A stretch of 64,000 nucleotides of DNA from Harmothoe impar (lineage: Eukaryota > Annelida > Polychaeta > Phyllodocida > Polynoidae). Each line of letters begins with the position of its first letter. Position 1 is the first letter of the stretch. Below the pieces are notes generated by a model, which worked only from the letters and a program-made list of their open reading frames with translations, made no database searches and was not told the DNA's origin. The position numbers and the translations under genes are program-made. Below are positions 1 through 64,000 of this stretch, piece by piece. The stretch lies in assembly GCA_947462335.1 (NCBI GenBank), contig OX381709.1:34738186-34802185 (forward strand). The letters run 5' to 3'.

Positions 1-936
1 TGTTTATCACGAGCTGTAAATAAATCATCTGTGTAATCATATATTGCTTCAGCTGTACTATAACCTTGTCTGAAACCGTACTGTGAGCCGGATAAGAGGT
101 CATTTTCATTTAGAAAAGTGGTGAAATGTTTCTGTATAAGTTTCTCAAGTATTTTGCTGGGGATTGGTAAAATAGATATAGGCCTCCAGTTAGATACATC
201 CTGGAGTTTGCCTGTTTTTGGAAGTGGGGATATTATAGCATTGGTCCAGTTATGCGGCAGAGATGCTGACATTATAGAGAAAGTAAAAATAGGGTGGAAT
301 TGAGCAGAACATATTAACATAGCATCACGTATGACCTTGGCCGAGACCATATCAACTCCCGAAGGTTTTGTGATATCTATTTGCCTAACAAGTTTAGCTA
401 CATCCTCCTCGTCAAACGTGGCAAATGTGTCATCCACCTGTTCTACCAAGTAATCCTCACCAGGATCTATGAAGGGATCAACATGAATATTTTTTGCTGC
501 AAAAAGCTCTTTACCAATATTGCTAAAAAAGTCATTAATATATTCAGCGTTATTCTCTACAGCATTACCGGTAACTTTATCTATGAGCGCTGGAGGCGGA
601 TGAGTTTTTGGGGCTTTGAAGAACGAGTTCATTAAGGCCCAAAATTTACGAGGATTGTTTCTGTATGTATTTAGCTTATCCTGTATATATTTACCTTTAG
701 CTTTGCGCACCATAGGGGTAATGCGACATCTTAGCGCTTTGGCTGCACGGAGATCTTGTATGTTTTTATCTTTAATAAATTTCTGCATAAAACCATTTCT
801 TTCTTTGATTAGTATAAGTGTGTCATCATCCATCCATTGATTTTTGTAATCTCTATATTTAATGGTACGAATAGGAGCTATCTCATCCAGGAATTCTTTT
901 ATAATAGTTAGTACCATATCCCACTTATCATTAATG
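1..936 (-). pseudogene. Reverse transcriptase N-terminal part of element A
   Basis: Minus-strand translation shows typical LINE linker and RT motifs: NNPRKFWALMNSFFKAPKTH near 630, then after a frameshift around 510-540 VRQIDITKPSGVDMV, NWRPISILPIPSKILEKL (about 185-130) and LLSGSQYGFRQGYST (about 100-55). These are RT fingers blocks 1-2a. The catalytic YADD box lies outside the window. At least one frameshift and in-frame stops near 500-530 indicate a pseudogene. Confidence 0.85.
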
Positions 937-1742
937 TTAACGGCCCCAGTTTTGACTCAGAAGATATTCCTGAAAAGACTCTTTGGTATAATTCTTATAA
1001 GATCTACCTTCGTAAGATACTATTTCTTTAGGATAAGGAACCTTTTTCCTACAAGCATAAACCGGTAAATGATCGCTTATCAATATAGGGGCTACATGCT
1101 TAGAGAGTACATATTTGGAATTAGTAAAAATATTATCGATGCAGGTTCCAACATTTCTAACACCTTTTATGTTGGGGCGAGTAATTTCAGAAAAAAGCCA
1201 TTTGAGATTATAGTCTCTGCAAAATTTCTTAAGAGCTTCTGTCTCTTCATCAACGTTTTCTAGAGAGTTCACATTGAAGTCACCCAAGAACCAATTTTCT
1301 CTCTCTCTTCTTAGTATACAGTTTCTTAAGGCATTCTATGAAATTAGCGACCGTAGCTCTAGGGGGTTTGTAAACTGTTATAAATCATGGTCATCATCCT
1401 GTTATTAGGAATATTGATGTTGATGGACAGACATTCAATATTATCAGAAATGTATGAGAATTCTGTATTGACCGTGGAATATTTGTAAATACGATCAGTT
1501 AAGTAGCATATTATACCTCCAGCATGGCTATCTCTGTCCAGTCTATGATAACCTTTCCCAGACCAAGCTATGAGAGCTTCATCAGTGGCTGGAGATAACC
1601 AGGACTCTGTACACGCGATAAAATCCACATTATTTAGAGTCGGCTTAATTTCTATTAATTTTAATTCAATACTTCTACAGTTAAGATGGGCAACAGTAAG
1701 ACCTTTCATCTTAGGTACTTGGAAATCTTTACTATAATCCAT
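937..1742 (-). pseudogene. APE-type endonuclease domain of element A (frameshifted)
   Basis: The ORF at 1742-1359 starts with an ATG and carries the apurinic-endonuclease motifs LTVAHLNCRSI, DFIACTESWL (catalytic Glu) and YHRLDRDSHAGGIICYL. A second frame, 1287-937, carries LGDFNVN, CIDNIFTN and ISDHLPVY (catalytic Asp/His). The two halves lie in different frames, so at least one indel falls between 1287 and 1359. This is the N-terminal part of the EN-RT polyprotein that nicks target DNA. Confidence 0.88.
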
Positions 1743-3272
1743 TTAATAAAAGGATTGTATCAGAATTAACCTGCGCTGAGAGACAGGTTTTCCCTTTTTT
1801 CCCCCTTATTTCCTTACAATTCTTCTTGATGTAGAAAGATGAGAGTATGATACAAATAAAAGTGACAACTGGATACGGTGTATTGATTCCGGGACCCATC
1901 TTAATCCCACCAACTCGCCGTCTCCACGGGGCGAATACGTCCCCGGAGGTTAGTTTCATTAATTGTACCAGTGTGGGGAGCATCAGCAATTCCACAACCA
2001 GGACCTGGACCAAAACGAAAATACATCTAGATTCACTATAATGAAGTGACGAGACTGTGTATGGACGTGCGCTGCCCAATGAAGATCAGCAAAGTGGATA
2101 CGGTAGGATGTGATATATAGGATTGAGGAGCTATCACATTATAATGTAGAGTATCTGGCATTTTGCCAGAGTATATATTTAACAATTAAAAAATAAGTAT
2201 GAAAGAGTAGAGTTAATATTAGAAGGTATATTTGTATATGAATGATAGGTACAGCTATTACATCAATACTTTTGATGGATACTTAACATTGGATGAGAAA
2301 AGTAGATCCATGTATTACGGTATATCACGTATGACAAGAAAAAAAAAGTAGTTTTTGTGCTTCTGGTTAGTGTGTACACTGTGATTACCGGTAATTCATC
2401 AGAATTAATTCTATGACAGGCCTCATCAGGCTTATAGTATTAAAATGCAAGTGCAGCGACAGTAAGCAAAGCAGCCTCAGCAGGCTTGTAGCTGATCGGG
2501 GGAAGCTTGTTGTGATGGCTTGTCGTCACGCTTGTGTGAATCAGCCGTCAGTGGTGCAGAAGGTAATCTTGATAGTATTAGTAGTATCAGTGGTCTTATT
2601 GAGAGCCTCATCAGGCTTACTTTTAACATTTGAGTTGATACGAGGCGTTTTTTTAACATGGGTGACAGCCTCATCAGGCTTTTTGGCTAGCTAAATGCGT
2701 TGATGTATGACATGGAGAAAAGAGCATCCTGCTCCAGTTTGCAGCCTCACCAGGCTTACTGGCCAGTTTCATGCGTTGATAAAAAATATTATTTTTATAA
2801 GAAATAGCCTCTTCAGGCTTTGTTTCATGGTTGCATATAGAGACTGGGCCATGAAGTAAGCAGCCTCGACAGGCTTCCTGTGAGATAGTAGTGGTAGCGG
2901 GGATCTATTTATTTTTGTCAGAATTATCATGCATTGTGGTGCATTGTAGCATAGTAGATTGATTCAGACAGGCCCCTAGGTAACTTAGCCTCAGCAGGCT
3001 ATTTGTGTGAGGAAGAAATTTATATTTTAGCCTCATCAGGCTTGCAGAAGACGATGAAGTTAGGATAAAAGTACGCTGGCCGTGCCTGTGTATGGTGCAG
3101 GGGAGCATATGATAAACACCTGGTTGAAACACAGTAGGTAAGCTATCGGGATTGGTTTGGCTGAACAAAAAAGGTCTAAATTAACACAAAAAGTAACAGA
3201 ACAATATGTACAGTGGTTTATGTAGGAGACCTAATTGCCAGATGTAAGTGCTATCCCGGTGAGGCAGGAGAA
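1743..3272 (-). other. Inter-ORF spacer of element A
   Basis: No convincing coding frame was found between the Ser-rich ORF and the endonuclease ORF (1.5 kb). The left 600 bp is AT-rich and unremarkable. The middle (2419-3043) holds the palindrome array described separately. No TIR or target duplication was found that would mark a separate insertion. Confidence 0.5.
2419..3043. repeat. Array of nine 15-nt palindromes (AGCCTCNNCAGGCTT)
   Basis: Nine copies at 2419, 2473, 2604, 2667, 2743, 2806, 2862, 2987 and 3029. All keep AGCCT/AGGCT arms (the first has a G for the leading A) around a variable 5-nt centre, for example CATC, CAGC, CACC, CTTC or CGAC within the core. Spacing is irregular (42-131 bp) and the sequence between copies is unrelated, so this is not an ordinary tandem repeat. 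Each copy can fold into a small 5-bp hairpin. In the element's sense direction it reads AAGCCTGATGAGGCT. Confidence 0.9.
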
Positions 3273-3938
3273 TTATTGTGTCTCCATGTCGACCTCTAGA
3301 GACTTGATCATTCTATCTAGAAGTCCATGCTCAAGCTCTCTTTCCACATAGCTATTACAGGGCGTGAGTGAGACTTGGACATTTTCTGAAATCTCCACTG
3401 GCAGATATTTAGAAAAATCTGGCTCTGCCGCGCTGTGGTTCACAATCTTCACGTTGTCCTGGGGGGTGAGGAATGTTTTGTTCCAGCTGGGTAGAGAGAT
3501 ATCTCTTACTGTAGCCACATTTGAAGACATATGTATTGTGGAGATAGCCCGTGCTATAATGTCTTCCTGCACTGTTTCCATGCTAGTGGTCTGAGTTGTT
3601 TTTACTGCACTGGGTTTCTTTGGAGTCTGGCATGCCTTGCTTGTGGTGGGTTTCTTTGGTGTTTGGGAGTATCTGCTTGCGGTTTTAGTTTGCTCGTTCC
3701 TCACTCTTTGGACTGCTGTCCCAACTTTCCGACCTTCCCTTACAATGCCATCTGTCACATCTTGTGTCTTTTGAAGGACTAATTTCTTTGAACTGTTTCG
3801 TTGCTGTCTTTTGTATCCTGTATCAGAGTCTTCGCTGGAGGATTCATCAGACGAGGTGTCAGGAATGCTTGTTTCAGACTCGGACTCTGAGGGGGAGCTT
3901 GTGGATGTAGGACCTTCCTCAGTGTCCCGGTCTGACAT
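3273..3938 (-). CDS. Ser-rich ORF of element A, unrecognised
   Basis: This intact 221-codon ORF starts with ATG (MSDRDTEEGP). Residues 1-45 are acidic and Ser/Thr-rich, residues 45-120 are basic with two near-repeats of a Ser/Gln-Thr-Pro-Lys-Lys-Pro motif (SQTPKKP and CQTPKKP), and residues 125-221 look more structured, with SLPSWNKTFLTPQDNVKIVN and a C-terminal EREL...LLDRMIKSLEV helix. I do not recognise the family. It lies between the SGNH-like ORF and the endonuclease ORF in the same orientation, so it is probably a third element gene. It is unusual that it survives uninterrupted in an otherwise decayed copy. Confidence 0.55.
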   Translation of the reverse strand: MSDRDTEEGPTSTSSPSESESETSIPDTSSDESSSEDSDTGYKRQQRNSSKKLVLQKTQDVTDGIVREGRKVGTAVQRVRNEQTKTASRYSQTPKKPTTSKACQTPKKPSAVKTTQTTSMETVQEDIIARAISTIHMSSNVATVRDISLPSWNKTFLTPQDNVKIVNHSAAEPDFSKYLPVEISENVQVSLTPCNSYVERELEHGLLDRMIKSLEVDMETQ

Positions 3939-4182
3939 TGAGTGTTCGGGGGATTTGGGTGACCTGGCATTCCCTCTGTTCCCCTTGGCTGTTGTTATTG
4001 ATCCCGTAGAGGAGACGATTATGGTTTTCCCTATGGGTTGTCTCCAGGTGCCCTGTATACTATAGAGTGGTCAAAAACTGAGCCCGACTGGGAACCCTGT
4101 TCCGAGCCACTCCCACTGTCTTGCTTCCTTCCCCTTTCCATTTCTTGAACTCTGTGAAATTCTTCCTGTTTCAGCTTTAATT

Positions 4183-5064
4183 CTACCCCCTGAGGCATTT
4201 TATTAACTTGTTAGCTACTCTTATTTGTAGAGGCAGACTTGGGAGTACTCCTCCCCTCAGCTGTTGATACCTATAGTTAGATTTACCGATTCTCTTTCTT
4301 TCTTTGTTATCTTTAACCAGTCCCTCCAAATGAGGAATTCCGAAACCTAGATCAAATCCTAAATTAGAAATTTCTATGTTCACTCTTTGTAGGACTTGTT
4401 CCAGGTTCAATTGATCCTGTTGCGTGTAGAATGCGGGGTTCATGTGAGACAGCTGTGCAGAGTATATGGTGCATACCAGGATGACTGCTCTTGGTGAGAT
4501 GTTTCTTGCAGCATCAATTAATTCATATAAATGATTTAAAACAGTCATATTGCATTCCTCTTCACCTTTCTTAAAAAGTGGTTCTCCGTCCATCTCACCT
4601 GTTAAGGTGAAAATGCCTAGCGAGATAATTATGACGTCAAATACTTTACTAGCATATTTCTCGTCTAGAAAAATGTCTATGATGTCGAGTATTTTGGCGT
4701 TGTCTTTGGTAGCAGTATAGAGCTCAAGATCAAGAGTATATTGAATGTGATCAAGTATCTCCTTCGTTACCCTATCATCTCCAAGCAGTAGACAGTTAGT
4801 TGCCTGCATGCCAATATCCAGTACTCCCTCCACAGGGATATCCAATTCCAGCCAGTCGTCCTTTCCTCCCAACTCCATCCTACTAGTTTCTTCTGTATAA
4901 TTTTGTGAATCTGTTTCTGGGGCTCCTGTTGTTGTGTTCCCAGATCTCATCTGATCTTGGCGGTCTTGGTACATGTTGACCTGATCTGCGATCTCTATAC
5001 TCTCTTCTATCTCTATCATGTCTTCTCTCAACACTGCTGTTTCTGTACCTGGAGGATCCAGCAC
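4183..5064 (-). CDS. SGNH/esterase-like ORF of element A
   Basis: 293 codons from ATG. After an acidic N-terminal leader (about 1-75), the region LLLGDDRVTKEI sits where GDSL/SGNH enzymes have block I, and VFDVIIISLGIFTLTG sits where block III (GxND) is expected. A helix-rich section and a C-terminal ...LPSLPLQIRVANKLIKCL complete the fold. The nucleophile Ser and the block III Asn are not conserved, so it looks catalytically dead if the assignment is right. Esterase-like ORF1 domains are known in CR1-type LINEs. The first 61 codons overlap the Arg/Ser-rich tail of the preceding ORF in another frame. Confidence 0.5.
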   Translation of the reverse strand: MLDPPGTETAVLREDMIEIEESIEIADQVNMYQDRQDQMRSGNTTTGAPETDSQNYTEETSRMELGGKDDWLELDIPVEGVLDIGMQATNCLLLGDDRVTKEILDHIQYTLDLELYTATKDNAKILDIIDIFLDEKYASKVFDVIIISLGIFTLTGEMDGEPLFKKGEEECNMTVLNHLYELIDAARNISPRAVILVCTIYSAQLSHMNPAFYTQQDQLNLEQVLQRVNIEISNLGFDLGFGIPHLEGLVKDNKERKRIGKSNYRYQQLRGGVLPSLPLQIRVANKLIKCLRG

Positions 5065-5518
5065 TGTACGTCGAGTTCCTGTATTCAGTCGTGCGCAATG
5101 GTCTGCTGTGGTCTCTATGTCTGTCGCTGTCTCTCCAGTTTAGATCAGTTCCCCTTGAGCTCTGTGTCCTGTGTCTGGAGGAGCCAGTATCTGTGTAGTA
5201 CTCTGCTGCTCTGGTACTGTTGTGATATGAGTTGTATGCTGTGCGCCTGCTATCTTGCCGTCCTCTTTCTGGTATCTCTGGAGTGGAACTTGTCTTGTAC
5301 ACGTTTTCCTCTTCTGTCCTGCTTTTGTTCAGGATGGGGGGTGACGGTTTGGGAGAGATTGGGCTTGCTTGATCCGATTCCAGGTGTCTCAGATGATCCC
5401 TTGCTTTCATCAGAATGTGACCATGTAGGTTGGAGCCTGAAAAACAACCAGAACCATAAGAGTCATGTGTGATGGGCTGACCCCCTCCCCATGTCTTACA
5501 GTAGGTAGCTTCCACCAA
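4883..5518 (-). CDS. C-terminal half of NADAR domain plus Arg/Ser-rich tail (element A ORF1)
   Basis: The N terminus, ELVEATYCKTWGGG followed by SGSNLHGHILMKAR, is the C-terminal half of a NADAR/YbiA-like domain: conserved Glu, the Trp-Gly turn, the Gly-x-Asn loop and the final Leu-Met helix. It continues the preceding frame (5496-6008) after a single +1 shift at about 5520-5530. Residues about 55-211 form a low-complexity tail rich in Arg, Ser, Tyr and Asp (RHDRDRREYRDRRSGQ), typical of RNA-binding disordered regions. The shift could be a mutation or, less likely, programmed. Confidence 0.7.
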   Translation of the reverse strand: MVEATYCKTWGGGQPITHDSYGSGCFSGSNLHGHILMKARDHLRHLESDQASPISPKPSPPILNKSRTEEENVYKTSSTPEIPERGRQDSRRTAYNSYHNSTRAAEYYTDTGSSRHRTQSSRGTDLNWRDSDRHRDHSRPLRTTEYRNSTYSAGSSRYRNSSVERRHDRDRREYRDRRSGQHVPRPPRSDEIWEHNNRSPRNRFTKLYRRN

Positions 5519-6008
5519 TTCCTTGGGAAAGCTGTTTGGCGTAGTTTGGGTGGGTTGTGAATTTACAGATTAGAAGTTTATACATCAGTTTTTCTCTGTA
5601 GGAATGCCACTTCTGTACGTGCACTATAGCGATCCTGCCACTATATTCTTTAATTTTCCAAGATTTACTTTCATGCATAATGTCATATTCCCTGATCCTA
5701 TCTCTGGCAAACCGGGCCTTCATGCAGGCATAGCCTTGTTCAACACTAATGAATGTTACCTGCTCCCCGTCATCGGTTTCATATACGAAGGGAGAGTGGA
5801 AAAAATTGCTCAGGTAAGCTCCTTTTCCTGCGTACAACACAATCTCATCGCTCTCTTTGATACAGACCTTCCCTTCGTCGTCCAGTACAGCTTTGAACAC
5901 TTGTTTTGCGCTTTTACTGGATTCAACACCTAGCTCCAGCAATGTTGGAGTTGGAAGGAGTGAGAGCGGCACGACGACCAGCCCGGTAGAAATACCTAAC
6001 CTCACCAC
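5496..6008 (-). CDS. N-terminal half of NADAR domain (element A ORF1)
   Basis: Contains GAYLSNFFHSPFVYE, FISVEQGYACMKARFA and KLLICKFTTHPNYAKQLSQ, matching the NADAR pattern: LSNF(Y/F), the Glu of the 'vEh' box, and the Lys-Phe helix before the Leu-rich segment. NADAR proteins act on N-glycosidic bonds of ADP-ribose derivatives, and some bacterial members remove ADP-ribose from guanine in nucleic acid. The domain is finished in the next frame (4883-5518). Upstream it overlaps the coiled-coil frame at 5923-6008, so another frameshift lies there. Both halves together cover the whole domain. Confidence 0.75.
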   Translation of the reverse strand: MVRLGISTGLVVVPLSLLPTPTLLELGVESSKSAKQVFKAVLDDEGKVCIKESDEIVLYAGKGAYLSNFFHSPFVYETDDGEQVTFISVEQGYACMKARFARDRIREYDIMHESKSWKIKEYSGRIAIVHVQKWHSYREKLMYKLLICKFTTHPNYAKQLSQGIGGSYLL

Positions 6009-7581
6009 GGTACAGCCCTCGAACGCACCCAGCGTTGCCGCGGAACAATTCTTTGTTTAGAACAGCACCGGTGAAGGTGTGTGAGGACTGGGGGCGTTTC
6101 CCTGCTTTTTTAACTTTGTCTTCAATGTCTCTGTTTTCTGCTGATAACCTTTTAATGTTATCCTCGTGTTTCTTTAGCATGGAGTTGTATCCTTCCATCT
6201 TCTTATTTAGGTCAGCTCTATCCAATAGGGCCTCACCCTGTGCATGATGTAGAGCATCATTATCATATTTCTGCATTAGGGCAGCTTGGCTAGCTAGAAG
6301 ATCTTTCAAAGTATTGGACTCGATTTTCCAGTCATTTTGCTTGCTATTGATGCTTTTAACTGTGTCAGACAGGGCCCTGATTTCAGAAGTGAGGGTGTGA
6401 ATGAGAGAGGCTTTCTCTTCCAGTTCTTTACGTAAGGTAGAGAGGTTGTCCTCATTATCCGTGATTCTTTCCCCAAGGCCCTCAGCTTTCTCTTGTACCA
6501 GTAGTACCACTTTACCTACAGTGCTTGCTAGCTTTGATATTTTTTGATTAGAAATATCGTTGGCTTCAGTAACTTTTACAGCGACTTTTCTAATTTTCTC
6601 GTTTTGTTTTGATTTCCCCTGTTCTAGTAGAGCGACCCTTTCCTTTGTGATAGCTACAGTCTCCTCCAGAGTATGAAGCTTGGCTTTGTTCTGCAGTGCT
6701 AGATTCTTTATCTCATCTATGCTGTCTGAGATTGGTTGAAGTTGGGCCACAATTGTAGTTTTAATAGAGTTGCCTAGGTCCTGAACTGTAGCTGCATTGT
6801 TACTCACTGTTTTTTGTAGCCCATCCATCTTACCAAGGATAAGATCTAGTGAGGACTCAGTCCTTGATCCTACTTCATCTTGGGTTGAGCGGTCTGTAGG
6901 CGCCAGGAAACACTCGTTGTCTGCCTTTAATGAGTTTTTGCTTTGGGGTGCTGTAAAAAGCAGGATTTGTCCATCTTGCTGGGTAGGTGTTGAATTTTGG
7001 GTGCATGGATCACCTGGCCTTTTCAGTATTGATTCTACAGCCGCACTGAGGTCCTGCGTTGTGTCAAGGAGAAGGTGCAAACTGGGAGAGTTAGAGGCCT
7101 TCCTTGGCTTTACAGGGGTGGACTCTATTTGTTCAGAGGTTAAACTCTTAAGGGTTAAATGATCAGTGAAAGCGCGGGCTGTAAGTTGTGCATCATTTTC
7201 CCTTCTTGTAGTGTACCCTGAGCTATTGAGGTCAAATTCATGTGCTGGGTAGTCATATATGGCGGGGATGAGTTGAGGCGAGGTGGCAGCATCATGATGT
7301 GTTTCTGGTTCTACTGTACCCAGTGACTCATAATTGTGGTCATGGGAAACAGCATCATGACTCCCGTTGAAAAGAGTGGACTGCATCAGTTCCCCAGTCC
7401 CAGGTCCTGATGCACTGTTTTGGTTTGGTTGAGCAGGGCTTATTTCATCATCACTTTCTGGCGTTGAGTCCTGAGAACTTATGAACAATGAGTTACCAGA
7501 GTCAGGGTGAAGCATGGGCCCTTGATGTTGTGAGCAGGCATGATGTGCAGTGGGTGCGTCCTCCTCATCGTCTGAGATCAT
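5923..7581 (-). CDS. Disordered and coiled-coil part of ORF1, element A
   Basis: 552 codons. Residues 1-235 are acidic, Ser/Thr/Pro/His-rich and probably disordered. Residues about 240-510 are heptad-rich (LILGKMDGLQKTVSNNAATV, then IDEIKNLALQNKAKLHTLEE and long Glu/Lys/Leu runs), predicting a long coiled coil of the kind that trimerises LINE ORF1 proteins. No zinc knuckle or RRM was seen. The frame then shifts into the NADAR segment at about 5960. Neighbouring frames upstream (7671-9525) look like a continuation of the disordered N terminus. Confidence 0.65.
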   Translation of the reverse strand: MISDDEEDAPTAHHACSQHQGPMLHPDSGNSLFISSQDSTPESDDEISPAQPNQNSASGPGTGELMQSTLFNGSHDAVSHDHNYESLGTVEPETHHDAATSPQLIPAIYDYPAHEFDLNSSGYTTRRENDAQLTARAFTDHLTLKSLTSEQIESTPVKPRKASNSPSLHLLLDTTQDLSAAVESILKRPGDPCTQNSTPTQQDGQILLFTAPQSKNSLKADNECFLAPTDRSTQDEVGSRTESSLDLILGKMDGLQKTVSNNAATVQDLGNSIKTTIVAQLQPISDSIDEIKNLALQNKAKLHTLEETVAITKERVALLEQGKSKQNEKIRKVAVKVTEANDISNQKISKLASTVGKVVLLVQEKAEGLGERITDNEDNLSTLRKELEEKASLIHTLTSEIRALSDTVKSINSKQNDWKIESNTLKDLLASQAALMQKYDNDALHHAQGEALLDRADLNKKMEGYNSMLKKHEDNIKRLSAENRDIEDKVKKAGKRPQSSHTFTGAVLNKELFRGNAGCVRGLYRGEVRYFYRAGRRAALTPSNSNIAGARC

Positions 7582-7670
7582 GATGTGATTCGGTTGGGAT
7601 AAGACTTCTTGTAAAGTATCTTGTATGTTCTGTGTGTCTCTTTGTGCCTTATTTTTAAATGGGCTGAAAC

Positions 7671-8373
7671 CTAGGAAGATAGACTGCTGCCGCTGTCATT
7701 CGCTTTATCCTCTATGTTAGAATCCGTTCTGGTAATTCTACTGGAGTAGGCGCTGTCCTCACTATTCACACTCTTGAAACTATCATTCTCAGAATGTGTC
7801 AGAGAATTCTCATTTGTCTCATCCATTGATTTGGCGGTCACCAGATCAGCCCCTTTTGAACAGGCTAAGGGTTTGGGGATCAAGACATGAGATTCGTCCT
7901 CCACAGGACTCTCTTGACTCATCATGAGAGCAGGCTGAGGGCTGCATAGTATGTTAGTATTTTTGAACATGGGCAGGATGGAGGTGGGCGGGTCCTCACC
8001 AGGACTAGCAACCTTAACGTCCTCACCAGGACGAATAATTTCCGCAGGGCTTCCAATACTATACACATTCCTCATCAGAACTGTCCGTGTGGGTGCCAGT
8101 GGGACAGATTGGAGCGGAGTGGGGGTGGTGAACATGGTGAAGCGATATTGATTCATCAGTTGGGCACCCAGTGTGAAACATACCGGGGGCGCCAGAACTT
8201 TTCATATTTTGTCGAACAATCACCACATTATTAGACAGTGAGGTCAGAGCAACCCCTTTATCCCCACCGTCTGATGTGTGCAGTGATGTCTGTGTTGCCT
8301 CGTCTGCATCACAACGTTGATTTTCGTCACCGGCTCTGTTACAACTGAATGTTAATGAAAGCCGTGTTGCCAA
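7671..8373 (-). pseudogene. ORF1 N-terminal low-complexity region, element A (two frames)
   Basis: Two overlapping minus-strand frames, 8059-8373 and 7671-8156, have Ser/Thr/Asp/Asn-rich composition like the start of the following ORF and lie in line with it. They are best read as one disordered N-terminal region broken by indels. No domain was recognised. The segment 8374-8507 continues the same composition with a stop. Confidence 0.45.
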
Positions 8374-8507
8374 TGCTCAGCTTCCCAATCCCGATGGGGA
8401 CAAGGAAGCTGCTGAAAGGGCCGCACTATCGACCTCACATTCGGTTGTATCATCGAACACGGCCACTGGAATACCGGAAGTCATCGTGCAAACCAAAACA
8501 ACAACAA

Positions 8508-8983
8508 GGTGTCACGGTACAAATAGCCGACAAAATTTCTGGTTATGACCCTATTTTTCTCCTTCAGACGGGCAAAAGGTTGGGTTCTTTTGAGTGTGCA
8601 GTAATGAATGACCCCTTAAATTAAAGCTTAACACATATCTGATTTTTTTATTTGCATCCCGCATAAAAAAGTGTGTTCTGATTTTGCACTAGTTGCCATG
8701 GAAACTGACTTACCCAAACTGGAGAAATTTTACAGGTGCCCAGCGACCTATGACCTTGACCTCTGACCCCTCCAACCACCACCCAGGGTTACCATGGCAA
8801 CAACCAACTTTTTATATTTTTTTTGCCAAGGCCTTTGGGAACAATTTGGGCCGCAGATTATGTTTCTGTGACAAATTTAAGGCCTCCTACCACTGATTAT
8901 ATGCACAGTAGTACCGTTTTTCATTGGCACTATTTACGACTACAACATTCTGGGGGCGAATTTGTACTGTGACACCTTGAATT
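8508..8983. mobile_element. MITE inserted in element A ORF1
   Basis: Inverted termini CAAGGTGTCACGGTACAAAT at the left and ATTTGTACTGTGACACCTTG at the right (one mismatch) bound about 476 bp without coding frames. It interrupts the ORF1 N terminus, with similar low-complexity minus-strand coding on both sides. No clear target-site duplication was found, so the superfamily is unknown. It contains two RFX-like X-boxes and a run of nuclear-receptor-like TGACC half-sites. Confidence 0.6.
8692..8801. promoter_or_regulatory. Two RFX X-box motifs and TGACC half-sites in the MITE
   Basis: GTTGCCATGGAAAC (8692-8705) and GTTACCATGGCAAC (8788-8801) both fit the RFX X-box consensus GTHNYYATRRNAAC. Between them (8749-8769) lie three TGACC-type half-sites spaced 6-7 bp apart. 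Motif matches only; binding is not shown. Confidence 0.45.
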
Positions 8984-9525
8984 GAGAATTAGCTGGCTTT
9001 TCCCTGACTCAGCGAGCAACCCCGCTGCAGCTTGGGAGTTCTCATCCAGAGTCTCGCGGGCCGCGCGAGAATCAGTGAGAGGTGTCATGGCGGCAGGTCG
9101 GAGGGCTTTTTCATTTTTGCGGGGGAGAGAGTCATTTTCTACACTTTCCTGTACAACATCTACCTCTATGATGGTCGTGTTGCATCTGTTGTCGTCATCT
9201 GAAGATCCAGAGTCGGATGGAAGAGTGTCCTGGGTGAGGGTGTCATTGCCTTGCCATCTTCTTCCTCGATGTTCGGATCCCAAACAAGACCCTTCGTCTG
9301 CGCATGCTCGGAGTTTCCCAGCTCGCCCTTGGGAGGGGAGCCCGGTTGGGAGATTCTGGCATTTGATCCAGATTTTTTCCCTGTTTTGCCCGATTTAATG
9401 TGATCTGAGGTGTCATGGTAATTTCTTCTCATTGTGGATCTAGTCCGCATAGGACTTGGAGTAAGATGCTTCTTACCCTTCTTCGGGGACTTGTTATTTT
9501 TCTTGTGTCGGTCGAATCCAGGCAT
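8930..9525 (-). pseudogene. Start of ORF1, element A
   Basis: The ORF at 9525-9166 opens with ATG and MPGFDRHKKNNKSPKKGKKH, a strongly basic leader. A second frame, 9283-8930, continues with acidic/Ser-rich sequence (SGSSDDDNRCNTTIIEVDVV) before running into the MITE. This is probably the true start of the very long ORF1 (roughly 1,400 codons to the end of the Arg/Ser tail, with the MITE excluded). Confidence 0.45.
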
Positions 9526-9756
9526 GCTGACATTGACGATGGCAATGGCCGCTGCGTTTCTGTCAGTGAGGCTGAGTCGACAAACTTTTTTCTAGGCTAC
9601 TACTGATACCGGCAATACATCAAGACCAGGGCTTGGCAATGTGGTCCTGGGTGGTTCATGTACCGGGTGCACAAAAATAATAACAAACTGGGTCCTTTTA
9701 GTTGTAGAAAAGCTGATTAAGCTCCCCATATGTTCCAGGTTAGTCTGTCATCGTTG

Positions 9757-10745
9757 GACCCGGGTTGGGGGTCGCCCGTGGTCGCCCAGATTTGGGTCGC
9801 CCATGGTCGCCCGGGTTGGGGTCGCCCGGGTTGGGGTCGCCCGGGTTGGGGTCGCCCGGGTTGGGGTCGCCCGGGTTGGGGTCGCCCGGGTTGGGGTCGC
9901 CCGGGTTGGGGTCGCCCGGGTTGGGGTCGCCCGGGTTGGGGTCGCCCGGGTTGGGGTCGCCCGGGTTGGGGTCGCCCGGGTTGGGGTCGCCCGGGTTGGG
10001 GTCGCCCGGGTTGGGGTCGCCCGGGTTGGGGTCGCCCGGGTTGGGGTCGCCCGGGTTGGGGTCGCCCGGGTTGGGGTCGCCCGGGTTGGGGTCGCCCGGG
10101 TTGGGGTCGCCCGGGTTGGGGTCGCCCGGGTTGGGGTCGCCCGGGTTGGGGTCGCCCGGGTTGGGGTCGCCCGGGTTGGGGTCGCCCGGGTTGGGGTCGC
10201 CCGGGTTGGGGTCGCCCGGGTTGGGGTCGCCCGGGTTGGGGTCGCCCGGGTTGGGGTCGCCCGGGTTGGGGTCGCCCGGGTTGGGGTCGCCCGGGTTGGG
10301 GTCGCCCGGGTTGGGGTCGCCCGGGTTGGGGTCGCCCGGGTTGGGGTCGCCCGGGTTGGGGTCGCCCGGGTTGGGGTCGCCCGGGTTGGGGTCGCCCGGG
10401 TTGGGGTCGCCCGGGTTGGGGTCGCCCGGGTTGGGGTCGCCCGGGTTGGGGTCGCCCGGGTTGGGGTCGCCCGGGTTGGGGTCGCCCAGGTTGGGGTCGC
10501 CCGGGTTGGGGTCGCCCGGGTTGGGGTCGCCCGGGTTGGGGTCGCCCGGGTTGGGGTCGCCCGGGTTGGGGTCGCCCGGGTTGGGATCGGCCGGGTTGGG
10601 ATCGGCCGGGTTGGGGTCGCCCGGGTTGGGGTCGGCCGTGTGGGGGTCGGCCGTGTGGGGGGTCGCCAGTGGTCGCCCGGGTTGGGGTCGCCCATGTTCG
10701 CCGGGGTTGGGGTCGCCCGTGGTCGCCCTGGTTGGGGTCGCCTGC
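9757..10745. repeat. 15-bp GC-rich minisatellite
   Basis: About 52 nearly identical units of CCGGGTTGGGGTCGC run from 9811 to about 10590, with one C-to-A variant near 10488. Degenerate units follow to about 10745 and precede from about 9757. Because 15 is a multiple of three and the unit lacks stops, four overlapping frames are open for more than 330 codons; these are artefacts, not genes. Each unit carries GGG and GGGG runs that could form G-quadruplexes on the plus strand. It lies about 230 bp upstream of the ORF1 start of element A. Confidence 0.97.
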
Positions 10746-11253
10746 ATTTGGGGTCGCGGGAAGTGTGTACCAAACAGTCCCTCTTACCCCATGAACCCTG
10801 TGATGTTAGTCACTGTCTCTCTTTGATTCAATGTAACATTTACAGAGATAAACTGTTGAATATTTTCAATTACCCTAGTACCTGGCACATGGACCTCAGA
10901 TTTTACAATTACCCTAGTACCTAACTTAGGTCTCTTTAATGTAGTCATATTCCTCAACCTGTCCATTTAGAGGTGTCTTCTTTTGCCTACATGTACTGCT
11001 CAATTAGTATTGATATCATGTATGAATGTCACATAAATGCCCAAACTAGCCATTTAGTGATGATACAGGTCAGAGATGCCCTTCACTGAAAGTGCAATTA
11101 CCCTAGTACCTCCTTTGCAATTATGAGTGTTGGGTCAGTAGCATTGCCATATATACTACAGCCTGGCCAAAAAGCAGCCTTCAATATGTTATATATTTCA
11201 TACAATGCACTGGAGAAGAAATAGACTGAACTCAACTGCAGCCGCCATCTTGT
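10746..11253. other. Intronic sequence, short internal repeat only
   Basis: No gene seen. The phrase CAATTACCCTAGTACCT recurs at about 10867, 10906 and 11096, with short spacers, suggesting a decayed repeat. The rest is ordinary AT-rich intron. Confidence 0.4.
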
Positions 11254-11280
11254 ATGACCGTAATTCGGAATTACGGTCAT
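11254..11280. repeat. 27-nt perfect palindrome next to a YY1-like motif
   Basis: Arms of 13 nt (ATGACCGTAATTC / GAATTACGGTCAT) around a single G. The motif GCCGCCATCTTG, a match to the YY1 consensus, lies immediately upstream at 11240-11251. A poly-G tract of about 22 nt follows at 11387-11404. Confidence 0.8.
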
Positions 11281-11587
11281 GGAGTATGCACTGTGAGAGT
11301 AGGCCTACAGAGCTTGCTGGTGGTCGGAGGTGACAAAAACACTCCAAATCCGTACCACAGGAGTGTTTGTGTTTGCAGGAGTATCGGGGGGGGGGGGGGG
11401 GGGGAGGGAGGAATGAGAAGTGCATTGTGTCACGTGAAGAGGGGGCAGTGTGAGTGGTGGTACAGCCTGTGCCCTCAGTAGGAGCCTCAGTACCACCACA
11501 CACAAATACGCTGGTAGTGGGCTGACGGCGGTGCATGGGAGTCTCCTGTACCGCCTGAGCCCTCAGTCGGAGCCTTACCTCCACTGG

Positions 11588-11815
11588 GGGTCTGGATGGG
11601 GGTCCCAATTTTCCATGTCGATTTTAAGAAATGGCCATGTCGCCCTGTCGATTTTAAGAAATGACCATGTCACCATGTCAATTTTAAGAAAAAGCTATGT
11701 CCCATGTCACTATCTCTTATATTCCTCATGTCGCATGTCACTAAGCCAAAAAAAGGTCCATGTCGCCATGTCGAATTTAGTGGTCCACACCCATTCCACT
11801 CTCCAGTCTTCAACT
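11588..11815 (+). repeat. Modular ATGTCGATTTTAAG repeat, copy 1
   Basis: Made of iterated CCATGTCGATTTTAAGAAATG modules followed by CACTATCTCTTATATTCCTC and AATTTAGTGGTCCACACCC. A closely similar copy lies in the opposite orientation at 13860-14062, and a diverged one at 40285-40600. Probably a non-autonomous DNA element; termini were not resolved. Confidence 0.65.
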
Positions 11816-12733
11816 AGGTGGTGGTAGGCAGTTGTCAGTGGGCTCTGTATTTCTATTATGGTAGTGTGGTGCTGAGGATTGGAGAGTGGAGGTGGTGGTG
11901 GTGATTTAAAGAGCTATTGCAGGTATGTTTTCATGGGTGAGGATAGAGTGTGACAAAAGCTCCCATTGAGTTATGCAGGCAGGATTAGAGGACCACTGGT
12001 ATAGAGGGTTGTGGACCCTATGCTCTTTGTTCCTATGGTCTATGAGCTAGTACTTAGCTTACATACCCAACACTCACTCATTATGGCTAGGCCACTCTGT
12101 GGACCTGGCCAATAAAAACTGTGTATAATGCCATCAATGCTAACTCGGTGCTGACATAAATGTATCCTTACATTAGTCAATAAAGCCTTCTTGAATCTCT
12201 GAATCTTGAATCTCTATTGGCATATCTGGGATCAAATTAAAGCTTATACTGTCAGAAATCCAGTGAGCTAGGAATAACTTACAATATGACAATTTTTCCA
12301 GATCCATAAAATATAAGATGTTAAAATTTTTCGCAAAAAGTCCCCTATTTCCCTATTCATTTTAGCCCTCAGTAAAAAGAATTATAAAAGATAAAATAAA
12401 AAACGTCATATTTTTCACTGCCGGGTGATGAGAAACTTTTTTTTTTTGAGAGGCCTAGGACTCTCAATACATGGGTCCATTTTACTGTACTAATTTCCCG
12501 GGCCCACAGCTTTAATCCCGGGCCCACAACTTTCGGAAACTGCGGGCCCGGGTGGCTCATGGTCTCAAATGTTAGTGTCTACCCCTGTATACAATGCTAG
12601 TTTAATAACTGATATAAAATGTGAATCTTCATTAAAAAATGTACATCCTGGCATGGTCTATCACTTTGATGTTCACAGGTACATCTAACCGGTCTTGTCA
12701 GTGTTCTATGTCACATGATTATGTGCATCGTAC
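11816..12733. other. POLR3C intron 5 sequence without recognised feature
   Basis: No gene or clear repeat was recognised. There is an AT-rich stretch at 12280-12440 and a short local duplication of TTCCCGGGCCCACA(G/A)CTTT near 12495 and 12517. Confidence 0.4.
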
Positions 12734-12838
12734 CTGGTCTATTTTGTTGGTGGTGGCGGTGATGAGAGCCTGGTCCCGCATGTAATGGTGGAACCGTGCG
12801 TAGTTAACCCGCCAGTAAGTGCCCCCAGGCGGCAGCAC
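12734..12838 (-). CDS. POLR3C: POLR3C coding exon 5 (last exon in window)
   Basis: 105 nt, phase 0 at both ends, between acceptor GTTGCAG and donor GTACGA. It encodes VLPPGGTYWRVNYARFHHYM followed by RDQALITATTNKIDQ, the RPC3 block in which a Tyr-Trp pair precedes an Arg-Phe-His core and ends in an Asp-Gln pair. The next exon should begin near the conserved Glu-Ile-Val segment and was not found to the left within the window. Confidence 0.9.
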
Positions 12839-13110
12839 CTGCAACATGCACCACACGGGGTCAACAACAGACAGCCAACAGGGCCAATGGACGCCCCTAA
12901 ACTTGGTGTTTGTAAGAGTAATTATTTTCACTCGGTGATTTTCATAAATCCATAGACCTACAAACTATAGACATTCATGATAAATTCAATTATGTATTAC
13001 AGTCAAAAATGTGAAAAATGCATTAACATACATTTAGGCATGAGACTATATACATTTGTATTGTTTATACGTAACAAGTATATACATGTATACCGGAAAG
13101 TAAAACCTAC
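12839..13110 (-). other. POLR3C intron 4
   Basis: A 272-bp intron with donor GTAGGT and acceptor TTGCAG. No insertion detected. Confidence 0.8.
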
Positions 13111-13208
13111 TGTTAGACTAGGCTCCTGCTCCTCTGTTTCTCTCTTCTGGCGCTTACTGGGAGGGGTGTAGCCGTCCCGCTCTGAGCGCTTCCGCTTATT
13201 ACTTGCTA
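13111..13208 (-). CDS. POLR3C: POLR3C coding exon 4
   Basis: 98 nt between acceptor TGTACAG and donor GTAGGT, giving 32 full codons after completing the codon split with exon 3. The product (SNKRKRSERDGYTPPSKRQK and on to EEQEPSLT) is a basic linker, matching the charged Lys/Arg-rich linker at the same position in vertebrate RPC3. Conservation is low, as expected of a linker. The exon is supported mainly by composition, position, splice signals and phase. Confidence 0.8.
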
Positions 13209-13785
13209 CTGTACAACCAGAAAGGGACAGATCAGACCAACAGGAAAGTGTTAAGAGAAACTCTGATCCTCTACAAATAGATCAGATATATACATCACAG
13301 CAAGATATGGACATTTAGACTACATACCCGTATTATGTACCAGTATGTCTATGATGCTCATAGGATGATAGGGACGAACTGAACCAGGCCCTTGAAGTTT
13401 GCATACCTTGCGTATTAATTCTTGAATATATTATAGTTGATGTTATTGTCTATATCAGGGGCTATACCCCCAAACCCCTTATTTCTTTCTCGCTTTTCTT
13501 TTCTCTTTTAAACTGATTAGTTCTACCGAACCTATTTATGTTTAAGACTATGCGCGGTATGGACTTAAGGAATATGCAAGATATGCAAATGTCTATGTGT
13601 CTATGATATGGAGATTTTTTTTGAGCAAAGAATTACGTTTGACAAAAGAGACAAAAATACAGCAGTCCAATACTACAGCGGTCAATACAGTATATACTCA
13701 GAACTGTGGATTAATTATTGATATGGACTAACTGGTTAGTACGACCGACAGGGGGTAGTACCAGCTCTCCCGCCAGTGACGCGTG
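13209..13785. other. Left flank of POLR3C intron 3 next to exon 4
   Basis: AT-rich non-coding sequence. No repeat, gene or RNA was recognised up to the (TGAT)n run at about 13786. Confidence 0.4.
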
Positions 13786-13859
13786 TTGATTGATTGATTG
13801 ATTGAATTTCTTTTATTCATACTGAATATGAACAGGCATTGGTGCTTGCCTATGATTAT

Positions 13860-14062
13860 GGGTGTGGACCACTAAAATCGACACGGCGACATGGGCCTTT
13901 TTTGGCCTAGTGACATGCGACATGAGGAATATAAGAGATAACGACATGGGACATGGCATTTTCTTAAAATCGATGTGGTGACATGGGCGTTTCTTAAAAT
14001 CGACATGGCGACATGGGCATTTCTTAAAATCGACAGGGAAAATTGGGACCCCCCCATCCAGA
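13860..14062 (-). repeat. Modular ATGTCGATTTTAAG repeat, copy 2 (inverted)
   Basis: Reverse complement of the 11588-11815 family, including the same ends (GGGTGTGGACCACTAAA and TTGGGACCCCC). It is preceded by (TGAT)n at about 13786. The pair forms a 2-kb-spaced inverted repeat flanking POLR3C exons 4 and 5, which is unusual positioning but probably coincidental. Confidence 0.65.
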
Positions 14063-14137
14063 CCCCCATGATTATGACTGCAGAGGGGTTTTCGGCGACC
14101 TGGGCCGTTTTCCAGGTGACTTTTCGACCTGGGGCAA

Positions 14138-14312
14138 TTGATTGATTGATTGATTTGTTTAACGTCCAGACGTACATCAAGTACCTCACGGGACATCTCA
14201 AGTTGGCAAGGAGTCATCCACAAATAGTGGTAGTCTGCCTTGCAGTATAGGACAAGTATTTATATGCTGCTTGCCCAATACAGCAGTGACCGCATCCAGG
14301 GAGAGTACAAGA
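14138..14312 (-). mobile_element. 3' tail fragment of an I-clade-like LINE
   Basis: (TTGA)n followed by TTTGTTTAACGTCCAGACG resembles the ends of the copies at 41391 and 47545 (simple repeat, then GTTTAACGTCC). On the minus strand this is a LINE 3' end with a 4-mer repeat tail. Only about 170 bp remain before the tandem copies of the NADAR element begin. Confidence 0.45.
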
Positions 14313-14397
14313 AGGGAGGAGTGTCAAGGGCCCATCATTGACTCGCCCTACTGGTGGCGCCCTCTCATGAGGTGTGGAGGAATTAGACACAAAGAGA

Positions 14398-14409
14398 GCC
14401 CTCTAGTGG
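14398..14409 (-). promoter_or_regulatory. CTCF-like core in 5' UTR of element B
   Basis: The reverse strand reads CCACTAGAGGGC, fitting the CTCF core CCASYAGRKGGC. Repeated at +1700 and +3485. Motif match only. Confidence 0.35.
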
Positions 14410-14412
14410 AAA

Positions 14413-14485
14413 CAAGAATTGCGGTTGTTGCCGCGTAAAAAAATGCCTCAGGGATTTTTATACGCGGCAACAACCGCAATTCTTG
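14413..14485 (+). ncRNA. Strong 5' UTR hairpin (25-bp perfect stem)
   Basis: Perfect 25-nt inverted arms at 14413-14437 and 14461-14485 (left arm starts CAAGAATTGCGG, right arm ends CCGCAATTCTTG) enclose a 23-nt loop with A/T runs. The same structure is at 16113-16185 and 17898-17970. In RNA this would be an exceptionally stable stem 0.5 kb upstream of ORF1. Role unknown: ribozyme-independent structural element, siRNA source or remnant of a foldback insertion are all possible. Confidence 0.6.
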
Positions 14486-14601
14486 CATCCGAAGAAACAT
14501 AATGTCTACATGGTTGGTATGTTTGAAGGGAACCCATTCAAAACACCAATGGCATTTCCTATGAATTCCTTGGGTCCATGTTAGGGGGTAAGGAAATGTG
14601 T

Positions 14602-14645
14602 GTTGCTAGGCAGATAAACAATAACAATAGATGTTGCTAGGCAAC
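14602..14645. promoter_or_regulatory. RFX/EF-C-like sites in 5' UTR of element B
   Basis: GTTGCTAGGCA occurs twice, and the second (14633-14645, GTTGCTAGGCAAC) is a full palindrome matching the EF-C/RFX1 consensus GTTGCNNGGCAAC. Repeated at 16333-16345 and 18118-18130, and in a diverged copy at 26208-26220. Candidate promoter element; binding not shown. Confidence 0.45.
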
Positions 14646-14997
14646 CAGCTGGATTAACAACAAACTAATAGAACGAACGTTATGGATAGTGGCTAAAGAC
14701 GCGAGGAGAGTCAGCTCCCGGTTTGAGGCAGATTATTAGAAGAACTAAGCAAGATAACTGCAAACAGCAAGCGAGAGAATTGTGCGTAAAGGTGAGAGGA
14801 AGAATTTGGTGTAACTTTTGTTTAAAAAAAGTGATTATTAAGAAAGTTATTGTAACTTTTATGAATTGCCGTTGAGGTGAGCGATAATACAGAGCGCCAC
14901 CATTGACTACAGCATTACGTCACAAATTCAAATCAATAACGGTCACTAGAGACTGAAGAGACTTGAGAGCGCGCACGTCTAGTACACAACAATCAAG

Positions 14998-16041
14998 ATG
15001 GAGAAGAAACTTGATCAATTAATCAAGGATAATGTGGATATAAAGGAGAAAATGGGTAGACTAGTAGATCTTACTGAGCGGGTTAGTGCTGCAGAAGAAA
15101 AGCTAGGCAAAGTAAAAGAGCTGACGGAGGGAATTGAAAAATCCCAACAACGACATGACGGGTTACTGGAGGACATAGAGACAGCTGAAGTTCAGAGGAA
15201 AGTGAACTTTGATAATCTTGTTGAAAGAATCAAGATAGTTGAAGATCATAAAAATGGTGTCAGCAAAGATGAGATCAGAGGAATGGTCAAGGAGTGCATC
15301 ACACAAGTAGTCAAAGAAGAATTAAAGGGAGTGAAAGCAGTGGTGAAAAATGAGGTGAAGGGTGTTGACAAGAAGAGAAACCTAGTCATGCTCAAGATGC
15401 CGGAGATAAAAAATGAAAATCTCAGAAATGATCTTACAGATGTCCTACTTACTTCAGGGAATAATTTCTATCATGATTTTGTTTCAATCACGAGGATAGG
15501 AAAATTTCGTGGTCTAGCTAGGCCAAGGAAAGTACTAATCACTTTCAGGAATGAAGAAAGGAGAGACTTAGCATACGCTGGAAGATTTCTTATGGGGAAC
15601 ATTGATGAGTGTAGAGGGTTTTTGCTGGTTGAAGATGAGACAGATGAAGAAAAGGAGGTTAGAGAAGTAGCACAAGGCCTAGTTGATTTGGGAAAAGATC
15701 TCAAGATGAAAATCAAGATCTCAGGAAAGAACATAATTCTGAACGGGGAGAAATATGACATGGCCAAAGATCTAGCAAGATTGCCACAATCTTTGACAGT
15801 GGAAAAAGCCTTTGTAAGGGAGGTAGAAAATGCTGTGATTTTTCAAAGTAAGCATGCCTACTTATCCAACCACTTTGAGAGAGAGATTGAATATGAAGGA
15901 AGGAAATTTGTGTCAAATGAACAAGCATTTTTCTACAAGAAATCACAAGTTTGTAACAAGCCGGAAGAAGGGAAGCAAATTCTACAATTGAAATGTGGAA
16001 AGAAGATTAAGGAGGGAGGAGTGTCAAGGGCCCATCATTGA
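14998..16041 (+). pseudogene. Truncated ORF1 (copy 1) of element B
   Basis: 347 codons, identical to the complete ORF1 at 18483 through residue ~338 (ending ...KCGKKI). The tandem junction then replaces the C terminus with KEGGVSRAHH and a stop. The coiled coil and RRM-like part are intact; the C-terminal half of NADAR, with the WGxG and GxN loops, is missing. If expressed, it could act as an inactive or dominant partner. Confidence 0.8.
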
Positions 16042-17797
16042 CTCGCCCTACTGGTGGCGCCCTCTCATGAGGTGTGGAGGAATTAGACACAAAGAGAGCC
16101 CTCTAGTGGAAACAAGAATTGCGGTTGTTGCCGCGTAAAAAAATGCCTCAGGGATTTTTATACGCGGCAACAACCGCAATTCTTGCATCCGAAGAAACAT
16201 AATGTCTACATGGTTGGTATGTTTGAAGGGAACCCATTCAAAACACCAATGGCATTTCCTATGAATTCCTTGGGTCCATGTTAGGGGGTAAGGAAATGTG
16301 TGTTGCTAGGCAGATAAACAATAACAATAGATGTTGCTAGGCAACCAGCTGGATTAACAACAAACTAATAGAACGAACGTTATGGATAGTGGCTAAAGAC
16401 GCGAGGAGAGTCAGCTCCCGGTTTGAGGCAGATTATTAGAAGAACTAAGCAAGATAACTGCAAACAGCAAGCGAGAGAATTGTGCGTAAAGGTGAGAGGA
16501 AGAATTTGGTGTAACTTTTGTTTAAAAAAAGTGATTATTAAGAAAGTTATTGTAACTTTTATGAATTGCCGTTGAGGTGAGCGATAATACAGAGCGCCAC
16601 CATTGACTACAGCATTACGTCACAAATTCAAATCAATAACGGTCACTAGAGACTGAAGAGACTTGAGAGCGCGCACGTCTAGTACACAACAATCAAGATG
16701 GAGAAGAAACTTGATCAATTAATCAAGGATAATGTGGATATAAAGGAGAAAATGGGTAGACTAGTAGATCTTACTGAGCGGGTTAGTGCTGCAGAAGAAA
16801 AGCTAGGCAAAGTAAAAGAGCTGACGGAGGGAATTGAAAAATCCCAACAACGACATGACGGGTTACTGGAGGACATAGAGACAGCTGAAGTTCAGAGGAA
16901 AGTGAACTTTGATAATCTTGTTGAAAGAATCAAGATAGTTGAAGATCATAAAAATGGTGTCAGCAAAGATGAGATCAGAGGAATGGTCAAGGAGTGCATC
17001 ACACAAGTAGTCAAAGAAGAATTAAAGGGAGTGAAAGCAGTGGTGAAAAATGAGGTGAAGGGTGTTGACAAGAAGAGAAACCTAGTCATGCTCAAGATGC
17101 CGGAGATAAAAAATGAAAATCTCAGAAATGATCTTACAGATGTCCTACTTACTTCAGGGAATAATTTCTATCATGATTTTGTTTCAATCACGAGGATAGG
17201 AAAATCTCAGAAATGATCTTACAGATGTCCTACTTACTTCAGGGAATAATTTCTATCATGATTTTGTTTCAATCACGAGGATAGGAAAATTTCGTGGTCT
17301 AGCTAGGCCAAGGAAAGTACTAATCACTTTCAGGAATGAAGAAAGGAGAGACTTAGCATACGCTGGAAGATTTCTTATGGGGAACATTGATGAGTGTAGA
17401 GGGTTTTTGCTGGTTGAAGATGAGACAGATGAAGAAAAGGAGGTTAGAGAAGTAGCACAAGGCCTAGTTGATTTGGGAAAAGATCTCAAGATGAAAATCA
17501 AGATCTCAGGAAAGAACATAATTCTGAACGGGGAGAAATATGACATGGCCAAAGATCTAGCAAGATTGCCACAATCTTTGACAGTGGAAAAAGCCTTTGT
17601 AAGGGAGGTAGAAAATGCTGTGATTTTTCAAAGTAAGCATGCCTACTTATCCAACCACTTTGAGAGAGAGATTGAATATGAAGGAAGGAAATTTGTGTCA
17701 AATGAACAAGCATTTTTCTACAAGAAATCACAAGTTTGTAACAAGCCGGAAGAAGGGAAGCAAATTCTACAATTGAAATGTGGAAAGAAGATTAAGG
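16013..17797 (+). repeat. Tandem 5' copy 2 of element B (1785 bp)
   Basis: Apparently identical to copy 1 apart from an 85-bp internal tandem duplication (second copy starts near 17203), which accounts for the 1785-bp offset. It ends at the same breakpoint in the NADAR domain as copy 1, so the duplication endpoints are shared. Confidence 0.95.
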
Positions 17798-17826
17798 AGG
17801 GAGGAGTGTCAAGGGCCCATCATTGA
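16698..17826 (+). pseudogene. Truncated, frameshifted ORF1 (copy 2) of element B
   Basis: Same start as copy 1, but an 85-bp duplication shifts the frame: the first ORF (16698-17216) stops at ...TRIGKSQK, and the rest continues as 17377-17826. It has the same truncated C terminus (KEGGVSRAHH). A non-functional duplicate. Confidence 0.85.
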
Positions 17827-18482
17827 CTCGCCCTACTGGTGGCGCCCTCTCATGAGGTGTGGAGGAATTAGACACAAAGAGAGCCCTCTAGTGGAAACAA
17901 GAATTGCGGTTGTTGCCGCGTAAAAAAATGCCTCAGGGATTTTTATACGCGGCAACAACCGCAATTCTTGCATCCGAAGAAACATAATGTCTACATGGTT
18001 GGTATGTTTGAAGGGAACCCATTCAAAACACCAATGGCATTTCCTATGAATTCCTTGGGTCCATGTTAGGGGGTAAGGAAATGTGTGTTGCTAGGCAGAT
18101 AAACAATAACAATAGATGTTGCTAGGCAACCAGCTGGATTAACAACAAACTAATAGAACGAACGTTATGGATAGTGGCTAAAGACGCGAGGAGAGTCAGC
18201 TCCCGGTTTGAGGCAGATTATTAGAAGAACTAAGCAAGATAACTGCAAACAGCAAGCGAGAGAATTGTGCGTAAAGGTGAGAGGAAGAATTTGGTGTAAC
18301 TTTTGTTTAAAAAAAGTGATTATTAAGAAAGTTATTGTAACTTTTATGAATTGCCGTTGAGGTGAGCGATAATACAGAGCGCCACCATTGACTACAGCAT
18401 TACGTCACAAATTCAAATCAATAACGGTCACTAGAGACTGAAGAGACTTGAGAGCGCGCACGTCTAGTACACAACAATCAAG

Positions 18483-19763
18483 ATGGAGAAGAAACTTGAT
18501 CAATTAATCAAGGATAATGTGGATATAAAGGAGAAAATGGGTAGACTAGTAGATCTTACTGAGCGGGTTAGTGCTGCAGAAGAAAAGCTAGGCAAAGTAA
18601 AAGAGCTGACGGAGGGAATTGAAAAATCCCAACAACGACATGACGGGTTACTGGAGGACATAGAGACAGCTGAAGTTCAGAGGAAAGTGAACTTTGATAA
18701 TCTTGTTGAAAGAATCAAGATAGTTGAAGATCATAAAAATGGTGTCAGCAAAGATGAGATCAGAGGAATGGTCAAGGAGTGCATCACACAAGTAGTCAAA
18801 GAAGAATTAAAGGGAGTGAAAGCAGTGGTGAAAAATGAGGTGAAGGGTGTTGACAAGAAGAGAAACCTAGTCATGCTCAAGATGCCGGAGATAAAAAATG
18901 AAAATCTCAGAAATGATCTTACAGATGTCCTACTTACTTCAGGGAATAATTTCTATCATGATTTTGTTTCAATCACGAGGATAGGAAAATTTCGTGGTCT
19001 AGCTAGGCCAAGGAAAGTACTAATCACTTTCAGGAATGAAGAAAGGAGAGACTTAGCATACGCTGGAAGATTTCTTATGGGGAACATTGATGAGTGTAGA
19101 GGGTTTTTGCTGGTTGAAGATGAGACAGATGAAGAAAAGGAGGTTAGAGAAGTAGCACAAGGCCTAGTTGATTTGGGAAAAGATCTCAAGATGAAAATCA
19201 AGATCTCAGGAAAGAACATAATTCTGAACGGGGAGAAATATGACATGGCCAAAGATCTAGCAAGATTGCCACAATCTTTGACAGTGGAAAAAGCCTTTGT
19301 AAGGGAGGTAGAAAATGCTGTGATTTTTCAAAGTAAGCATGCCTACTTATCCAACCACTTTGAGAGAGAGATTGAATATGAAGGAAGGAAATTTGTGTCA
19401 AATGAACAAGCATTTTTCTACAAGAAATCACAAGTTTGTAACAAGCCGGAAGAAGGGAAGCAAATTCTACAATTGAAATGTGGAAAGAAGATTAAAGCTG
19501 TAGGTGACTCAATCGCTGAAAATGATCTCTGGATCGCTACGAAAGTTGATGTCTTGAAAGCCATTAATCTGGTGAAGTATACAACACATGAAGATCTCAA
19601 GATGAAGCTAGTAAGCACAGTAAAAACCCTGGAGGAAGCAACAGGGGATAGAGTATGGGGCAAAGGACACTACATATTCACGAAGGAAGCAAAATCCAGC
19701 AGCGGGAAAGGTCAAAACAAGTTTGGCGTCTTGCTAATGGATATCTGGCGAGACCTACGATAA
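18483..19763 (+). CDS. ORF1 protein of element B: coiled coil + RRM-like + NADAR domain
   Basis: Intact 426-aa ORF. Residues 1-130 form a Lys/Glu-rich coiled coil. Residues about 130-255 (KKRNLVMLKMPEIKNENLRN, RPRKVLITFRNEERRDLAYA, KIKISGKNIILNGEKYDM) resemble the RRM and C-terminal domain of L1-type ORF1 RNA chaperones. Residues about 285-425 are a complete NADAR domain: AYLSNHFE, VSNEQAFFYKKS, VLKAINLVKYTTHEDLKMKL, EATGDRVWGKGHY and GQNKFGVLLMDIW. Conserved NADAR positions (the Glu before Gln-Ala, Trp-Gly-x-Gly, Gly-x-Asn, final Leu-Leu-Met) are all kept, so it is plausibly active as an ADP-ribose/N-glycosidase. It is followed 0.6 kb later by the SGNH-like ORF. Confidence 0.88.
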   Translation: MEKKLDQLIKDNVDIKEKMGRLVDLTERVSAAEEKLGKVKELTEGIEKSQQRHDGLLEDIETAEVQRKVNFDNLVERIKIVEDHKNGVSKDEIRGMVKECITQVVKEELKGVKAVVKNEVKGVDKKRNLVMLKMPEIKNENLRNDLTDVLLTSGNNFYHDFVSITRIGKFRGLARPRKVLITFRNEERRDLAYAGRFLMGNIDECRGFLLVEDETDEEKEVREVAQGLVDLGKDLKMKIKISGKNIILNGEKYDMAKDLARLPQSLTVEKAFVREVENAVIFQSKHAYLSNHFEREIEYEGRKFVSNEQAFFYKKSQVCNKPEEGKQILQLKCGKKIKAVGDSIAENDLWIATKVDVLKAINLVKYTTHEDLKMKLVSTVKTLEEATGDRVWGKGHYIFTKEAKSSSGKGQNKFGVLLMDIWRDLR

Positions 19764-20396
19764 GTAAAACAGTGATTCTCAAGAATTGACTCGATAATAA
19801 ATTCTAAATTTTTCGCCACAGTTGCACATTGTAATAATCTAGTACTTGGGTAGATCAATATTTATCATAAAAAATTATAACGTATATTGGAGGGGTTTTT
19901 TAAGTAACGCCGGGTCGCTTCGCCGAAAACCGGAAGTCATGGAAGCCATTTTGTAAACAATAAGGCCGCAGTTACTAAGCAACGCTAGCAACCGGGTAAC
20001 AACAACTTTTTAACAATCAAGCTGTAATAAAACAGTGAGATGTGAACATATAGAGCCACAAAATAAATAAATGAGATTAGTCATGGATGTTTATGAGATT
20101 AAAGAAGGGAATTAGTAATTTAAAAATATAAAATAGCGGACGCTTATTCACCGCGGAGCGCCCGGAAGTGAATGCTGCAAGATGGCGTTTGTAAACAAGT
20201 TGAGTTAGATTGACGCACAGTCAAAGCAAAAGTAGTTTATAGATGGATGTTTAGGTAGAGATTATGGTGTAATATAACGCTGTTTTCTTTGCTGAAGTCT
20301 ACTACATAGATAGGAGCCTGTTTGTGAATGCAAGTGGCCTTTTTAAGTGACTAATTGACAATTCTAAAGGAGCGTTCGTGTCACACCAGTGTCAAT
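19764..20396 (+). promoter_or_regulatory. Spacer between ORF1 and SGNH-like ORF with ETS, YY1 and RFX-like motifs
   Basis: Contains ETS-type CCGGAAGT at 19930-19937 and 20162-20169, a YY1-like CAAGATGGCG at 20178-20187 and an RFX-like GTTACTAAGCAAC at 19971-19983. Two similar blocks (CCGGAAGT..., then TTTGTAAACAA) recur 230 bp apart. This combination is typical of TATA-less promoters and suggests separate transcription of the downstream ORFs. Inference from motifs only. Confidence 0.4.
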
Positions 20397-21089
20397 ATGG
20401 CTACGGTAGATGTCCAAATAGTGTCAGACGGAAGAATTGAAGAGGATGTGTTTGACAAATTGCAAGATATAGACAGGATTACGTCTTCAATCACTGGTCA
20501 TGTATATGAACAAGAGGGACTGCTTAGTGTTGGTGACGAGATGATTCAACTACTTCAAGATAGACCCACTGATTATATAATAATGTCTGCTGGCATAAAC
20601 GACTTAATTGTAAGAGATATCAATAGTGAAGCTCCAATGGAAAGGAGCCTACATTTAGTATCACAGGATCGACATGAAATGGGAACTAATATGTGGGGAC
20701 AGATAGATACTTTAGAGGAGAGACTGGAGGAGTTAAATTTTCCATGTCGTGTATCTTTGTGCCCACTAACAACTATGAATTTACAAGTCTACGCGCCGGC
20801 CTGCAACTTTACAAATGATGATCAATATAATTTAGATGTAGCCATTGTGGTTATTAATGAGCGGGTTGTGAATTTTAATAAGAACTTGCATATGCCTACG
20901 CCATGGACTGGGAATGAAGTCCAACATTACAGGAAAAAGAAGATGAAAATCCATTATGAGCTACTGGAAAATGGATACATGCCTAATGGTCAGCTTAAAA
21001 GTTGGTGGGCTAGAGACATCAACAAGGCAATAATCAAGTATGCTGCAAGTTTCAATGGAGCTCAAGTCGGTGGTGATGATCAGGTGTAA
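20397..21089 (+). CDS. SGNH-like ORF of element B
   Basis: 230 aa from the ATG at 20397 (MATVDVQIVSDGRIEEDVF); an in-frame upstream extension begins with TTG and is not used. VQIVSDGRI aligns with SGNH block I and DYIIMSAGINDLIV with block III (Gly-x-Asn-Asp kept). The C-terminal SWWARDINKAIIKYA resembles the last helix, but the block V Asp-x-x-His is not evident and the block I Ser is absent. Esterase-like domains occur in ORF1 of CR1 LINEs. Here the domain is a separate ORF between NADAR-ORF1 and EN-RT, as in copy A. Family assignment is tentative. Confidence 0.55.
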   Translation: MATVDVQIVSDGRIEEDVFDKLQDIDRITSSITGHVYEQEGLLSVGDEMIQLLQDRPTDYIIMSAGINDLIVRDINSEAPMERSLHLVSQDRHEMGTNMWGQIDTLEERLEELNFPCRVSLCPLTTMNLQVYAPACNFTNDDQYNLDVAIVVINERVVNFNKNLHMPTPWTGNEVQHYRKKKMKIHYELLENGYMPNGQLKSWWARDINKAIIKYAASFNGAQVGGDDQV

Positions 21090-21867
21090 TAACACATCTG
21101 TTTCATTTGAATATGTGACTAGGTGATGTCAATGTAATACAACATTGATAAATCTACACCTGCATCTACAAATGTAATCTACAAATGCAAGCTACAATAA
21201 AAACAGCAACTGGGTCGTTTTCAAGTGGATGGAAGAATATAAGTGACTGCGCCAGTAATAAAGCTGTAAAATAATGGCTGCATTGCGCATATGAAGTACA
21301 AAACAGTCTACCGGTACTGCCGGTATATTACCGGTACTTTAAACTGAGATATCAAAACTCAATGAACTATTAGGGGAATTACAAATATCATATTTTATAT
21401 TTTAGTATTTAAATAATTGTACATATATATATAATTCAATGAATTTTAGTTTTAAGCCTGTACATGCTGCTTGATCTGATTAATTTATCTACTTAATTGA
21501 GTTATTAAATCATAGATGACCTGTAATAATACGGTTAATTTATGCGTATCAATAACTATATCAACTTTTTGCAGTGGTTGGTATGGCCTATAGTCTAAGT
21601 GAATTATAAGTGAATTTTGAGAGATTTTTACCTGTGTATTAATTTCACAAGAATAAGTAAATAAATTGTGAAAATTAATTTGCCTAAACTGGGTAGTTGT
21701 AGCTCATATCTATAATGTTCCTATGAGTAGTACAACTAACAACGAGTTATCATTCATCCCTCCCTCCCCCCTCATCTCATCATTTACATGTCAAACTTAT
21801 GTATTGATTTTTTATCATAAAAATGATAATGTGTTTAGGTTAGAAAATACAGCGAAAATTTGCAAAA
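21090..21867 (+). other. Spacer between SGNH-like ORF and EN-RT, element B
   Basis: 778 bp of AT-rich sequence without coding frames. Noted: several ACCGGTA motifs (21311-21340), a pyrimidine run TCCCTCCCTCCCCCC at about 21758 and CAATAAAAACAG at 21195, which could serve as a poly(A) signal for an upstream transcript. Confidence 0.4.
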
Positions 21868-22302
21868 ATGACGAGTAAAGTAAAAGGGCTCAAGTCAGTA
21901 TTTTGGAATGCGCAGAGTCTAAATTCAACCAAGTCTGTCACAGTAAGTGAGTTTTTGGAAAGTCTGAATGCAAATGTTATAAATATTTCTGAAACTTGGT
22001 TAAAGCCGGACATGGGAGATAGTATATTTAGTGTTGATGGGTTTGTTACCCATAGATTAGACAGAGAATATCTGAATGATAAAGGTGATATCAATAAAGC
22101 TGGAGGTTTAGCTACACTAGTGCAGAATAGTCTGCGACATGAAGTTCTAGAGGATCCTGATCTACATGTCATGAACGAGAACATTGAAATTCTAGCTTTA
22201 AAGGTTTGTCTGCCTTTTACTAGGAAAATATATATTTTAAATGTGTATAGGCCACCTTCTGGAAACAAAGATAAATTTTTCTTACACATAATCAAGGCCT
22301 TA
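21868..22302 (+). pseudogene. APE endonuclease N-terminal half, element B (split by MITE)
   Basis: Starts at an ATG (MTSKVKGLKSVFWNAQSLNS). Contains the Asn of WNAQS, INISETWLKPD (catalytic Glu), VTHRLDRE, KAGGLATLVQNS and ILNVYRPPSGN, the conserved APE endonuclease order. The frame runs into a MITE at 22303, which replaces the rest with a short out-of-family tail and a stop at 22341. The domain resumes in frame after the insertion at 22619. Confidence 0.9.
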
Positions 22303-22618
22303 GGGAGTGCTCATTTTTTAACAACAGGGGGGGGGCGGTGAGATTTCGCGCGGAGCGCGCGAAATTTTTTCACCCCCCCCGCTAGAGGGGTCGAAATTTT
22401 TTACCCCCCCCCCCCGGCAGGCCGAAAATCGCGCGCGTTCGCGCCCCTTTGTAGCATAGTAACGCGCGGGCTTTTTCCCTCAAAACAGGTTGAATTTTTT
22501 TCACCCCCCCCAAGAGGGGTCTAAATTTTTTACCCCCCCCCCGGTCAAGGGGTCCAAATTTTTTACCCCCCCCCCAAATCCACCACCCCCCCCCTGTTGT
22601 TAAAAAATGAGCACTCCC
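22303..22618. mobile_element. GC-tract MITE (Harbinger-like), copy 1, inside element B endonuclease
   Basis: 316 bp flanked by TTA target duplications (22300-22302 and 22619-22621). TIRs begin GGGAGTGCTCATTTTTTAAC and end GAGCACTCCC, followed inward by poly-G/poly-C tracts. The interior has CGCGCGTTCGCGCCCCTTTG and GTAGCATAGTAACGCGCGGG. The 3-bp TWA duplication fits PIF/Harbinger. The right TIR supplies the ATG that opens the downstream EN-RT frame. Confidence 0.9.
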
Positions 22619-25141
22619 TTAGCCAAAATAAAAAAATTAGAGGGTAAAAAGAATGTGGATTACATTTTAGGTGGAGATATGAATATTGATTACAGCAAAA
22701 GTTCAAAGGCCAAGGAACGATTTGAATTAATTGAAGCTGCCTTTGGAATGACACAGTACATTCAAACGCCTACACGGCCATTATATTCTAGTGCAGTGAT
22801 AGACCTAATTTTTACAAATATGAATGATGTGGCAGATGCTAACCTTATCCCTGCTGAAATGATGAGTGCAGATGTAATTGATAAAAGCATTAGTGACCAT
22901 GTGCCAGTGTACATAGTCAGGAAAAGAATTAAAAAAGGGGGAGGAGTATGTGCTGATTTCATGGGAAGAACCTACAGAAGGTATAATGCAGAGGCCTTAA
23001 TGAGACACATGAAAGGGCTCAATTGGGAAATATTTTTTACTTGTGCAGACCCAAATGAAGCATGGAAAATATTTTATGATTATTTGATTGAATATTTAGA
23101 TGAAAATTGTCCCATAAAGAGAAATACTTTCAAAAGAGAGAAACCACAATGGTTAACTCCAGACTTAGTAGAGTTAATGAGAGATAGGGATTTGGCCCTA
23201 AAGAGAGCTAGAAAAACACATAAACTAGAAGACAAGAATAGGGCGAAACTTCTCAAAAATAGGTCAAATGCCAAAAATAAGAGAGCACATGACACTTACA
23301 TTAAGAATCAATTATTAAAGCATAAAAATGACCCAAAAAAGTTTTGGGATCAATTGAGAAATCTATTACCAGGTAATAAGCGATCTGCTAGTTTCAATCT
23401 TATTGATGAGTTAGGTGAGGAAATCCCTTGTGATGGAGCAGCGGATCATATAAATGAGTTTTTTGCAAACATAGGCAAAAATCTAGCTTCTGAAATTCAA
23501 GAGTTTAATGGGAATTTAAACATACAAATTGAACATGTAGAGAATGAATTTATCTTCAATAATATAGTGCTGGATGATTTAGAAAAGGAAATCAAAGAGA
23601 TAGATATAACAAAATCTTCAGGTTTTGATAATTTATCAGCTAGAGTATTAAAAGAGTGCCTCCTGGGAATGAGTAACCATTTTTTGCATATCATAAATTT
23701 GTCAATAACAACTGGAATTTTCCCAGAAAATTGGAAAATGGCTAAAATAACGCCTATACCAAAGGTTACTAATCCAAGCAATGTGAGTGATTTAAGACCT
23801 ATTTCATTGCTACCTATCACAGGGAAAATATTAGAAAAACTAGTGCACAAACAAACAGCAGCCTTTTTAGAAGGGAATTCCCTACTAACTGATAAGCAAA
23901 ATGGCTTCAGAGCTAAAAGAGGAACTCAAGACACAGTTATCAAATTGACAAAAGATGTATTTGAATCTTTAAATAAAGGTGAATACATTGGTGCTGTATA
24001 TATAGATTATCGTAAGGCATTCGATACAATTAACCATGAAAAATTAATACATAAAATGCCACAATTTGGTTTCTCTCAGACTGTAATCAATTGGTTTACT
24101 AATTATTTAAAAGGCAGATCGCAAAAAACTATTGCAAATGGAGTGAATTCAAATTGGTTGAAAACCTCATATGGAGTACCTCAAGGGTCCATTTTAGGGC
24201 CACTATTATTTATAATGTATGTTAATGATTTGTCAAAACTGAATATGAATGGTAAGGTGTTAAAATATGCAGATGACACGGTTTTATATATGACTGGTAG
24301 ATCTGTGGTTCAAATTATCGAAAAATTGCAAGAAGATCTCAATATTTTAGTGAATTACTGTGATGTTAATCAGCTGACAATTAATGCCTCAAAAACTAAA
24401 TTTATGCTATACACATATGAAGATGAAGTAGGTACACTGCCCTTAATAGTTAAAGGGAAGGAATTGGAAAGGGTAGAAAAGTATAAATATCTAGGTATAA
24501 TACTTGATCAGAAACTAACCTTTAAGTATGAATTGAATAAAACAGTCAGCAGATTAAATCACAAAATATGGATTCTATGTCATTTCAGAGCCTGTTTAGA
24601 CATCAGTACTGCATTAACAATATTGAAAACTATGATTCTTCCATATATAGATAATAGCAATGTTTTCTTCTCAGCGTTAAGTTTCATTGACCAAAAGAAA
24701 ATTCAAATACTCCAAAATAATGCACTGAGAGTCTGTTACCAAATATATGATCCACAGGAGGTATCAGTCAAAAAACTACATTCTGACTCAGGAGTACTTC
24801 CAATAGATCTAAGGAGAAGGTACTTGCAAGGCGTGCTTGCATATAGGCTAATACAAATAAAAGGTGTTGAATTAGTGAATAATAGAAGAACCAGAGCTGC
24901 AGATGGACCTTTGGTAAAAATGTATTTATCTTATACTGAAAGGGTGAGAAAATCCCCTCCAAATGCTACTTTCCATGAATGGAATTTAATCCCATCCTTT
25001 GCTAGGAATGCTGAAAGCAAGAAAGTGTTCAAAGTAAAATTAAGAGAATTAATTAAAAAATTCTTTGATAAAAAATGGAGATATGACTTGCAGTTCACAA
25101 ATGATGCTGTTGAAGACATTTATGCTGCGCTGCAGCAATAG
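22607..25141 (+). CDS. EN C-terminal part + reverse transcriptase, element B
   Basis: 844 codons from an ATG located in the MITE terminus (MSTPLAKIKK). Residues 20-105 finish the endonuclease: LGGDMNIDYSK, AVIDLIFTN and ISDHVPVYIV. The RT follows: SDLRPISLLPITGKILEKLV near residue 400, IDYRKAFDTINHEKL near 465, YGVPQGSILGPLLFIMYVND near 523, YADDT at 554-558 and KYKYLGIILDQKL in the thumb region. The C-terminal 200 residues are the usual LINE tail without RNase H. The RT itself appears intact; only the endonuclease is interrupted. CR1/L2-like clade by domain content. Confidence 0.92.
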   Translation: MSTPLAKIKKLEGKKNVDYILGGDMNIDYSKSSKAKERFELIEAAFGMTQYIQTPTRPLYSSAVIDLIFTNMNDVADANLIPAEMMSADVIDKSISDHVPVYIVRKRIKKGGGVCADFMGRTYRRYNAEALMRHMKGLNWEIFFTCADPNEAWKIFYDYLIEYLDENCPIKRNTFKREKPQWLTPDLVELMRDRDLALKRARKTHKLEDKNRAKLLKNRSNAKNKRAHDTYIKNQLLKHKNDPKKFWDQLRNLLPGNKRSASFNLIDELGEEIPCDGAADHINEFFANIGKNLASEIQEFNGNLNIQIEHVENEFIFNNIVLDDLEKEIKEIDITKSSGFDNLSARVLKECLLGMSNHFLHIINLSITTGIFPENWKMAKITPIPKVTNPSNVSDLRPISLLPITGKILEKLVHKQTAAFLEGNSLLTDKQNGFRAKRGTQDTVIKLTKDVFESLNKGEYIGAVYIDYRKAFDTINHEKLIHKMPQFGFSQTVINWFTNYLKGRSQKTIANGVNSNWLKTSYGVPQGSILGPLLFIMYVNDLSKLNMNGKVLKYADDTVLYMTGRSVVQIIEKLQEDLNILVNYCDVNQLTINASKTKFMLYTYEDEVGTLPLIVKGKELERVEKYKYLGIILDQKLTFKYELNKTVSRLNHKIWILCHFRACLDISTALTILKTMILPYIDNSNVFFSALSFIDQKKIQILQNNALRVCYQIYDPQEVSVKKLHSDSGVLPIDLRRRYLQGVLAYRLIQIKGVELVNNRRTRAADGPLVKMYLSYTERVRKSPPNATFHEWNLIPSFARNAESKKVFKVKLRELIKKFFDKKWRYDLQFTNDAVEDIYAALQQ

Positions 25142-26097
25142 TTAATTTGTATTTGCTCAAGTAAAATAAATAGATATAGGTAACGGTACCTGTGGCAGTA
25201 TAAGTGTAAGTTAAGTTAAAAATAAATTGTAATAAAACAATTTGTTTTATCAAATTACCATTGTGAGGCTTAGTTGTAAAATAACAACTATTTCTAATAT
25301 TTTTCTCTAAACATTTGTTAAGGGTCACAAATATATATTATAATAGGTAAGTCATACAAGAATGAAAGAGTATCTTGTGTCATTAAAAATCCTTGGAGTA
25401 TTTTGTAATATCACATTTGCTCTATTGGTGGTTCTTGTTTAAATAATGTAATTGTCATATAACAGTTATATAGAAAATGTGAAAGCATACGAAGGTTTGA
25501 ATATCACTCCCATGTCAGTTTATATATTATAATAGGTAGGTCTTTCAAGAATGAAAGAGTATCTTGTGTCATTAAAAATCCTTGGAGTATTTTGTAATAT
25601 CACATTTGCTCTATTGGTGGTTCTTGTTTAAATAATGTAATTGTCATATAACAGTTATATAGAAAATGTGAAAACATACGAAGGCTTGAATATCACTCCC
25701 ATGTCAGTTTGCTAACTAAAGGTATATCCATGTAATCTAAAGGATTCCATATCGGATAATAAGTAAAAGGTGCTCTCTTTTATTTTATTAGCATTGAAAA
25801 TTGATGTAAGTATTATATAACAATTGTTAGTTTAATGAAATTTTGTCATCACCTCATCGTTCCCCTGGTCCCAATCCCCAAACTTGTTATCATCCCAAAG
25901 AATTTTTTAATTCTTGGTTCATTAAGCTAAAAAATGACATTGTGAGAAAATGGAAAAGTGTTTATATAGAGGTCATTTAAATGTGGACAATACATGTCAT
26001 TTTTCGTCCGGCTGAGTGTATAATTGATACCTGCATTCATTTGTAGACTGAGCATTCAGTATAATAAACAGTTAAATTGAAAAAATTGAAAAATTGA
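25142..26097 (+). other. 3' region of element B with 189-bp tandem duplication
   Basis: AT-rich, non-coding. The block from about 25333 to 25521 is repeated at 25522-25710 with few changes (landmark AAGAATGAAAGAGTATC at 25358 and 25547). The region ends in AAATTGAAAAAATTGAAAAA, a simple repeat compatible with a LINE 3' tail; the exact end is uncertain. Confidence 0.6.
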
Positions 26098-26240
26098 ATA
26101 GAACCATTAAATTTCTTGGATCCATATTAGGGGGGTAGGTTTGATTATAATCAACTTCAGGACCATGGGAATGTGCGTTGCTAGGCAGATAAACAATTAG
26201 AATAGCCGTTGCTAGGCAACCAGCTGTATAAGCAACAATA
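26098..26240 (+). repeat. Diverged fragment of element B 5' UTR
   Basis: TTTCTTGGATCCATATTAGG and the GTTGCTAGGCAGATAAACAA / GTTGCTAGGCAACCAGCTG phrases match 14565-14665 with substitutions and a 30-bp extra stretch. It sits at the 3' end of element B and against the satellite array, so element B 5' sequence and this satellite were once adjacent or share an ancestor. Confidence 0.7.
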
Positions 26241-28430
26241 GGGAATAGAAAGGTCAGAAGTTGATTTTGTCTTTTCAATGAGAGTTTCCGATAACTATTT
26301 TTACCAAAAAATATAAAATAGTCGATTTTCATGCCCTCTGAAAAAAATTGAAGACTTAAACTATGAATTTTGGCATATATTTAGTCACCCTCGCCTAGCC
26401 TAGTGCTTTCCATTAGTAAAAATGGTATTATGATGAGACTAGCAGAAGTATGCCCAAAAAGTCAGAATGTGATTGCTACCTGGAGGGCCGGTGGCCGACA
26501 CACTATCGCTACTCTGTTAGATTTCAATTAAACTAAAAACGCTCCCATTTCCTCAATTCTCAAGATATCAAAGATCTAAAGACAGATTCTGAAAGCCTAT
26601 AACAAGTATGCAAAGGGTTGATAGGGACTAGAAAGGTCAGAAGTTGATTTTGTCTTTTTTATGAGAGTTTCCGATGACTATTTTTACCCAAAAATATAAA
26701 ATAGTCTATTTTCATGCCCTCTGAAAAAATTGATGACTTAAATTATGAATTTTGGCATATATTTAGTCACCCTCGCCTAGCCTAGTGCTTTCCATCAATA
26801 AAAACGGTATTATGATGAGACTAGTGGAAGTATGCCCAAAAACTCACAATGTGATTGCCACCTGTGGGGTCGGTGCCTGATGGCCTATTGCTACTCTGCT
26901 GAATTCATACCAAACTAAAAACGCTCCCATTCCCTCAATTCGCAAGATATCAAAGATTTAAAGACAGATTCTGAAAGCTCATAACTAGTATGCAAAGGAT
27001 TGATAGGGACTAGAAAGGTCAGAAGTTGATGTGGTCTTTTTCATGAGAGTTTCCTAAAACTATTTTTACCAAAAATAAAAAAAAGCCTATTTTCATGCTC
27101 TCCAAAAAAAATTGAAGACTTAAACTATGAATTTTGGCATATATTTAGTCACTTTCGCCTAGCCTAGTGCTTTCCATCAATAAAAACGGTATTATGATGA
27201 GACTAGCAGAAGTATGCCCAAAAAGTCAGAATGTGATTGCTACCTGGAGGGTCGGTGGCCGACACCCTATCGCTACTCTGTTAAATTTCAATTAAACTAA
27301 AAACGCTCCGATTTCCCCAATTCTCAAGATATCAAAGATCTAAAGACAGATTCCGAAAGCCCATAACAAGTATGAAAAGGGTTGATAGGGAATAGAAAGG
27401 TCAGAAGTTGATTTTGTCTTTTCAATGAGAGTTTCCGATAACTATTTTTACCAAAAAATATAAAATAGTCGATTTTCATGCCCTCTGAAAAAAATTGAAG
27501 ACTTAAACTATGAATTTTGGCATATATTTAGTCACCCTCGCCTAGCCTAGTGCTTTCCATTAGTAAAAATGGTATTATGATGAGACTAGCAGAAGTATGC
27601 CCAAAAAGTCAGAATGTGATTGCTACCTGGAGGGCCGGTGGCCGACACACTATCGCTACTCTGTTAGATTTCAATTAAACTAAAAACGCTCCCATTTCCT
27701 CAATTCTCAAGATATCAAAGATCTAAAGACAGATTCTGAAAGCCTATAACAAGTATGCAAAGGGTTGATAGGGACTAGAAAGGTCAGAAGTTGATTTTGT
27801 CTTTTTTATGAGAGTTTCCGATGACTATTTTTACCCAAAAATATAAAATAGTCTATTTTCATGCCCTCTGAAAAAATTGATGACTTAAATTATGAATTTT
27901 GGCATATATTTAGTCACCCTCGCCTAGCCTAGTGCTTTCCATCAATAAAAACGGTATTATGATGAGACTAGTGGAAGTATGCCCAAAAACTCACAATGTG
28001 ATTGCCACCTGTGGGGTCGGTGCCTGATGGCCTATTGCTACTCTGCTGAATTCATACCAAACTAAAAACGCTCCCATTCCCTCAATTCGCAAGATATCAA
28101 AGATTTAAAGACAGATTCTGAAAGCTCATAACTAGTATGCAAAGGATTGATAGGGACTAGAAAGGTCAGAAGTTGATGTGGTCTTTTTCATGAGTGTTTC
28201 CGATAACTATTTTTACCCAAAAATATAAAATAGTCTATTTTCATGCCCTCTGAAAAAATTGAAGACTTAAATTATGAATTTTGGCATATATTTAGTCACC
28301 CTCGCCTAGCCTTGTGCTTTCCATCAATAAAAACGGTATTATGATGAGACTAGTAGAAGTATGGCCAAAAACTCACAATGTGATTGCTACTTGTGGGGCC
28401 GGTGGCAATGCCCTATCGCTAGTACCATTT
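26241..28430. repeat. 382-bp satellite with three-unit higher-order repeat
   Basis: Six units, measured by the landmark TATGAATTTTGGCATATATT at 26362, 26744, 27126, 27509, 27891 and 28273. Units 1/4, 2/5 and 3/6 are nearly identical to each other while neighbours differ more, giving a higher-order period of 1147 bp repeated twice (26241 and 27388). The array ends near 28430 where the last unit breaks into poly-C. No reading frame. Confidence 0.95.
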
Positions 28431-29858
28431 TTTGCCACAGGTGGCGCCCTATACCCCCCCCCCCCCGCCCCCCCCCCCCCTCCGCCACACCCGCGGCGAT
28501 GAGCCTAGACTACACAGTATAGCGGGAGTCTCCTCCAGTCTGCTGTACACTTCATGCCGCATCTATGGATGATCGAATCTATGAAATGAATGACAGCATC
28601 TATGAGGTGAGGGAGAAAACCGCTAACAGGGCACGTCCCCTACTCTTTTCGAAGGATAGCAAGTGTTCTTTTATTTGCCTGGTCCTAGCTACCTGGGCTA
28701 GTACCATAGTAGGCAGGGCCAGACAAACCAAGGCCTTTGATATCTCAGACGTGGTTCACTGAGGAGGGATCCCATGCCAGACCACCAGCAAGAAGGCCCG
28801 GGCCCGCGCATATGGGCAGCGGTTGCCAAACAGCTTACGTGACTGATCACAGCAGTAAGGCACGAGACCCCTCAAGTTTTGTCGCCTTTCACGAATTCGG
28901 TATGCCCATTGGTATTATGGAAGGCTCCCGATGAAGTTATTCTACTCCTTCATGCCCCCATCATGAAGGTCCCCACTAACACAGGGGGAAGACCTGGGGC
29001 AATAATTTAAGCGACCTGGCGACTTTTGCACAAAATTGATTATAGGATAAAGGGTCTAAAAAAACGACCTTGCGACCTGAGGGGGGGACCCCTCTGTACC
29101 CCCATGATTTAAGTCATTTCCAGTTGATGGTTTAAATGCTCAATATCCCTTTTAAATAACAGTAACAGATGCACTTAGTGTACATTAATATGACATATAA
29201 GGCCGTTTTATTCTGATAACTTGGATTACGGATCCGCCGATGGAAATTTTGGCATTTTGTAAAAAAAAAAAAGAAAAAAAGTGACTGGTTATATTCCACT
29301 AAGTCTACATGCTGACTGGCAGACACCCAGAATTAGGCTTTCAAAATTGGGAATATTTCACAATTTACCTTCATTATTTCTCAATATACCCACATTTAAT
29401 GGCCAAAACAAGACTTTTTGCATGCTTTTTTTTTTTTTTTCCTCCCGCCCCCCAAAATATATGCTCTGAGTGCCCGTAATCCAAGTTATCAAAAAAAGGT
29501 GGCCTAACATACATGTCTGGCCCGTCCTTTCCAGTAGGGCCAGAGGGAACTCTCTACGTTCCCACGGGGAAAAAGTGCGGGGCAAAATGCCCCACAGAAA
29601 TTACAGCAACTCACCCCGATTTTCCTCCTTTCAAATTCCCTATTTCATAAAATTGATGTGTTATACTAATGGCTGATGTTATAAAATATTGACTGTAATA
29701 TTGTTATATATTGACAAATGACAGTTAGTTCAGGGTGGGTGTTTTTAAAAAGTGATAGTTTCTGTGACGAGAACGCCCAGGGAGAACGTTGTTTGCCCTC
29801 TACCAGAATCCCGCCATCGAGCGTACTGAACACGTCACAGTCGTTTCCATGGTTATTA
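28431..29858. other. Intronic region with poly-C tract and decayed repeat pieces
   Basis: A poly-C tract lies at 28454-28481. 28560-28760 has GATGATCGAATCTATGA and other phrases like the I-clade LINE 3' UTR at 41520, so it may be a diverged copy. 28985-29105 (GCGACCTGGCGAC...) resembles 14085-14137 in inverse. The remainder, including A and T runs at 29270 and 29430, shows nothing recognised. Confidence 0.4.
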
Positions 29859-30184
29859 GGGAGTGCTCATTTTTTAACAACAGGGGGGGGGGGGGTGGTG
29901 GATTTGGGGGGGGATAAAAAATTTGGACCCCTTGACCGGGGGGGGTAAAAAATTCAGACCCCTCTTGGGGGGGGGGGGCAAAAAAATTCAACCTGTTTTG
30001 AGGGGAAAAGCCCGCGCGTTACTATGCTACAAAGGGGCGCGAACGCGCGCGATTTTCGGCCTGCCGGGGGGGGGGGGGGGTAAAAAATTTCGACCCCTCT
30101 AGAGGGGGGGGTGAAAAAAATTCACGCGCTCTGCGCGAAATCTCACCGCCCCCCCCCCCCTGTTGTTAAAAAATGAGCACTCCC
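29859..30184. mobile_element. GC-tract MITE, copy 2
   Basis: 326 bp with TTA duplications at 29856-29858 and 30185-30187. Same termini and interior as copy 1 but inserted in reverse. Confidence 0.9.
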
Positions 30185-30753
30185 TTAAGCGCATCCCTCC
30201 CTCCTATACTAAAGATTTCCACAACATGGCGTGACGTTTGGGCATCCTTCTGATGATTCAGATTATTTCAGACTTGCTGCTCCTTTAATATACAAAGTAG
30301 CTCCTTAATTCCAAAAGATTCTGAGATAGATAAGTGTAATTGATAATCGTGAGTCGTTTAGATGATGTAAGTTTACTCGTTAATTGTTAACTGGCAGGAT
30401 ATGAGAAATCCCCGTACCGACGGGCCGACTTTGGGCAGTCCCAAGCACGATGAATGACGTGACTGGGACTGCGGTCCCTATGCTGCCTACTACTCGATCA
30501 AACATGGACACATCGATATTTTTTCTGTGTTTAATCGCCTCTATATCGCCTCAAAATGACTATATGCTTCTGCGGCCAGGAATACCATGGCAACAGGTCT
30601 AGATGTCCGATTGGCACTTCCGCCCAGACGAAAACAATGCGGATCAGCCATCATCAGGTTAGTTTTTCGCGTTTCCTGGCTGAAAGAAAGCAAATTAAGA
30701 CTTTTAACTTGTCGCAATCAAAAGAGCGGCCTAACATTGGCTGGGGTGCAACT
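30185..30753. other. Intronic sequence, nothing recognised
   Basis: No gene or repeat identified. A half X-box (ACCATGGCAAC) occurs near 30584. Confidence 0.35.
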
Positions 30754-31159
30754 AGCCTCTATAAGCAGCTCTGTCTACTCGTCCGATCCTCTCCCGACCG
30801 TGAGAGATGATACTTAATCTACACCTTATGTAGTCCAGCAGCAGGGCTGCACCAACTGCATGGGCTCCCCCAGGGCGCTCCTTCACATCATAAATGATCT
30901 TCGTGCAGCCCACTTTGTGGGCTTTATGCTGGCCAAAGCCCAGGGGGGGGTCTCACTTTTTTTTTAAAGCGCCCCCCCTCCTACCCTAGATCGTTTTTAT
31001 CTTCATTACAAAAACGACATTGGCGTATACGGGACTAGCGCATTCAGCTATGGGGGCCGCCATCTTGTCTCAGAGCAATGCATTCTGGTTAGGCTACCGA
31101 CTCCAGATCAGGGCATCATGGATGAATTTCTTATCAGCACCTTTGTTCTAGGTGTGAGG
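30754..31159. repeat. Dispersed repeat, copy 1 (empty site)
   Basis: 406 bp from AGCCTCTATAAGCAGCTCTG to TTCTAGGTGTGAGG, with a YY1-like GCCGCCATCTTG at 31052. It is repeated at 46300-47146, where a MITE has landed. Here CGTGCAGCCC is present once (30902-30911), giving the pre-insertion state. Termini and class unknown. Confidence 0.8.
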
Positions 31160-31486
31160 AACCACCCATTCAAAAGTGGACCAATGGCTCGATCACAAAG
31201 ACAATACCTTCATGTGCATAAATGTTTTCATAAATAGAAAGAACGAACCTTAATGAAGGTCGATCACATCAATTGAGATGTGATCGGATCTTATTAAATG
31301 TGTAATTAATGGATTTATAAGCCAAAACGTGACCCGATAGAAAGTAGCGGCCATCTTGACGTCCATATGACGTGGGTTGTTGTCATGGTAAAGATACCTT
31401 GACAACCTTCTCCCACTCCAGTATTTTCAATAGGGTAACTTCAATCTCCGAACGGCCGACCGTGAGGGGATGATACTTAATCTAGG
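31160..31486. other. Short spacer before DIRS-like gag
   Basis: Non-coding. GCGGCCATCTTGACGTC at 31347 is YY1/CRE-like; an ACGGCCGACCGTGAG phrase near 31452 recurs from the dispersed repeat. Confidence 0.35.
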
Positions 31487-31518
31487 GTGCAAGAGCAGAA
31501 GCGCCGCAGTGGTCGCAG

Positions 31519-32366
31519 TTGGCCACAAACACGCCCGGAGCAGCGAGTGAGCTGGCTCCCCATACCTCAGTGTCGCTCGTGGGTTCGCTTCATCCTGGGC
31601 ACCCCGGCGGTGCCACGCTTCATTACGGGCACCCGGGCAGTGACACGCTTCATGTTGGCACAGGTCAGTCTGACAGTTTTAAGCAACCTGAGGGTGTATT
31701 TGGGCCTGCTGGGGCTCTGGAACCCTCTCAGTTATCTGATCTTACCAATAACCTGAGGCATGGACACACCCAACAGCAACAACAGCAGCATCAACAGCAG
31801 TTGTTGGGGCAGCATTAACAGCAGCAGCAGCAGCAGTCTTCAGACCCCTCCTATACAGAGTTTCTGCAGTGGAGACAGCAGCAACAGTGGGCTGGGTTGG
31901 CAGGGGATGTGACCCCTTCTGCTCACTCTACTCTACAACAAACTCTACAGCAACAGTTGCAGCAACAACTGGGCCAACACAGTTCCAGCCAGCATCAACA
32001 GCAGCCACTTTCTACTCGGCGGGTGTAGGCCTGAACATGGGAGCAGCACACACTCTTCAGACAGGCCTATCTACGGCAGGTATAGGCCTCAGCAACATAG
32101 GCCTACTGTCAGGGGACGTGGAGGTCCTCTTCAGAAACATCGCGACAGGTAAGTCAGCTGTGGAGGGTGATATCCTGGCCTCTCTGTATGCAGCCAATGA
32201 GGCCAGTAAGAGGAAAAGGTCCAAGCTAGGGATAAGGCCAGATAATCACCTCCCAACTGACAAAGAGTACAGTGAGATGTCGTACAGGGAATTGATTTAT
32301 GGTATGATAAATGTCACACAAGGCCTGATCATAGCTGATCACCCTGATTTGAAACCCTTTGCATAG
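31519..32366 (+). pseudogene. Gag-like region with polyglutamine, DIRS-like element
   Basis: The first frame (31519-31818 and on past a stop) is rich in His/Gly/Pro, then Gln (HTQQQQQQHQQQLLGQH). A second frame (to 32366) has a conserved-looking block LLSGDVEVLFRNIATGKSAV, YAANEASKRKRSKLGI and YRELIYGMINVTQGLIIADH. Both stops and a frameshift are present. I do not recognise the block beyond its gag-like position before the RT. Confidence 0.4.
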
Positions 32367-33660
32367 CTGGGTCATACTTACTGTATGAAGGCCAGTTAAA
32401 AGTAGGGACAGGAGAAGAAAAAAAGAACGCATATAATAATTATGACTGCTGTTATATCTGTTTCTGCTCATTATACATATTCCAAATCACTTTTATTTTT
32501 GATTCTAGCATGGGTAGAAGCTGAGAAAATTGAATTTGAAATGTTGGACATGGTCAGTTTCCTGCACTATAGAATGTAGTGTGCCTGCTCTCTGAAAGTG
32601 TGATTTGCCACCTTGCATAGAGTCAAACTAGCACACTCTATGATGTGTCCTGATAGTTAGGGATTTGATTGGAAATGTACTATACAAGAACAGGAGGACA
32701 AGTGCCACATTGGAGGCAGGATGAGATATAATATGGGCAATATGTAAGTCACTGGAGGACCGTTGAACACCCTGGAGGAGGGACAGGAGCACCTATTTGG
32801 TGAGCATGAAAAATCATGGGAAACATTTGGAAGGGATTGGAGGTACAATGGAAGAGTGATTTCCTATCAGTGCTGTTATGTGGGATGCCCTGGAGGGCAT
32901 ATACATTCAGTAGGACACCCTGGAGGAGGGATTGTGCAACACAGACGTTGTGTGTGTCATACTGGATAAAGGTTTTAGGCACAAAATAGGTATAGTAGAA
33001 GATCTTTGCTGAGTGATTAGGCATCATAGGGCTTGTGTTCGACACCCGGGAGGATCTATTCATTGTTGGATTCTAGCTAGTCATGCTAAATACCAGTATC
33101 TAGAGACCACCATAGGTAGTCAGACACCAAAATTACCAAGTCACACCGCCTCAACACGCCTCACTCTACAAACCTAGATTTCAGGAATATAACACAAAAC
33201 ATATATATGATGACCCCAGTGATAAAGCCTTCCTAAGCCATTACATAATTAATTACTTATTTGCTATGTTTGATATACACATTCATTAAATATGTAATAT
33301 AAGAAAGAAAACTAATCTTGGTCGGGCCAACTGTCCCTTCTTCTTGGCTGACATTTTTCTGGCTGTCAATTGAGTCATATGACATCATTCAACTCTATAA
33401 ATTAGGCTTACAATAGGCCCCACTTTGAGGGGTTCTCCCACCACTCTGGGAATCTCAATCTGCACATAATCCTGCACCCTTGCATACTATGGCGCTACCT
33501 AGCAGCTCACCCTGTCCCTATTAAAAGGCCTGGACAGCATAATGGCTTTGCCAGTGACATATTATGTATCTACATAAATATGATAGCATTTCATTTTATA
33601 TCATTTTTGTAGTAACAATTCAGTATACTTGGAGATGGTGCCATTGCAGTCTGGCAGGCA
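32367..33660. other. Insertion or spacer inside DIRS-like element
   Basis: No gene recognised. Several GGAGG-containing phrases (ACCCTGGAGGAGGGA at 32769, and CACCCTGGAGGAGGGATTGTG at 32919) and CCTGGAGGGCAT form a loose short repeat. Confidence 0.3.
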
Positions 33661-33699
33661 TCGGTCAAGTGGGGTGCCCCTTGTTACCCCTCCGCTGCC

Positions 33700-33879
33700 C
33701 CTTCCCCCCACCCACCTCATTTACTGACCTCCATGACCATTCTCGTTTCTGGACACCCCCCCCCCCATAACCCCTACCCACCTCATTTACTGACCTCGAT
33801 GACCATTCTCGTTTCTGGACACCCCCCCCCCCCTCCCCGTAACCCCCACCCATCTCAGTTACCAGGTCTAACTCAGTAA
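33700..33879. repeat. Two tandem copies of a C-rich 70-80-bp repeat
   Basis: GACCATTCTCGTTTCTGGAC followed by poly-C and CCACCTCATTTACTGACCTC occurs at about 33736 and 33801. A third related piece lies at 34449-34495. Confidence 0.7.
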
Positions 33880-34080
33880 GGGAGTGATCATTTTTTAACA
33901 ACAGGGGGGGGGGGGTGGTGGGTTTCCGCGTGGAGCGCCCGACATTTTTACCCCCCCCCCCCCAGTCAAGGGGGGGGGGGGGGGGTCAACATTTTTTACC
34001 CCCTTAGGCTCGAAAATCAGCTCGCACGCGGGCCCTTTGAAGCATAGTAACACGCGGGCTTTTTGGCTCAAAACAGGTTA
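33880..34080. mobile_element. GC-tract MITE, copy 5 (3'-truncated)
   Basis: Starts after TAA with GGGAGTGATCATTTTTTAAC and keeps the interior GAAGCATAGTAACACGCGGG, but no right terminus is found. Confidence 0.7.
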
Positions 34081-35136
34081 AGCAACGGCCAGGAAGATAC
34101 CGGTAGTACATCCTAGATTAAAAAGTCTGCCCTGCCCCCCCTCCCCCTCTCCACACCCGCAGTGTGCGCCGAGAGGTGTCAAAGCTTTCCCGTCACCTGC
34201 CTTAGCATTCACGGCACATGTAGCTCCTATGTTCTTTAGTTAGCTGGCCCGGGAGGGGGGGGGGGGCACTCCCTCAGCTTTGGTTACCATGTGTGAACAC
34301 GATTCCAAGGGAAAGGGTATGCCTTTCGGCCCTAAGTGATAAGCCCGGCGGGAGGTGCATGGTTATATGCCGCTAACCACAGCACAGGATAGGGTCCCCA
34401 CCTGAGGACTCTGATTCGGCCTGTGGTCTGCTCAGACTGACCTAGCTGACCATTCCCGTTTCTGGACACCACCACCCCCCCCCCCCCCCCCCAAGTGTAC
34501 TCCTACTACCTGTAGCCCCCCGCCCCCCAATTTAGTTCGTACCAGGGTGACCATGACCTTGCACCATGGTCTCTGTGCACAAACAAACCTGTGTCAAAAT
34601 AGTTCATTATATAATCAGGCATACTTGAGCTTGGCCTCCCCAGACGGGTGTCTGCCCGTTCCGCCTCAACAACCCTGACTTTGCACAAGCAAACATTGCC
34701 CTTAATCAATGGTGATCTAAGGATCAATATTCCATATTAAAATAATTAAAATGTACATTTAATTTTCAAACCATGTACTTCCGGTGAATCTTATCTACAT
34801 GATGTCTGAACAAATAAATGATATCTATTTGCAAAGTATGTATAAAATGCAAATTCCTAAAGTGTTAGTACAGAAAAAGTTCCCCATTCAATTCAGTGCT
34901 ATGACAGAGAATTTACCCCATTTTTGCCATTTTTGCCACAAAACACTGAATATCACCAAATACTATATAGCTATACATGTTGTGCACACAATGATAATAA
35001 TGAAAATCTCAAAAACAGTTTGTAGCAATGTGCAATTTGACTACTTAGATAACCAAACCACCTAGATCCAGGATCACACCTCAGTGACTAGCAAAGAAGG
35101 TGCCATCATTATAAAGATAAAAAGATATAAAAATTA
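34081..35136. other. Non-coding region with MULE-like MITE fragment
   Basis: 34245-34345 (poly-G, then CACTCCCTCAGCTTTGG, GTGTGAACACGATTCCAAGG) resembles, in inverse, the right end of the MITE at 46471-46886. A poly-C run lies at 34470-34492. The remainder is AT-rich with nothing recognised. Confidence 0.4.
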
Positions 35137-35700
35137 ATGGCACCGTCTAATAACTGTATATCCTTAATAAAAACACTTTTTAAAAAAAAGACCATATGCC
35201 AGTGCGATCGGGAACTGACTGACAAAGTGTTGAAGAAACAGATCCCTGGGTTTGCCGCGGCAGACCACGGCGCGATGGCCAACAACATGGGAATGGACAA
35301 AACTCTAGCCTACATGAAGATGCAACAAGAGATGGCAAAGTAGATGTCTCTTCTAAGCAAGGCCCGTAGCAAACCCCAATCGAGGCCGTCAAGTCAGGGC
35401 AAATTCAGGATCGACTGCCCGGATCACCTATGCAAGCGGTTCAACTTTACAGTATGTGATTGGGTAGTATGCAGGAACAGCACTCCTGTGCTGTGTGCGG
35501 TGGCCCTCACAGGACGCGAGGATGCGCACACAACCCCTACAACCAGGGGGGTCAGCCTCAGGGCCAGGGTGGCTACCAGGGTCACAGTCAGCAGCATCCT
35601 ATCCCAACAAGCTCAGAACTACGGCCAACAGGGGGACCAGCAGCGCAACGCGTGAGGCGAGGACGAGCACGACTCAGCGAGCAGCAAAGCGGATGTCGGC
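35137..35700 (+). pseudogene. Gag C-terminal part with zinc knuckle, DIRS-like element
   Basis: DRELTDKVLKKQIPGFAAAD (35208 on) resembles gag C-terminal sequence and ends at a stop (35341). In a second frame, starting near 35466, CAVCGGPHRTRGC forms a CX2CX3HX4C zinc knuckle followed by Gly/Gln-rich sequence. Frames are broken. Confidence 0.45.
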
Positions 35701-35943
35701 ACCTCGTGTATGGAGGACATTCACTCCCACACATGTGAAGAGCTTGTGTGCACAAGTAGTATAGGGGCCCTACTAGACATTTATAAAGGTTATATTCCAC
35801 TATGGTACATCAACTGTAGACACAAGGTTCAGGGTGTCATGTCACAGTTGAAGCCGGCAGGCTAGAGGGACATGTTGTTGGGACACAGTGTCATAGATGA
35901 AGATTGTCACTTTATATAAGTTGGTGTCCTACATGGGTTCAAG

Positions 35944-36190
35944 ATGGTTGACCCTCATGAACAGGTAGACAGTTACGAGGTAAAAAATTATTCTTCAGCT
36001 TCGGTGGATAACTTTGAGTTTATTGATAAACTCTTGAAAGAGGAGTTGGGCTGCGGAAAACTTAGCGTGTCGCGAGAGAAACCCACCTGTGTGCACGCCT
36101 TGGGAGCGGTTCCCAAAGCTACCGGGGGTTTCAGGCCCCTCACCGACGCGAGCAGACCCGATGGGTTCTCCATTAATTCCTATATGTCTT
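35944..36190 (+). pseudogene. Reverse transcriptase fingers, DIRS-like element
   Basis: FEFIDKLLKEELGCGKLSVS, then VHALGAVPKATGGFRPLTDA and SRPDGFSINSYM: RT block 1-2 with the Lys before the Arg-Pro. The frame then leaves the family at about 36190 and resumes at 36976. Confidence 0.7.
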
Positions 36191-36960
36191 CCACTTTTCT
36201 ACATTTAAAATTTTCTAAAATTCTTCTAAAGACGTATGTGAGGTCCTCCGCCAGTCATCCAGGGCTGGGCAGCTGTCGCAATGTCGCAAAAAATGTGCGA
36301 CAGGGGTCTTGGAAAATGCGACAGGGACATTCGGGAAAGTCTAGGCTTTCTAAAGCTGAAAGAATGTTGTAAATATTCCAATTAGAACCAAAGTTAGGAC
36401 AATTTCATATAGGCCTATACCAATCTAGAGATAGAATTGCAAATTTCTCCTGGAACAATATGCCCCCAAAACACCACAAATGCACCAATCTAAAGGTAGA
36501 TTTTCACAAATTTCCTGGAGCAACATACTTCCAAGATGATCAGAATGCATCTAATTTAACTAGAATTTCTAAATTTTCTTGGAACTACATGCTCCCCAAA
36601 CCATCATTGAAACATCTATCTAAAAGGTATATGCTCCCAAACCCTTCATTCTAAAAATCCAAATCCAAAGTTTTCCTGGATCAATATGCCCTCAAAGGTA
36701 CATATAGAAAACACCAATCTAAAAGTAGAATTTCTAAATTTTCCGAGAGCAATGTGTCACCAAATTCTCAGAATTTACCATTGTGGGAATTCCCAAAACA
36801 GAATGCACAAATCTAAAGATAGAATTTAGAGAATTCCTATTAGCGATGTGCCCTGAAACCCCTCAGAGCACACCAAACAAAAGACAGAAATATAAAAATT
36901 CTCCTTTATTCCACATGTGAAATTCACCTCGAGGAGATGGTTTCACCTGGTCAATGTGGA
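36191..36960. repeat. AT-rich decayed tandem repeat interrupting the RT
   Basis: A degenerate repeat of roughly 75-100 bp with the phrase CTAAA(G)GTAGA followed by TTTC...AAATTTCC(T)GG recurs at about 36425, 36490, 36560, 36720 and 36795. It separates two parts of one RT domain and so must be an insertion. Confidence 0.5.
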
Positions 36961-36975
36961 TCCGTCTGAAATACT

Positions 36976-37905
36976 TTGCTCCAAAGATTTCAAGGTTTGC
37001 TCCAGCATATCCCAACATGCCCAGCCCTGCAGTCATCCTACATGGCGGTGACTGACATTTCCTCGGCGTACCGCTCAGTACTCATCAGACCCGAGGACCG
37101 GAACTATCAGGGGCTGAAGTGGAAGTTAGACGGGTTGGACACTTACATTGTGGACAATTGTATTTGTTTTGGCACTAGAGCAGCCCCCTATATATTTAAT
37201 AGACTCACTGATGCCGTTAGGAGGCACATGCGCTGTCAGGGCCACACGTGTTTCAATTACCGCGATGATTTTCTGTTACTAGCCAATAGCGAGAGTGAAT
37301 GCACAGAATCTCAACATGCCCTCCATGAGCTGCTCAGGCAGCTAGGGTTTTATATAGCCTACAAAAAGGTATCTTCCCCATCGAGGATACAACGGTACCT
37401 GGGCATAGAAATAGAGAGCATCAATATGAAGCTTTGACTACCGGAGGATAAACTACTAAAGTTGGAGCAGCAGCTATCATTTTTTCACAGTCGCCGGCAG
37501 GCAACACGAAAGCAATTGCAAAAACTATATTGTATATTGTGCCACTATTCATCGGTGGTCAGGGGAGGAAGGACCTTCTCTCAGCAAGTGATCAGTATGC
37601 TCAAAGGGTTTCCTACTAGTAAGAGATACATAACCCTGAGCGAGGGGTTTAAGAAAGACCTGGGTTGGTGGCAGGGCTTTGCCAGATGGTTTAATGGTGA
37701 AGCACATATAGACCTGACCGTCATAAGCGAGTTATCTCTAGCTATGGACGCTTCGGGCAAAGGATACGGGGTAGTATTCAAAGGAGACTGGCTAGCGGGG
37801 GCCTGGGAGGGCTCGCTGAGAAGTCGGACGGATATGCACGGGCTATCTCTAGGTTTAAGTCGCCAAGAAATGTATAAGTCGTTTAAGGAGCATGGAAATT
37901 GGTAA
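36976..37905 (+). pseudogene. RT palm and RNase H, DIRS-like element
   Basis: SSYMAVTDISSAYRSVLI (first catalytic Asp), NCICFGTRAAPYIFNRLTDA and FNYRDDFLLLA (the YxDD catalytic pair) are followed by the thumb RYLGIEIESINMKL. A stop at 37435 separates this from 37462-37905, which has KDLGWWQGFARWFNG and the RNase H start LSLAMDASGKGYGVVFKGDW. Degraded after about 37860. Confidence 0.75.
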
Positions 37906-38108
37906 AAACTGGAGGTTATATATAAAATATGGAATCCTGACATATCAAACGGAAGGGACATTCATTTGTGGAAAAAACAAAACAGGATGCTTTAAATAAT
38001 GTTTCTATTGTAGTAGGTGGAATACCACTGACTAGGGACCTTTTACTGAATAAGGGTCATATTTGGGATGGACTACAGCCCTTGATATTCCACCTCTTGT
38101 ATTTACTA

Positions 38109-39320
38109 GAGACCACCATACAGTTAGCGACCACCATACAGTTAGCGACCACCATACAGTTAGCGACCACCAGTAACAAAGTTGTTTATTTCATCCCCTG
38201 TAATTATCCCTGCCGCCAATCAGTCTTACCCAATTATAGGAACGTCAAACAGGCTGGATATATCGTCTGCTATTATACAATTTTTTAGAAAACTAGAAGA
38301 GAAACAATATAATTATTTGAGTACTATGGACTACTATACTAAGCCCAAATATGAACCTTATTCAGTAAAAGACCCCCTGCCCTAGATCTTTGTTAGCGAC
38401 TTAATCATTCCACAGTAAATGTGACTAAGGCTGCGCCACCTACCTTCTTTACCCCCCAAAAAGCAAATCCCCATATTTTTCTAATCTCTCCCCTTAAGGG
38501 AAACCCTTTCCCCCTAGGGTATAGTCCCCCATGGGATGATTTTAAATTGAAAATTTTCCTTATATATACTCTATTTTTAAGTCGCTAACCATAGGAGTCG
38601 CTAACTAGGCTATTCCCTATGTAGCTAGGATGTAGGGAATGTATAAGATAGCGACCACCATTCAGAGAAATTTATTTGAATAAGGCTGCGCCACCTACTT
38701 TCTTTACCCCCCAAAGAGCAAATCCCCATATTTTTCTAATCTCTCCCCTTAAGGGAAACCCTTTCCCCCGGGGGTATAGTCCCCCATGGGATGATTTAAA
38801 TTGAAAATTTTCCTTATATATACTCTATTTTTAAGTCGCTAACCATAGGAGTCGCTAACTAGGCTATTCCCTATGTAGCTAGGATGTAGGGAATGTATAA
38901 GATAGCGACCACCATTACGGACGCACTCCGTGCGGCAAGCAGCAACCGTTAGCAACTCTAAATATTATATACTTCAGTCTGGGTGTGCCGGGTCACTTTG
39001 TGACACACAGTTTAACGCCATCTTCTATTGTCGTGTTAACCTTATTCCACAGACTGTGGTATCCAGTAATGTTTAGGCATAACTTCCATTAGGGAAGTTA
39101 TCCTCATATTAGTGGTTCTAACAGTGCCCCCTGGTGCCTTCCCTCGGAAGTATTGGAGCTCTCCAACTAGGAGGGATGTAACACCACTGGCAAGCAGGCA
39201 CAGCAACAGCAACTTGTTTTTTTTTGGTTTATATATGCTAATAAATAGGCCGGGTCACTTAGTGACACACGGTTTAACGCCATCTTCTATTGTCGTGTTA
39301 ACCTGATTCCACAGACTGTG
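38109..39320. repeat. Repeats downstream of DIRS-like element
   Basis: An 18-bp unit GACCACCATACAGTTAGC is repeated three to four times (38109-38172). A 255-bp block beginning AAGGCTGCGCCACCTAC at 38427 is repeated at 38682. A 70-bp phrase (GGTCACTTTGTGACACAC, then TTTAACGCCATCTTCTATTG) occurs at 38991 and 39253. Such direct repeats at the element's end would fit split terminal repeats of DIRS/Ngaro elements, but this is not proven. Confidence 0.6.
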
Positions 39321-39659
39321 GTATCCAGTAATGTGAACCAATCTCCTTTGAGCACACAATCTTTTTTGGCGATTTCAAGCTTTTTCTTGCCAAATTGGCT
39401 TCTTTTTTTTTTTGAGTGAAATTTCACTTTTTTGGGATTTCAAACTTTTTTCTCATCAAATTAGCGTTTTTAATGAAATTTCACTTTTTTTGCGATTTCA
39501 ATTTTTTTTCTCACCAAATAAGCGTTTTTAGTGAAATTTCACTTTTTTGCGATTTCGAACATTTTTCTCAGCAAATTGGCATTTTGAGCGAAATTTTACT
39601 TTTTGCGGCTTCAAACCTTTTCTTGCTAAAAGTTGCGACAGAACCTGCATTCATGCTTG
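39321..39659. repeat. Short AT-rich tandem repeat
   Basis: About five decayed units of roughly 60-65 bp: GTGAAATTTCACTTTTTTG followed by GCGATTTCAA and TTTTTCTCACCAAAT. Each unit contains the palindrome GAAATTTC. Confidence 0.75.
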
Positions 39660-39888
39660 ATCCCATTGTTGGACTAATGGTAACATGCAACAGGGAGCGA
39701 GGTAAGAAAAATACAACCATATGTATGTTTAAACTTGGCTGGATTTATTGTCAGGCTATTTTCATTGCACCACGATTGGATGATATCTAAGTCTTCCTGC
39801 AGTGTTATATTGAACAACTCAGTGTCCCAATGTTCATACAAGAGCAAAGTATCATCAGCATAGAGCTGTATATTGATGCACTAATGGG

Positions 39889-39992
39889 TAGGTGTCTGGG
39901 CACATGTTCGGTATATCGGCTGTTATTGCACGAGCCGAAGGCGAGTGTAATAACATGCCGATATGCCGAACAAGTGCCCAAACACCTACCCC
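39889..39992. repeat. Foldback hairpin element
   Basis: Imperfect arms of about 45-50 nt (GGGTAGGTGTCTGGGCACAT at the left, AAGTGCCCAAACACCTACCC at the right) meet at GAGCCGAAGGCGAG. Inserted in the RT near the YADD box. Confidence 0.8.
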
Positions 39993-40054
39993 TTAATGCG
40001 TTTATCCCACTATTTCCTCAGAACGGTTTGCCGTAAAATGTGGTGCCCCGTCCG

Positions 40055-40130
40055 GCATCTGGGAATCGAACATGGGCCTACCGCGTTGAAGACAGGCACG
40101 TTACCCCTAGACCACCACGACCCTCCCGTG
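40055..40130 (-). repeat. tRNA-derived SINE head (minus)
   Basis: The minus strand reads TGGTGGTCTAGGGGTAACG (A-box), an anticodon-like arm with CTTCAACGCGG, and ATGTTCGATTCCCAG (B-box). Loss of acceptor-stem pairing argues against a functional tRNA. Confidence 0.6.
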
Positions 40131-40284
40131 AGGCTGCGCTGCGTGAGGTGTAGCCCAGTGTTGTACGGTACTCTATGTCCATTACCAGACCGCTCAGTGA
40201 CTGCACCAAACATGGCTCCCTCACTGCCCCATGTCGGCTGCCAAGTGGCACCCCTCCCGTGGACCTGCACTGTGTGAGGCGGTC

Positions 40285-40610
40285 TGTTTGCTGGGGGTAT
40301 AGATGGGGGGTCCCCAATGTCGCATGTCGATTCTAAGAAATGGCCATGTCGCATGTCCATGTCGCTTAATTATGGATAATTATCCCCGTGTCCCATGTCG
40401 ATTTTAAGAATTGCTCATGTCCCCTGTCACTATCATTTCAAACCTCATGTCGCATGTCACTAGGCTTCATGTCACATGTCGTTTTTAAAGGCGCACTGAA
40501 CCCAGGACCTAACCCTGCCGAGTTTTGTACGCAAATGACGTTGTGGGTTCAGTGCGCCTTTAAGAAATGGCCATGTCACCGTGTCAAATTTAGCCATCCA
40601 CCGCCATTGC
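40285..40610 (+). repeat. Modular ATGTCGATTTTAAG repeat, copy 3
   Basis: Diverged relative of 11588-11815 with the same modules and order (CATGTCGATTCTAAGAAATGG through GTCACTATCATTTCAAACCTC). It carries a nested 71-bp element at 40489-40559. Confidence 0.6.
40489..40559. mobile_element. 71-bp micro-MITE with TTAA duplication
   Basis: Perfect 16-nt TIRs (AGGCGCACTGAACCCA and its complement) flanked by TTAA on both sides, inserted in the GTTTTTAAG module of the surrounding repeat. A TTAA duplication fits piggyBac-type transposition, although the TIR does not start with the usual CCC. Confidence 0.75.
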
Positions 40611-40654
40611 TACAGACGTGACCAGGAGAATATGTTTCCTGCATCTGCACAGCG

Positions 40655-40727
40655 CAGGGAGGTGGTCTAGTGGTAACGCGCTTGCCTTCCACGCGGTCGG
40701 CCCGTGTTCATATCCCAGACGAGGCAC
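40655..40727 (+). repeat. tRNA-derived SINE head (plus)
   Basis: GGTGGTCTAGTGGTAACGCG (A-box), TTGCCTTCCACGCGG anticodon-like arm and GTGTTCATATCCCAG (B-box, degenerate). Related to the minus-strand copy 0.6 kb away. Not a good tRNA. Confidence 0.6.
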
Positions 40728-40926
40728 AATGGCTATGCATGTCTTTCATTACCTTGTTACGATATGTAAAAACGTCTTGGAAATTCTGAGCTTGCATTAG
40801 CCTGAGATAACCGCATGGCAAATATCCACTTTCCGCACGCTAAATACCAGAATCGTGGAATTATACACTGTAAGGAGGGCAGGAAGGGAGTTAACATACA
40901 TAATGAACAGCAGAGGGCCCAATATG

Positions 40927-41108
40927 TGCCTCTACATGGGTACCCATATTTTTTACTGTGTCGTTGTGTCGATCTTTAGCAAAAGAGCCGTTTCACTGTG
41001 TCGAATTTTATGTATATAGAATATAGTAGGGCAATATAAAGATGTCTGTGTCCGTCGATTTCTAAAACGGCCGTGTCGCCCGTGTCGATTTTTACCCATG
41101 TATAGGCA
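40927..41108. mobile_element. hAT-like MITE, TIR TGCCTCTACATGGGTA, copy 1
   Basis: 182 bp with an exact 8-bp duplication CCAATATG (40919-40926 and 41109-41116). Interior built from repeated GTGTCGATTTTTA-like modules. It interrupts the LINE RT between GVPQGSI and LGPLLF. A second copy is at 58442-58683. Confidence 0.9.
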
Positions 41109-41262
41109 CCAATATGGAACCCTGCAGGACTCCCTAGCTTAGGTCCTCCCATTCAGAGAAAGTTCCGTTACATATAGTACACTGTTTTCTCCCAGCTAAA
41201 TAGCTCTTAAACCAGTTAAACACTACAGGCGAAAGGTTGAATTTAGATAATTTGTTCAAAAG

Positions 41263-42396
41263 CAGGGATGCCAAGTTACCCAACCCTAAATATCTCATTT
41301 CTTACGAATTTTGGACCCCAAAATCGTAACCATTTCTGGCTAAAATCGTAACAGAAATCATAATGTTCAAAAAAATAACATTCCTTGATTGATTGATTGA
41401 TTGTTAGGTAGTTTAACGTCCGGAGGGCAAGTTGCATTTTGCATTCCAGACTGCCATTAGGTTAAGTTTTTCACAAGTGATGGTAGGCCAAAGGCCTACC
41501 AAGGGTGATCGTATCCAGGATGATCGAATCTATGAGATGAGCCAAGAGATAGAAATCCTGCTCCTACACATTTACCGAAGCAAGGGTTCTTTAACCTCCG
41601 ACACCACATAGACATGGTGTGAGAGGGACAGGCCTTTGATATGCTGTAAGTCTACCACAGCATGGGAGATGACAGCCAAAGATGAAGTCACGAGGCAAAA
41701 GAGACTCCAAGCTAATACAACTATGTGCCATGAGTCTGGAGTGATACCTCCCAACACACCAAGCTACCAACCCCCATATTTTTTCTTTTTTTCTTTTTGT
41801 AATTTTTTTGGGGGGTATTTTAGTTTTTCCTATATTTCATATTTTGTCCCACAGTTGAGCCTCCTTGAGGAATTTCAATATACATGTATCTTCTTCCTCA
41901 GTGGTGTTAAATACTTTAGATATGGATGTAATGTCTACCAGTTGTTTTCTTCTGCTATTTTCTTTCTACAGTTCAGTAGAAGGTGCTTTACTGTCAGACG
42001 AGTTTTGCATTCTTGACATAGCGGTTCGTTTACCCCATTTAATCTGTATTCATGTGTCATCTTAGTATGACCTATCCGTAGACGGGTCAGTCTTACTTGT
42101 TCTGCTCTCTTCAGCCCTTTCTTCAGTGGATTTCAATGACTCATCATCATACATGATTTATCATTTGTTTGCTCCTGAATGTCTACTGTTAAATTTCTAG
42201 ATCTGTCTGCTCGATGACCAACAAAATAGTTTTGTGTATTTGTATATATATTAGGCTAATTATCCTATACATCAGTATGGTACATTTACTTTAAAGATCC
42301 CAGAGATGCTTAAAAACCGAAATTTGATTTTTTAAAACGTAATAGGGGTCAAAAATCGTAAAATTACGAAAGAATTGTGTAACACTTGGCATCCCT
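41263..42396. mobile_element. hAT-like element with nested LINE
   Basis: TIRs CAGGGATGCCAAGT (left) and ACTTGGCATCCCTG (right) with a 6-bp direct repeat CAAAAG flanking both. Short interior arms (AAAATCGTAAC...) remain at 41320-41385 and 42330-42375, and the middle is an I-clade-like LINE 3' end. CAGGGATGCC-type TIRs are typical of hAT; the expected 8-bp duplication is only 6 bp exact here. Confidence 0.75.
41391..42290 (-). mobile_element. I-clade-like LINE 3' end, copy 1
   Basis: The minus-strand frame (about 42125-41870) gives LKRAEQVRLTRLRIGHTKMT, a CQEC pair and a LTVKHLLLNC segment: the C-terminal Cys/His motif and leucine block of I/Nimb/Ingi-type LINEs. It is followed by a 3' UTR (41770-41410) and a (TCAA)n tail (41391-41404 on the plus strand as TTGA). 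78-85% similar by eye to copy 2 at 47545. Confidence 0.75.
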
Positions 42397-42534
42397 GCAA
42401 AAGGATAGAGTGGTCTAAGGAATCAAATGCTTTGGAAAAGTCGAGATATACAGGATATAGCCTACTACGTCTAGTTGATTCATTCTGATAAAGCATCCTA
42501 AACATATCTCCAAGCAACTGCTTATGATACTTAC

Positions 42535-42702
42535 AGTCCACGTCCATGGAGGGTACATTGTACAGATGCTGTGGCTCCATAGTAAATGAAGGCACCTTCG
42601 TCTTGGGTGCGTCAGAGACCTCCGGACACCGCTGGACAAAGTGGGTCTCTGCCAGGTCCACAAACTTCTGCCACACTTCTTCTTGTGTCACTTTCTGTCC
42701 AT
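42535..42702 (-). CDS. POLR3C: POLR3C coding exon 3
   Basis: 168 nt from acceptor AATGCAG to donor GTAAGT. The product includes VWQKFVDLAETHFVQRCPEV, a strongly conserved RPC3 block, and ends ...LYNVPSMDVD plus one base. The frame stays open past the donor into reverse-transcriptase sequence (about 42520-42397), but that is a LINE lying against the intron boundary and not part of the protein. The donor at 42534-42529 supports this, because the spliced product continues in phase into exon 4. Confidence 0.9.
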
Positions 42703-42890
42703 CTGCATTAAAGAGTCAGTCTAGATTATTCAGTGGCAATCGTTGTTTAAATGAATCTGCTGAAAAGGATATTTCTACTGATCAACCTTATAATTTATAT
42801 TTTCAATCAAGCTCTTTTTCCTTCTTGAGCTTTAAAAAAAATTAGCATTGACTCTCAAGATAAAGCAGTGACGGGAGCCTCTGTCGTTAC
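42703..42890 (-). other. POLR3C intron 2
   Basis: 188 bp, donor GTAACG and acceptor AATGCAG; no insertion. Confidence 0.85.
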
Positions 42891-43146
42891 CTTGGAAGGC
42901 CTCGTTGGCACGGGTGGTGACCCGGTTGACGAGTGAGCTGACAGTGACCTGTCCATGCTGCAGCAGCTCCTCTATGAGCAGCTCGGCGTTGTCTCCATAC
43001 AGAGTCTTGGCCGTGTAGACGTAGCGCGGGAAGCGTGGCCGCAGCAACATGCGCTCTGCATCCACATTGTACTCCACGAAGCCGCGCTTGTGGGGCACGA
43101 AGTAGGCAATGTTCTGCTGGAGGAGCACGGCAAGGGCACGTTTCAC
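42891..43146 (-). CDS. POLR3C: POLR3C coding exon 2
   Basis: 256 nt flanked by acceptor TGCAG and donor GTAACG, beginning phase 0 and ending one base into a codon. It encodes VKRALAVLLQQN, then FVEYNVDAERMLLRPRFPRY and VYTAKTLYGDNAELLIEELL, ending at ANEAFQ. This continues winged-helix 1 and enters winged-helix 2 of RPC3; the PRYVYTAKTLYGD stretch is the most diagnostic part. It is separated from exon 3 by only 188 bp. Confidence 0.92.
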
Positions 43147-43862
43147 CTGCACCACAGAGAGGGAGACAGAAATGTAGCTAAATCTAGCTTTGAAAACGGT
43201 TTCTACCTTTAGCCTTATTAAATGCTAGCACAAAACTGTAGTAATGAGCTAGTACAGCCCGTGTCACCCTCAACCAATTAGATATCATCAGGCCCCTTAG
43301 ATTGTGCACCCTATGGCTAAGTCTTACCAGATCGATACAAGTTGAATGATTGATAGTCTATGACCGGGTACCCTCTATGACCGGATGACGTCTATGACCG
43401 GCCTTTGGTACCCAGATGGGTGCCAACATAGAAAACTAAATGTTTTACAATTAAGGGTTTAATACTTTCTGAAACCTGGTAAAAATATATAGCATTCAGC
43501 TCTATATCATCATCATAGTACACGTAACAGCTTTGTGTACTGGAAGAGTGTGCATCCACTGCCGGGACCACTGTGGGTGGGTGTGGTAAATGGTGCCAAG
43601 CGAGTCTCAGAAATAAAAATTTAACTTCATCTTTCTCCTCAATACAACACCTACTACGGTAGGTAAATCCACAGGCTTTTAGAAGCAATATCTATGTTTC
43701 AGCTTATAACAATAGTTTATCTCACTAATTTGCGAGGAATGTCATGAATTAGCTTTAATTTAGCTTGCACGTATAATGGCTCAAGCATCTCTGTTTAACA
43801 TGATGCTGTGTCAGTGTGTCTGTGAACGTATACTTTAAGAGGTTAAATAGCAATAGGGTTCA
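43147..43862. other. POLR3C intron 1, segment near exon 2
   Basis: Non-coding, nothing recognised. A TCTATGACCGG phrase is repeated three times at 43359-43401. Confidence 0.4.
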
Positions 43863-43879
43863 GTGTCCCGCGCCGTCAA

Positions 43880-44175
43880 GGTAGTCCTGGTTAGCTTACA
43901 CTTGCAGCATCACTTTCAACACTTGCAACATAACTTGCAGCACCACATGCAGGAGCACCTGCAACACTGGCAGGAGCACCTGCAACACTGGCGGCAGCAC
44001 CTGCAACACTGGCGGCAGCACCTGCAACACTGGCGGCAGCACCTGCAACACTGGCGGCAGCACCTGCAACACTAGTCTCTCGCAGTCAGACCCGCCCACC
44101 CGTGACCACCCGGCCGAGCAGGTATACAGGCGGGGTCCGAGTCTACTGCAACACTGGCAGCAGCACCTGCACCAC
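43880..44175. repeat. 21-bp minisatellite (GGCAGCACCTGCAACACTGGC)
   Basis: About five close units of 21 bp (unit begins GGCAGCACCTGCAACACTGG) at 43950-44072, with degenerate units before, and a last one at 44150-44175 after an unrelated 75-bp interruption. Open in several frames (HLQHWRQ on plus) but this is repeat-driven and not evidence of a gene. Confidence 0.85.
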
Positions 44176-44190
44176 TGGCAATTCAAGGAA

Positions 44191-44914
44191 TCTCATCTCC
44201 ATACTGTAAAAAGAGATAAGCTATATCTATTTGATGATTCTTCAAATATATGACAGTAAGGTGGCTGATATAAGTAGAGGTGAATGTCATGGCACCTCAG
44301 GCCATGTTGTGTGAGCCATTAAGCGATTAGAGCAAAATCATGGTCATAATCGGGAATTTGGTATGTAATAGATAGACTATGGTTATGAAAAGGTATGTAG
44401 AATTAACCACAGCTTGCTGGTGGGGCCAGACGAGGGCGAAGCCCAAGGTGCGTTGTACAGGAGGAGTCCTCTATATAGAGGTTTCCTCCTTTGGAATGAA
44501 CTTGACGGGAGCGTTCAACGCATTATTTGTCACGACAAGTTCGTAAATGAAATAAAAAAATAATATAGAATGAAATCATTGAAAGAAACTTGATTACCGG
44601 TACTGATGTACTGACTCCGCCTGATCTGAACTAATGTCATTATTTATTACCTGACTGTAAAGTGTATCATATTGGTGTAGACTATCGCAGGCAATATGAG
44701 GATATATTGTTAGAGACAGACTATAGTGCTTCTGGATTCCCCCACCAGGTGGCACCCAGCTGGAAGCCACCCACCTGGCCGGCTGAACCTCAGACGCCAT
44801 ATTGTATCCACCAGGAACACACCTATGTATTTTTTCTCCTGGAGTCTGCGGTAAATCCGCGGCGGTAAGACCGTAGGACTTTTGAGTGGATACCTGACTA
44901 GTTCTATCAACAGG
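44191..44914. other. Non-coding; 5' part of ORF1-only element at its right end
   Basis: Nothing recognised to about 44700. From there the region may be the 5' UTR of the following ORF. Confidence 0.35.
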
Positions 44915-45394
44915 ATGCCTGTATGTGTAAAATGTACCCAAGTCTACCACGGGAATTGTAAAGAATGCCCGGTATGTGCGGTAGAGAGGAAAGCTGAGCT
45001 AGAGCGCCAGCTTCGCCAAAAAGACGGTGAGATTGATGATTTGAACAAGAGCTTGTTAGAAAGCCCCAATGAGGAGCTTAGAAAGAAGATACATGACCAG
45101 GAGGAAGAAATTAAGTCTTTAACGAATGACTTACAGTCGGGTCGTGATGCGGATCCTAACACTCAAGCCTTGGTGGAGGTGACGAAGTCACTTCAGCAGA
45201 CAGTAATTGGCTTGCAGAGTTTCATGAAGGAAATGCTGCAGGAATCCAAGAAGAATAAGAAGGACGATCAGGCAGGCATGCAGTCTGCCATGGAGGAGTT
45301 AACGTTGGAGCTGAAGAAGTCCAGTTTGGTCCCCGGGGGACGGACACAGGGTTCCCGCGCAGATGGCGTCCAAGATGTTATTAATGTTAATTAA
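44915..45394 (+). CDS. ORF1-only LINE-like protein: zinc motif + coiled coil
   Basis: 159 aa from the ATG at 44915; the frame is open upstream only to a TTG. The N terminus has a compact Cys/His cluster, CVKCTQVYHGNCKECPVC, resembling the second half of a PHD finger. Residues 22-135 are a Lys/Glu/Gln-rich coiled coil (LERQLRQKDGEIDDLNKSLL). The tail is short. PHD-plus-coiled-coil ORF1 proteins are known in CR1-type LINEs. No RT follows; instead AATAAA at 45535 and an (AAACTC)n tail end the unit, so this looks like a non-autonomous retroelement. It lies on the strand opposite to POLR3C. Confidence 0.6.
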   Translation: MPVCVKCTQVYHGNCKECPVCAVERKAELERQLRQKDGEIDDLNKSLLESPNEELRKKIHDQEEEIKSLTNDLQSGRDADPNTQALVEVTKSLQQTVIGLQSFMKEMLQESKKNKKDDQAGMQSAMEELTLELKKSSLVPGGRTQGSRADGVQDVINVN

Positions 45395-45566
45395 TGTTAT
45401 TAATGTAGTATTACTGGTTATTGCACATTGAGGAAGTTGTAATATTGTAAAAACGTGACAAGATGTTGTAAAAATCGTGTGATTGTTCTTGGCTGTAGTT
45501 GAAAGACATTACTGGATAATGAACTATTAATGCCAATAAAAATGATTAAAAACTCAAAAACTCAAA
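45395..45566 (+). other. 3' end of ORF1-only element
   Basis: CCAATAAAAATGATTAAAAA followed by ACTCAAAAACTCAAACTCA: a poly(A) signal and a short A-rich 6-mer tail, as at LINE 3' ends. Confidence 0.6.
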
Positions 45567-46299
45567 CTCATACCATTTCATAACCATTGTCTATCTATTT
45601 TAAACCACTGCAGTAAGGTTATGTGAGTCTAAGTAAAAATAACCAAGGTGTGAATTCCTTTGTCTTAGCCCTCCGCTGCGGTTTAAGTGCAGGGCACCCG
45701 TGTAGGGCCATCATAACGCAGAGCAAAGAGCATAAGGGACAACTTTGTACCCGGGACAATATGGCGGACGTCCGTGGTTACGTCAAAACATAACCCTAGA
45801 AACATAGTTACCTTCCCAAAGAATGTGAGGGAGCCCCCTGGGGTAGCCCAGGGTAGGAACGCCTGGGGGGAGCCCAGCCTATCATTATTATCAAGGTACC
45901 ACCCCGAGTAGGCCCTACTTCTTTGGAATTACACAGGCTTCTATACCGGTAACATGCTTTTACTTTTGATAACCTGAGTATTTTAATGATGGCATAAACA
46001 ATTCCCATTGAGCACAACTCTTTTCTGTGCCCAGTCGAATTTTGTGTCACAGGCATTGATGATATGGAATATATCAGATGAGGAAATCATATTATCGGCA
46101 CCTGACTAGTATTATTGCCATATTGGCACACTTGGCCAGAGCAGTGTTGATGTTGTTGCACAGTGTTTGATTGCAAAAAAAAAGTCCTTTAAATCTTTTG
46201 TTGCGATCTGTATTAATAATTTTCTAGAGTAATGGATACCCGTAGAGTGTACCGGTATGCTAATTAAATAAATAAAATAGAAAGAGCTACACCTTATGT
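45567..46299. other. Intron 1 sequence, nothing recognised
   Basis: No coding or repeat family identified, apart from GCCCCCTGGGGTAGCCC / GGGGGGAGCCC inverted phrases at 45832-45874. Confidence 0.35.
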
Positions 46300-47146
46300 A
46301 GCCTCTATAAGCAGCTCTGTCTACTCGTCCGATCCTCTCCCTAACCGAACGGCCGACCGTGAGAGATGATACTTAATCTACACCTTATGTAGTCCAGCAG
46401 CAGGGCTGCACCAACTGCATGGGCTCCCCCAGGACGCTCCTTCACATCATAAATGATCTTCGTGCAGCCCCGGGGGGGCCACTCCCTATCTTTTCTATAG
46501 TCACTATGTGCGAACATCACCCTTAATTTGGTACCCTTATCAAGGGGCGACATTTTCAAACAGCATACCCTTTTCAAGGTAAACTTACCAGAAAAACGGA
46601 CCCTAATCACAAATGGCCCTGCAAAAATATACCCTAATCACAGGGTGACCGTGAGAAAATATCTGAATCAAGGGTGACTAAGAAATATTGTAGGAAAATA
46701 AAGGTAAAATACCTTTTGAAAGGCCATTAAGGTCTGAAAATGGACTCCTTTCTCTCCAAATTTGCTTAAAAAGCACCCCTTATCCAGGACCCTCGCGGGT
46801 CCGTGCCTAGGACCCAAAAACGGACCCTTTCCCTTGGAATCATGTTCACACATATGTATCCAATTCTGAGGGAGTGGCCCCCCGGGCGTGCAGCCCACTT
46901 CGTGGGCTTTATGCTGGCCAAAGCCCAGCGGGGGTCTCACTTTTTTTTTAAAGCGCCCCCCCCCCTCCTACCCTAGATCGTTTTTATCTTCATTACAAAA
47001 ACGACATTGGCGTATACGGGACTAGCGCATTCAGCTATGGGGGCCGCCATCTTGTCTCAGAGCAATGCATTCTGGTTAGGCCCCCGACTCCAGATCAGGG
47101 CATCATGGATGAATTTCTTATCAGCACCTTTGTTCTAGGTGTGAGG
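46300..47146. repeat. Dispersed repeat, copy 2 (filled site)
   Basis: Same as 30754-31159 with an extra CTAACCGAACGGC phrase at the left and a 416-bp MITE inside. The YY1-like GCCGCCATCTTG recurs at 47043. Confidence 0.85.
46471..46886. mobile_element. MITE with 10-bp target duplication
   Basis: 416 bp with TIRs CGGGGGGGCCACTCCCT / AGGGAGTGGCCCCCCGGG and duplications CGTGCAGCCC at 46461-46470 and 46887-46896. The paralogue at 30902-30911 has the site once, confirming insertion. A 9-10-bp duplication fits Mutator-like or related superfamilies. Confidence 0.92.
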
Positions 47147-47540
47147 GAAGGGGATTAGTTTAATTAGGAGATGGAGGTGTCGCCCCCGACTACCTGAAGT
47201 ACCAGGATATGCTAGTCCCGTATACTAATTGTATGCACAGTCAGGCGTCAAGCCGACGAGGGACCGGCGATCCTCGGTCAACGGCCACTATTTTGATCAG
47301 TTTACAAGAGGGTAAAATTTATCCACTCTCAACCTGGAAGACGCTGAACTGTGCATGTAATCCTGGGTACTTTTTTACCTACAATTTACTACCTTGCAGT
47401 GCATACATGAGGCCGGCGGTTTTTTGAAGACTGGCAAAATGATGGGCGATTCTGAGTGTCAAAAGTGATGCGATGAGAAATTTGCTGAGTTTGAGGATTT
47501 TTTTTTAAATATTGACATAATTTGGTAGAATATAACACAG
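47147..47540. other. Intron 1 sequence, nothing recognised
   Basis: No gene or repeat recognised. Confidence 0.35.
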
Positions 47541-48397
47541 GCTTTGTTTGTTTGTTTGTTTGTGTAGTTTAACGTCCCACTGACTATGCAGGTGAGACTT
47601 ACTCAAGTTTCAGTTTTTCACAAGTAAGAAGGTAGGCCGAAGGCCTACCTCCGATGATCGTATCCAGGATGGTCAAATCTATGAGATGAGCCAAAAGATA
47701 GAAATCCCGCTCCTACACATTTACCGAGGCAAGGGTTCTTTAACCTCCGACACCACATAGACATGGTGTGAGAGGGACAGGCCTTTGTTATGCTGTAAGT
47801 CCACCACAGCATGGGAAAGAGCAGCCATAGGTATAGTCGGGAAGCAATAAAAACTCCAAGCTAATACAAACTGTGTGCCATCAGTCTGGAGTGATACATC
47901 CCAACTCACCAAACTAGTCTCCCCCATTTTTTTTTCATTTTTGTATTTTTTGTATTTTTTTTGTATTTTTTATTTTATTTATTTTTTAATTTTCCATTTC
48001 ATATTTTGTCCCATAGTTGGGTTTCCTTTAAGAATTTTAATACATTTTCGTCATTAGTGGTGTTGAAAACACTGTAGATAGATGTTGTGTCTGCAAGATG
48101 TTTTCTTCTACTTTCTGCAGTCCTTCTACAGTGGAGTAGAAGATGCTCCACTGTCAGACGGGTACTGCAGTCTTGACATCTTGGTTCATATTCCCCATTC
48201 AGTCTGTACTCATGTGTCAGTTTAGTGTGACCGATCCTTAGACGGTTTAATCTCACTTGTTCTGCTCGTTTTAGCTTTTTCCTCATTGTCACTCCTTTCA
48301 GTTTTGGCTGAACCAAGTACATGGTATTATGGCCCTTTTCTTTGTTCCATGCAGCTTGCCATTTTGCTTTCATGTGACTATATTTGCGACATTTCAA
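47541..48397 (-). mobile_element. I-clade-like LINE 3' end, copy 2
   Basis: A 132-codon frame (48397-47999) encodes the C terminus: LKRAEQVRLNRLRIGHTKLT, a CQDC pair, and TRLTVEHLLLHCRR, the Cys/His motif of I/Nimb-type LINEs. It is followed by a T-rich stretch, a 3' UTR matching copy 1 (47930-47580) and a (CAAA)n tail (TTTG on plus, 47544-47563). 5'-truncated. Confidence 0.8.
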
Positions 48398-48823
48398 TGT
48401 ATTAAATTTGCGACATTTTGAGGAATACCCCTTAAAAAAAAGGCCCCCTCCCTAAAAATAAGAGTAAAAAAAAGGCCTGCCCCCTTTGAATACCCCTAAA
48501 AAAATTGATAGATCTAAGGCCTATCTATGCGGGTTTCATCAATTTCGATATCCTTGAAGCTTATAATTGTTTTTTTTCTAACAGTATGAGGCCCAAAAAC
48601 CAGCTGGCATTGTGACGTCATGACGTTTCTAAAAAGCCCGATACATCACAGTCAGTCTGTAAACGCCAAGCGTTGAGCAATTTCAAACAACACTGCCGAA
48701 TCGAGTGACCCATGGGCCCTATGACCAAGCTGCGGTCATAGGAGAATCTGCTTATTTGCAGTGTTTCCGCGCGATCATTTACTGTGACAGTTACTTTTTT
48801 TCTTAGCCTGAGATTTAGTCTTA
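48398..48823. other. Intron 1 sequence, nothing recognised
   Basis: A/T- and C-rich stretch with GCGACATT doublets near 48388 and 48410; no family recognised. Confidence 0.3.
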
Positions 48824-49213
48824 GGGAGTGTCTCTTGTTCTTGGGTCGTGTAACAAATGTGAAAGTAGATCCCCACTATAATTGTTAAATGCCATATCAC
48901 GATGCATTCTAATATGATATTAGTTACAGGGGGGGGGGGCGCAAAAATTTCCGACCCCTCCTGAGGGGGGGGCGTAAAAAAATCTGATCCCTCTTGAGGG
49001 GGGGGGGGGGTGTAAAAAATGTAGCCCCTTTTTAGCAAAAAAGCCTGCGCGTTACTATATAATTCAAAGGGGGGTGGGCGAAAATTTTCCCGCGCCTTTG
49101 GCGAGGGGGGGCGCAAAATTGTCCATGCGCTCTCGAGGTGGGGGTGTAGAAAAACTTGCGCCTCCGCGCAAAATCTCACCACCCCCCCCTGTAATTGATA
49201 AATGAACACTCCT
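48824..49213. mobile_element. GC-tract MITE, copy 6 (diverged)
   Basis: 390 bp between TTA at 48821-48823 and 49214-49216. Termini GGGAGTGTCTC and GAACACTCCT are diverged, but the poly-G interior and AAAAAGCCTGCGCGTTACTA match the family. Confidence 0.75.
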
Positions 49214-49217
49214 TTAG

Positions 49218-49274
49218 GCCGAAGTTAGGGTTAGGCAGGTCAGGGTTTAGGGTTAGGGTTGGAGTTAGGGTTAG
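49218..49274 (+). repeat. Interstitial telomere-like (TTAGGG)n tract
   Basis: Seven TTAGGG-type units with interruptions (GTTAGGGTTAGG, GGGTTTAGGGTTAGGG, GTTAGGGTTAGG). It lies 4 bp from the end of a MITE. TTAGGG is the usual bilaterian telomere unit. Confidence 0.85.
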
Positions 49275-50400
49275 GTTCCCCCTATGACAACGATCTGTCA
49301 TAGGGTCCATTGGTCACACGACTTGGCAGTGTTGTTTGCGCAAGCCGTTGAAAGACGAAATTCAGTCAACTGTAGGTCTCAGTGAGGCTAATCCCGCAGC
49401 AAACTGGGAGTCATATACGATTCTGGAGAGAAGTGAATACTGCAGGAGCACTGAATGGTCCATAATTCAGTTGGATTTAATGTGAATATTGTAAAAACGA
49501 CTGAACATGCTGCTGAATGTGTGCTGAGTTGAGAGCAATGGCAAGAGGAATATACATGGTATTTCCAACATTCTTGGATGGTGGTTTGAGTTTTGGCGAA
49601 ACTGGTGTTTATTCGTTGTGAAAGCAGCCAGCATGGAGGTGAGTCTACGCGGTTGACCAGTTTTCAGAATTTCCGTGGTCAGTAGCTAATTTTGGCAGGG
49701 TATGATATATAAAAAAGATGTATCTATCAGTTCTTGGACGATATTAAAATTTTGAAGATGTCTTTGTAGGTCTTATTGGGTGTCGCGTTACATTAAATTA
49801 TATAGCAGGACTATTTCCTTCTATGACACCTAAAGCACTATACTATTGTATAGCCTATGTACCATGCATACATCTAAGTCATATTTTTATGCTTTTTTCA
49901 GCCAAATCTTATACACTGGTGTAATGAGGAATTAGATTTAGTCAAAAAGAGATGTATTGAAGGAGACAAAGGTTGTTTACTATGGATCGGAGCCAAAACC
50001 CGCTCAAAAAATACTGAATATGGCCAAAAACGGGTAACCATTCCCCCGCCGCTGAATATAAAAAAGTTGTTTTATGTACACAGGCTTGTGTATATGATAA
50101 CCCATCAGGACCTATCCATTTTAGACAAAAGCAAAGGAAAACCTGATGTTTCACACCTTTGTCACACCTCCCTGTGTGTAAACCCTGAGCACTTGGTGCT
50201 AGAACCATGAGCGGTGAATAACGACCGTTTGACATGCAGTTTGATAAGTCACTGCACACAGAACCATTCCCCACATTGCATCTTCTAAAGGTGACAGGCT
50301 ACTAATATATACATGTTACATGTTATTACAGTTCACAGGTTACTATTTTGTTGCTGAATTTTAAATGTTTCCTTGTTTTTACACTTTCAACGCTGCCTGC
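49275..50400. other. Intron 1 sequence, nothing recognised
   Basis: No gene recognised. The right part may contain the 3' flank of the Mutator-like element. Confidence 0.3.
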
Positions 50401-50444
50401 TCGACCAACGACCCTTTACGCAAATCAAAGCCGAGTAGGCTAGT

Positions 50445-52490
50445 CTACCAGTAGCTATGAATTTCTTTGACCCCATCCTTTGCTTTTAAATTCTGAAGCT
50501 TGTTCTTGTTGCCACCACCATAGCCATAGTCAATGTTTGTTATGAAGTGAGCCTTTTTCCTATTTGTTTGTCTCTGCTGCTTGCTTGTTTGAACTCCGCC
50601 AGGCTTATAGTGCTTCTCATGTTTTGCTCGGTCATATTGCGATACCTGCGGTTGACTGTTCGTAGCCGTCCACATTTGAACTTTGGGGTTTTCTGCCTGT
50701 TTTTGTCATATGTTGCTTGCTTATCCTTTCTTTTTAGTTGCTGCACAACTTTGGACTTCCGGGGAAGCGGGCACCCGGCGGCCTTTAGCAGTTGGACGAG
50801 GGACTTACCGGGACCGTTATTCATCGAGTGCACAGCAGCATGAGCCCTGGCACGGGTCTGACGCGGGAATTCAATGTTTTTTCGGTAAGGCCTTAGATAA
50901 TGCACGGTTACAAGCCTCACACTTATTTTGCGATCTGTTTAAATATGTAAGTTCTAAAATAGCTGGATCAAACCGCTCAGCAACCAGTTTTGACAGTCGG
51001 TGTGTGTCCTGCTCTGTTGGAAATATTAAAGCATCATCTGGGCGACTGACTCCATCGTCAGTGATGGCGAATGGTCTAGCCCATGGGTTTTTTGACGAGC
51101 AGACAAAAGAATGTTCATGACAAAGGGCATGTTCTCCCTGGTAGCAGTTCAGTAGGGTGTCTGCCATGTATGACGTTTTTCTGCAGATTGTCGCTAGGTC
51201 TCCTGGGTACTGTTTTGACGCATGACGTAGCTCCGCCTGGCACCTCTGCGCAAAGTCAATGGCAAACCGGGACTTGAACTGTTCCTGTTCGGTCTTGTTC
51301 TTCCCCGGAAACATGTCTTTGGAAAATTGAGAATTTTTTATGTGCTTGACATGGTTCCTAGTCAAGTGCACGGTGCATTTGTAAACCTTTATGCCCATAT
51401 TCTTTGCTGTCAGGTTTGCACTACTGTCACCGTCCATGGTTACCGCAGCTACAGGTGGACCACCATTTGATGATACGCTTCTGACTGCCCTTTCCAGGTA
51501 ATCTCCCTCATTTCCTATGACTGCATCCTGGGACAGATTGGCTGTAAATGTTTGCAGATGGATATCCTCTTTGGATTCTGGACAAGTATATCTCTTCTGG
51601 CTTACCTCAACTGCTATAATCTGTTTATCGGAGGTAACATTCTCTGCCATGAGGAATATGTTCGTTGTAGCTGGTTGTGTTGGTGTCTTACCGAAGCCAC
51701 TAGCCATTGAGTTGTTATACTTTCCGTCCACTTCACCTGGTATTCCTGCCGATGCCCCGAGACCAATCTGCTCGTTGATTTCTTGTAATTCTTTTATTTG
51801 GTCTGACATGTCATCTTGGTTCGTCTGCTCCATGATTGGTGCCACAGCGTTTGCATTGTCCAGCATTGACCGCTTTGATGGGGCAGTAATGTTGCATGCA
51901 TTTAAAACGTCAGCTATGCCATCATATCCAATACTCTGCCAATCCAATCTGCATCGCTCTGTTGACTGTTGATGCCCTTCTTCCCGGACCTGTTGCTGCT
52001 ACTACATCATATAATTTTGCTTTGTTTGAAACATAGCCGCAGGCAGAACACCTGACACCGACACACCAACTGGCACCTCTCTTCTCTATGGTGTCTGCGT
52101 TCCAGAGGACATCAGCCTTGCAATCCGCTGAGTGCTGCCTGTGTTCTTTGGATATTGATTAAAGAATCCCAGCAGTTCACTTCTGTGTAGTATCAAGTAG
52201 TTGTTGTCATCACCCTCTGGGAGGTCCTCGGTGGCATTGTATTCTGTGTAGAATGTAGGATCTTAGGATGAGGTTGTTGACTGGGTCTCAGCTGTGATCT
52301 TTGGTCACGATTGATCCTGACTCTTCAGTTACAACACATCGAGCATGGTTGGATTCGCTGAGCCCCACAACCTTCCTGTCTGCAGGAATCACTGCCACCA
52401 CATTGGGGTCCACCCACTGGTGCCCTACCTTGAACTGAGTATTTTTCTTTGATTGAACCCTACGGATTCTGCGCCTGGTTATCACCATCC
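50445..52490 (-). pseudogene. Mutator-like (MULE-type) DDE transposase, frameshifted
   Basis: Minus-strand pieces: 52488-52288 (basic N terminus MVITRRRIRRVQSK), 52265-51950 (FYTEYNATEDLPEGDDNNYL; DVLWNADTIEKRGASWCVGV; RCSACGYVSNKAKLYDV zinc-ribbon), 51947-50871 (358 codons: QSIGYDGIADVLNACNITAP, VSQKRYTCPESKEDIH, AAVTMDGDSSANLTAKNMGI, KCTVHLTRNHVKHIKN) and 50920-50540 (the AVHSMNNGPGKSLVQLLKAA region, then basic). The Asp-Gly-Asp box followed by Cys-x-x-His is typical of invertebrate Mutator-like proteins. At least two frameshifts are present. TIRs were not identified. Confidence 0.7.
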
Positions 52491-52896
52491 TTATGAATAA
52501 CTTGCACTTATGATACTGAATGACTTGCCTTTAAAGTAGTAGGAGCTATACCCATGTAGACAGTGCCACAGCCAGCTTAAAACTAGCCCACTACTGTAAA
52601 CGTAGATATTTTCGCGCAGCTAAATTTTAACGCAGCTAAATTTTCGCGCATCTAGCACATAAAGGCATTTTCGCGCAATAATATTTTCGCGCAGCTGCCA
52701 TCAGGTGATCTTTAGCTACATGTCAGTTTTTACGGTTTTTCAATCGGACAATTATTAAGGGCTTTACAGCCCAATATAATTGTTGAAATATTTTTCCCCG
52801 CAGCCCCTTCCAACACAAACTTTCCGACACCCACCAGTACTATGGTCACATGGGGGACCACATAAGGGAACATTCACAAATGACATCACTTTTCAT

Positions 52897-53154
52897 TGGC
52901 GGATCCAGGGGGTGGCCCGATGGGCTTTGCACCCCCCCCCCCAAAAAAAAAGAGAAAAAAGGAATAAGAGAAAAAAAAAAGAAAAAAAGAGGGAAAAGAG
53001 AGAGAAGGGGGATCATATAATATTGTGTCCTAAAATGCATGAGAATCATCAAAATGTTCTTGGGGGGGAGCATGCCGCGGGAAACAGACAGTCACTCCAG
53101 GTTGGCCAGGTTTGCCTCCCCACCCCCCTCTAGACAATCCTGAATCCGCCACTG
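52897..53154. mobile_element. hAT-like MITE (TTGGCGGATCCAGG type)
   Basis: Imperfect termini TTGGCGGATCCAGGGGG and CCTGAATCCGCCACTG; interior with poly-C, A/G-rich tract and GGGGGG. The CAGTGGCGGATYCAGG signature is common in hAT MITEs. Target duplication not resolved. Confidence 0.6.
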
Positions 53155-53239
53155 CCTTTTAGGGCCATTTTCAGGACCCCCTATCTATGCTCTGTAGGCC
53201 CCCTACTGTTGTTTAGAGTCTTTTTTTTTTTTTTTTAGC

Positions 53240-53883
53240 GACATGCCATCCTTGAACTCAAGTTTCAAGTTCAAGATTGGTAAAATTTATTCATCATAAG
53301 ATCAACGGTGTACACACAATGTATAGTTCCTCTAGGTCTTATATACGTAGACCCATGTTTAAATTACACTTGACTGAGTATTTTGGTCCCTTAATGATCT
53401 TATATAAAAAGGCTGCTCTATGGCAGAAATGGCAGTATTCTTAAGCCACCTTTATATACAATTTGTTTATAATTACATGCTGAATTTATATAATAAATAT
53501 ATATCTAGAATATGTACAATATTTCATAAGTATATATAATAGTTTCTTGCATATTTAAATGCTATTACTGCTCCGTTTTGTAGATAATACAATTATATAT
53601 AACCATTATGGTTTGTTTCCTCACAGTAATATTTATGACATGTGTGAAATAATTCAATCATTACTAATTGTGAATATCCGTTCAGTTATTGGACAATACA
53701 GGACAAAACAGTAACTCTTAGTATACCATGTCAAGAATGAAAGAGTAGATGCAGCTACAATATACTTACGTATTTAAACAATTGTTGTCTATTGAAAATT
53801 TTCATGAAGCCTTGTTATCTTAGATGCACATTATAATATGTATTGAACTATTTGATCTATACAAAGGTTTACAATTCACAAGC
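53240..53883 (-). other. 3' UTR of the 53.9-56.4-kb LINE
   Basis: AT-rich, without frames. TCAAGAATGAAAGAGTA at about 53731 matches the phrase in the 3' region of element B (25546), suggesting related 3' ends. A T16 run at 53221-53236 precedes TTTCAAGTTCAAG. Confidence 0.45.
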
Positions 53884-56365
53884 TTACACTTTACTTGGCA
53901 CTAATAATTTCAAATCCTTTTTTATCTGACTTTTGAATGCCCATATATCAGCACAGTTTCTTTTGCTTGAATGCAATTCATTCCATAATACAGATACACT
54001 ATACTCAACACTCTTTTTATAAGACTCACAGTGTGGTAAATAGTTCCTCAACATTGGACCAGCATTTTGCCTTGTATTATGAACAGAGTTTTTTAAATAA
54101 ATATCTTTTTGAGATTGTTTGTACCCATCAACCAAAGCATGAGCATTTCTTCTATCAACCAGCATATTAAGACCAGTATCATTAGGTATTTCTCATGTTG
54201 GAGTTAACCTAGGCTTTTTCAAACAAACGTTTACAGCCCTATTCTGCGCAACTTGTAACTTGGACAAAGTAGTTTTGTTAGAGTTCATGTAAAACAAGAT
54301 GTCCCCATAATCAAAAATTGGTAGAATATACACTTTATAAATCTTTAATAATGAATCTTTGGAAAGGAATCTTGCGATCTTAGTTAATTGGTAAGTTCTG
54401 TAAGCAACAGTACGCAATTGATTTCTCATGAAGGACTCATAAGTTAATTTTGAATCTAAAATGACCCCCAAATACTTGTAAGTCGGAACCCTTGATAAAT
54501 TTTTACGATTTATGCTAAGTGAGGCATTCTTAAAACATTTCTTTGCACTAAAACCCATGAATTTTGTCTTTGTGATATTTACAGTTAGCTTATTCTTTTC
54601 ACACCATACTACAAATCTGTCAATGTCCTCTTGCATTTCTTGCACTGTAACATTGTCATTATTGCTTGAATTATAAATAACCGTATCATCAGCGAATAAG
54701 ATCATTTTTGATGATTTACATATTTTTTCCACATCATTTATATAAGCTAAAAAAAGCAATGGTCCCAAAATTGAGCCTTGAGGAACTCCACATAACATTT
54801 CTTTCTTGCAGGAAAGATGCCCATTAGCATAGGTGTCTTGAAATCTGTCAGATAAGTAATTTTGAACCCATAATAATAATTTTCCCTTTATTCCCACTAA
54901 ACTTAATTTTTTTATTAGAATTTCGTGGTTTACCTTATCAAAAGCTTTCTTCAAATCAAAAAAAGTTGCCAAAGTATTAATGCCCACATTTCTATTCCTC
55001 AATATATCATCTGTTAACTGACTGACTGCCTGTATGGTGGACCTTTCTTTTCTGTATCCACTTTGCTGACTAGTCAATATGTCGTTATTCTCCATAAAAT
55101 CTGACAATTGTTTATGTACCAATCTCTCTAACATCTTTCCTGTTATTGGAAGCAATGATATTGGTCTGTAGTTTGTCACTCTTCTCCTATCACCTCCCTT
55201 ATAAATAGGAGTAACTGTAGCGCTTTTCCAATACTTAGGAACAATACCGGTATTTAAAGAAGCATTAAATATGTGAACAAGTTGCCTACTAGTTTTTGAA
55301 AAACACATTTTCAATACCTTTGAAGACAGACCTTCAATAGCTGATGCTTTTGTGACATCAATGTCTTTTATAAGTTCATTAACTTCCATTTCATTAGTGA
55401 GTGCTAACTCTAGCACTGTTGTATCATTTACAACTCCATCAAATGACCAGGGATTATTCATATTAGCAGACAAATTTGCACCAACATTTGAAAATAATTC
55501 ATTAATGAACGTAGGAGCCTCTTTATCATCAATTGCAGAGTCATCATCATTAAGGAGGGAAATATTTTTTTCGTCTTTTTGCTTACCCGGTAGTAATTTT
55601 GCAATTTCCCTCCAAAATTTATGAGGATCATTTTTACACTCGTCCGTAATTTACATGTTTATTACGAGAACTTCTGCAGGTTGAATTTAAAGCCTTCCTA
55701 GCATCCTTAGCAATTTGCTTATCAACTGGATTTTTTGTTTTCCTAGACCTAGACAAGAGTCTATCCTTTTCCGCAATTATTTCCAATAAGTCTTGACTGA
55801 CCCACTCTTGTCTAGGCCTATCAACAGTAAATGTTTTATATGGGCAAAGCTCATCAATAACTTGTAGAATATGCTTATAATAATAATCCCATAGCTTCTC
55901 CACATCAGTACAAGCAAAGTACTCTCGCCAGTCAATAGTATTTAACTTCTCCTCAACGAGATCATTTTGCAATTTTTTCAAAGATCTACCGGTAAAAGTA
56001 ATTTTGGTATTATCAAAACACAGATTTTCTCCCGAACAATAAATAAATTCATGGTCACTCAAATCAAAATGAATAGTTCCTGAGTCCTCAATATCATTTA
56101 CATTTGTGAATAGAAAATCCAAACATGAATCTTTATCCCCTGTACGTGTAACTGACTTTATGTAATTCATGAATCCATACTGTAACATCATATTAATTAA
56201 TTTCCCACTAAAATGTTTCAATTTCACATGGAAAAGATCAATATTAAAATCACCTAAGTAATATACATTCTCAATGTTTGTTTTTTTCAAGTCGCTAACC
56301 AATTCTTCCAATAAATCTATAAATTTTCCCATATCCCCTTGGGGTGGCCTATAAATATTACAAAT
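53884..56365 (-). mobile_element. CR1-like LINE, 5'-truncated (EN + RT)
   Basis: Minus strand. 56365-55634: the EN C-terminal half, with NIYRPPQGD, YLGDFNIDLF and DLSDHEFIY, then the RT linker. 55473-54193 (426 codons, first in-frame residues after a TTG): VTNYRPISLLPITGKMLERL, FFDLKKAFDKVNHEIL, CGVPQGSILGPLLFLAYIND and LFADDTVIYN catalytic box, KYLGVILDSKL. 54165-53884: C-terminal tail. Frameshifts near 55630-55470 and 54190 show decay. The 3' UTR runs to roughly 53240. No NADAR or SGNH ORF upstream because it is 5'-truncated at about 56365. Same orientation as POLR3C. Confidence 0.9.
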
Positions 56366-56502
56366 TACCCGGGTCCGTACTGTAGTGCATTATGGAGTGC
56401 CAGATATCATTGGAAAGCTAATTTTTTGTGCAAAATATTCGCGCACATCATATTTTCGCGCACATATGTATATGTACTGAGCGAAAATTAATACGTTTAC
56501 AG

Positions 56503-56757
56503 TAACCCAAGAAAGGGTTCTAGACAGGGAACACATGTTACTGTGAAATCTAATGTAATGTAATATGATACCCTATAAACATCTTACTGTTGGTGCTACT
56601 GACCCTAATAGATAAAGCACTCTAATGTTCTTGTATCCCTGTTTCTTGTACTTCAATTAGAAGCAAATACACTGTATTTGTCAATAAATCAGAATATTTA
56701 CTGAATATATCGAAATATCATCATATTTTAGGTCAATTAGCATTATTTATCATTCTG
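56503..56757. other. Intron 1 sequence, nothing recognised
   Basis: AT-rich, no feature seen. Confidence 0.35.
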
Positions 56758-56759
56758 TA

Positions 56760-57172
56760 GGTGAGTTCGGTAGTAGGTTTTTATTAGTTCCGACGTAACC
56801 CACTGCGGCTAGGCCTGTGGGTTACGCCGGGGCCGCATGGCAATTATTAGGGTGCTCTTTGAGCAACCAAAAATCACCGCCAGATGGTGCCACCGTCTAT
56901 GGCGGCGCAGCGCTTTGCGACCCAGCTTGGTTCGCATTCACTCCCAACTTTTGCTATCCAGTGGCGGCCCAACCTACACGGAGTCGTAGGTTGGGTAGGC
57001 TCAACTAGTTTTTATTGACCGGATATCCCAGCCTGCCTACTCTCCCAGGGCCAGACCACCCCTCACAAACACCCAGCTAAGTTTTACTGAAGCTGGTTCT
57101 TTGCTAGGGGTGCTCTGGGCGAGTAGACAGGCTAGTAGATCCCTTCAATAAAAACCTGCTACCGAACTCACC
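56760..57172. mobile_element. TA-flanked MITE next to POLR3C exon 1
   Basis: 413 bp. Inverted ends GGTGAGTTCGGTAGTAGGTT / AACCTGCTACCGAACTCACC continue for 26 nt with one mismatch and are flanked by TA (56758-56759, 57173-57174). Its right end lies 104 bp from the donor of POLR3C exon 1. Confidence 0.9.
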
Positions 57173-57277
57173 TAGTTTACCATACCCAACTTTGTGACAG
57201 TGGGCTGCCTCAGTGCCTGCCAGACTGACACAACGAGTATAATCACTCTATTATCGCTCAGAACATGCTGGTCTTAC

Positions 57278-57424
57278 CTGGTCTATTTTCAGTCCTGTCT
57301 CCTGTGATATCAACCCAAGCGACATCACACCTTTCCTGAGCAGTAATATGGAAACTTTTTCCACCACTTCGCCATAAAACTCCTTCATAACGAGGGAGCA
57401 CAAAGTGTTTTGGTACACCGACAT
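57278..57424 (-). CDS. POLR3C: POLR3C coding exon 1
   Basis: This exon has 49 codons starting at the ATG at 57424-57422 (MSVYQNTLCSL...) and ending ...TGLKIDQ before donor GTAAGA, phase 0. The reading frame is open for eight more codons upstream, but those begin with GTG, not ATG, and the family aligns from the MSVYQ methionine. The segment YGEVVEKVSILLLRKG followed by LGLISQETGLKIDQ is the first winged-helix domain of RPC3. The start lies about 0.1 kb from the likely CEP19 first exon on the other strand, so the two genes probably share a promoter. Confidence 0.9.
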
Positions 57425-57560
57425 TTTGCTGTCTGACTGACCGGCCACGTTTCCACTTTACAGCGCCAGGCGGGGACACGCGCCTGCGGCTGCCGCCTTG
57501 TGGTTACTTTTTGAACTATGCTTGGAGTGGCGTACTTGACAACCAGAATCTGACACGCTT
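57425..57560. promoter_or_regulatory. Putative bidirectional POLR3C/CEP19 promoter
   Basis: This short GC-richer stretch (GCCAGGCGGGGACACG and CGGCTGCCGCC) sits between the start codon of POLR3C and the donor of the CEP19 5' UTR exon, with no TATA box evident. The head-to-head layout with less than 150 bp between them implies a shared promoter. No RFX X-box of the type expected for many ciliary genes was seen in it. Confidence 0.4.
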
Positions 57561-57572
57561 AATTCGGTTTAG
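57480..57572 (+). other. CEP19: Putative CEP19 5' UTR exon 1 and donor
   Basis: A consensus donor (AG|GTAAGTTC) at 57573 lies just outside the POLR3C start on the opposite strand. A pyrimidine-tract acceptor (TCTCTCCTTTCAG) lies at 59889-59901, upstream of the CEP19 ATG. Together they suggest a non-coding first exon and a 2.3-kb 5' UTR intron carrying MITE insertions. The transcription start is not determinable; the left boundary is nominal. Confidence 0.45.
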
Positions 57573-58066
57573 GTAAGTTCAATTTATATGCCATCCATAG
57601 CCAACGATACCCTCTAGACACACCATAGGTGATGTCTCATTCAAATTACATGCACTAACGCATGTTTGTTCTTCTGCCCATGCTACTAAGGCACGAAAAC
57701 CCCGTGTTTGGCTTCACTCTTTGTAAGCGATAATTGGGGTACTAACCTATCTTACCTAGTGCTAGTGGCCTAATAAATTACACTTTCTCAATTATTGAAG
57801 TAGATCTACACATATTGGCACTCTGTGGAATAATTTAGGCCCTTGATTTGATTACTAGACATGTATAGGCCTACATGTATCTTCTTCACATGGTATATTT
57901 TTCATCTGATCATTAGGCCTAGGTGAACTAACCCCTCTAGTCTTAGTTGAGCTTTCCCAACCTACTACTTCGTGTAGCTCAGTGGGTTTCATCGGAACTA
58001 TCTAGTCTAGGTAGGCCTACCGGTAGTCACCGATGTCGACCTAGCCTAGGCTTCTCCCTAGGCTAA
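57573..58066. other. Putative CEP19 5' UTR intron, left part
   Basis: No coding or repeat feature recognised; several AGGCCTA motifs. Confidence 0.35.
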
Positions 58067-58390
58067 GGGAGTGCTCATTTTTTAACAACAGGGGGGGGGC
58101 GGTGAGATTTCACGCGGAGCGCGCGAAATCTTTTCACACCCCCCCGCTAGAGGGGTCGAAATTTTTTACCCCCCCCCCCCGGCAGGCCAAAAATCGCGCG
58201 CGTTCGCGCCCCTTTGTAGCATAGTAACGCGCGGGCTTTTCCCCTCAAAACAGGTTGAATTTTTTTCACCCCCTCCCCAAGAGAGGGGTCTAAATTTTTT
58301 ACCCCCCCCCCCCGGTCAAGGGGTACAAATTTTTTACCCCCCCCCAAATCCACCACCCTCCCCCCCTGTTGTTAAAAAATGAGCACTCCC
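58067..58390. mobile_element. GC-tract MITE, copy 3
   Basis: 324 bp, TAA duplications at 58064-58066 and 58391-58393. Nearly identical to copy 1, including orientation. Confidence 0.92.
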
Positions 58391-58441
58391 TAAGTAAGGC
58401 TCAGTAAGGGAGCACCTGTCAGAATCAAGCGACCATTGGTG

Positions 58442-58683
58442 TGCCTCTACATGGGTAGCCGATTCTTTTACCCTGTCGCAGTGTCGATTTTTAGCAAGAT
58501 AGGCCGTGTCGGCGTGTCGATTTTTAGGTATATAAGAACTTAGAGAAAAATGTCTGCAGGTCGATTTTTATCCTTTATTTTTCTGTGTCCGTCGATTTTT
58601 AAAACCCCCGTGTCGCAAGTGTCGATTTTTAAAACCCCTGTGTCGCCGTGTCGCACGTGTCGAATTTTACCAATGTAGAGGCA
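58442..58683. mobile_element. hAT-like MITE, TIR TGCCTCTACATGGGTA, copy 2
   Basis: 242 bp, with flanks CATTGGTG (58434-58441) and CATTGGTT (58684-58691), a 7/8 match. Contains five to six GTGTCGATTTTTA modules. Confidence 0.85.
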
Positions 58684-58691
58684 CATTGGTT

Positions 58692-59206
58692 TTGGGCACG
58701 TTCAACTACCTCTAGGCCGACTGAGTGTTGGTTTAAATTATTATCATTTATACCGGTAAGGCCTAGTTAGTCCACCTCACTCCTCATACTTTGATATCAA
58801 TTTGATAACTTAGGCCTATTAGATTAAATATCTTCGTTTGTGGAGCATCCTACCACTCAGAATCAAGCCTAGCATTTTGTCTTCATGAATAAGGTGGAAA
58901 TACAGTACTAGAGTCAATATTCTTTAAGCTAGAGCAGTTTTCATAGAGGGTGTCAAGAGCCTTTTCACTTTTAAAAAAGCACACCTGCTAATAGAAATAA
59001 CAATTCTGAACTGATTTCAACGCAATAAAGTTTTTCATGTAGGGAAATTATTGTATTTAATATCATTATGTTCCCTTTATTTTTGGATATCATGACATTT
59101 TCCTACATTTTATGGCCAGTGAAGTAGACATAGGCCTACCCCAAAAAAGGGTACCGGTACGAACATTGTGTCAAAGATCACCTGCCCATTATGATACTGA
59201 GATCAC
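58692..59206. other. Putative CEP19 5' UTR intron, middle
   Basis: AT-rich, nothing recognised. Confidence 0.35.
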
Positions 59207-59381
59207 TGCCAAAAATTTGGACCCCTTGAGCGGGGGGGGGGGGGGGCAAAAAAATGTAACCTGTTTTGAGCCAAAAAGCCTCAAAGGGCCTGCGCGCGCA
59301 TCGATTTTCGACCCGTAGCGGGGGGTAAAAAATTTCGACCCCTTGACCCCCCCTCCATTGTTAAAAAATATGGGCACTCCC
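59207..59381. mobile_element. GC-tract MITE, copy 7 (5'-truncated)
   Basis: Right terminus TGTTAAAAAATATGGGCACTCCC followed by TAA in shortened form; interior GACCCGTAGCGGGGGGTAAA. The left end is missing. Confidence 0.7.
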
Positions 59382-59636
59382 TAAGATCCAATCACATCTA
59401 AATTGTGTGATCGACCCTTCTCAAAGATATTGGCCTATCAAACTGTTTGCCATCCACTTTTGAATGGGGGGTTCCAAGCAGCTCTGTTTGGGAGAGGATC
59501 GGATGAGTACACAGAGCTGCTTATACTAAGAGGCTAGGGGGTTCGTGGATTTTCGCGTGAGTACCGGTACCCAAAAACATTTTTGTTCCCCCCCCCCTCA
59601 TTGAACTATATGAACATGCTGGCTTTTTCCCCGCTA

Positions 59637-59745
59637 ACTGTAAAGGCCTTCTTTTGGTTGTCATTGCAAGTACAGTTTTTGCTATTTCCGGAGTTGATTT
59701 TACAGGGTTCCAATTGTTTTTCTCTCTTTGTGAAGTCTGGCTTTT
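59637..59745. repeat. Repeat shared with CEP19 3' UTR
   Basis: ACTGTAAAGGCCTTCTTTTG...CTCTCTTTGTGAAGTCT matches, in reverse complement, 61150-61258. Confidence 0.6.
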
Positions 59746-59958
59746 TCGCCGAAGAGGGGTCGAAATTTTTGTGGCCTGTTTTTGGCGAAAAAGCCGGGCA
59801 AATTACTCGTTTATGTCAAAGTGTTTAGTATACTGTTAACAAATTAATAACGACCCCATCGTCGTGTAGGCCTAACCATCCTGATTGATCTCTCCTTTCA
59901 GACAATGAGGCAGTAGGAGTAGTGTCCAGTTGGCCGTGCAGCGCCCTGCAGTGCAGCC

Positions 59959-60447
59959 ATGTCACAGATCACCTTAAAGCGTTGCGGGGTTCGCTTTGAC
60001 CCTCCCGCCGTCGTTATCACTTACTTTACCAAGGGTAAAATGCACCGTCGCACAATGCCTCTCCGCAATTTCAGCAAGCGTTCTGGGGTGTCTCGTGTAG
60101 CGGAGGAGCTGAAAGGAAACTCACGCCACAAAAAGTATCTCGAGCAACTCCCTCTGACACAATTAGAGAAGCTCATCACCCTGATCCACGACAAGCTGAG
60201 TGGCATGTCGTTAGACGCCAGTCTCAGCAAGAACAAGGGACTAGACAGTATAGACCCGGAAGAGGACTTGAACAAAGTCGATGAGGCAACCTTAAAGAGG
60301 AAAAAAAACATCATGGAGTCTTCCTTCGCTAAGAACAAGAAAGAGATTGGCGATCCTGATTTCCAGTACGATGTGGAGGTCGACTTTCAAGGTGGAGCCA
60401 TCGAGTCATGTGACTGGGATTCTGACCAATCAGATAACGAGTTCTGA
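59959..60447 (+). CDS. CEP19: CEP19, centrosomal protein of 19 kDa
   Basis: CEP19 localises to the mother centriole/basal body and recruits RABL2 for intraflagellar transport during ciliogenesis. This intronless coding exon gives 162 aa, close to the 163-167 aa usual for the family. Diagnostic blocks are KRCGVRFDPPAVVITYF at the N terminus, MPLRNFSKRSGVSRVAEELK, the HKKYLEQLPLTQLEKLI segment, IDPEEDLNKVDEATLKRKK, and a C-terminal acidic tail with DPDFQYDVEVDF and SCDWDSD. The ATG follows a probable splice acceptor at 59900-59901. It is divergently paired with POLR3C. Its 3' UTR contains MITE copies, and a candidate AATAAA lies at 62247. Confidence 0.95.
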   Translation: MSQITLKRCGVRFDPPAVVITYFTKGKMHRRTMPLRNFSKRSGVSRVAEELKGNSRHKKYLEQLPLTQLEKLITLIHDKLSGMSLDASLSKNKGLDSIDPEEDLNKVDEATLKRKKNIMESSFAKNKKEIGDPDFQYDVEVDFQGGAIESCDWDSDQSDNEF

Positions 60448-60473
60448 ATGTCAGAAATGTGTACAGTAGCTAA

Positions 60474-60628
60474 GGGAGTGCTAACATTTCAATGACGGTG
60501 GTGGAATTTGTTGACACCTTAAGCTTGACCGGGGAGTGGGTAAACAAAATTCACTAGCCCACTATATCTATCAAAGGGCGTATGTGCGAACGATTTTAGA
60601 CCCTCCGTTGTTAAAAAATGATCACTCC
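60474..60628. mobile_element. GC-tract MITE, copy 8 (decayed)
   Basis: TAA, GGGAGTGCTAACATTTCAA and, at the right, TTGTTAAAAAATGATCACTCC. Interior shortened. In the CEP19 3' UTR. Confidence 0.55.
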
Positions 60629-60989
60629 TCATCAGTTTTCTCTTGTATAGTTCATATAATCATATATGAGTGACGTCTATATCGTACCATGGTGTGGCTC
60701 AATCAGACCAGACCTGGCAGTCATTTTGACCTGTGCTTGCCACACGGCCCAGATAGACGGGTTGGGTTGGGTCGAGCACATCATGTAGGTCTGACAAGCG
60801 GTAGAGATACAGTTTCCAATGATGTACCAAAACACAATTTGTCCTGCGCTGAATTCATGTTGCCGTAGCCAGTTATGTCAGCCTTTATGCAGACCTGCAT
60901 CCTCACGCCCCAGCGTCACCAGCCTACCGCCATGCGCCTTCTTATTGTTGTACGTGTAGTTCATGCACCTAATCTCGCACATCTTTATA

Positions 60990-61260
60990 CCAGGTTCCCA
61001 GTGGTTTTCTCTCTTTGTGAAGTCTATTTCAATCCTGATTTCCTCAGCTATTTAAGGTGTTTGAAAGAAAGTTTTAATGGATGGAAATGACTGTGTCCTA
61101 TTGATGAATACCTTTCTTTTCTTTAAAACCTGTAAACTAGCTGAGAACATCGAGATTGAAATAGACTTCACAAAGAGAAACACAATGGTAACCCTGTAAA
61201 ATCGACTCCGGAAGGAGCAGAAGCTGTACTTGCAATGACAACCAAAAGAATGCGTTTACA
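60990..61260. repeat. CEP19: Inverted repeat in CEP19 3' UTR
   Basis: About 27 nt (TTTCTCTTTGTGAAGTCTAT...) at about 61000-61032 pairs with 61153-61182 in reverse complement. In mRNA this would be a long hairpin with a ~120-nt loop. The right arm extends into the repeat shared with 59637-59745. Confidence 0.65.
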
Positions 61261-61741
61261 GTTACTGGGGTATTCATCAATAGTATAAAGGCAGAGCATA
61301 TGTTAATACCTTCAGTCGCTATGTAACGTTTACTTCTTGGTTTATAGTGGATTATAGTGAAAGCGGATAGATTTTATCATGTGATATATTGTAATATATT
61401 ATTTTTCATTTGGTTAATGTAATTAATGGCACCGTTTAGTTCCATGCAATGCTATCATTTCCCCACATTATAACAATACGGTGCTACGTTTATAAGGTAT
61501 TCTGCACCTAGACAGGTTACACGGTGGGTGGAACCAAGAGTGGATGTTGTACAGCAGCTGTGTATATAACGCTTTATAATATTGTTATCGCACAAACTAA
61601 TATAGCAACAGGTAAATGTGCCATCATAGTGTGTATTGTGTAAAATACAAATGTAGTAGTCACCAGAAAGTTGGTCCTACAGTGTAAATGCATGACGAGT
61701 CTTCACTGGTATAAGGAAGGATGGAGTGGAACACCATATAA

Positions 61742-62019
61742 GGGAGTGGTAATTTTTTAACAACAGGGGGGGTCGGTGGATTTTCGCATGAGCGGGTCGA
61801 AATTTTTTTGGTCCCCCCCGCGGGAGGGGTCATAAATTTTTCGGTCCCCCCCTAGGCAGGTTGAAAATGAGCGTAGCCGACCCCTTTGAGCTATAGTAAC
61901 GCGCAGGCTTTTTCGCTAAAAAGGGGTGTAATTTTTTTGGTCCCCCCAAGAGGGGTCCAAATTTTTTTGGTCCTCCCCCAAATCCACCAACCCTTCCCTG
62001 TTAAAAAATGACCACTCCC
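61742..62019. mobile_element. GC-tract MITE, copy 4 (short variant)
   Basis: 278 bp with TAA at 61739-61741 and 62020-62022. G/C runs are shorter and interior sequence is variant (TTTTTTGGTCCCCCC). Confidence 0.85.
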
Positions 62020-62246
62020 TAAATTGGAGTTGGAAAAGGGTAATATTTGTGGTGGGTATAATGTAAGGCCTGAACGTCTCCTAGTTAGCATGGTGACTGT
62101 TCTTGTAGCAAGGCTTCTCAACTTAAAGTAGTCGACATATTAACAAGTGATTTTATATGTAAGATTTGTATATTATATATATGCACAATGCCAAAAGTAG
62201 ATGGAAGATATAGTTTTTGTTACATATCCTTTGCCTATTGCGGTGA

Positions 62247-62252
62247 AATAAA
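62247..62252 (+). terminator. CEP19: Candidate CEP19 poly(A) signal
   Basis: AATAAA (with AAATAAAAAA after it) 1.8 kb past the CEP19 stop; no other good AATAAA was noticed between. Tentative. Confidence 0.35.
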
Positions 62253-62473
62253 AAAATAAAAAAAATATCTGAGGGGCTTGTATTTGCATTGATTTCTGAA
62301 AACAGAGAGGATGGTCTGTCAAATTTTACCGAGCCATTTACTAGAAGACACGGAAAAATTACGGATTAATTAGGGCTAATATACCGGTACTAAACCATTG
62401 ACTCCAAACTAAAGTATAGGGATTTAGGTAACTTGAGATGATGAAAAATACAAATACATTTTTTATAACATGT

Positions 62474-62479
62474 TTTATT
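62474..62479 (-). terminator. Candidate poly(A) signal of a minus-strand gene to the right
   Basis: Minus-strand AATAAA in GATGAATAAAACATG; no coding exon was seen in 62480-64000, so this may be a long 3' UTR or chance. Confidence 0.25.
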
Positions 62480-64000
62480 CATCAACAAGCTCTGACAACA
62501 TTTGGCGTACATATTTGACACAATTTTATTCAGTCTCCCCATGCAGGTACCCTGGTAAAGTCCTGCCATTCATCTCGTCTCAGTAACACTAACAGTTTAA
62601 TCCCTTACCCACATGATCCACGGGGCACACAACATACTGTAAGTCTCAAGGTTTGTCCACAATCAGAGTTAGTTCAGCCATTAATGCCCAGTGTAAATAG
62701 TGCCGCCTGAGACGCGTAGAACAGGGCACAACGAGGTAACAAGCTAACGTCAGTGTGATACCCACACACGTGGGGGCCCACCCTATTCACCTTCATATTT
62801 ACATGGGCCACAAACACATTACAGTGCAAGAAGCAACACCAGACCTGCGTAACTCCCCTTTGTAGTGGTTTCACAATGACACCCCATTGACTATTCATCA
62901 AGCTTGCACCGCAGTCGTATTATTACATCCATAATATATAATGCAGTATGTCTGTGATTATCCAACCACACGGTCACACTCAAAAACTAGATCGACCTAT
63001 GGATTTCACTCAGCCTCAACTATTAGTAAATAGTTGGGGCTGAGTGAAATCCACTTCCCACATAAACCCTTAATATGCCAGGCATTCGTGGCTGCCAGTA
63101 TAATAAAGGCCTACGTCTTTGGTATATGTATTTGCAGGTCTACTCTTTGACTTGTGACTAGCTGGGGAAGACACCTACATTTAAGGGTGTAGTCAACCAG
63201 GACCTACATACCGGTTTAAGCAGATATTTATAAACCGTTTTTATAGGGGCATTTACCCCCTATATATTAGGATTCGGCTTAGAGGCGGGAGTTTGAATAC
63301 CGGTAATTGAGTTACTGGTAGTTTACGCATCGTGCCACGAACTGTAACATCTTGACATGTATTCGTATTTAAGCATTTTTATTTCCCCCCTAAAATTAAG
63401 GTGGGGTGGACCCGGGGAGTGGGCTTAAAAATAGTTAATCTACAGGTCAAAGGGCTCTTCCTCATATTAAAGGTAAATTGAACTTAAAGGTAAATTGAAC
63501 AAAAACTTATCCGGGTAAATTTCGATCCTGCCAGCAATGGTGTCGACCCCTGATTAGATATGACTATCAGCACAGTGCTTAAACGCAAAAAATGCCTTCT
63601 TGGAGTGTTATATCCAAAATATCACTAATCATCACATGTCAGATCTGAAACACACATACAGAGATACTATTTGGCATAGCGAACTGTGTCCACTACTCCG
63701 ATACAACTTGGCGATTCAGTTTCACACATCTAAAATAGTCCTATACTAATTTGAGGAAAAATAGACTAGCAATCGAGTGAACACAGTGAGTCATTTTACT
63801 CATTACAGCCAACTTTTGCGATTCATGTTCTGCCTACCAATATGTCTGCAGAGTATAGGCAGTCCCCGTATTTCTAGCCACATTCTGATAGCATCATGTT
63901 ATCAGTTGGATGCTTGACTGTCAGCTCAATAGGTCACGATGCTTAACAGATCGGCAGGGGTAGACACCAACTTTTTCAGCCATGGGCCACCCTGGCCCTT
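62480..64000. other. Right end, no gene recognised
   Basis: Unique-looking non-coding sequence apart from the hairpin at 63001-63052. Confidence 0.35.
63001..63052. repeat. Compact hairpin, 24-bp stem and 4-nt loop
   Basis: Arms at 63001-63024 (GGATTTCACTCAGCCTCAAC...) and 63029-63052 differ at one base, a G-U pair in RNA. Very tight loop AGTA. Confidence 0.8.

Follow-up and report, generated by a model that had tools for sequence, protein, structure and literature searches.

The window, a 64,000-nucleotide stretch of the genome of the annelid Harmothoe impar (contig OX381709.1), contained a non-LTR retrotransposon (LINE), here termed element A, in which an ORF1 with a C-terminal NADAR domain was followed by an SGNH-like ORF and by an APE-type EN together with an RT (Table 1). 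As a first-pass annotation of this DNA had reported, ORF1, the SGNH-like ORF, and EN-RT all lay on one strand, with EN-RT (21868-25141, plus strand) downstream of ORF1. An insertion of ∼0.3 kb (∼22299-22622) splits the EN and deprives this copy of autonomy; open EN-RT frames of 985-986 aa were present in the relatives L182 and L183. The 3'UTR included a 189-bp internal duplication (25332-25710), and its tail (25888-26091) had at least 43 matches in the host genome among the matches listed and was also found behind other A-family elements. A search for a target-site duplication of element A revealed no 6-14-base word common to the compared flanks (40 and 130 bases). Positions 14313-17797 held two additional tandem copies of the 5'UTR with a truncated ORF1. 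In tandem unit 1, which was identical to unit 3 at 1689 of the first 1690 bases, ORF1 ended early (after ∼aa 338) and the NADAR was cut; the frame of unit 2 was broken by an 85-bp internal duplication.

Table 1. Features of elements A and B in the window. EN-RT HMM, model built from EN-RT homologues.
Feature	Position	Strand	Basis
A: extra tandem unit 1 (5'UTR + ORF1)	14313-16012	+	Direct repeats
A: extra tandem unit 2 (5'UTR + truncated ORF1)	16013-17797	+	Direct repeats
A: 5'UTR of full unit	17798-18482	+	Repeat register with units 1 and 2
A: ORF1, 426 aa, open	18483-19763	+	Coiled coil (predicted), middle part, C-terminal NADAR
A: NADAR domain, aa 285-426	19335-19760	+	Pfam E = 1.1e-20
A: SGNH-like ORF, 244 aa	20355-21089	+	Pfam GDSL E = 0.06, below cut-off
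A: EN, N-terminal piece	21868-22341	+	EN-RT HMM positions 5-148, E = 1.1e-40; match reaches 22323
A: GC-rich insertion with inverted ends, interrupts EN	22299-22622	.	Repeat families D9 and D16, inverted repeats
A: remaining EN + RT, 844-aa open frame	22607-25141	+	RVT_1 E = 1.3e-37; HMM positions 146-951
A: 3'UTR	25142-26097	+	Recurring tail, internal duplication
B: RT, cut by window start	3-956	-	EN-RT HMM E = 1.6e-84
B: EN, two frames	940-1742	-	EN-RT HMM E = 4.5e-27 and 3.8e-16
B: SGNH-like ORF	4186-5139	-	Pfam GDSL E = 0.086, below cut-off
B: NADAR C-terminal part, other frame	4886-5569	-	Profile 127-163, E = 0.093, below cut-off
B: NADAR, N-terminal two thirds	5499-6056	-	PF08719 E = 1.1e-10, profile 11-112
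B: ORF upstream of NADAR	5926-7695	-	Open frame

The earlier proposal that the intact ORF1 ends in a full NADAR domain was borne out by both the Pfam profile and Foldseek. PF08719 matched with 74.9 bits (cut-off 35.1) over profile positions 9-163 of 163, and the NADAR family profile matched PDB entry 8bau with E = 1.2e-15. The AF2 model had ten-residue confidence means of 95-98 over aa 291-380 of the NADAR and of 76, 48, 42, and 84 over aa 381-420. The best PDB match of the ORF1 model in Foldseek was the NADAR 8bau (E = 1e-5, probability 1.00), and the suggested comparison with YbiA likewise gave a match (2b3w, E = 1.1e-4, probability 1.00). Alignment to 8bau, using the residue roles described in PMC11543638, identified E308, K315, W350, E385, D389, and W392 as the counterparts in order of E43, K50, W89, E125, D130, and W133 of the P. 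nicotianae NADAR (in the 8bau chain E385 is paired with E127, counted as E125 in the numbering of PMC11543638). All three catalytic positions (E43, K50, and E125) were kept, and two ADP-ribose contacts were substituted (R79 to D and D86 to N). The residue at the E125 position is Glu, not Asp or His, which on sequence grounds places this domain in the YbiA subfamily.

The part of ORF1 upstream of the NADAR was modeled by AF2 as a long helix (aa 2-83, ten-residue means of 74-90), a predicted coiled coil. The RRM-like part noted in the first pass did not emerge from our analysis: neither the single protein nor its 9-member family yielded an RRM or transposase-22 match, no Pfam or PDB sequence match to the RRM or CTD of L1-type ORF1 was obtained, AF2 confidence was low in this region, and Foldseek related the ORF1 model to L1 ORF1p with E = 1.0 and a probability of 0.14. 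ORF1 relatives in the host genome, at 83, 83, 83 (from aa 7), 76, and 71% over the protein length, matched element A from the N-terminus through the NADAR; the 71% relative contains a stop.

The SGNH-like ORF was upheld in its position, whereas its SGNH identity was not. A homologous ORF followed the NADAR in 9/9 of the closest loci and lay between NADAR and EN-RT in all five of those whose stretch reaches EN-RT. The GDSL score of the element A ORF was 14.3 bits against a cut-off of 32.9; the profile was likewise sub-threshold in element B, L197, and L202, and gave no match at E ≤ 0.1 in L187, L191, L199, or L204. Comparison of the element A ORF with PDB sequences provided no useful match. The catalytic Ser (GDS) and His (DGxH) were replaced by SDG/TDG and GYMP in element A and L202-L205, and both residues were also lacking in element B and L191; GDS and DGLHP were retained in L197 and L199. 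The AF2 model of this ORF was of low confidence (pLDDT of 48), and its Foldseek matches, none at E ≤ 0.001, were led by a phospholipase A1 (E = 0.19), with several esterases of the GDSL type within the top 20.

The two EN pieces of element A scored below the Pfam cut-offs (E = 0.0073 for the N-terminal piece with Exo_endo_phos and 0.00026 for the other), and the N-terminal piece was recognized by the model built from EN-RT homologues. The EN-RT had no match to L1 ORF2p at E ≤ 10 and was best matched by R2 (6.7e-19), and membership of element A in the L1/Tx1 group was rejected on this basis (Tx1 is a member of the L1 group). The positive control L192, with a NADAR upstream, has an EN-RT that matched human L1 ORF2p with E = 5.7e-96. 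By sequence comparison, then, the NADAR carriers include non-L1-type RTs (element A) and one L1-type RT.

A second LINE in the window, element B, is diverged and decayed and presents the same order of NADAR, SGNH-like ORF, and EN-RT on the minus strand. Its NADAR scored 42.4 bits, above the PF08719 cut-off, and the E125 motif was present in the sequence of the C-terminal part. The ORF upstream of it, which we read as coiled-coil-like, had weak Pfam matches only, and coiled-coil-type or helical families accounted for several of these. The SGNH-like ORFs of the two elements were 19% identical (pairwise BLASTP, E = 2e-6), with no useful PDB match for that of element B, and the RTs were 33% identical (tblastn, E = 1e-53).

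The first-pass annotation had asked whether other copies of ORF1 and EN-RT always occur separately; across the 1.51-Gb host genome the opposite was found. All 150 scored genome matches (of 3484 candidates) passed the PF08719 cut-off. EN-RT lay downstream on the same strand in 20/20 systematically sampled NADAR loci and in 0/60 of their other quadrants, against a background rate of 219/1548 (0.14). The same arrangement was observed in 4/4 of L202-L205 and 4/4 of L170-L173 (L170 and L182 being one locus). At loci beyond the systematic sample, EN-RT also occurred upstream on the same strand in L166 and L180 and antisense in L176 (upstream) and L202 (downstream). A repeat-rich genome might place NADAR fragments or a cellular NADAR gene beside LINEs by chance, and four matches (L166-L169, profile 1-162) do resemble cellular genes that have no same-strand EN-RT within 1.5 kb downstream, L166 having one upstream. 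Such chance neighborhood is contradicted by the 20/20 versus 0/60 distribution and by the order in element B, and the extension of the ORF1 matches through the NADAR also speaks against it; we regard it as extremely improbable. The evidence is strong that a LINE carries a full NADAR in its ORF1. This NADAR is part of the element, and it is found again in several deep lineages of LINEs in this genome.

In the copies examined, the active-site residues of the NADAR are retained and purifying selection acts on the domain. Among 32 complete LINE-type NADARs, picked by profile score and thus biased toward intact frames and kept residues, E43 was present in 31, K50 in 31 (R in the other), and E125 in all; 19 of the 32 were <80% identical (mean identity 0.36). 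These LINE NADARs bear the YbiA-type glutamate. NADAR dN/dS was 0.04-0.16 in the 13/41 LINE pairs with a finite ratio (27 others were saturated in dS and 1 was undefined) and 0.09-0.16 in the six of these 13 pairs with dS <0.25. Two close pairs had EN-RT values of 0.09 and 0.19, and ORF1 upstream of the NADAR gave 0.42-0.60 in three L172 pairs, where the L172 frame differs. NADAR and RT distances were correlated (Mantel r = 0.91, 24 loci, 0/2000 permutations), but r dropped to 0.18 when the 198 pairs of <50% RT identity were taken alone, so co-inheritance is established within lineages, not between them.

The NADAR may serve element A in cleaning or shielding the element's nucleic acid. ORF1p would multimerize via the predicted coiled coil and, by analogy since the RRM-like part was not confirmed, would coat the element RNA; the NADAR would then free the guanine bases of this RNA, or else those of nascent cDNA or target DNA, from ADP-ribose, and a host or invader ADP-ribosyltransferase would thereby be unable to block translation, reverse transcription, or integration. 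We give about an even chance to such stripping of ADP-ribose from guanines as a counter to transferases. That the NADAR protects element RNA or cDNA against ADP-ribosylation of nucleic acids is plausible because the active site is kept, the domain is under purifying selection, and NADARs undo the ADP-ribosylation of guanosine in DNA (PMC11543638, PMC11125620) and in RNA, on which they were the sole active family among those tested. Guanine ADP-ribosylating activity is present in six edible clams. Counting against protection, no DarT homologue was found in the host genome as a cognate transferase; the R79 and D86 substitutions of element A also count against the proposed role.

The NADAR might instead act on free or capped NAD or ADP-ribose species (ADP-ribose signals, NAD-capped RNA, or other N-glycosides) and blunt host signaling rather than clean nucleic acid. 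This reading draws on E. coli YbiA, which functions in riboflavin metabolism by cleaving reactive intermediates (PMC11543638), on the YbiA-type glutamate of the LINE NADARs, and on DNA-virus NADARs that co-occur with SLOG and Macro domains, interpreted as handling ADP-ribose derivatives (PMC9503650); PMC11543638 also describes the physiological targets of NADARs that have no DarT link as unknown. Fusion to a retroelement ORF1 in several lineages, however, would point to work close to nucleic acid, and NADARs assayed in the literature acted on RNA guanosine; we consider action on small species unlikely. A domain that is mainly an ADP-ribose reader, anchoring the RNP of ORF1p at ADP-ribosylated chromatin, at DNA breaks, or in granules while catalysis plays a lesser part, would agree with the binding of ADP-ribose by conserved residues in the crystal structure (PMC11543638) and with the changes at R79 and D86, by which affinity or turnover may differ in element A. 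A pure reader should not need E125, which was invariant in the LINE-type NADARs, although E125 contacts the ligand as well; substitution of the equivalent Asp in the E. coli C7 NADAR abolished efficient hydrolysis (PMC11543638). We judge the reader function quite improbable. Returning to guanine ADP-ribose hydrolysis, a whole set of LINEs in a single animal genome, ranging from L1-type to non-L1-type across several deep RT lineages, might encode within ORF1 an active hydrolase of guanine-linked ADP-ribose, often accompanied by an SGNH-like partner; guanine ADP-ribosylation would then be a real restriction pressure on animal retroelements, to which LINEs have a counter-defense. We hold this broader reading only tentatively, as somewhat doubtful.

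What NADARs do physiologically in animals and other eukaryotes has been called unclear (PMC11125620). A selected, active-site-intact NADAR in a LINE ORF1 provides a concrete genetic setting for animal NADARs, and it raises the testable question of whether RNA or DNA guanine ADP-ribosylation is used against retroelements. Selection can maintain an accessory enzyme domain in a LINE about as strongly as it maintains the EN-RT, and some database entries for animal NADARs may be transposon proteins. The first-pass suggestion that NADAR had not been described for LINEs was wrong in part, since one sentence in the main text of PMC12477816 (2025) mentions apparent YbiA-family NADAR domains in the ORF1 proteins of several Tx1 LINE families of Crassostrea gigas. 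With that prior mention, element A is a new variant and not the first NADAR LINE. It shares the YbiA-type NADAR in the ORF1 protein with the oyster elements, as L192 shares a NADAR upstream of an L1-type EN-RT, but its own EN-RT is not L1-like and an SGNH-like ORF lies between ORF1 and ORF2. Ectocarpus Gypsy LTR retrotransposons are also retroelements bearing a YbiA-family NADAR (PMC12477816). The L2/CR1 LINE ZfL2-1 resembles element A in having an ORF1 region with a coiled coil and an SGNH-type domain (PMC3905857), whereas element A has its SGNH-like part in an ORF of its own, which lacks the catalytic Ser and His. The L2/CR1 SGNH-type ORF1p, as presented in PMC4120745, is without a NADAR, and neither NADAR nor DUF1768 appears in the main text of that catalogue of ORF1 types I-V. 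DarT1-associated NADAR antitoxins and stand-alone YbiA have the same fold, Glu/Lys/Glu active site, and YbiA-type glutamate (PMC11543638, PMC11125620), yet do not reside in a retroelement. Metazoan plus-strand RNA viruses are, like element A, selfish RNA-based replicators with a NADAR, and their acquired domain has been interpreted as counter-defense against host ADP-ribosylation; the likeness is one of description, the carriers in PMC9503650 being viruses and element A an endogenous LINE.

The 426-residue ORF1 of element A, a plus-strand LINE, ends in a NADAR domain (residues 285–426) that covers almost the entire Pfam profile (E=1.1e-20), in agreement with the first-pass annotation of an intact ORF1 terminating in a full NADAR. 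When this ORF1 was compared with PDB sequences by phmmer, the P. nicotianae NADAR 8bau was matched at 5e-8, and a profile built from nine ORF1 relatives reached 8bau at 1.2e-15 and the E. coli NADAR protein YbiA at 4e-8. AlphaFold2 modeling gave ten-residue means of 95–98 across residues 291–380 and of 76, 48, 42, and 84 across residues 381–420; residues 2–83 formed a long helix of fair to good quality, and the middle part was poor. A likeness to YbiA was seen when the model was analyzed by Foldseek; at E≤0.001 the search yielded 8bau and YbiA alone, each with probability 1.00. The RRM-like part that had also been read into ORF1 was not confirmed: profile searches gave no RRM or transposase-22 match in any of the nine ORF1 family members, no RRM-like part was present among the PDB sequence matches of the nine-member profile, and L1 ORF1p was reached by Foldseek at E=1.0 at best. 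A protein database search based on shared five-residue words yielded no match for this ORF1 or its NADAR part. The order originally described, in which the NADAR-bearing ORF1 precedes an SGNH-like ORF and then EN-RT on one strand, was recovered.

Coordinates of LINE parts and other features in the window
Feature	Position	Strand	Remark
Element A ORF1	18483-19763	+	open frame, 426 aa
Element A SGNH-like ORF	20355-21089	+	
Element A EN-RT	21868-25141	+	EN interrupted
Element B coiled-coil-like ORF	7695-5926	-	
Element B NADAR	6056-5499	-	E=1.1e-10
Element B NADAR, C-terminal part	5569-4886	-	different frame, E=0.093
Element B SGNH-like	5139-4186	-	
Element B open frame between SGNH-like ORF and EN	4070-3276	-	
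Element B EN	1742-940	-	
Element B RT	956-3	-	truncated at window edge
Third LINE EN-RT	53887-56440	-	37% identical to A, apparently 5'-truncated
CEP19-like gene	59959-60447	+	PF14933 E=4.6e-50

In the copies examined, the NADAR of LINE ORF1 proteins is under purifying selection and has retained its active-site residues. The roles of E43, K50, and E125 were defined in the P. nicotianae NADAR in PMC11543638 (8bau chain numbers, counted from the alignment, are larger by two). Among 32 complete LINE-type NADARs (near-copies included and the broken copy of element B excluded), E43 was present in 31, K50 in 31 with Arg in the remaining one, and E125 in all 32; for four of these, in the numbered host-genome stretches L176, L177, L180, and L181, a downstream EN-RT was not in the stretch examined. 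Arg at the K50 position retained in vitro activity, according to the same paper. In the alignment to 8bau, the element A domain possesses W89, D130, and W133, with R79 replaced by D, D86 by N, and R93 by K. We calculated dN/dS by the Nei-Gojobori method from copies picked by profile score, which biases the set toward intact ones. For 41 LINE NADAR pairs, 27 were saturated in dS, one was undefined, and 13 gave dN/dS of 0.04–0.16; the six with dS <0.25 ranged from 0.09 to 0.16, and the remaining seven depend on dS >1. EN-RT values were 0.09 (L182-L183) and 0.19 (L185-L186), those for three host-like NADAR pairs were 0.26–0.47, and ORF1 5' of NADAR gave 0.42–0.60 in three pairs with L172, the frame of which differs there. 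The L182 and L172 NADARs exhibited zero silent changes, and such near-identical copies suggest recent activity.

The same order recurs elsewhere in the host genome (1.51 Gb), where PF08719 provided 3484 first-look candidates; 150 were scored, and all 150 exceeded the cut-off. The CEP19-like gene in the window is consistent with an animal host, or with some other ciliated eukaryote. Chance adjacency of NADAR and LINEs was rejected by a systematic sample (every fourth row from row 5; 20 loci, rows 5–81, of 37 planned) in which each locus was examined with 4.75 kb on each side. According to the EN-RT model, a profile of EN-RT homologues, EN-RT was located downstream on the same strand in 20/20 loci and in 0/60 of the other quadrants; as a background, 219 of 1548 position-strand cases in the window, elements A and B excluded, had an EN-RT match no more than 4.75 kb away. 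Outside this sample, the same-strand downstream arrangement was found in 8/8 of L170-L173 and L202-L205 (L170 repeats the L182 locus; L175/L202 and L179/L203 are each one locus). Downstream EN-RT was not seen in the short stretches L174-L181 and L167-L169. EN-RT was upstream on the same strand in L166 and L180 and upstream antisense in L176, and L202 had a second, antisense EN-RT between NADAR and EN-RT. Among the 150 scored matches, the four of L166-L169 (C19:3.415 Mb and C21:30.06-30.08 Mb), three of them clustered, look like cellular NADAR genes.

An SGNH-like ORF lies 3' of the NADAR ORF in all nine loci closest to element A (A itself, L175/L202, L176, L177, L179/L203, L180, L181, L204, and L205), divided over two frames in L176; the ORF1 sequences of these loci are 54–83% identical to A where aligned. 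In the five stretches reaching EN-RT (A and L202-L205), it is positioned between NADAR and EN-RT. The model of this ORF also matched L199, L191, and L197 (E=6e-6 to 2e-4), and an SGNH-like-looking stretch, noted by eye with no Pfam call, occurs inside the NADAR frame of L189. The next closest carriers, L182-L186, have NADAR to EN-RT gaps of 23–622 bp and no SGNH-like ORF. The position assigned to this ORF in the first-pass annotation stands, but its identity is less secure: Pfam matches were weak for A, B, L197, and L202 (E=0.046–0.086) and absent for L187, L191, L199, and L204, and A and L202-L205 carry substitutions in both catalytic motifs (Ser and His). The SGNH structure model was of too low quality for use. 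The SGNH label itself is tentative, being drawn from weak matches. L197 and L199, also NADAR carriers, retain both motifs. Judged by sequence, the clade of A and L202-L205 has a predicted NADAR active site that is retained and a predicted SGNH site that is lost.

The element A copy is not autonomous. Its EN is disrupted at 22299-22622, where a GC-rich sequence of ∼0.3 kb has inserted. This insertion belongs to a small family marked by inverted ends (AGGGAGTGCTCATTTTTTAACAACAGGGGG) and long runs of C/G, with additional copies at 29855-30187 and 58063-58393. Comparison of the flanks revealed no target-site duplication. The tail of the 3'UTR (25888-26091) recurs in the genome, with at least 43 matches listed from a search in which 40 of 278 candidates were scored. 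Three of these sit 3' of A-family ORF1s; at C1:81.85 and C4:47.94 Mb the tail follows the EN-RT of L202 and L203, and at C10:50.49 Mb the stretch examined did not extend to the EN-RT. Positions 14313-17797 comprise two further tandem units, 1700 bp and 1785 bp long, each joining the 5'UTR to an ORF1 cut after approximately residue 338, ∼99.9% identical to the full unit over the parts compared (about 1 base in 1700 different). The identical junction occurs twice in these units, and 85 bp are duplicated within copy 2. The extra units may stem from segmental duplication, from template jumping, or from an assembly effect. A 382-bp satellite (5.7 copies, 26238-28421) is directly preceded at its 5' side by an 88% match to the element A 5'UTR (26167-26238).

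The RT of element B, a decayed minus-strand LINE near the window start, shares only 33% identity with the A RT. In pairwise BLASTP run with composition correction off, the two NADARs aligned at 26% (E=4e-7) and the SGNH-like sequences at 19% (E=2e-6), and the N-terminal parts barely matched (E=0.009). That elements so divergent are identical in order counts against chance. A model scan of the window found no NADAR match near the third EN-RT. A 15-bp minisatellite occupies 9805-10693 (59.5 copies, 97% matches).

The NADAR carriers form several groups at RT identity <50%. An RT tree obtained by a quick method with 40 comparison proteins of undescribed ORF1 required at least seven carrier-label changes, four forced by starred branches; each change could represent either a gain or a loss, and the branches leading to L192 and L189 are very long. 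Human L1 ORF2p was matched by the EN-RT of L192 (E=5.7e-96) and the RT of L189 (5e-7), whereas the EN-RT of A had no such match at E≤10 and matched R2 at 6.7e-19; thus, NADAR is found upstream of both L1-type and non-L1-type EN-RTs. In the NADAR tree (62 rows, 27 from LINEs; 200 bootstrap trees), the LINE NADARs require at least two changes, and no bootstrap tree (0%) has a branch that sets them apart from all other rows; a single origin is compatible with the starred branches taken alone. With weak to moderate support, host-like genes cluster with some of the LINE NADARs and a single bacterial one, and L166-L169 make up their own clade. NADAR and RT distances were correlated (Mantel r=0.91, 24 loci, 0/2000 permutations), with r=0.18 for the 198 pairs at RT identity <50%. 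A search of viral contigs by RT gave one encoded relative and no locus.

In published work, NADARs cleared ADP-ribose from the guanosine of DNA (PMC11125620 and PMC11543638). In tests on RNA, reported elsewhere, they were the sole hydrolase family among those assayed that did so. ORF1p might deliver this activity to element RNA or cDNA. DarT, a candidate for the cognate transferase, had no match in the host genome; clams possess a guanine-N2 DNA ADP-ribosylating activity, as described in PMC11209040. Alternatively, the NADAR of LINE ORF1 may act on small ADP-ribose species, or it may read ADP-ribose for targeting.

The suggestion that NADAR was undescribed for LINEs is partly incorrect, since PMC12477816 states in a single sentence that several Tx1 LINE families of oyster have it in ORF1; that paper also reports NADAR in Ectocarpus Gypsy elements. 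Within open-licence PubMed Central main text, and among the papers listed there, this was the only one found for NADAR/DUF1768 in retrotransposons; the word NADAR is absent from the main texts of PMC4120745, PMC10294476, and PMC11203168. Within what was searched of that collection, the new points are the occurrence in non-L1-type carriers, an SGNH-like ORF in the middle position, the linkage across the genome, and the active-site and selection evidence. The oyster Tx1 LINEs, as described in that sentence, likewise have NADAR in ORF1, whereas element A combines it with a non-L1-type EN-RT and an SGNH-like middle ORF.
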